Assembly (NCBI GenBank): GCA_946481735.1
Contig: CAMLOU010000078.1
Span: 1 to 20,972 of the forward strand
DNA: 20,972 nt
Reading direction: 5' to 3'
Source: an uncultured Cellvibrio sp.
GTDB taxonomy: Bacteria > Pseudomonadota > Gammaproteobacteria > Pseudomonadales > Cellvibrionaceae
Each line of letters begins with the position of its first letter. Positions within the stretch are counted from its first letter, which is position 1. Shown in pieces: positions 1-20,972 of the stretch. The notes under the pieces were generated by a model, which was not told where the DNA came from, searched no databases, and was given only the letters and a program-made list of their open reading frames with translations. Both the position numbers and the translations under genes were made by a program.

Positions 1-1374
1 ACTGCTTTTTCCACCTTGCCCCTCGCGCCGGCCATGCTTGAAAATCTTGCATCGCTCGGCTACCACACCATGACGCCGATCCAGGCGCAGTCCTTGCCGG
101 TGATCCTGGCGGGTCGGGACATTATTGCCAAGGCCAAAACCGGCAGCGGTAAAACGGCCGCGTTTGCGATTGGTTTATTGAATAAGCTGGATGTTAAACA
201 ATTTGCAACCCAGGCGTTGGTGCTCTGCCCCACACGGGAATTGGCGGACCAGGTGGCCAAGGAAATCCGGCGGCTCGCGCGGTTTACCCACAACGTAAAA
301 GTGTTGACACTGTGCGGTGGTGTTTCTATCGGCCCGCAACTCGGTTCATTGGAGCGCGGGGCGCATATCGTGGTCGGTACACCGGGGCGCATTGTGGATC
401 ATCTGGGTAAAGGCTCTTTATCGCTGCAACACTTGCAGCAACTGGTGCTGGATGAAGCAGACCGCATGCTGGAGATGGGTTTTGCGGACGCCCTGGAAAC
501 GGTGCTTCAGGCCTGCCCGCTGCAACGGCAAACCTTATTATTCTCGGCGACCTACCCCGAAGCGATTCAAAAAATCAGCGCGCATTGCCAACAGGATCCG
601 TTATCTGTCACCGTGGATGCGTCGCACAGCGAACAACAGATTGAACAACATTTTTATGAATTGCAGGACGGGCAACACAAGCACGCCGCCATAAAAACAT
701 TACTGGCGCATTTCCAGCCGCAAGCGTCGATTATCTTTTGCAACACCAAACAGCAATGCGATGAAGTCTGCACCGATTTGCGCGCGGCAGGTATCAGCGC
801 CCTGGCCTTGCATGGCGATCTGGAGCAGCGTGACCGCGACCAAACCCTGGTGCGTTTTGCTAACAAGAGTTGTTCCGTGTTGGTCGCCACTGACGTGGCC
901 GCGCGCGGGCTGGATATCAAGGGACTGGATGCGGTCATTAATTATGATCTATCGCGCGACCCGGAGGTGCATGTACATCGTATCGGTCGCACCGGTCGTG
1001 CCGGCGCAACGGGTTTGGCATTGAGCCTGATTGCACCCAATGAAGTGCCGCGCCTGAATCGTGTGGAAGATTATCTGCAGCAAACCCTGACGCTGGAAAG
1101 TTTGCCGGTTACCTCCCGCGATCCAGCGGAATTGCAGCCGCAGATGGTAACGCTGTGCATCGACGGCGGGCGCAAGGAAAAATTGCGCCCCGGCGACATA
1201 CTCGGCGCGTTAACCAAAGACGCCGGTTTGTCCGGTGACACTATCGGCAAGATTGATATCTTTGATTTTTGCGCTTACGTTGCCGTTAACGCAAGGGTGG
1301 CAAAAAAAGCCCTGCAACATTTGCAGCAGGGAAAACTGAAAGGAAAAAAATTCAAGGCGCGCCAGGTGCGTTAA
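1..1374 (+). CDS. dbpA: ATP-dependent RNA helicase DbpA (5' partial)
   Basis: DEAD-box helicase that acts on the peptidyl-transferase region of 23S rRNA during large-subunit assembly. The frame is open from base 1. Its first codons read TAFSTLPLAPA, matching the E. coli DbpA start after Met, so the ATG probably lies immediately before the window and the protein would be about 458 aa (E. coli 457). A TTG at 16 is in frame but would cut the conserved N-terminus. Counting that missing Met as residue 1, visible motifs are AKTGSGKT (46-53, Walker A), DEAD (152-155), SAT (183-185) and HRIGRTGR near the end of helicase domain 2. The last ~75 residues, with LCIDGGRKEKLRPGDILGAL, form the DbpA-specific RNA-binding domain that recognises 23S hairpin 92. 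Its stop is 3 bp from that of the convergent hslO gene, with no terminator between them. Confidence 0.95.
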   Translation, partial: TAFSTLPLAPAMLENLASLGYHTMTPIQAQSLPVILAGRDIIAKAKTGSGKTAAFAIGLLNKLDVKQFATQALVLCPTRELADQVAKEIRRLARFTHNVKVLTLCGGVSIGPQLGSLERGAHIVVGTPGRIVDHLGKGSLSLQHLQQLVLDEADRMLEMGFADALETVLQACPLQRQTLLFSATYPEAIQKISAHCQQDPLSVTVDASHSEQQIEQHFYELQDGQHKHAAIKTLLAHFQPQASIIFCNTKQQCDEVCTDLRAAGISALALHGDLEQRDRDQTLVRFANKSCSVLVATDVAARGLDIKGLDAVINYDLSRDPEVHVHRIGRTGRAGATGLALSLIAPNEVPRLNRVEDYLQQTLTLESLPVTSRDPAELQPQMVTLCIDGGRKEKLRPGDILGALTKDAGLSGDTIGKIDIFDFCAYVAVNARVAKKALQHLQQGKLKGKKFKARQVR

Positions 1375-1377
1375 CGC

Positions 1378-2277
1378 TTAATGCAATGTGGTATCCCCAA
1401 ACAACGCACGAACCGCCGCCGCGTCAAAATGGTAATGCTGGTTGCAGAACTGGCAATCCACGTCGATGTGGCCATTCTCTACCAATAATTTTTCCACTTC
1501 ATCCCGCCCGATAGACACCAGTGCGTTGCCGGTTCGCTCACGGGAACAGCTGCAGGAAAAGGTTAATGCGCTGGGATCAAACAGGCGCACCTGATGCTCA
1601 TGGAACAAACGATACAGCAAGGTTTCGTGATCGAGGTTCAGCAGCTCATCGTCGGATAAAGTGTCGGCTAAGGCTGATAAGGTTTCCCACTGATCTTCGT
1701 TATCTTCCTGGCTGGTGTTGACCTGGCGAGGCAGCGCTTGCAGCAGCAGGCCACTCGCATGGGCGCCGTCAGCGGCAAACCACAAACGCGTTGCCAATTG
1801 CTCGGACTGATGAAAATAATGTTCCAGGCAACCCGCTAATCTCGCGCTGTCCATGGGGACTATGCCTTGATAACGTTCACCGCGTTTCGGCTCAATGGTA
1901 ATGGCCAGTACACCTTCGCCGAGCAGGGTCTGCATGTCCGCTGACTGCTGCTGTGCTTCGGTTAATTCAATATCCGGATTAAGCCGCACAATGCCGCGCA
2001 AATTTTTATGATTGCTACATTCCGCCATGATGGTGCTGATAGGACCGTTGCCGCGCGCTTGCAGGATGATCATGCCATCGAACTTCAGGGTGCTGGAAAG
2101 CAAACTGGCCGCCGCGAGGAATTCGCCCAGTAAATGTTTAACGCTGGTGGCGTAAGGATTGTTCTGCATGACTTCGCGATAACTGTCGCCGAGGGTGACA
2201 ATCTCGCCGCGAATATCGTATTCATCAAACATAAAACGGTGCAGTAAATCATTGCTGGGTGTCATTGTATAAACCAT
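1378..2277 (-). CDS. hslO: Redox-regulated chaperone Hsp33
   Basis: Cytosolic holdase chaperone activated by oxidation. The C-terminus carries the zinc-binding thiol switch: CSC at residues 242-244 and CQFC at 275-278, all four cysteines present. The substrate-binding N-domain is typical, with MFDEYDIRGEIV near the start. Length is 299 aa from the ATG at 2277, or 295 aa from a second in-frame ATG at 2265 (MTPSNDLLHRF), which resembles other family members more; neither has a clear Shine-Dalgarno. It is the last gene of the leftward yrfG-hslR-DUF4124-hslO run, 55 bp after the DUF4124 stop. That gap holds a 5-bp hairpin (2293-2306) followed, on the coding strand, by a short T-run. This could slightly separate hslO expression from the upstream genes, but the stem is weak. 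Confidence 0.95.
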   Translation of the reverse strand: MVYTMTPSNDLLHRFMFDEYDIRGEIVTLGDSYREVMQNNPYATSVKHLLGEFLAAASLLSSTLKFDGMIILQARGNGPISTIMAECSNHKNLRGIVRLNPDIELTEAQQQSADMQTLLGEGVLAITIEPKRGERYQGIVPMDSARLAGCLEHYFHQSEQLATRLWFAADGAHASGLLLQALPRQVNTSQEDNEDQWETLSALADTLSDDELLNLDHETLLYRLFHEHQVRLFDPSALTFSCSCSRERTGNALVSIGRDEVEKLLVENGHIDVDCQFCNQHYHFDAAAVRALFGDTTLH

Positions 2278-2332
2278 TAAAAAAGAATTGTGGCACCATC
2301 AGGTGCGCTGGAGATCATTCGATTAAAGGGAC

Positions 2333-2779
2333 TCAGTTGCAGTGCTGGGCCAGGTAGCGTTGTACCTCTTCAACACGTTGTTGGCGCTGTTTCTCGGTTA
2401 CCGGAACCGCTTTACCGTCTTCGTCAATAAATTGCACTCTACCGTCTATCTTGTTCAGGTAATGACGAAGATTATTGCAGTGCTGTATATCTTCGGGCGT
2501 CGGCTGGTTTTTCAATTGCTGCTGGCGGTAATATTCACGATCCGCTTCATTTTCGGGGCGAAAAATGTCCTGTAGCTTGCGTTGCTCTTCGATGCTGGTG
2601 TCGATATTTTGTTTTTTTATCGCCTGGGTAATATCTTCCGCCTCTGTCTTAGGCTTTTTGTCGCTGTAGTGCGTCTTGCCGTTTTCATCAACCCAGCGAT
2701 ACACCTCTGCGTGGGGCATGGAAGCAAACAGCGCACTGAACAATCCCAGTGCAGCAAATAAATGGCGATGGGTTTTCAT
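2333..2779 (-). CDS. DUF4124-family exported protein
   Basis: Small secreted protein of unknown function, 148 aa from the ATG at 2779. A TTG three codons upstream (2788) is in frame but less likely. The N-terminus is a Sec signal peptide: K-T-H-R-H, a hydrophobic run and a likely cleavage site after SMPHA. The mature part begins with EVYRWVDENGKTHYSDKKP, the hallmark of DUF4124 (a short beta domain with the W-x-D-x-x-G-x-x-H-Y-S-D pattern). The remainder is a charged, helix-prone tail rich in Q, K and E. The gene begins 5 bp after the hslR stop, so it is probably co-transcribed. Its place between hslR and hslO is unusual: in E. coli those two are adjacent. The ligand and role are unknown. Confidence 0.8.
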   Translation of the reverse strand: MKTHRHLFAALGLFSALFASMPHAEVYRWVDENGKTHYSDKKPKTEAEDITQAIKKQNIDTSIEEQRKLQDIFRPENEADREYYRQQQLKNQPTPEDIQHCNNLRHYLNKIDGRVQFIDEDGKAVPVTEKQRQQRVEEVQRYLAQHCN

Positions 2780-2784
2780 AGGTA

Positions 2785-3186
2785 TCAATCATCCAGATGT
2801 TTACGTTCAAAGCGGTGGATTTGCCGACGTTCCTTTTTGTTGGGGCGATGGTCGCTGATGATGTAGCTGCCCATGCCCGCCTTGCGTTGCGCGGCGCGTT
2901 CTTCACGTTGCGTGCGACTTTCTTCGGTTTCCTGGTACAAGAGTGCCGCTTCCGGTGCGCCGCGTCGCTGTTCCGATAACCCGGTTACCAGGACAGTTTT
3001 TTCATCCAGATCCTGACGGATGGTTAAATAAAGGCCGGTAGTAATTTCCTTACTGGCTTTCACGCGCTGACCGTCGCAGTGAATCTTGCCGCCTTCAATC
3101 GCTTGCTTGGCCAGGTTGCGGGTTTTAAAAAAGCGCGCGGCCCATAACCATTTATCGATTCGCACTTTGCCGTCGGTGGTCATCAT
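2785..3186 (-). CDS. hslR: Ribosome-associated heat shock protein Hsp15
   Basis: S4-domain RNA-binding protein that rescues 50S subunits carrying stalled nascent chain and tRNA. It is 133 aa, the same length as E. coli Hsp15. The S4 fold occupies about residues 8-70: VRIDKWLWAARFFKTRNLAK, then AIEGGKIHCDGQRVKASKEI. A basic tail with RREERAAQRK-like character and KKERRQIHRFERKHL follows. The start is well supported: GAGGTG lies 8 nt upstream of a tandem ATGATG, and the first ATG overlaps the yrfG stop in an ATGA arrangement, implying translational coupling. Confidence 0.95.
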   Translation of the reverse strand: MMTTDGKVRIDKWLWAARFFKTRNLAKQAIEGGKIHCDGQRVKASKEITTGLYLTIRQDLDEKTVLVTGLSEQRRGAPEAALLYQETEESRTQREERAAQRKAGMGSYIISDHRPNKKERRQIHRFERKHLDD

Positions 3187-3872
3187 AAGGCTTTCACCTC
3201 TAGCAAACCGCTGCCACCCGGTGGGGGCGGCATGATTTCATCAAAATGATGGATCGCCGGATAGCCTTCAACACGCCGCTCTGTTTGACTGTCCGGTTGA
3301 TGAATACACAAGAGGTGACCAATACCGAACTGTTTGGCTGAGTCGAGGATGCGCACCGTATCATCCACAAACAAGGTGCGCGCCGGGTCAAATTGTTCGC
3401 GCGCTTGCAGCAGTTGCCAGAATTCCTGATTCTCTTTGGGGTGCTGGAATTCGTGGGATGAGATGATGATATCCAGCCAGCGATCAATGGCGGTAACTTC
3501 CAGTTTAAGCGATAAACTTTGTGGATGAGCATTGGTTACCAGCAAGAGTTTTTTGCTATGCTGGCGCAGGCGTGTGAGAAATTCCTCCACATGGGGACGC
3601 ATGCGAATTTTGTGTTTGATCTCCGCTTTCAGGCTGCGAATATCCACTTGCAGGGCATCGGACCAGAATTCCAGGCAGTACCATTTGAGTGTGCCTTCGT
3701 GGCGACGAATATGATCTTCCAGGTGTTCACGGGCCACTCGCAGATCCAGCTGGCGAATTTCTGCGTATCGTTGTGGCAGATAATCCAGCCAAAAATAGTT
3801 ATCGAAATGGAGGTCCAGCAAGGTACCATCCATATCCAGTAACACTGTGTCTATATCGTGCCAGTTAATCAT
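3183..3872 (-). CDS. yrfG: HAD-family nucleotidase, YrfG-like
   Basis: Haloacid dehalogenase phosphatase. The E. coli homologue dephosphorylates GMP and IMP. The motifs are complete: DMDGT (residues 13-17; nucleophile D13, acid/base D15), LVTNAH (motif II, T114-N115), K147 and VDD (D171, D172). LLDMDGTLLDL, DNYFW and NAHPQSLSLKLE match YrfG closely, which supports the subfamily. It is 229 aa against 222 in E. coli, the extra length being a Pro/Gly-rich C-terminal tail (PPPPGGSG). It heads the leftward operon with hslR and is divergent from nudE across only 53 bp, so the two promoters must lie in or near that gap. Confidence 0.9.
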   Translation of the reverse strand: MINWHDIDTVLLDMDGTLLDLHFDNYFWLDYLPQRYAEIRQLDLRVAREHLEDHIRRHEGTLKWYCLEFWSDALQVDIRSLKAEIKHKIRMRPHVEEFLTRLRQHSKKLLLVTNAHPQSLSLKLEVTAIDRWLDIIISSHEFQHPKENQEFWQLLQAREQFDPARTLFVDDTVRILDSAKQFGIGHLLCIHQPDSQTERRVEGYPAIHHFDEIMPPPPGGSGLLEVKAL

Positions 3873-3925
3873 CAGTGGTTATTCACTCTGGTGCGGGTAA
3901 ATCCTGCAAAAATTCAGGGCTAAGT

Positions 3926-4474
3926 ATGCCGACAAAACCCGAGATATTAAAGCGTCAGACCGTGGCGCGCAGCCGCTTGTTTCGCGCAGACGAATTGCAT
4001 TTACGGTTCAGTAACGGCGAAGAACGCATCTACGAAAAATTGTGCAGCGGTGGCCCCGGCGCAGTGCTGATGGTGCCCATGCTGGATGACGAGACGGTGT
4101 TGTTGGTGCGTGAATACGCAGCCGGTATCGAGGATTATCACCTCGCGTTACCCAAAGGGGCTATCGATAAAGGCGAAACCCTGATGGAAGCGGCCAATCG
4201 TGAACTGAAAGAAGAGGTCGGTTACGGCGCGCGGGATTTGCAGTTATTAAAGCGCGTGAATTTATCACCGGCGTATATGGAGCATGGCATCAACATTCTG
4301 CTGGCGCGGGATTTATATCCGGAGCGTTTGCCCGGCGATGAACCCGAGCCCATCGAGGTGGTGCCCTATCCCATGAAAGATCTGGTGAATCTGGTGGCGC
4401 GCCCCGACTTCTGTGAAGGCCGGTCCATTGCCGCGTTATTCCTGGCGCGCGAGTGGCTGCTGGCCCATGGATAA
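3926..4474 (+). CDS. nudE: ADP compounds hydrolase NudE
   Basis: Nudix hydrolase, in E. coli acting on ADP-ribose, Ap3A and NADH. I chose the ATG at 3926 (182 aa) because AGGG sits 6 nt upstream and the protein then begins MPTKPEILKRQTVARSRLF, in line with E. coli NudE. A GTG at 3875 would add 17 unconserved residues. The Nudix box is complete: G78-x5-E84-x7-R92-E93-L-x-E96-E97-V-G99. YPERLPGDEPEP further on is also NudE-like. The 3' end overlaps cysQ by 8 bp, so the two are probably translationally coupled. Both act on nucleotide-like substrates. Confidence 0.93.
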   Translation: MPTKPEILKRQTVARSRLFRADELHLRFSNGEERIYEKLCSGGPGAVLMVPMLDDETVLLVREYAAGIEDYHLALPKGAIDKGETLMEAANRELKEEVGYGARDLQLLKRVNLSPAYMEHGINILLARDLYPERLPGDEPEPIEVVPYPMKDLVNLVARPDFCEGRSIAALFLAREWLLAHG

Positions 4475-5342
4475 ACAACCACTTGATGCGGCCCTGATCG
4501 ACGCACTGATCACGCTGGCGCGCACGGCGGGTGATGCCATCATGGCGGTCTATACCAGCGCAGAATTCGGCATTGAACAAAAAGCCGACGAGTCACCGGT
4601 AACCCGCGCCGATATCGCGGCCCATGACATCATCGCGGCGGGCCTGGCGCGTTTACTCGACCTGCCGATGATTTCCGAAGAAGCGCCTGTGCCGCCGGCC
4701 TCCGAGCGCCAGGCCTGGACGCGTTACTGGCTGGTTGATCCGCTCGACGGTACTAAGGAATTTATCCTGCGCAGCGGGGAATTCACGGTCAACATTGCCT
4801 TGATTGAAGCGGGCAAGCCTGTGCTTGGTGTGGTCCACCTGCCGGCCCGGCAGATTACCTATCTGGGTGTTGCCGCATCCGGATCTGCGCCATACAACGG
4901 CGCCTGGAAATACTGTGAAGATCAACCCGCGACGCGCATCCGGGTCCGCTCGCTCGCCCAGGCGCGGGATGATAATACGCTGGTGGTGTTGGCCAGCCAC
5001 CGCCATGGTACGGGCGCAGTCAATGCGTTGGTGGACCAATTGCGTCAACGATGGGCTGGCCGGGTGGCCTTGACCAACGCGGGCAGTTCGTTAAAGTTTT
5101 GTCAGATTGCCGAAGGGCTGGCGGATTTTTATCCGCGCCTGGCGCCGACCTCCGAATGGGATACCGCTGCCGCGCAGGCCGTGCTGGAAGCAGCCGGTGG
5201 GGCGGTGGTCAATGCAGATGAAAGCGCCGGAGCCTGGTTGAGTCCGCTGGTGTACAACGATAAAGAGGATGTGATCAATCCGGATTTTTATGCGGTGGGT
5301 GATGTCAATCTGGATTGGCCGGCCCTGTTAAAACGGCCTTAA
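4467..5342 (+). CDS. cysQ: 3'(2'),5'-bisphosphate nucleotidase CysQ
   Basis: Inositol-monophosphatase-fold enzyme that removes the 3'-phosphate from PAP, a by-product of sulfate assimilation. It is 291 aa from the ATG at 4467, which overlaps the nudE stop by 8 bp; an in-frame GTG at 4413 would add residues lying over nudE and is not preferred. Metal ligands and motifs are intact: SEE (E71, E72), DPLDGTKEFI (91-100) and SEWDTAAAQ (D232). GSSLKFCQIAEG and the overall length are typical of CysQ rather than of SuhB or fructose-bisphosphatase relatives. The stop lies 9 bp from that of the convergent gene at 5352. Confidence 0.93.
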   Translation: MDKQPLDAALIDALITLARTAGDAIMAVYTSAEFGIEQKADESPVTRADIAAHDIIAAGLARLLDLPMISEEAPVPPASERQAWTRYWLVDPLDGTKEFILRSGEFTVNIALIEAGKPVLGVVHLPARQITYLGVAASGSAPYNGAWKYCEDQPATRIRVRSLAQARDDNTLVVLASHRHGTGAVNALVDQLRQRWAGRVALTNAGSSLKFCQIAEGLADFYPRLAPTSEWDTAAAQAVLEAAGGAVVNADESAGAWLSPLVYNDKEDVINPDFYAVGDVNLDWPALLKRP

Positions 5343-5351
5343 CGACATGAT

Positions 5352-5630
5352 TTAACGGTTGCCCCAGATCTTCGCCACCGCACGCTCGTTGCCCAGCAGG
5401 CCGACAATAAAGCCAACGGCGGCCACCAGGCCGAAGACCACCACCGGAATCAGGTAACCCTTGTCGGCATCGGCGGGCATCAGATACACCAGCGCGGCGC
5501 ACATCACCGAAAAAAGCAGGCTAACCGCCAGGAGTATCTTGCGACTCAAGGGTTTATAAACGTAGGGTTCATCGCCGCGCTCAAGGGGATTCAACAGGGG
5601 TGAAAAGAGTTTGCGCAGTGATGCCTTCAT
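5352..5630 (-). CDS. Small two-helix membrane protein, unknown function
   Basis: A 92-aa protein I cannot assign. After a short basic N-terminus (MKASLRKLFSPLLNPLERGD) there are two clear hydrophobic segments, about residues 31-51 (KILLAVSLLFSVMCAALVYL) and 60-80 (IPVVVFGLVAAVGFIVGLLG), joined by an acidic loop with PADADKG. The C-terminus is short and polar. This predicts a hairpin in the inner membrane with both ends cytoplasmic. The ATG at 5630 has only a weak purine stretch upstream. The frame lies between cysQ (convergent) and the peroxidase gene (divergent), where no other gene fits, which supports it being real. Confidence 0.7.
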   Translation of the reverse strand: MKASLRKLFSPLLNPLERGDEPYVYKPLSRKILLAVSLLFSVMCAALVYLMPADADKGYLIPVVVFGLVAAVGFIVGLLGNERAVAKIWGNR

Positions 5631-5718
5631 GAAGATTTTCCGTATAAGTGTGTATGCTGTGTTCGATTTCAGCGCCTAATACTAACGCGTCTCTACCATT
5701 AATCCAGAGGATTCTCCC

Positions 5719-6255
5719 ATGAAACCACAAGCCTTTTTTGGCGGTCTTGCGTTGCTGTTGTTATCCGGCCCGTTACTCGCCGCCTGCCCGGATTATCTAC
5801 AGGGCGAGTATCGCCAGTTGCACTCCACCAAGGATATCGACCTGTGCAAACTGACCGAAGGCAAACCCGTGTTGGTGGTCAATACCGCCAGCCATTGCGG
5901 TTACACCAAGCAATTCAAAGGGCTGGAAGCGCTGAGCCAGAAATATCGCGATAAGGGCCTGGTAGTGGTGGGTTTTGCCAGTGACGACTTCAACCAGGAG
6001 GCCAAGAATGAAGAAGAAGCGGCCACCATCTGCTTTGAAAACTTCGGCGTGACCTTCACCATGTTCGCCCCCACCCATGTGCGCGGCGACGAAGCCAACA
6101 CCCTGTTTAAATCCCTGGCCAAAGCTACCACCGAGCCCAAATGGAATTTCAACAAATACCTGTTGGACAAAGACGGCAAGATCGTTCAACACTTCGGCAG
6201 CAGCGTGAAACCGGAAGACAAGGCACTGACTGGTGCCATCGAGAAACTGCTTTAA
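5719..6255 (+). CDS. Exported glutathione peroxidase-family protein
   Basis: Thiol peroxidase of the GPx fold, 178 aa, reducing hydroperoxides outside the cytoplasm. The peroxidatic cysteine is C60 in NTASHCGYTKQFKGLE. The other tetrad positions are recognisable: Q93 in DDFNQ, and W142-N143 in KWNFNKYLLDKDGKI. C105 could be a resolving cysteine. The N-terminus is a signal sequence ending LLAAC, and L20-A21-A22-C23 fits a lipobox, so the protein may be a lipoprotein rather than a free periplasmic enzyme. GAGG lies 8 nt before the ATG. It forms a single-gene unit followed by a strong hairpin (6264-6296). In vivo the reductant may be thioredoxin rather than glutathione, as for many bacterial members. 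Confidence 0.9.
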   Translation: MKPQAFFGGLALLLLSGPLLAACPDYLQGEYRQLHSTKDIDLCKLTEGKPVLVVNTASHCGYTKQFKGLEALSQKYRDKGLVVVGFASDDFNQEAKNEEEAATICFENFGVTFTMFAPTHVRGDEANTLFKSLAKATTEPKWNFNKYLLDKDGKIVQHFGSSVKPEDKALTGAIEKLL

Positions 6256-6263
6256 TCCATCAC

Positions 6264-6296
6264 CGAACCTGATCCCGCTCCGCAGGATCAGGTTCG
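6264..6296 (+). terminator. Hairpin after the glutathione peroxidase gene
   Basis: A perfect 12-bp inverted repeat, CGAACCTGATCC and GGATCAGGTTCG, with a 9-nt loop, begins 9 bp after the stop codon. Its position suits a transcription terminator, but the sequence that follows (CTTAATGG) has no T-run. It may instead protect the 3' end or act with Rho. Confidence 0.55.
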
Positions 6297-6620
6297 CTTA
6301 ATGGCGCTTTCTTTGGCCGAACATGACAAAGTTCCCTCCGTCACTGTGACGCAATAGAATATTTTTGCCGTCCTTTTCTGTTCTTTTATAGCCAATCCTT
6401 ATTTAAATTCGCGGATTTCTGAAACCGTATTCATTTTCGCGCTACCTCCTTTGCCATCTACCTGACATGGCCCGACCTTGCCAAACCCAGTATTGGTGCG
6501 GGTTTCATCCCAACAGAATGCTAATAACCCCTGAAATTGAAGACTTTCTCCCTGCGTATGCACCGCTGGTTCTATGCCGGGAAATGGCCGCTGCTTCGTT
6601 GACGGCTAAATAAACTTTGC

Positions 6621-6649
6621 TTGAAACCGGTTACAGATTGAGCCATATT
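6621..6649 (+). promoter_or_regulatory. Predicted sigma-70 promoter of the receptor operon
   Basis: TTGAAA (6621-6626) and CATATT (6644-6649) are separated by 17 bp, giving a predicted start near 6656. The -35 box is part of the LacI-type operator at 6622-6635. The same arrangement recurs before the AGE gene (15877-15905), which strengthens both calls. Confidence 0.5.
6622..6635. promoter_or_regulatory. LacI-type operator, copy 1
   Basis: TGAAACCGGTTACA, 13 of 14 matches to the palindrome TGTAACCGGTTACA derived from the copies in this window. It overlaps the -35 box, so a bound repressor would block polymerase. The likely ligand is the LacI-family protein at 17351-18352. It would control the receptor and the GH5-like lipoprotein. 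Confidence 0.7.
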
Positions 6650-6784
6650 AAGGTCCATCGGCGTGATCATATAAATAGATTGGCCCAGAGTCAGTTACCG
6701 CTGCGCCGCAGAACAACAAAACAGCAGATCGCCAGAATCTGTGAACAAAGCAATAACAATAAATGCACCTGGAGAATCACTACC

Positions 6785-6889
6785 ATGCACGCTAACACCC
6801 TGCACAATACCTCCCGATGGCCCTGCGTTTACGCAGTGCGTTTATTAGCTTTTGGTTTGGATTCGCCGCAGCGATTGCAGACCGACTAA
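6785..6889 (+). CDS. Possible 34-codon leader ORF or gene relic
   Basis: Reads MHANTLHNTSRWPCVYAVRL and ends QRLQTD. GGAGA stands 9 nt before the ATG, and the frame sits inside the predicted receptor leader. The first ~25 residues look like the start of a signal peptide (polar start, a basic residue, a hydrophobic stretch). The hydrophobic character continues in the neighbouring frame (FGFAAAIAD), as if a frameshift had broken an older exported-protein gene. It could be a translated leader peptide, a relic or chance; I have no homologue for it. Confidence 0.3.
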   Translation: MHANTLHNTSRWPCVYAVRLLAFGLDSPQRLQTD

Positions 6890-7016
6890 ATCCCCTTTTC
6901 TGATTTTACCGCTCAAGTTTCTGCGACTGGTTACGCCTGATCAGTCCGTCAGGAGGCTTGTGCGCCTATTACACCCATAAAGTAAAAAAATGCGAGATAA
7001 CGATAAGAGGAAGCCC

Positions 7017-10000
7017 ATGATGTATAAAAACAGCAGTATCAACACGCGCAAAAAATTACTCGCGCTGGCGATCGGTTGCACTTTGTCCGGCGGCAACCTG
7101 TACGCGCAGGAAGAAGCACCCACGGTGAGTGAAGACCTGGGTGAAAACATCGAAGAGATTGTGGTTCGCGGTGTACGTGCATCGCAGGCCAAGGCGATTG
7201 ATATCAAACGTAATTCCAGAACTGTGGTGGATTCCATCGTGGCGGAAGACATCGGCAAATTGCCCGATGTCACCATTACGGACTCATTGCAGCGTGTAAC
7301 CGGTGTGCAGATTACCCGCGAAGCAGGTGAGGGCACCTCGTTAAATATTCGCGGTATGCCGCAAGTGTTAACGACGCTGAATGGCGAACAATTTCTGAGC
7401 CCCTGGGCCATTACTGAAGTCCAGGCAAATTATTCTGATATTCCGGCTGGCATGATTTCCGGTGTGGATGTGTATAAATCGCAATCCGCCAATATGCTGG
7501 CCGGTGGTATTTCGGGTGTGGTGGATTTAAAAACCCTTGATCCGTCCACATTGGAAGAAGGTTTCACCACGCGCGTGCGTCTTGAAGGCGCAGGCGGACG
7601 TTACTCCAGTCGCGAGATTCAGGAAGACGGTTCCAAAGAATGGCGTGATCCGGATTACACCGCAGGTCTCGTGTTTGGATTCAATAACGGTGACGACTTT
7701 TCGATTGTTACCAGCTTGTATAACTCCAATACCTATAACGCTAACTATTCGATGTATGAAGATCAGAGGCTAGGATTCCTTGATTCGCAAGGCGGCATGC
7801 CGACAGATAAATACGATCTCAATGGTGATGGCGACCTTGTTAACGATTGGTATGTCGTGCCTGGGGAGTTCGGAGCTTCCAGCCAATTTATGGAGCGTGA
7901 ACGTACCGGTGGTTCCATCAGCGCCCTTTTTGATATCAATGAAAACTGGTCAGTACGCGGTGATTTCTTCTATACCGAAATGGATCAGTACAACCGTGGT
8001 GTAAAAGCTGGATTTAATGGTAAGCACACGCCGGAATCTTTTGAGCAAAATGGTACGGCTGCACAGAACAATCAGGAAATCTATGACGCAATCCGTAGCG
8101 GAGAGGTTGACTTTGGCTCAACGATTTCATTCGTTGATAACGATGGTGTAACACAAACTCGTGACCTTTATGCCTTGCAGGTGGTGGATGTATGGGCGGC
8201 AGATTTCCAAACGTCGTCGACCAGCGAAATCACCAAGACGGCTGCATATAATAGCAATTTTGAGGTGAACTACACCAACAACGACAACCTTGAAGCAAGC
8301 TTCCGCGTTATTCATGCCAAGGCAGAGCAACAATACCGTAAGGCCACCTTCCAGCAGGGTACGCCCGCATGGTTATGGGTGGATGAAGATGGTACACCCG
8401 GCAAGGATCCGGTTGACGGTTTTAACGTGACTGTAGATTACACTGGCGAATATCCGTCATTCGCATGGGAAGGCGATTTGTCGGACTCCAGCGTACTGAA
8501 TCAATACCAAGGGTTTGCCGAAGGAAAAAATATTGATGCGGATTTGAATGCGGCGCGTTTCGATGTCAAGTTCACTGTAGATCAAGGCCACTTTGAATCT
8601 GTTGATGCTGGTGTTCGTTACGGCATTCGTGAAGCCAGCCATAACAAATTTAATTATGTAACACCTACCGGTCGCTACACCGATTGGGAAGACCCTCGTG
8701 TACCCGCTGATAAACGCTATCGCCTATTGCCGGGCAACCTGATTTGGCAGAAATTCCCTAACTGGCTCAAATTTGATTACGCCGAAACCAACGTCAGCCT
8801 GATTGATATCGGTGGCTTGCAGGACAACGGCTTTTCCGGTGCGGATACCGTGGCTTTCTATGATTTTGGTCCGATTAAGGGCTTTGAAGGTGGCGTAGCT
8901 GCTTTGGCGCCCGACCAGTGGGACAACCCCTACGAATTTATGAACCGCTTGTATCCCGGCACGCGTACTGTGAATGATCCTGGCTACACCTACCGTGTCC
9001 AGGAAGATTCGATAAACGCTTATGTGCAATTTAATTTCGCCAATGACAACGAAGGCCTTTTTGGTTTGCCCTATAACGCCAATATCGGTATTCAGGCGGC
9101 ACAGGTTGATCGTGAAGTGGACAAAAGTGTTGTGCCGGAAGTGCTGGATTCCTTCAACTCCATCGGTTACGACGATTGGCAAAAAATTGCTTACGTATAT
9201 GACGTTGAGCGTTTCACCAATTCAAAAACGGAAATATTACCGTCGTTTAACCTGAATATTTTTCCAACGGATGACACTGTTGTGCGCCTGGCTGCTGCGC
9301 GCACCATGACGCGGAATGACTTGGAAAATGTCGGCGCGTCCATGGCACTGTGGTATCAACAGTGTCCCAAAACTTATGAAAACGGCGATCCTGTCATGGT
9401 GCCGAATCCATCAACCGGTGGTGAAATGCAAGACACTGTCGGTTGTATCGGTGGTGGTGATGATCGCGGTAATCCCGATATCGAACCCTGGTTAGCGAAC
9501 GTCTATAACTTCTCCAGCGAATGGTATTTTGATGAAAATGCTATTCTCGGGGTTGGTCTGTTCATGATTGATGTTGAGCAAGCGGTGCAGTCATTCCAGG
9601 AGCAGCGTCGCTTCCTGGATATGGATGGCATTGATCGCGGACGCCTGGCGAATATCTGGACTACGCAGAACGTCGGGGCATCTGATCTTTACGGTGTTGA
9701 ATTTGGTTACAAGCAACCCTTCTCTTTCCTGGAAAATAATATTCTCAACAAATTCGGTGCGGAATTTAACTACACCTATTCACACAGCGAATCAGAAGAT
9801 GTTGACGTTGAGGGTAATACCTTGCCGCTGGTGTCCAACTCTGAACACCAGACCAACATGATTTTGTGGTATGACCACGCCGGCCTGAACGTGCGTCTGG
9901 CATACAACTGGCGCAGTGAAGAATACCTGGGCATGGTGGGTGTGAATTCCAATGCGGCGGTATTGAATATGGCGCAGTGGCTTGAGCCCGCCGGCTATCT

Positions 10001-10169
10001 CGACCTGTCGGTCAGCTATTGGCTGAACGAGCATGTGAGCTTCTTCCTGAACGGTACCAACCTGACCGAACAAAGTCGTAAAAGTTATGCGCAATACGAA
10101 GATCAGTTCCATTCGCTCTGGGTACAAGAAGCGCGTTACTCAGCTGGTGTGAACCTTCTTTTTAACTGA
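7017..10169 (+). CDS. TonB-dependent receptor, carbohydrate-type
   Basis: Outer-membrane active transporter of the large class common in Xanthomonas, Caulobacter and Cellvibrio relatives, usually tied to glycan uptake; the substrate here is probably manno-oligosaccharide by context. AGAGG lies 6 nt before a tandem ATGATG at 7017, giving 1050 aa; an ATG at 6990 is less well placed. A signal peptide of about 30 residues ends NLYA. A TonB-box-like EEIVVRG follows (46-52), then the plug (VAEDIGKLPDVTITDSLQRV, then GTSLNIRGMPQV). The rest is a beta barrel with alternating aromatic strands, ending YSAGVNLLFN, near the usual terminal Phe. No SusD-like partner is nearby. The GH5-like lipoprotein starts 64 bp downstream and probably shares the transcript. 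Confidence 0.93.
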   Translation: MMYKNSSINTRKKLLALAIGCTLSGGNLYAQEEAPTVSEDLGENIEEIVVRGVRASQAKAIDIKRNSRTVVDSIVAEDIGKLPDVTITDSLQRVTGVQITREAGEGTSLNIRGMPQVLTTLNGEQFLSPWAITEVQANYSDIPAGMISGVDVYKSQSANMLAGGISGVVDLKTLDPSTLEEGFTTRVRLEGAGGRYSSREIQEDGSKEWRDPDYTAGLVFGFNNGDDFSIVTSLYNSNTYNANYSMYEDQRLGFLDSQGGMPTDKYDLNGDGDLVNDWYVVPGEFGASSQFMERERTGGSISALFDINENWSVRGDFFYTEMDQYNRGVKAGFNGKHTPESFEQNGTAAQNNQEIYDAIRSGEVDFGSTISFVDNDGVTQTRDLYALQVVDVWAADFQTSSTSEITKTAAYNSNFEVNYTNNDNLEASFRVIHAKAEQQYRKATFQQGTPAWLWVDEDGTPGKDPVDGFNVTVDYTGEYPSFAWEGDLSDSSVLNQYQGFAEGKNIDADLNAARFDVKFTVDQGHFESVDAGVRYGIREASHNKFNYVTPTGRYTDWEDPRVPADKRYRLLPGNLIWQKFPNWLKFDYAETNVSLIDIGGLQDNGFSGADTVAFYDFGPIKGFEGGVAALAPDQWDNPYEFMNRLYPGTRTVNDPGYTYRVQEDSINAYVQFNFANDNEGLFGLPYNANIGIQAAQVDREVDKSVVPEVLDSFNSIGYDDWQKIAYVYDVERFTNSKTEILPSFNLNIFPTDDTVVRLAAARTMTRNDLENVGASMALWYQQCPKTYENGDPVMVPNPSTGGEMQDTVGCIGGGDDRGNPDIEPWLANVYNFSSEWYFDENAILGVGLFMIDVEQAVQSFQEQRRFLDMDGIDRGRLANIWTTQNVGASDLYGVEFGYKQPFSFLENNILNKFGAEFNYTYSHSESEDVDVEGNTLPLVSNSEHQTNMILWYDHAGLNVRLAYNWRSEEYLGMVGVNSNAAVLNMAQWLEPAGYLDLSVSYWLNEHVSFFLNGTNLTEQSRKSYAQYEDQFHSLWVQEARYSAGVNLLFN

Positions 10170-10179
10170 TATGCGTTTG

Positions 10180-10200
10180 TGCGGCGCTATCGGTGCCGCA
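10180..10200 (+). other. Intercistronic hairpin between receptor and lipoprotein genes
   Basis: TGCGGCGC and GTGCCGCA pair over 8 bp (one G-U) around a 5-nt loop, 10 bp after the receptor stop and before the lipoprotein ribosome-binding site. No T-run follows, so it is more likely an RNA-stability or differential-expression element than a terminator. Confidence 0.45.
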
Positions 10201-10233
10201 TAACAACAATAAAGATTAATGACGGAGTTTCCT

Positions 10234-12843
10234 ATGAAAACCAAACTGCATTTGTTAGCGCTGCTGACCAGCGCAATGGTATTGCACGGCTGCGGTGGCG
10301 GCGACATGCTCGGCTCATCCGACGCTGATGATCACAAATTAATTCCTGAAGAAGTGACTGAAGATTTAACGCGCCCGCGCCCTTCCGAAAATGCGCCGGT
10401 GATGAAAACCGAAGGCACCAAGATCTATTTGGCCGACGGTAATGAAACGATTGTGCGCGGTGTTAACCTGCAATACAGCGATAATCCATTGCAAATGATT
10501 ACGGCTTTTCCAGCCATTGCTGAAACCGGTGCGAACTTCGTGCGTATCCAGTTAAGTGAAGAAACCAGCGAGGTCGAACTGGAAGCCGCGTTGAATATGG
10601 CCATTGAAAATAATATGGCAGCAATTCTCACCTTAAACAGTCCCAACCTGAAATGTAACGATGATGAAGCGCTGTTTACCGAAGCTGTAGAAGATTTATG
10701 GTTGGAAGAATGGTTGCCGATCATCGCCCAGGATCGTTACCAGGATAAGATCATGGTCAACATGGCTAGCGGGTGGGGGCCGAAAGCGATCTTCAATGGA
10801 TCCAGTTTTGGTTACCGCACTTACATCGATACGCACAAAGCAGTCATCAGACAATTCCGTCGTGCAGGTTTGAAATTTCCACTGGTGATCGATGCTCCTG
10901 GGTGCGGGGAAGACTTCCACGCGTTTGAGTCTATTCGTGCAACCGAACTGATGGCGGCAGATGAGCAGAAAAACCTGGTGTTTTCGGTTCATGCTTATGG
11001 TTCAACCTGGAATAATCGCACCAAGATTGACTACGGTATCTCCAGAATTACCAGCCAGAACGTGCCTGTGATTGTCAGCGAATTTGGTGGTTCAGATTTA
11101 GGTGATAGTCCCGTTAAGCTGCACCATATTCTCGAGCGAGGTGCAGGTGACTATGCGCTGGAAATTGACACCCAGTGGAAAACGCCGGATGACAAAGCGG
11201 GCATTATGGTTCCCTTCAGCGAACCGGTTGATGCGACCAATTCAGAAATTGCTTTTGAGGTTCACATTGACGAAAGCTTTGCCGAATACCCGCAAATGGG
11301 TATGCAATTGTATCTTCGCGACGTCAACGGCGAATATGCAAATCTTTCATGGCACACGGTTGAGAACTTTGATGTAGGCACCTGGAACAGCCGCAAATAT
11401 ACGGTCAAAAATAAAGGCTCTTTTGGCTGGGCTTCCGATGCATTTGATATTACCCAGGTAGCACGCATCGGTATTGAATTAATTGCCAATGGTAAGCCGG
11501 TTGAGGTTGGTGGAAAAATTCAGCTGGATAACTTGCGTGTGATTAATAGCAGCGCCGCTATTGAGATGGCCAGTATGACTTTTGATGCTGACCTGCAAGG
11601 CTGGACGGATAATGGCAAAGGTACCATCTCTTACGGTGATGGTTATATGAGTGCTATGCCGGATGCTGAAGGAAACATAGAAGCTATTACCAACAGCTTG
11701 CCATCCGTAGATTTCTCCAAACCCGTCCGGATTTCGGCTAAGGTAATGGTTCCTGAAAAATATGCAGGTTCCTGGATCTATTTCAAATTTTTCAACAACG
11801 TGAACAACCCAAACAACGCTTGGTTTGAGTCGACAAACCTGGGTGGTGATAGCTTCACCTATGGGGAGTGGACAGAAGTTTCTGTCGATGCGACCTTCCC
11901 GGAGGGCATCACCTCCATTGGTATTCAAATGGGTAATATCGGTAAAACCAGCGAGGTAATTGCCACGCCCGATGAAGCGATTCTCTTTGACGATATCGTG
12001 ATCTCCACTGTTGAAGAAAGTGCATACGAATACGGTGTGCAATACAGCGGTACGTTTGATGCGGATGCAGACGGCTGGGCTTATATCAGTTGGGGCGGTG
12101 CAGCAAATGTTGATGTCAGTAATGGCGTTATGAATGTCACGCCCAAAGATCCGGGCACCGCACGAATTGATATCCAGAAAGGTAATATTGATTCAGTAGA
12201 GAAATTAAACCTCCAGGATCCGTTCGTGGTGAAGACACGCGTCTTTCTGCCCGCTTCGCTAGAGGGTACAGGCTTCAATTTGCAGTTCTACATGCAGGAT
12301 TCTGGCTGGGCAAATCACTTTGAAGTGATCAATCTGAGCGGGGATGAATTGACCTACGGTGACTGGAACGATTTTGATGTCGAAGTCGCATTCCCCGAAG
12401 CTTTCTCACGCGTCGGCGCTCCCAAGCATATTGGTTTCTCTTTCATGCTTGAGGGCGGCAGCTTACCGATGAATGATCCCATTCAGATTGATGAGGTTAT
12501 TTTCGAAGGGCTGATTGAGGTTGAAAAGGAAGAAGAGGTCCGCGCGTTGGTTGATTTCCATTACGTGCACCAAGGGGAATCAGTTGCTGTCGATATTGCT
12601 GAAGGCGGCATCGTCGCTGATGATTACGCAGATAAATTTGCTGTCAGTCAACGCTCCGCCCCCTTCAGCTGGGCAGCCTGGTCCTGGTACGGAAACGCCA
12701 GCGAATTTGCCGGATGGGACATGACTACCACCATCGATTCTTTGGATGGTATTACTGATCGGGGTGTAGAGATTGTTTTAGGTAAAGGCGGCATTGTTGA
12801 AACGCTGTTAGGCAGTGTTCCAGATGAAGAAGCTGCTGAATAA
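10234..12843 (+). CDS. GH5 mannanase-like lipoprotein with inserted beta-sandwich modules; probable pseudo-enzyme
   Basis: 869 aa from the ATG at 10234 (GGAG 6 nt upstream). The signal peptide ends VLHGC, so C20 is the likely lipidated residue, though His at -2 is unusual. Residues ~55-300 resemble a GH5 barrel: GVNLQ, FVRIQL (R104), VIDAPGCGED, VFSVHAYG (H253, Y255) and VIVSEFGG (E283, nucleophile position). The acid/base motif, normally N-E after strand 4, reads NMASGWG, with S179-G180 in place of Asn-Glu, and the strand-3 His position is N135. Three beta-sandwich modules of ~140-160 residues follow (about 303-440, 446-592, 602-762); the last two share FDAD-x-x-GW and LTYG-type motifs and resemble carbohydrate-binding modules. 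The strand-8 signature FSWAAWSWYGN appears only at 811-821, so the modules seem inserted within the barrel. It probably binds mannan at the cell surface for the adjacent receptor; residual catalysis is not excluded. Confidence 0.8.
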   Translation: MKTKLHLLALLTSAMVLHGCGGGDMLGSSDADDHKLIPEEVTEDLTRPRPSENAPVMKTEGTKIYLADGNETIVRGVNLQYSDNPLQMITAFPAIAETGANFVRIQLSEETSEVELEAALNMAIENNMAAILTLNSPNLKCNDDEALFTEAVEDLWLEEWLPIIAQDRYQDKIMVNMASGWGPKAIFNGSSFGYRTYIDTHKAVIRQFRRAGLKFPLVIDAPGCGEDFHAFESIRATELMAADEQKNLVFSVHAYGSTWNNRTKIDYGISRITSQNVPVIVSEFGGSDLGDSPVKLHHILERGAGDYALEIDTQWKTPDDKAGIMVPFSEPVDATNSEIAFEVHIDESFAEYPQMGMQLYLRDVNGEYANLSWHTVENFDVGTWNSRKYTVKNKGSFGWASDAFDITQVARIGIELIANGKPVEVGGKIQLDNLRVINSSAAIEMASMTFDADLQGWTDNGKGTISYGDGYMSAMPDAEGNIEAITNSLPSVDFSKPVRISAKVMVPEKYAGSWIYFKFFNNVNNPNNAWFESTNLGGDSFTYGEWTEVSVDATFPEGITSIGIQMGNIGKTSEVIATPDEAILFDDIVISTVEESAYEYGVQYSGTFDADADGWAYISWGGAANVDVSNGVMNVTPKDPGTARIDIQKGNIDSVEKLNLQDPFVVKTRVFLPASLEGTGFNLQFYMQDSGWANHFEVINLSGDELTYGDWNDFDVEVAFPEAFSRVGAPKHIGFSFMLEGGSLPMNDPIQIDEVIFEGLIEVEKEEEVRALVDFHYVHQGESVAVDIAEGGIVADDYADKFAVSQRSAPFSWAAWSWYGNASEFAGWDMTTTIDSLDGITDRGVEIVLGKGGIVETLLGSVPDEEAAE

Positions 12844-12881
12844 ACGTTTCGGAAGCTGTTAAACCTGCTCCCCACCTTTGC

Positions 12882-12908
12882 AATCGCCCGGCAGTTAGCT
12901 GGGCGATT
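12882..12908 (+). terminator. Hairpin after the GH5-like gene
   Basis: AATCGCCCGGC and GCTGGGCGATT form an 11-bp stem with one G-U pair and a 5-nt AGTTA loop, 38 bp after the stop codon. No clear T-run follows. It probably ends the receptor-lipoprotein transcript, or protects its 3' end. Confidence 0.5.
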
Positions 12909-13146
12909 TGCTGTTAAGCTTTGTGGTTTGGCTGCTGAGTGCCGCGTTACTCCAGTCTTGCCTGGCCTTCATCCCGCCGCTTCTAGTCCATCCAACCCTA
13001 AACCCCACTTTACGCGCCTATCCATACGAATAAGTTATAAATAATGCGCCATGTTAGCGCTGCCTCTTCTCAACCCTGGCCTATACTTGGGGTTAACGCC
13101 GCTCATAATGGGGGGTGATCTGTCATTTTGTCGAAAGAAGAACTCC
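12909..13146. other. Intergenic region before the GGDEF-EAL gene
   Basis: About 240 bp between the hairpin and the chosen start of the GGDEF-EAL gene. I found no copy of the TGTAACCGGTTACA operator here, unlike the other gene starts of the locus, so the signalling gene is probably not in the same regulon. An ATG at 13051 is in frame with the downstream protein but encodes a non-PAS, poorly conserved-looking extension. Confidence 0.4.
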
Positions 13147-15693
13147 ATGGAACGCAATGTATTACGCACCTTGGGCGATAACATCCCGGATTTAATCTAC
13201 GCGAAAGACCGTGAGGGACGCTTTACCTTTGGCAATCAGGCATTTCTGCGTATGGCGGGTGCGGCGACGCTGGAGGATATCCTGGGGAAGAACGATTTTG
13301 ACCTGAATCCGCCGGATCTCGCCCAGGGCTATGCCGAGGATGACCAGGCGGTGATGCGCTCCGGTGAGCCCCTGGTGGATCGCGAAGAGATTGTGGTGGA
13401 TGCGAAAACCGGTGAATCGCGCTGGCATTCCACGACCAAGGTGCCGTTGCATGACGATGCCGGCAATATCATCGGTACGATGGGGATTACCCGCGACATT
13501 ACCGCCAGCAAACGTGCAGCGCTACAGGTGCGCCAGCTCAATGCCGAACTGGAAGAACGCGTGGCCGAGCGCACGGCGGAGTTGCAGGCGCTGAGTGAGG
13601 TACTAGCCTACGAGCGTAATTTGATGCGCATCCTGGTGGATTCGGTACCCGACAGTATCTTTGCCAAAGATGCGCAGAGTAAATTCCTGCTGGCGAACAA
13701 TGCGGTAGCGCGCGGTATGGGTGCTACACCGCAGGACTTGTTGGGCAAAGATGATTTTGCTTTCTTTCCGCCGGACATGGCCCAGCGCTTTTATGATGAT
13801 GAACAACGAATTCTGCAAACCGGCGAGCCCATGCTCAATCAGGAGGAGCCCGCAGTCAATAACCAGACTGGCAAGATGCGCTGGTTGCTGACCAGCAAAT
13901 TGCCGGTACGCAATGAGGCGGGCGATATTGTGGGCCTGGTTGGTATTGGCCGCGATATCACCCTGCGCCGCGAAGCCGAGCTGGCGTTGCGCGAAAGTGA
14001 AGAGCGCTTTCGCAGCCTGACCGAACTCTCGTCGGATTGGTATTGGGAGCAGAACGCGCAGCTCGCCTTTGTTGAACTGGAAGACCCCAATGGCAAGTCC
14101 GGCTTCCAGCGCGAGGAGTTGCTGGGAAAAACCCTGCGGGATTTGCCCACCACGGAAATCCTCTCCGGCTCGTGGGATGAGCACGATGCAGTGGTGGCCG
14201 AGCATAAGCCCTTTCGCGATCTCGAATTGCGCCATGTCAAAGGCAATGGCCGCGCGTGTTACCTCAGCCTGACCGGCGTGCCGGCCTTCAACGCCAAGGG
14301 CGAATTTCGGGGTTATCGCGGCATCGGTCGCGATATTACCGACCGCAAAACCTCGGAAGAACGCATTCAGTATCTCGCCACCCACGACAGCCTGACCTCC
14401 TTACCCAACCGCTTCATGTTTAGCGAAATCCTTAATCTCGCCATCGAGTCAGCGCGGCGTAACGCGCGCAAACTGGCGGTGCTGTTTATCGATCTGGATC
14501 GCTTTAAAAATATCAACGACACCCTCGGGCATGAGGCCGGTGATCTGTTGCTGAACGAAATGGCGGGCCGCTTCAAGCAATGTCTGCGGGCGAGTGATGT
14601 GGTGGGGCGCCTGGGTGGCGATGAGTTTGTCATCCTGATCCAGGAGCTCGATAACCCCGAGCAGGCGGCAACGGTTGCGCGCAAGATTTTATCGGCAGCG
14701 GTCAAGCCGGTATCGGTGTATGGCCAGGAATGTCGGGTGACCGCCAGTATCGGGATCTGCGTCTATCCGGACGATGCCGAGGATGAACATACCATCATGA
14801 AGAGCGCGGACATCGCCATGTACCGCGCGAAAGAAGAGGGCAAGAACAACTACCAGTTCTACTCGCCGGATATCAAGGCGCGCTCGCTCGAGCGCCTGAT
14901 TATGGAAAATAACTTGCGCCTGGCGCTGGAGCGCAATGAGTTCTTCCTGCACTACCAGGCCAAGCGCAACCTCAAGACTGGGGAAATCGCCGGTGTGGAA
15001 GCACTGGTGCGCTGGCAACATCCGCAGTTGGGCATTGTATCGCCGGCCCAATTTATTCCCCTGGCAGAAGAAACCGGCCTGATTGTGTTGATCGGACGCT
15101 GGGTTATAAAGACGGCCTGTGAGCAAAATGTTGCCTGGATGAAGCAAGGGTTGCCGCCGTTGTGCATGGCGGTGAATTTGTCGGTGCGCCAATTCTTTGA
15201 TGATGGCCTGATTAACGACGTGGCTACCGCCCTGAAAGAGACCGGCATGGAGCCGGGGCTGCTGGAGATGGAAATCACCGAAGGCATGGTAATGCAGGAC
15301 GCCGAGCGCGCCATTCGCATCTTGTCCGCCATTAAAAGGCTGGGCGTGCGCCTGGCGATTGACGACTTCGGTGTGGGCTACTCGTCGTTGGCACAGATCA
15401 AACGTTTCCCCATCGATACCCTTAAGATGGACAGTTCCTTTATCCGCGATATTCCGCAAAATCGCGAAGATCGCGCCATTACCGAGGCGATCATCGCCAT
15501 GGGCAAGACCCTGAGCCTGACGGTGATTGCCGAGGGCGTTGAAACCGAAGAGCAGGAGACCTTCCTGCGCGAGCACGCCTGCGACCAGTCCCAGGGTTAT
15601 TACTTCAGTAAACCCATTGCGCCGGAAGAGTTTGTGACCTTCATGCGCCAGCAAACGCCCGCGCTGGAAGCCTACGTCAACGGCAAAGGCTAA
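13147..15693 (+). CDS. PAS-PAS-PAS-GGDEF-EAL cyclic-di-GMP signalling protein
   Basis: Predicted cytoplasmic sensor with both diguanylate cyclase and phosphodiesterase domains, 848 aa from the ATG at 13147 (start of MERNVLRTLGDNIPDLIYAKD). In-frame starts at 13051 or 13108 are possible. Two similar PAS domains (about 1-125 and 155-285) are separated by a coiled coil (QLNAELEERVAERTAELQAL); a third, more divergent PAS spans ~290-405. The cyclase site is intact (GGDEF at 490-494), with an inhibitory RxxD (RASD) five residues before it. The EAL domain is also intact: EAL 618-620, then NLSVRQF, EITEG, DDFGVGYSSL and AEGVETEEQ. No transmembrane segment is visible. The net activity cannot be told from sequence. 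It interrupts a glycan-uptake locus, so it may link nutrient or redox state to attachment, but this is inference. Confidence 0.92.
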   Translation: MERNVLRTLGDNIPDLIYAKDREGRFTFGNQAFLRMAGAATLEDILGKNDFDLNPPDLAQGYAEDDQAVMRSGEPLVDREEIVVDAKTGESRWHSTTKVPLHDDAGNIIGTMGITRDITASKRAALQVRQLNAELEERVAERTAELQALSEVLAYERNLMRILVDSVPDSIFAKDAQSKFLLANNAVARGMGATPQDLLGKDDFAFFPPDMAQRFYDDEQRILQTGEPMLNQEEPAVNNQTGKMRWLLTSKLPVRNEAGDIVGLVGIGRDITLRREAELALRESEERFRSLTELSSDWYWEQNAQLAFVELEDPNGKSGFQREELLGKTLRDLPTTEILSGSWDEHDAVVAEHKPFRDLELRHVKGNGRACYLSLTGVPAFNAKGEFRGYRGIGRDITDRKTSEERIQYLATHDSLTSLPNRFMFSEILNLAIESARRNARKLAVLFIDLDRFKNINDTLGHEAGDLLLNEMAGRFKQCLRASDVVGRLGGDEFVILIQELDNPEQAATVARKILSAAVKPVSVYGQECRVTASIGICVYPDDAEDEHTIMKSADIAMYRAKEEGKNNYQFYSPDIKARSLERLIMENNLRLALERNEFFLHYQAKRNLKTGEIAGVEALVRWQHPQLGIVSPAQFIPLAEETGLIVLIGRWVIKTACEQNVAWMKQGLPPLCMAVNLSVRQFFDDGLINDVATALKETGMEPGLLEMEITEGMVMQDAERAIRILSAIKRLGVRLAIDDFGVGYSSLAQIKRFPIDTLKMDSSFIRDIPQNREDRAITEAIIAMGKTLSLTVIAEGVETEEQETFLREHACDQSQGYYFSKPIAPEEFVTFMRQQTPALEAYVNGKG

Positions 15694-15697
15694 GTGG

Positions 15698-15727
15698 TGG
15701 CGCGCGCGGACGTTTACCCGCGCGCCA
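15698..15727 (+). terminator. GC-rich hairpin after the GGDEF-EAL gene
   Basis: TGGCGCGCG and CGCGCGCCA form a 9-bp stem that can extend by two G-C pairs past a bulged C. It starts 4 bp after the stop codon, and the descending arm is followed by TTT only. It is a likely terminator of the signalling gene. Confidence 0.55.
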
Positions 15728-15876
15728 TTTCCCCATCCGCTTCGGTTAAAAAATTACATAAGCCGCCATCCATAACTCATCGCTATCCTCGTTAGCTCAT
15801 CCATTTCGAAGGGTTGTTAAAACAGCCCCAATTCGTGCCCGCCTGCACAAGTATGGGATAAAAGTGCGATTTTCGT

Positions 15877-15905
15877 TTGAAACCGATTACATTTTAGGTA
15901 ATAAT
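15877..15905 (+). promoter_or_regulatory. Predicted sigma-70 promoter upstream of the AGE gene
   Basis: TTGAAA (15877-15882) and AATAAT (15900-15905, 5 of 6 to consensus) are spaced by exactly 17 bp, with a predicted start near 15912. The -35 box is embedded in the operator at 15878-15891. Confidence 0.6.
15878..15891. promoter_or_regulatory. LacI-type operator, copy 2
   Basis: TGAAACCGATTACA, 12 of 14 to TGTAACCGGTTACA, overlapping the -35 of the promoter at 15877. Its centre is 66 bp from that of the second site at 15944, so looping between two repressor dimers is conceivable. Confidence 0.65.
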
Positions 15906-15943
15906 TTCCGCATCGACATCGCGTAGTTCCTGGTTTTAATTTT

Positions 15944-15957
15944 ATAAACCGGTTACG
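15944..15957. promoter_or_regulatory. LacI-type operator, copy 3 (weaker)
   Basis: ATAAACCGGTTACG, 10 of 14 to the consensus but with the central AACCGGTTAC intact. It lies about 30-45 bp downstream of the predicted start site, a position suited to a secondary roadblock or looping site. Confidence 0.5.
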
Positions 15958-16056
15958 CCAGGCGGAGGTCTTCTCCCGGTCGCTCCAGGCGATTTCTTTG
16001 TTCGATGATGTAAGTCCCCGTTGTAATGCATTAAGCCTGCTGTTGTTTACTACCCT

Positions 16057-16080
16057 ACCCCGGCTTGCCGGGGTTTTTTT
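16057..16080 (+). terminator. Intrinsic terminator ahead of the AGE gene
   Basis: ACCCCGGC and GCCGGGGT form a perfect stem around TT (effectively a CTTG loop) and run straight into seven T (16074-16080). It is the best terminator in the window, and it lies upstream of, not after, the AGE gene. Confidence 0.85.
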
Positions 16081-16178
16081 ATGTGCGTGGCTTTTTGGAA
16101 AGCGCGCTTTCGCTTGTGCGACAATCACCCCCGGCTATTGGTGGCCTGAACCTTTAATCAATGAGGGAAGCAGTAACT

Positions 16179-17342
16179 ATGTCCCAGGACATGACTCAGC
16201 AATTGATCGCGGCGGCGCGCCGTATGGAAATATGGATCAGGGACCAGGCCCTGCCGTTGTGGCAAAAGGTCGGTTTTGACCCTGAAACTGGTGCTAACTA
16301 CGAACGCCTGCTGCCCGATGGGCAACCGGATCTGGAAGCCAGAACCCGCGTGCGGGTCCAGGCGCGGCAAGCATTTTTTTACGCAGCAGCCTATCATCGC
16401 GGCTGGTGTCCCCAGGGCCAGACGCTGGCGACCGGCCTGCTGAACTTTGTTCACCAGCGTGCGGCCCATCCCACCGCCGGTGGCGGTTATACCCATCTGC
16501 TCGACAAACACTTCACGGTTATCGATACCAAACAGGATCTCTACGATCACGCCTTCTTTGTGCTGGCCAACGCCTGGTGCTATCGCGCCTTTGGCGATGA
16601 AGCAGCACTGCGCGAGGCAGAGAAACTGGTAGCCCATCTCGACGCAAAATTTGGTGCGGACTACGGCGGTTGGATCGAAGGTGACTACGCCTATGCCTGT
16701 CGTCGACAAAACCCGCATATGCATTTGTTTGAAGCTTTTTTAGCGCTTTACGATGCGACTCAGGATGCAAAATGGTTGGCCCGGGTGGGCGAATTATTTG
16801 CGCTATTCCAGAGCCGTTTTTTTGATCCGCACCAACAAGTTCTGCTCGAATTTTTCAACGATGACTGGACCCGTTGCGCCGATGAGCGCGGCGATGTGGT
16901 GGAGCCCGGTCACATGATGGAATGGGTGTGGTTGCTGGATTGGTACAGCCGTCGTTCCGGCCGCCCGGTCAAGCGTTACACCGATGCGCTCTACAACAAA
17001 GCGCTGGAGATCGGCGTCGATAAATCCGGTTTACTGTTCGATGCGGTGATGCCCGATGGCCGCGTGCTGGATCACAACAAGCGCTGCTGGGGGCTCACGG
17101 AATTTATCAAGGCCAACCTGGTGCAGATCCGCGCGGGCGACCCAAAAGCCACCGAGCGTGCAGTGAAAGGCGTGGAGGATTTATTTACCTATTACTTGTG
17201 TGCCTCAACGCCCGGTTCCTATGTGGACCAACGTGGGGCTGACGATGAAGTGGTGGTGGATGTCGCGCCGGCCAGCACGCTCTACCACCTGATCGTACTG
17301 GCGATGGAGTTGCTGGATCACTGCGAAACTTATAGCGCCTGA
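16179..17342 (+). CDS. AGE-superfamily sugar isomerase/2-epimerase, probably acting on D-mannose
   Basis: 387-aa (alpha/alpha)6-barrel enzyme; GGGAAG 8 nt upstream supports the ATG at 16179 over an in-frame ATG at 16161. Superfamily motifs are in order: RVRVQARQAFFYAAAYH, LYDHAFFVLA, NPHMHLFEAFLALYDAT, VVEPGHMMEWVWLLDWY and PASTLYHLIV, providing the three conserved histidines and the acidic partners. The R-x-R-x-Q-A-R-Q motif and the length are closer to mannose isomerases/2-epimerases than to cellobiose or mannobiose 2-epimerases, whose equivalent segment reads differently. The predicted role is D-mannose to fructose or glucose in the cytosol, feeding mannose from mannan into central metabolism. 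A mannose-epimerising enzyme of this superfamily is known from a Cellvibrio galactomannan cluster. Mannobiose epimerase activity is the main alternative. The stop codon lies within a hairpin shared with the convergent lacI-type gene. Confidence 0.85.
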   Translation: MSQDMTQQLIAAARRMEIWIRDQALPLWQKVGFDPETGANYERLLPDGQPDLEARTRVRVQARQAFFYAAAYHRGWCPQGQTLATGLLNFVHQRAAHPTAGGGYTHLLDKHFTVIDTKQDLYDHAFFVLANAWCYRAFGDEAALREAEKLVAHLDAKFGADYGGWIEGDYAYACRRQNPHMHLFEAFLALYDATQDAKWLARVGELFALFQSRFFDPHQQVLLEFFNDDWTRCADERGDVVEPGHMMEWVWLLDWYSRRSGRPVKRYTDALYNKALEIGVDKSGLLFDAVMPDGRVLDHNKRCWGLTEFIKANLVQIRAGDPKATERAVKGVEDLFTYYLCASTPGSYVDQRGADDEVVVDVAPASTLYHLIVLAMELLDHCETYSA

Positions 17343-17357
17343 GCCTCGGCTCAGGCG
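17336..17357. terminator. Bidirectional hairpin spanning both stop codons
   Basis: CGCCTGAGCC and GGCTCAGGCG form a perfect 10-bp palindrome with 2 nt between the arms (effectively a CTCG tetraloop). The TGA of the AGE gene (17340-17342) and the TGA of the regulator gene (read from 17353 to 17351) are mirror halves of it. No T-run follows on either side, so termination strength is uncertain. Confidence 0.5.
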
Positions 17358-18352
17358 TGCGTCGGTGCCGGGCCGGTGCTTTTGCGGATGATAAATTCAG
17401 TCGGTAATACACACACGGTTTGACTGAGGGTTTCGCCTTCAATCAGCCGCAACAGCATATCCATCGCCATCTTGCCCATCTCTTCTGCCGGTTGCGAAAT
17501 CGTGGTCAGGCTCGGATCGCAATATTTGGCGTAGGCAATATCGTCAAACCCGGTTACCGACATATCTTCAGGGATGCGAATGCCCTGGGATTTCAACGTC
17601 TGCATTGCACCGATGGCCATTTCGTCGTTCATGGAAAAGATCGCCGTCGGGCGTTCTTTCATATTGCAGAACTGGAAGGCGCTGTTCAGACCGGACCACA
17701 TGGTGAAGTCGCCTTCGGCAATTAAATCTTTATCAAACGGAATACCGGCGGACGCCAGGCTTTCTTTATAGCCTTCCAGCCGATCAATGGTGTGCGGGTT
17801 ATCTTTCAGGCCGGAGATCACGCCGATGCGGCGGTGGCCCAATGAAATCAGGTAATCCACCATGGTGCGTGCCGCGGCGCGGTTGTCGATACGAATGGAG
17901 GGGCCGGTGGTAAATTCGCAGCCACAGGCATTCACACAGGCAATGCCCGGCGGAATATTGCTGTGGCTTTTCTCCGAGCTGGGGCGCAACTGGATGATGC
18001 CGTCCGCCAGGCGGGTTTCCACGCGGCGAATATAGTCCTGTTCACGTTCCGAGGTGCCGCGCGTATCGCCCAGCAGCACGGCATAACCTTTTTGTTGCGC
18101 ACGATCTTCCAGGGCGCGAATAAACAGGGAGTAAAACGGGTTGGCGATATCAGGAACCAGCACCACCACCGCATAGGAACGTGTGGAGCGAAAGTTGCGC
18201 GCGAGCATGTTGGGCCGGTAACCCACCTGGGCGATAGCGGTTTTGACCTTGGCCAGGCTTTCATTGGATACCTTTTCCGGTGCGCTCAGGGCGCGGGACA
18301 CGGTAGCAACCGACACTCCGGCTATGCGGGCAACATCTCGAATATTCGACAT
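17351..18352 (-). CDS. LacI/GalR-family transcriptional regulator
   Basis: 333 aa from the ATG at 18352, where the classical N-terminus MSNIRDVARIAGVSVATVSR begins; an earlier in-frame ATG at 18418 would add 22 residues before the helix-turn-helix. The DNA-binding domain covers residues 4-55, with recognition helix SVATVSRAL and hinge RPNMLARNFRS. The periplasmic-binding-protein-like sensor domain follows, with VPDIANPFYS, LGHRRIGVISG, NDEMAIGAMQTLK and VTGFDDIAYAKYCDPSLTTI, the usual sugar-site landmarks. Being divergent from the symporter gene and convergent with the AGE gene, it is the obvious candidate to bind the TGTAACCGGTTACA sites and to respond to mannose or a manno-oligosaccharide. 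Direct repeats just upstream of its start (18402-18426) could serve autoregulation. Confidence 0.93.
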   Translation of the reverse strand: MSNIRDVARIAGVSVATVSRALSAPEKVSNESLAKVKTAIAQVGYRPNMLARNFRSTRSYAVVVLVPDIANPFYSLFIRALEDRAQQKGYAVLLGDTRGTSEREQDYIRRVETRLADGIIQLRPSSEKSHSNIPPGIACVNACGCEFTTGPSIRIDNRAAARTMVDYLISLGHRRIGVISGLKDNPHTIDRLEGYKESLASAGIPFDKDLIAEGDFTMWSGLNSAFQFCNMKERPTAIFSMNDEMAIGAMQTLKSQGIRIPEDMSVTGFDDIAYAKYCDPSLTTISQPAEEMGKMAMDMLLRLIEGETLSQTVCVLPTEFIIRKSTGPAPTHA

Positions 18353-18788
18353 AGGACGACTCTTGGGCGCTGGTTCAACAAGGATTGGTATGAAACGGCA
18401 ACAGACGTTATGTAACAAACGTTATGACAATTTCGGCTTATTTATCGCTTTAAACGTGCCGTGACATCGAAAATCTACTACACGTTTGCAACTCTGACTA
18501 GCAAAAAAAGTTGTAACCGATTACATTATGCATCTCTGAGTGTAAGTTGATCGCTATCAGGCATCATGGCATTATCAGCCCGCCCTTATCGGGCGTGGCC
18601 TCGCAGGTATTGCGCAGGTTTGCGCGGGCGTCCAGGTTGATGGCAGAACCTGCGTCGCCATCGAATGGTCGAGATTTTCGCGCTTTGTCCTCGGCAGGAT
18701 CGATTGATACCGGCATACAAAAAAATGCTCGCTTCAGCGAACAACATACTAACGGCCACCGGCCACTCAATAATAATTGGAAGTACTC
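18353..18788. other. Divergent control region between regulator and symporter
   Basis: About 436 bp. On the regulator side it carries an 11-bp near-identical direct repeat (18402-18412, 18416-18426) and an AAACGTG/CACGTTT inverted pair (18452-18458, 18481-18487). The operator lies at 18512-18525. The remaining ~260 bp form the symporter leader, with only small hairpins (for example CGCCC/GGGCG near 18581-18595). A longer frame that overlaps the symporter start (18547-18933) is not credible as a gene. Confidence 0.5.
18512..18525. promoter_or_regulatory. LacI-type operator, copy 4
   Basis: TGTAACCGATTACA, 13 of 14 to the consensus, in the divergent region between the regulator gene (start 160 bp away) and the symporter gene (start 264 bp away). 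It could control either or both. Confidence 0.7.
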
Positions 18789-20651
18789 ATGCAGCTGGCA
18801 ACTCTCGATCTTGCGATCATCCTGTTATATATCCTGGCAACATTGGTGGTCGGCTTCTGGATTTCAAGCCGCGCCTCCAAAGACATCAAAAGTTATTTCC
18901 TTGGCGGCAACAAACTGGCCTGGTGGCAATTAGGTTTGTCCAACGCCTCGGGTATGTTCGACATCAGCGGGACCATGTGGTTGGTCTACCTGTTGTTCGT
19001 CTACGGTCTCACCAGCGTTTACATTCCCTGGTTATGGCCGGTCTTCAACCAAATTTTCCTGATGGTTTTCTTGTCCGTGTGGTTGCGCCGTTCTGGCGTG
19101 ATGACCGGTGCGGAATGGATTACCTTTCGTTTCGGTGAAGGCACGGGCGCAAAACTGTCTCACTTTGTCGTCGTGTTGTTTGCGCTTATCAGTGTGATGA
19201 GTTTCCTGGCCTACGGTTTTATCGGTATCGGTAAATTTGCGTCGGTATTTTTGCCGTGGAAATTTTCCGCAGATCCTTACTGGAACGATGTCGCCTACGG
19301 TTTGATCATCACTGCACTGACTACGATTTACGTGGTGAAGGGCGGTATGTTCAGTGTGGTGTTCACCGAAGTACTGCAATTTTTCATCATGACGGTTGCC
19401 TGTATCGCCGTGGGCATTATTGCCATGAATCAGGTGTCGCCAGAGATGCTTGCAACGGTGATTCCCGACGGCTGGACCAGTGTATTTTTTGGTTGGGAAC
19501 TGAATCTGGATTGGTCCCACGTATTGCCTGCGGCCAATGAAAAAATCCTGTCGGACGGCTACTCCATGTTTACCATCTTCTTTATGTTGATGGTATTAAA
19601 AGGCGTGCTCCTGAGCATGGCCGGCCCCGCGCCAAACTACGACATGCAGCGTGTGCTTTCTGCCAAGACACCGGTAGAAGCGGCGAAGATGAGCTGGTTT
19701 GTGAACGTGGTGCTGATTTTCCCGCGTTATATGTTGATCGCTGGTTTAACGGTATTGGCGCTGGCGTTTTTTATGGACGACCTGCGCGCGATGGGCCCCA
19801 ACGTGGATTTTGAACAGATCCTCCCGTTTGCGTTAAAAAATTATATTCCCACCGGTTTGCTCGGCTTGTTGATCGCCGGTTTGCTCGCCGCCTTTATGTC
19901 GACCTTTGCCGCCACCACCAACGCCGCACCGGCCTATGTGGTCAACGATATTTACAAGCGCTACATCAACCCCAATGCGGACGCTAAAAAATATGTCTAT
20001 CTTAGTTATACCGTCTCAGTGATCTTCGTGATCCTGGGGGTGGGCATTGGTTTGTTTATTCCGTCATTGAATGTGGTGATCCAGTGGATTGTGAGTGCGC
20101 TCTTCGGTGCTTACACGGCATCCAACGTGCTCAAGTGGTACTGGTGGCGTTTCAACGGTTTCGGTTATTTCTGGGGCATGATCACCGGCTTTGCCATCGC
20201 CATGCCGTTGATCTTTACCGACATTCATCCGATCAATGCATTCCCCTTTATGTTCGCGGCTTGCTTGCTGGTGTGTATCGGTGCATCGCTCGCGACCAAA
20301 CCGGACGATATGGAAGTGCTGAAAAAGTTTTACCTGAAAGTGCGCCCCTGGGGTTTCTGGGGTCCGGTGTTGGAAGCCGCGCGTAAAGATCATCCTGAAC
20401 TCAAAGCCAACACGGACTTTGGGCGCGATGCAATTAACGTTATTGTCGGGATTATCTGGCAAACCGCGCTGGTGGCGGCGCCGATTTTTATGGTGATCAA
20501 GCACTGGCAGGAATTTATTATTTCGATGATCGTGGTGGCACTGACCAGCCTGTTCCTGTGGCGCAACTGGTACGTGAAACTGAAAGATTATCCGGACGAT
20601 ATGCCAGCGGACTATTTGCCGCAAAATGACACGGGTGTAAGTAAGCCCTGA
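18789..20651 (+). CDS. Sodium:solute symporter (SSS family)
   Basis: 620-aa inner-membrane Na+-coupled transporter, probably for mannose or a small manno-oligosaccharide. The ATG at 18789 has GGAAG 6 nt upstream; a TTG four codons earlier is in frame. The first helix (LDLAIILLYILATLVVGFWI) is followed by SSRASKDIKSYFLGGNKLAW, the classical SSS signature region, then SNASGMFDISGTMW. About 13-14 hydrophobic segments are visible, with the conserved LIAGLLAAFMSTFAATTNAA in the second half, which resembles the Na+-site helix of the family. The C-terminus is hydrophilic, with a further helix pair. Its place after an operator and directly before a GH130 phosphorylase gene supports import of the phosphorylase substrate. 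The exact sugar cannot be read from the sequence. Confidence 0.9.
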   Translation: MQLATLDLAIILLYILATLVVGFWISSRASKDIKSYFLGGNKLAWWQLGLSNASGMFDISGTMWLVYLLFVYGLTSVYIPWLWPVFNQIFLMVFLSVWLRRSGVMTGAEWITFRFGEGTGAKLSHFVVVLFALISVMSFLAYGFIGIGKFASVFLPWKFSADPYWNDVAYGLIITALTTIYVVKGGMFSVVFTEVLQFFIMTVACIAVGIIAMNQVSPEMLATVIPDGWTSVFFGWELNLDWSHVLPAANEKILSDGYSMFTIFFMLMVLKGVLLSMAGPAPNYDMQRVLSAKTPVEAAKMSWFVNVVLIFPRYMLIAGLTVLALAFFMDDLRAMGPNVDFEQILPFALKNYIPTGLLGLLIAGLLAAFMSTFAATTNAAPAYVVNDIYKRYINPNADAKKYVYLSYTVSVIFVILGVGIGLFIPSLNVVIQWIVSALFGAYTASNVLKWYWWRFNGFGYFWGMITGFAIAMPLIFTDIHPINAFPFMFAACLLVCIGASLATKPDDMEVLKKFYLKVRPWGFWGPVLEAARKDHPELKANTDFGRDAINVIVGIIWQTALVAAPIFMVIKHWQEFIISMIVVALTSLFLWRNWYVKLKDYPDDMPADYLPQNDTGVSKP

Positions 20652-20670
20652 TCATTTAACAATGCAAAGC

Positions 20671-20731
20671 CACTGCCCGGTGTTGCACCTTGCCGGGCAG
20701 TGTTCAACAGCAAAAAAGGTGCAATTTTTTT
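20671..20731 (+). terminator. Hairpin with alternative pairing and T-run after the symporter gene
   Basis: CACTGCCCGG and CCGGGCAGTG (20671-20680, 20693-20702) form a perfect 10-bp stem with a 12-nt loop. The loop sequence TTGCACCTT (20683-20691) is complementary over 9 bp to AAGGTGCAA (20716-20724), which directly precedes seven T. The second pairing, not the first hairpin, is the one adjacent to the T-run. It is a terminator or an attenuator before the GH130 gene. Confidence 0.6.
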
Positions 20732-20741
20732 GGCAGATTTT

Positions 20742-20755
20742 TGTAACCGGTTACG
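20742..20755. promoter_or_regulatory. LacI-type operator, copy 5
   Basis: TGTAACCGGTTACG, 13 of 14 to the consensus, 56 bp before the GH130 start codon and just after the hairpin/T-run. TTGTAA overlapping it could be a -35, but no good -10 stands at the right spacing (GATGAA at best). It suggests that the GH130 gene begins its own regulated transcript. Confidence 0.7.
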
Positions 20756-20811
20756 TTTGCATTGATGAAAACGCGGCGTCAGGTCAGTATCAATCCTAGG
20801 GTTTATTGAAT

Positions 20812-20972
20812 ATGAGTAATTTTAAAAGCGCAGTACAAAACCTGTTGAAAGAGCACGAGGCGCTGGTGACGAAAACCAATGTGCCCAGAGCGCAGGGCAA
20901 CGGTATCTACACCTGCTACGAAAATCCGATCCTCACGGCGGAGCATGCGCCCATCTTCTGGCGCTACGACCT
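20812..20972 (+). CDS. GH130 beta-1,4-mannosylglucose phosphorylase (3' partial)
   Basis: Only 53 full codons are in the window. The ATG at 20812 has AGGG about 10 nt upstream. The protein opens MSNFKSAVQNLLKEHEALVT, continues with NVPRAQGNGIYTCYENPILT, and reaches AEHAPIFWRYDL at the edge. The E-A-L, G-N-G and P-x-L-T-x-x-H-x-P-x-F-W-R-Y-D pattern is that of GH130 subfamily 1, the 4-O-beta-D-mannosyl-D-glucose phosphorylases, rather than the manno-oligosaccharide phosphorylases of subfamily 2. The reaction would give mannose-1-phosphate and glucose in the cytosol from Man-Glc, derived either from glucomannan or from mannobiose after 2-epimerisation. Catalytic residues lie beyond the window. 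Confidence 0.8.
   Translation, partial: MSNFKSAVQNLLKEHEALVTKTNVPRAQGNGIYTCYENPILTAEHAPIFWRYD

What the first reader, a model, noticed from the sequence alone, without database searches (positions are those of the whole stretch)
10234..12843. GH5-like lipoprotein has lost the Asn-Glu acid/base pair
The barrel keeps several GH5 landmarks: R104, H253 and Y255 in VFSVHAYG, nucleophile-position E283 in VIVSEFGG, and the strand-8 Trp. But the segment that should read N-E after strand 4 is NMASGWGP: S179-G180, codons AGC GGG at 10768-10773. The strand-3 His position is Asn (N135). Loss of both the acid/base and its neighbour in an otherwise well-kept, expressed-looking reading frame suggests a switch from hydrolysis to binding. 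A lipid-anchored pseudo-mannanase beside a TonB receptor would serve as a gammaproteobacterial counterpart of Bacteroidetes surface glycan-binding proteins.
Basis: partly seen in the sequence, partly recalled or inferred. Interest (0 to 1): 0.85.

Follow-up and report, generated by a model that had tools for sequence, protein, structure and literature searches.

The report
Dead mannanase paired with TonB receptor
A plant-sugar-cutting enzyme that has apparently lost its cutting residues sits, as a predicted lipid-anchored protein, beside a sugar-import receptor in Cellvibrio-like bacteria, and probably grips mannan for the importer instead of cutting it.

Summary
Of 114 homologues scored, 96 lack N-E, 17 keep it, 1 is not aligned there. 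In 36 of 36 gene copies read with their neighbourhood (window included) the gene directly follows the same kind of TonB receptor; 10 keep N-E, 26 do not, and 13 of those 26 have also lost E283. The widest tree needs five changes. Four testable dead pairs show purifying selection.
Receptor and lipoprotein mostly evolve together (partial Mantel 0.84 given HSP33) and can be exchanged together: a close relative has 82-88% identical flanks but a different receptor barrel and lipoprotein.
Neighbours (GH130-like, epimerase family, LacI, symporter) suggest beta-mannan use; some relatives' inserts match SGBP-B and mannanase-binding Pfam domains. Best reading: a receptor-associated, mannan-binding pseudo-mannanase. 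Binding, inactivity, surface exposure and complex formation are untested. One correction: the strand-3 His is also missing from most N-E relatives.

The parts
6990..10169 (+). TonB-dependent receptor, first gene of the conserved pair (plug about 7209-7520)
   Evidence: Pfam Plug E 2.8e-14, residues 74-177; NCBIfam TIGR01782 TonB-Xanth-Caul 479 bits against cut-off 310; orthologue directly upstream in 35 of 35 related loci
10234..12843 (+). pseudo-mannanase lipoprotein, 869 aa
10234..10293 (+). signal peptide ending in lipobox VLHG-C20
   Evidence: position 20 is Cys in 147 of 150 aligned rows, the other 3 have a gap; lipoprotein class judged by eye, no predictor was run
10396..11148 (+). N-terminal part of the GH5_8-type barrel, strands 1-7 (residues 55-305)
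   Evidence: secondary structure; fold match
10768..10773 (+). S179-G180 in place of the Asn-Glu acid/base pair (AGC GGG)
11080..11082 (+). E283, retained nucleophile-position Glu
11149..12543 (+). insert of three predicted beta-sandwich domains (about residues 306-440, 444-592, 598-765; limits set by eye) between helix 7 and strand 8
   Evidence: secondary structure; Foldseek matches tandem CBM22 4xup; some relatives match PF18329 or PF21253 in this region
12586..12819 (+). C-terminal part of the barrel, strand 8 with W813-W818 (residues 785-862)
   Evidence: phmmer second segment onto mannanases; VIA-align range 55..859
12883..12907 (+). 10-bp hairpin after the stop codon, possible end of a two-gene transcript; no clear T run
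   Evidence: strand folding MFE -22.9 kcal/mol, z -2.9 for 12865-12925; not listed by the terminator scan
16161..17342 (+). GlcNAc 2-epimerase (AGE) family protein; exact activity unresolved
   Evidence: PF07221 E 8.7e-56; NCBIfam hits to mannose isomerase and cellobiose epimerase are far below cut-off
17351..18418 (-). LacI-family regulator
   Evidence: also near AGE and SSF genes in L008, L046, L083 and L089
18777..20651 (+). sodium:solute symporter (SSF)
   Evidence: PF00474 E 1.3e-31
20812..20972 (+). start of a GH130-like gene, cut by the window end
   Evidence: tblastn 53% identity over 53 residues to the L046 protein that matches PF04041, beta-1,4-mannooligosaccharide phosphorylase

Best explanation
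The gene encodes an outer-membrane lipoprotein derived from a GH5_8 beta-mannanase that has become a non-hydrolytic mannan-binding partner of the TonB receptor encoded just upstream. It is proposed to sit by the receptor at the cell surface, to hold mannan chains or oligosaccharides in the old substrate cleft and on the three inserted beta-sandwich domains without cutting them, and to hand them to the receptor. Separate GH26 and GH5_8 mannanases would do the cutting, and the GH130-like, epimerase-family and symporter products the later steps. Shown here: predicted fold, loss of N-E, retained other residues, strict receptor linkage, largely joint evolution and joint exchange of the pair, mannan-related neighbours. 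Inferred: surface exposure, binding, lack of hydrolysis, physical complex, hand-over.
Against: No binding, activity or complex was measured. E283 is kept in 13 of the 26 non-N-E copies and in 89 of 96 non-N-E homologues, so some chemistry is not excluded. 10 of 36 pairs keep N-E, so the pair does not need a dead enzyme. The window's own insert has no Pfam match. Joint evolution has exceptions: L049 and L087 have 94% identical receptors but 57% identical lipoproteins; the N-Q rows group with the N-G/D-G rows in the lipoprotein tree (99) but, weakly, with N-E rows in the receptor tree; P0006 and P0007 show mosaic similarity to the window inside the gene. The C-terminal barrel part is no better conserved towards P0084 than the insert (31%), and for L001/L002 barrel dN (0.103) exceeds insert dN (0.083). 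Cotranscription rests on gap and hairpin only. The window's own genome is not held, so its own mannanases were not counted.
Confidence: 0.7

Rival explanations
1. It is still an enzyme: the retained nucleophile E283 works without a built-in acid/base, on an activated or special substrate, as a transglycosidase, or with an outside base, as plant myrosinases do with ascorbate (recalled).
For: 89 of 96 non-N-E homologues keep Glu at 283. The window keeps R104, H253 and Y255. At residue 185, five residues after the lost Glu, Asp or Glu occurs in 63% of 57 S-x rows and 77% of 39 R-G rows that keep E283, and in none of 27 N-E rows.
Against: The window has Ala at 185. 13 of 26 non-N-E copies have lost E283 too, one of them to Asp, and the R-G clade of the C. 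japonicus protein replaces His253 and Tyr255 by Ala and Lys, so chemistry cannot be the common function of the family.
Confidence: 0.13
2. The barrel is only a scaffold: it presents the three inserted binding domains and docks on the receptor, while the old cleft binds nothing.
For: The insert is present in all 27 aligned members of A1, with and without N-E; some clades lose all five catalytic-site residues compared while the predicted fold stays.
Against: In the S-x class most residues that are conserved in the N-E class are kept, and the N-terminal barrel part is better conserved than the insert between the window and P0084 (47% against 28-33%).
Confidence: 0.12
3. The exchanged receptor-lipoprotein cassette mainly reflects escape from phages or bacteriocins that use the receptor; the lipoprotein shields the receptor.
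For: Close relatives carry strongly diverged receptor barrels and lipoproteins at the same locus.
Against: Mannan-type genes lie near the pair in the window and in several relatives, and shielding alone does not explain the conserved mannanase fold.
Confidence: 0.04
4. A decaying pseudogene of a mannanase.
For: Loss of catalytic residues.
Against: Frames open over 840 residues or more in the window and 35 loci, dN/dS well below 1 in four pairs, substitution shared across a large clade.
Confidence: 0.01

Closest known systems
GH5 subfamily 8 beta-mannanases (2whj, 1wky, 1bqc/2man)
   Different: No Asn-Glu acid/base pair; barrel interrupted by about 480 residues; predicted lipid anchor; beside a TonB receptor in every copy examined.
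Bacteroidota surface glycan-binding proteins (SGBP) and utilisomes
   Same: Lipoprotein next to a TonB transporter with stacked beta-sandwich domains; some relatives match PF18329 SGBP_B_XBD. Utilisomes join SusCD, an SGBP and a surface glycosidase in one complex (PMC7618045, passages seen).
   Different: No SusD found and the receptor is of TIGR01782 type; here the old glycosidase itself is the candidate binder; binding unmeasured. PMC8319329 (passages) says only Bacteroidetes are known to have the SusD-like partner.
Bacteroides GH26 mannanases with a CBM inside the catalytic module (PMC13357471, passages seen)
   Same: Mannanase barrel interrupted by a binding domain; outer-membrane enzymes by type II signal peptide.
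   Different: GH26, one inserted domain (CBM112), studied as an active mannanase.
RagAB and BtuB-BtuG receptor-lipoprotein pairs (PMC11817032 and PMC10404256, search listing and start of abstract only)
   Same: A TonB receptor with a dedicated surface lipoprotein; RagAB has distinct alleles.
   Different: Bacteroidota; protein or vitamin B12 uptake; lipoproteins unrelated to glycosidases as far as recalled.

Membership tests
GH5_8 beta-mannanase (as an enzyme) | GH5_8-type barrel | tested here: met
GH5_8 beta-mannanase (as an enzyme) | Asn-Glu acid/base pair after strand 4 | tested here: not met
   S179-G180
GH5_8 beta-mannanase (as an enzyme) | Nucleophile Glu on strand 7 with Arg, His, Tyr, Trp neighbours | tested here: met
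   R104, H253, Y255, E283, W816/W818; geometry not measured, coordinates not given
GH5_8 beta-mannanase (as an enzyme) | Hydrolysis of beta-1,4-mannan | not testable with these tools
   needs purified protein
Bacteroidota SGBP | Lipoprotein gene next to a TonB transporter gene | tested here: met
   lipobox Cys20, receptor adjacent in 36 of 36 copies; outer-membrane and surface location inferred
Bacteroidota SGBP | SusC/SusD pair in the locus | tested here: not met
   receptor is of TIGR01782 type; no SusD match among the ten window proteins scanned with Pfam
Bacteroidota SGBP | SGBP-type binding domain | tested here: inconclusive
   no match in the window protein; PF18329 matched by 3 of 27 members of A1 and by P0086, P0105 and P0109, which are not in A1
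Bacteroidota SGBP | Glycan binding without catalysis | not testable with these tools
   needs binding and activity assays
SusD | SusD sequence family | tested here: not met
   only PF00150 is matched; the model is a GH5 barrel plus beta-sandwiches

The most novel reading that the evidence does not exclude
Gammaproteobacteria have made, from a mannanase and several times over, a functional equivalent of the SusD/SGBP partner: a dead glycosidase that docks on one TonB receptor, co-evolves with its barrel, and is swapped between species as a receptor-barrel-plus-lipoprotein cassette.
Probability: 0.4. Interest if true: 0.82.

Novelty: new variant of a known kind. Interest (0 to 1): 0.68.

Why it matters
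SusD-like partners are described as known only from Bacteroidetes (PMC8319329, passage), which leaves open how Gammaproteobacteria load bulky glycans onto TonB receptors. A receptor-linked enzyme that has repeatedly lost catalysis while keeping its place, fold and partner makes that question testable in C. japonicus, whose copy is P0081 by the source's own name. At least five members without N-E (P0012, P0033, P0035, P0056, P0058) are named 'cellulase family glycosylhydrolase' by a source, so enzyme counts for these bacteria include likely non-enzymes. The catalytic and dead versions of one receptor pair also form a natural series for studying how an enzyme becomes a binding protein.

Tried and rejected
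A single-sequence scan of genome contigs found nothing; the alignment scan found ten loci. Plasmids held only distant GH5 hits in 6 records, 24-29% identity over 26-30% of the query.

Sequencing error, lone mutation and pseudogene were rejected. A compensating acidic residue was looked for: residue 185 is acidic in 63% of the S-x rows but Ala in the window; other residues acidic mainly in that class (e.g. 167, 244, 301, 774) were not placed in space, because model coordinates are not given. The S-x and R-G classes were chosen to have E283, so their 100% there says nothing. The strand-3 His as evidence was rejected.

The number of N-E changes depends on the rows: 1 on the 36-row locus tree, 2 on the receptor tree, 3 on the 76-row barrel tree, 5 on the 48-row full-length tree. 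Rooting with same-genome GH5_8 paralogues is weak: one outgroup row (L022) was cut at a wrong place and has a branch of 7.95, L040 was dropped, and the base of the family is unresolved. The trees are quick ones without bootstrap; P0086 and the L005+P0092 branch are not firmly placed. No promoter or terminator excess over shuffles was found. No CBM family was assigned to the window's insert; tandem CBM22 is the best Foldseek match, and 2c26 reaches only E 0.038.

The ten paper searches showed no paper on this protein family; two searches found none at all, and of the others only the listed titles and abstract starts were seen. Passages only were seen of PMC13357471, PMC11497827, PMC7618045, PMC4642672, PMC8319329, PMC8952944 and PMC8121702. 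Most subscription journals are not held.

Limits of counts: one search scored only the 7996 candidates sharing most words, of 0.55 to 1.75 times the query length, so ordinary shorter mannanases are under-sampled. One search used 32 of 36 locus rows (L048, L079, L080, L085 left out) and 16 of 114 homologues. One search used 31 of 35 loci plus the window (four genomes without a fetched HSP33 locus left out; L074 and L084 share one genome). One search reports only pairs with dS under 2.5 and dN under 0.35: five pairs, one of them N-E. One further copy (G425, at a contig edge) was not examined for neighbours. In one search only the longer piece of the L005 receptor, which is broken by ambiguous bases, was used. 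Neighbour domains were scanned for ten proteins picked from four loci and two more, not for all 35.

Full report
What is there. The ORF at 10234-12843 (+) encodes 869 residues beginning with a signal peptide and lipobox (VLHGC, Cys20). Pfam finds only PF00150, GH5 (E 2.3e-9). The nearest solved sequences are bacterial beta-mannanases (1wky E 6.4e-23, 2whj 1.6e-20, 1bqc 5.4e-17). GH5_8 is the subfamily of the T. fusca, Bacillus JAMB-602 and B. agaradhaerens mannanases (PMC4642672 and PMC8952944, passages; matching of these enzymes to PDB entries partly recalled). In the alignment the mannanase INIANEW stands over the query VNMASGW with no gap, so Asn-Glu has become Ser179-Gly180; the codons are AGC GGG at 10768-10773.

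Repeated loss. On a full-length tree with the motif columns removed (48 rows), presence or absence of N-E needs at least five changes; smaller or other row sets give one to three. P0109 (S-Q) and P0111 (H-K) lie inside starred groups with N-E proteins; the window's clade (17 rows, 100) and the N-Q/N-G/D-G clade (13 rows, 99) are separate. Forcing the 13 N-E rows into one clade is rejected (p-AU 7e-61). As N-E is general in GH5 (recalled) and present in same-genome GH5_8 paralogues, the changes are best read as losses. Topology near the base is not firm.

Still selected. Four pairs without N-E give dN/dS 0.036, 0.047, 0.118 and 0.19 over the whole gene; where dS could be estimated for the barrel alone (three pairs) the values are 0.038-0.114; several dS values are near saturation. 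In three of these four pairs the barrel has lower dN than the insert; in L001/L002 it is slightly higher. The window had no close DNA relative for this test. Against the N-E protein P0084 of Saccharophagus the window keeps 47% identity in the N-terminal barrel part, 28-33% in the three inserted domains and 31% in the C-terminal barrel part.

The receptor. In 35 of 35 loci the gene upstream on the same strand is an orthologue of the window's receptor, 49-72% identical, at -72 to +91 bp by ORF limits; with the window 36 of 36. Receptor and lipoprotein trees share most main groups (Mantel 0.84 for 36 rows, 0 of 5000). HSP33 as a stand-in for the species tree correlates weakly with both (0.32, 0.34), and the partial correlation of the pair given HSP33 is 0.84, 0 of 5000 permutations (32 rows). 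Exceptions exist: L049 and L087 share 94% receptors but only 57% lipoproteins, with similarity ending inside the lipoprotein gene; the N-Q rows are placed differently in the two trees; and P0006 and P0007 resemble the window unevenly along the protein. So the lipoprotein gene is also a mosaic.

Joint exchange. Gene order agrees through the GGDEF-EAL gene; about 4.6 kb of extra DNA follows in L082. DNA identity is 73-92% in every 200-base step from 5000 to 7399, 30-67% from 7400, near the end of the receptor's plug, to 12999, and 92% in 13000-13199. The receptor barrel and the lipoprotein (receptor 62%, lipoprotein 32% at the protein level) thus differ as one block. Similar breaks are seen between L002 and L003 (both named Cellvibrio sp.), L078 and L002, L078 and L076, and L073 and L050, whereas L077 and L003 align throughout. 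Exchange together is what a physical partnership would predict; it does not prove one, and faster divergence of both genes is not fully excluded.

Substrate. Downstream in the window lie an AGE-family protein, a LacI regulator, an SSF symporter and the first 53 codons of a GH130-like gene. AGE, LacI and SSF relatives of the window's proteins lie in 4 of the 35 loci (L008, L046, L083, L089). Of ten neighbour proteins picked for scanning from four loci, GH130 (L008, L046), AGE (L008, L046), GH26 and CE2 (L004), GH27 and acetylesterase (L006; acetylesterase also L008) were found (the GH27 name for Melibiase_2 is recalled); L007 has a GH26 next door. GH26 genes occur in 33 of 34 carrier genomes, so cutting enzymes are available elsewhere. 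Together this points to beta-mannan, perhaps galacto- or glucomannan; the role of the window's AGE protein was not resolved.

Mechanism. Most likely the lipoprotein holds mannan at the surface for its receptor. Losing N-E removes the proton donor while E283, R104, H253, Y255 and conserved aromatic residues can still bind sugar; later losses in other clades suggest that even E283 is dispensable. A retained single Glu leaves room for unusual chemistry, kept as the main rival.

Known or new. Parts are known separately: SGBPs and utilisomes in Bacteroidota (PMC7618045, passages), a CBM inside a mannanase (PMC13357471, passages), receptor-lipoprotein pairs (RagAB, BtuB-BtuG; listing only). A receptor-linked, repeatedly inactivated mannanase family in Gammaproteobacteria was not found in the ten paper searches made. 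I rate it a new variant of a known kind.

Noticed in passing
window 7400-13000 against L082: Block-like difference covering receptor barrel plus lipoprotein between closely related genomes, with the receptor's 5' part (signal, plug) kept; similar breaks between other locus pairs.
   Followed up: partly
L049 and L087; P0006, P0007: Mosaic lipoproteins: L049/L087 have nearly identical receptors but lipoproteins that match at the DNA level only in their N-terminal part; P0006 shares the window's C-terminal end almost letter for letter though only 58% identical overall.
   Followed up: partly
L074 and L084 (genome G511): One genome carries two receptor-lipoprotein pairs, one with N-E (L084) and one without (L074, D-G).
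   Followed up: partly
L075, L076 and R-G proteins such as P0081: R179, Ala253 and Lys255 occur with a kept E283: a possible salt-bridge network in place of a catalytic centre.
   Followed up: no
window residue 185 (10786-10788): Position acidic in 63% of S-x and 77% of R-G rows, in none of 27 N-E rows; Ala in the window.
   Followed up: partly
window 13051-15693: PAS-GGDEF-EAL protein between the receptor pair and the mannan-type genes; in L082 it directly follows the differing block, with 88% DNA identity.
   Followed up: no
residues 29-56 of the window protein: The linker after the lipid anchor (DxxKLxPExVxED..RPSENAPV) is well conserved across many members and may be a receptor contact.
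   Followed up: no
L002 1191-5261: Two proteins with a GGGTAGWMAA-type start, recalled as tryptophan-halogenase-like, next to another receptor gene.
   Followed up: no
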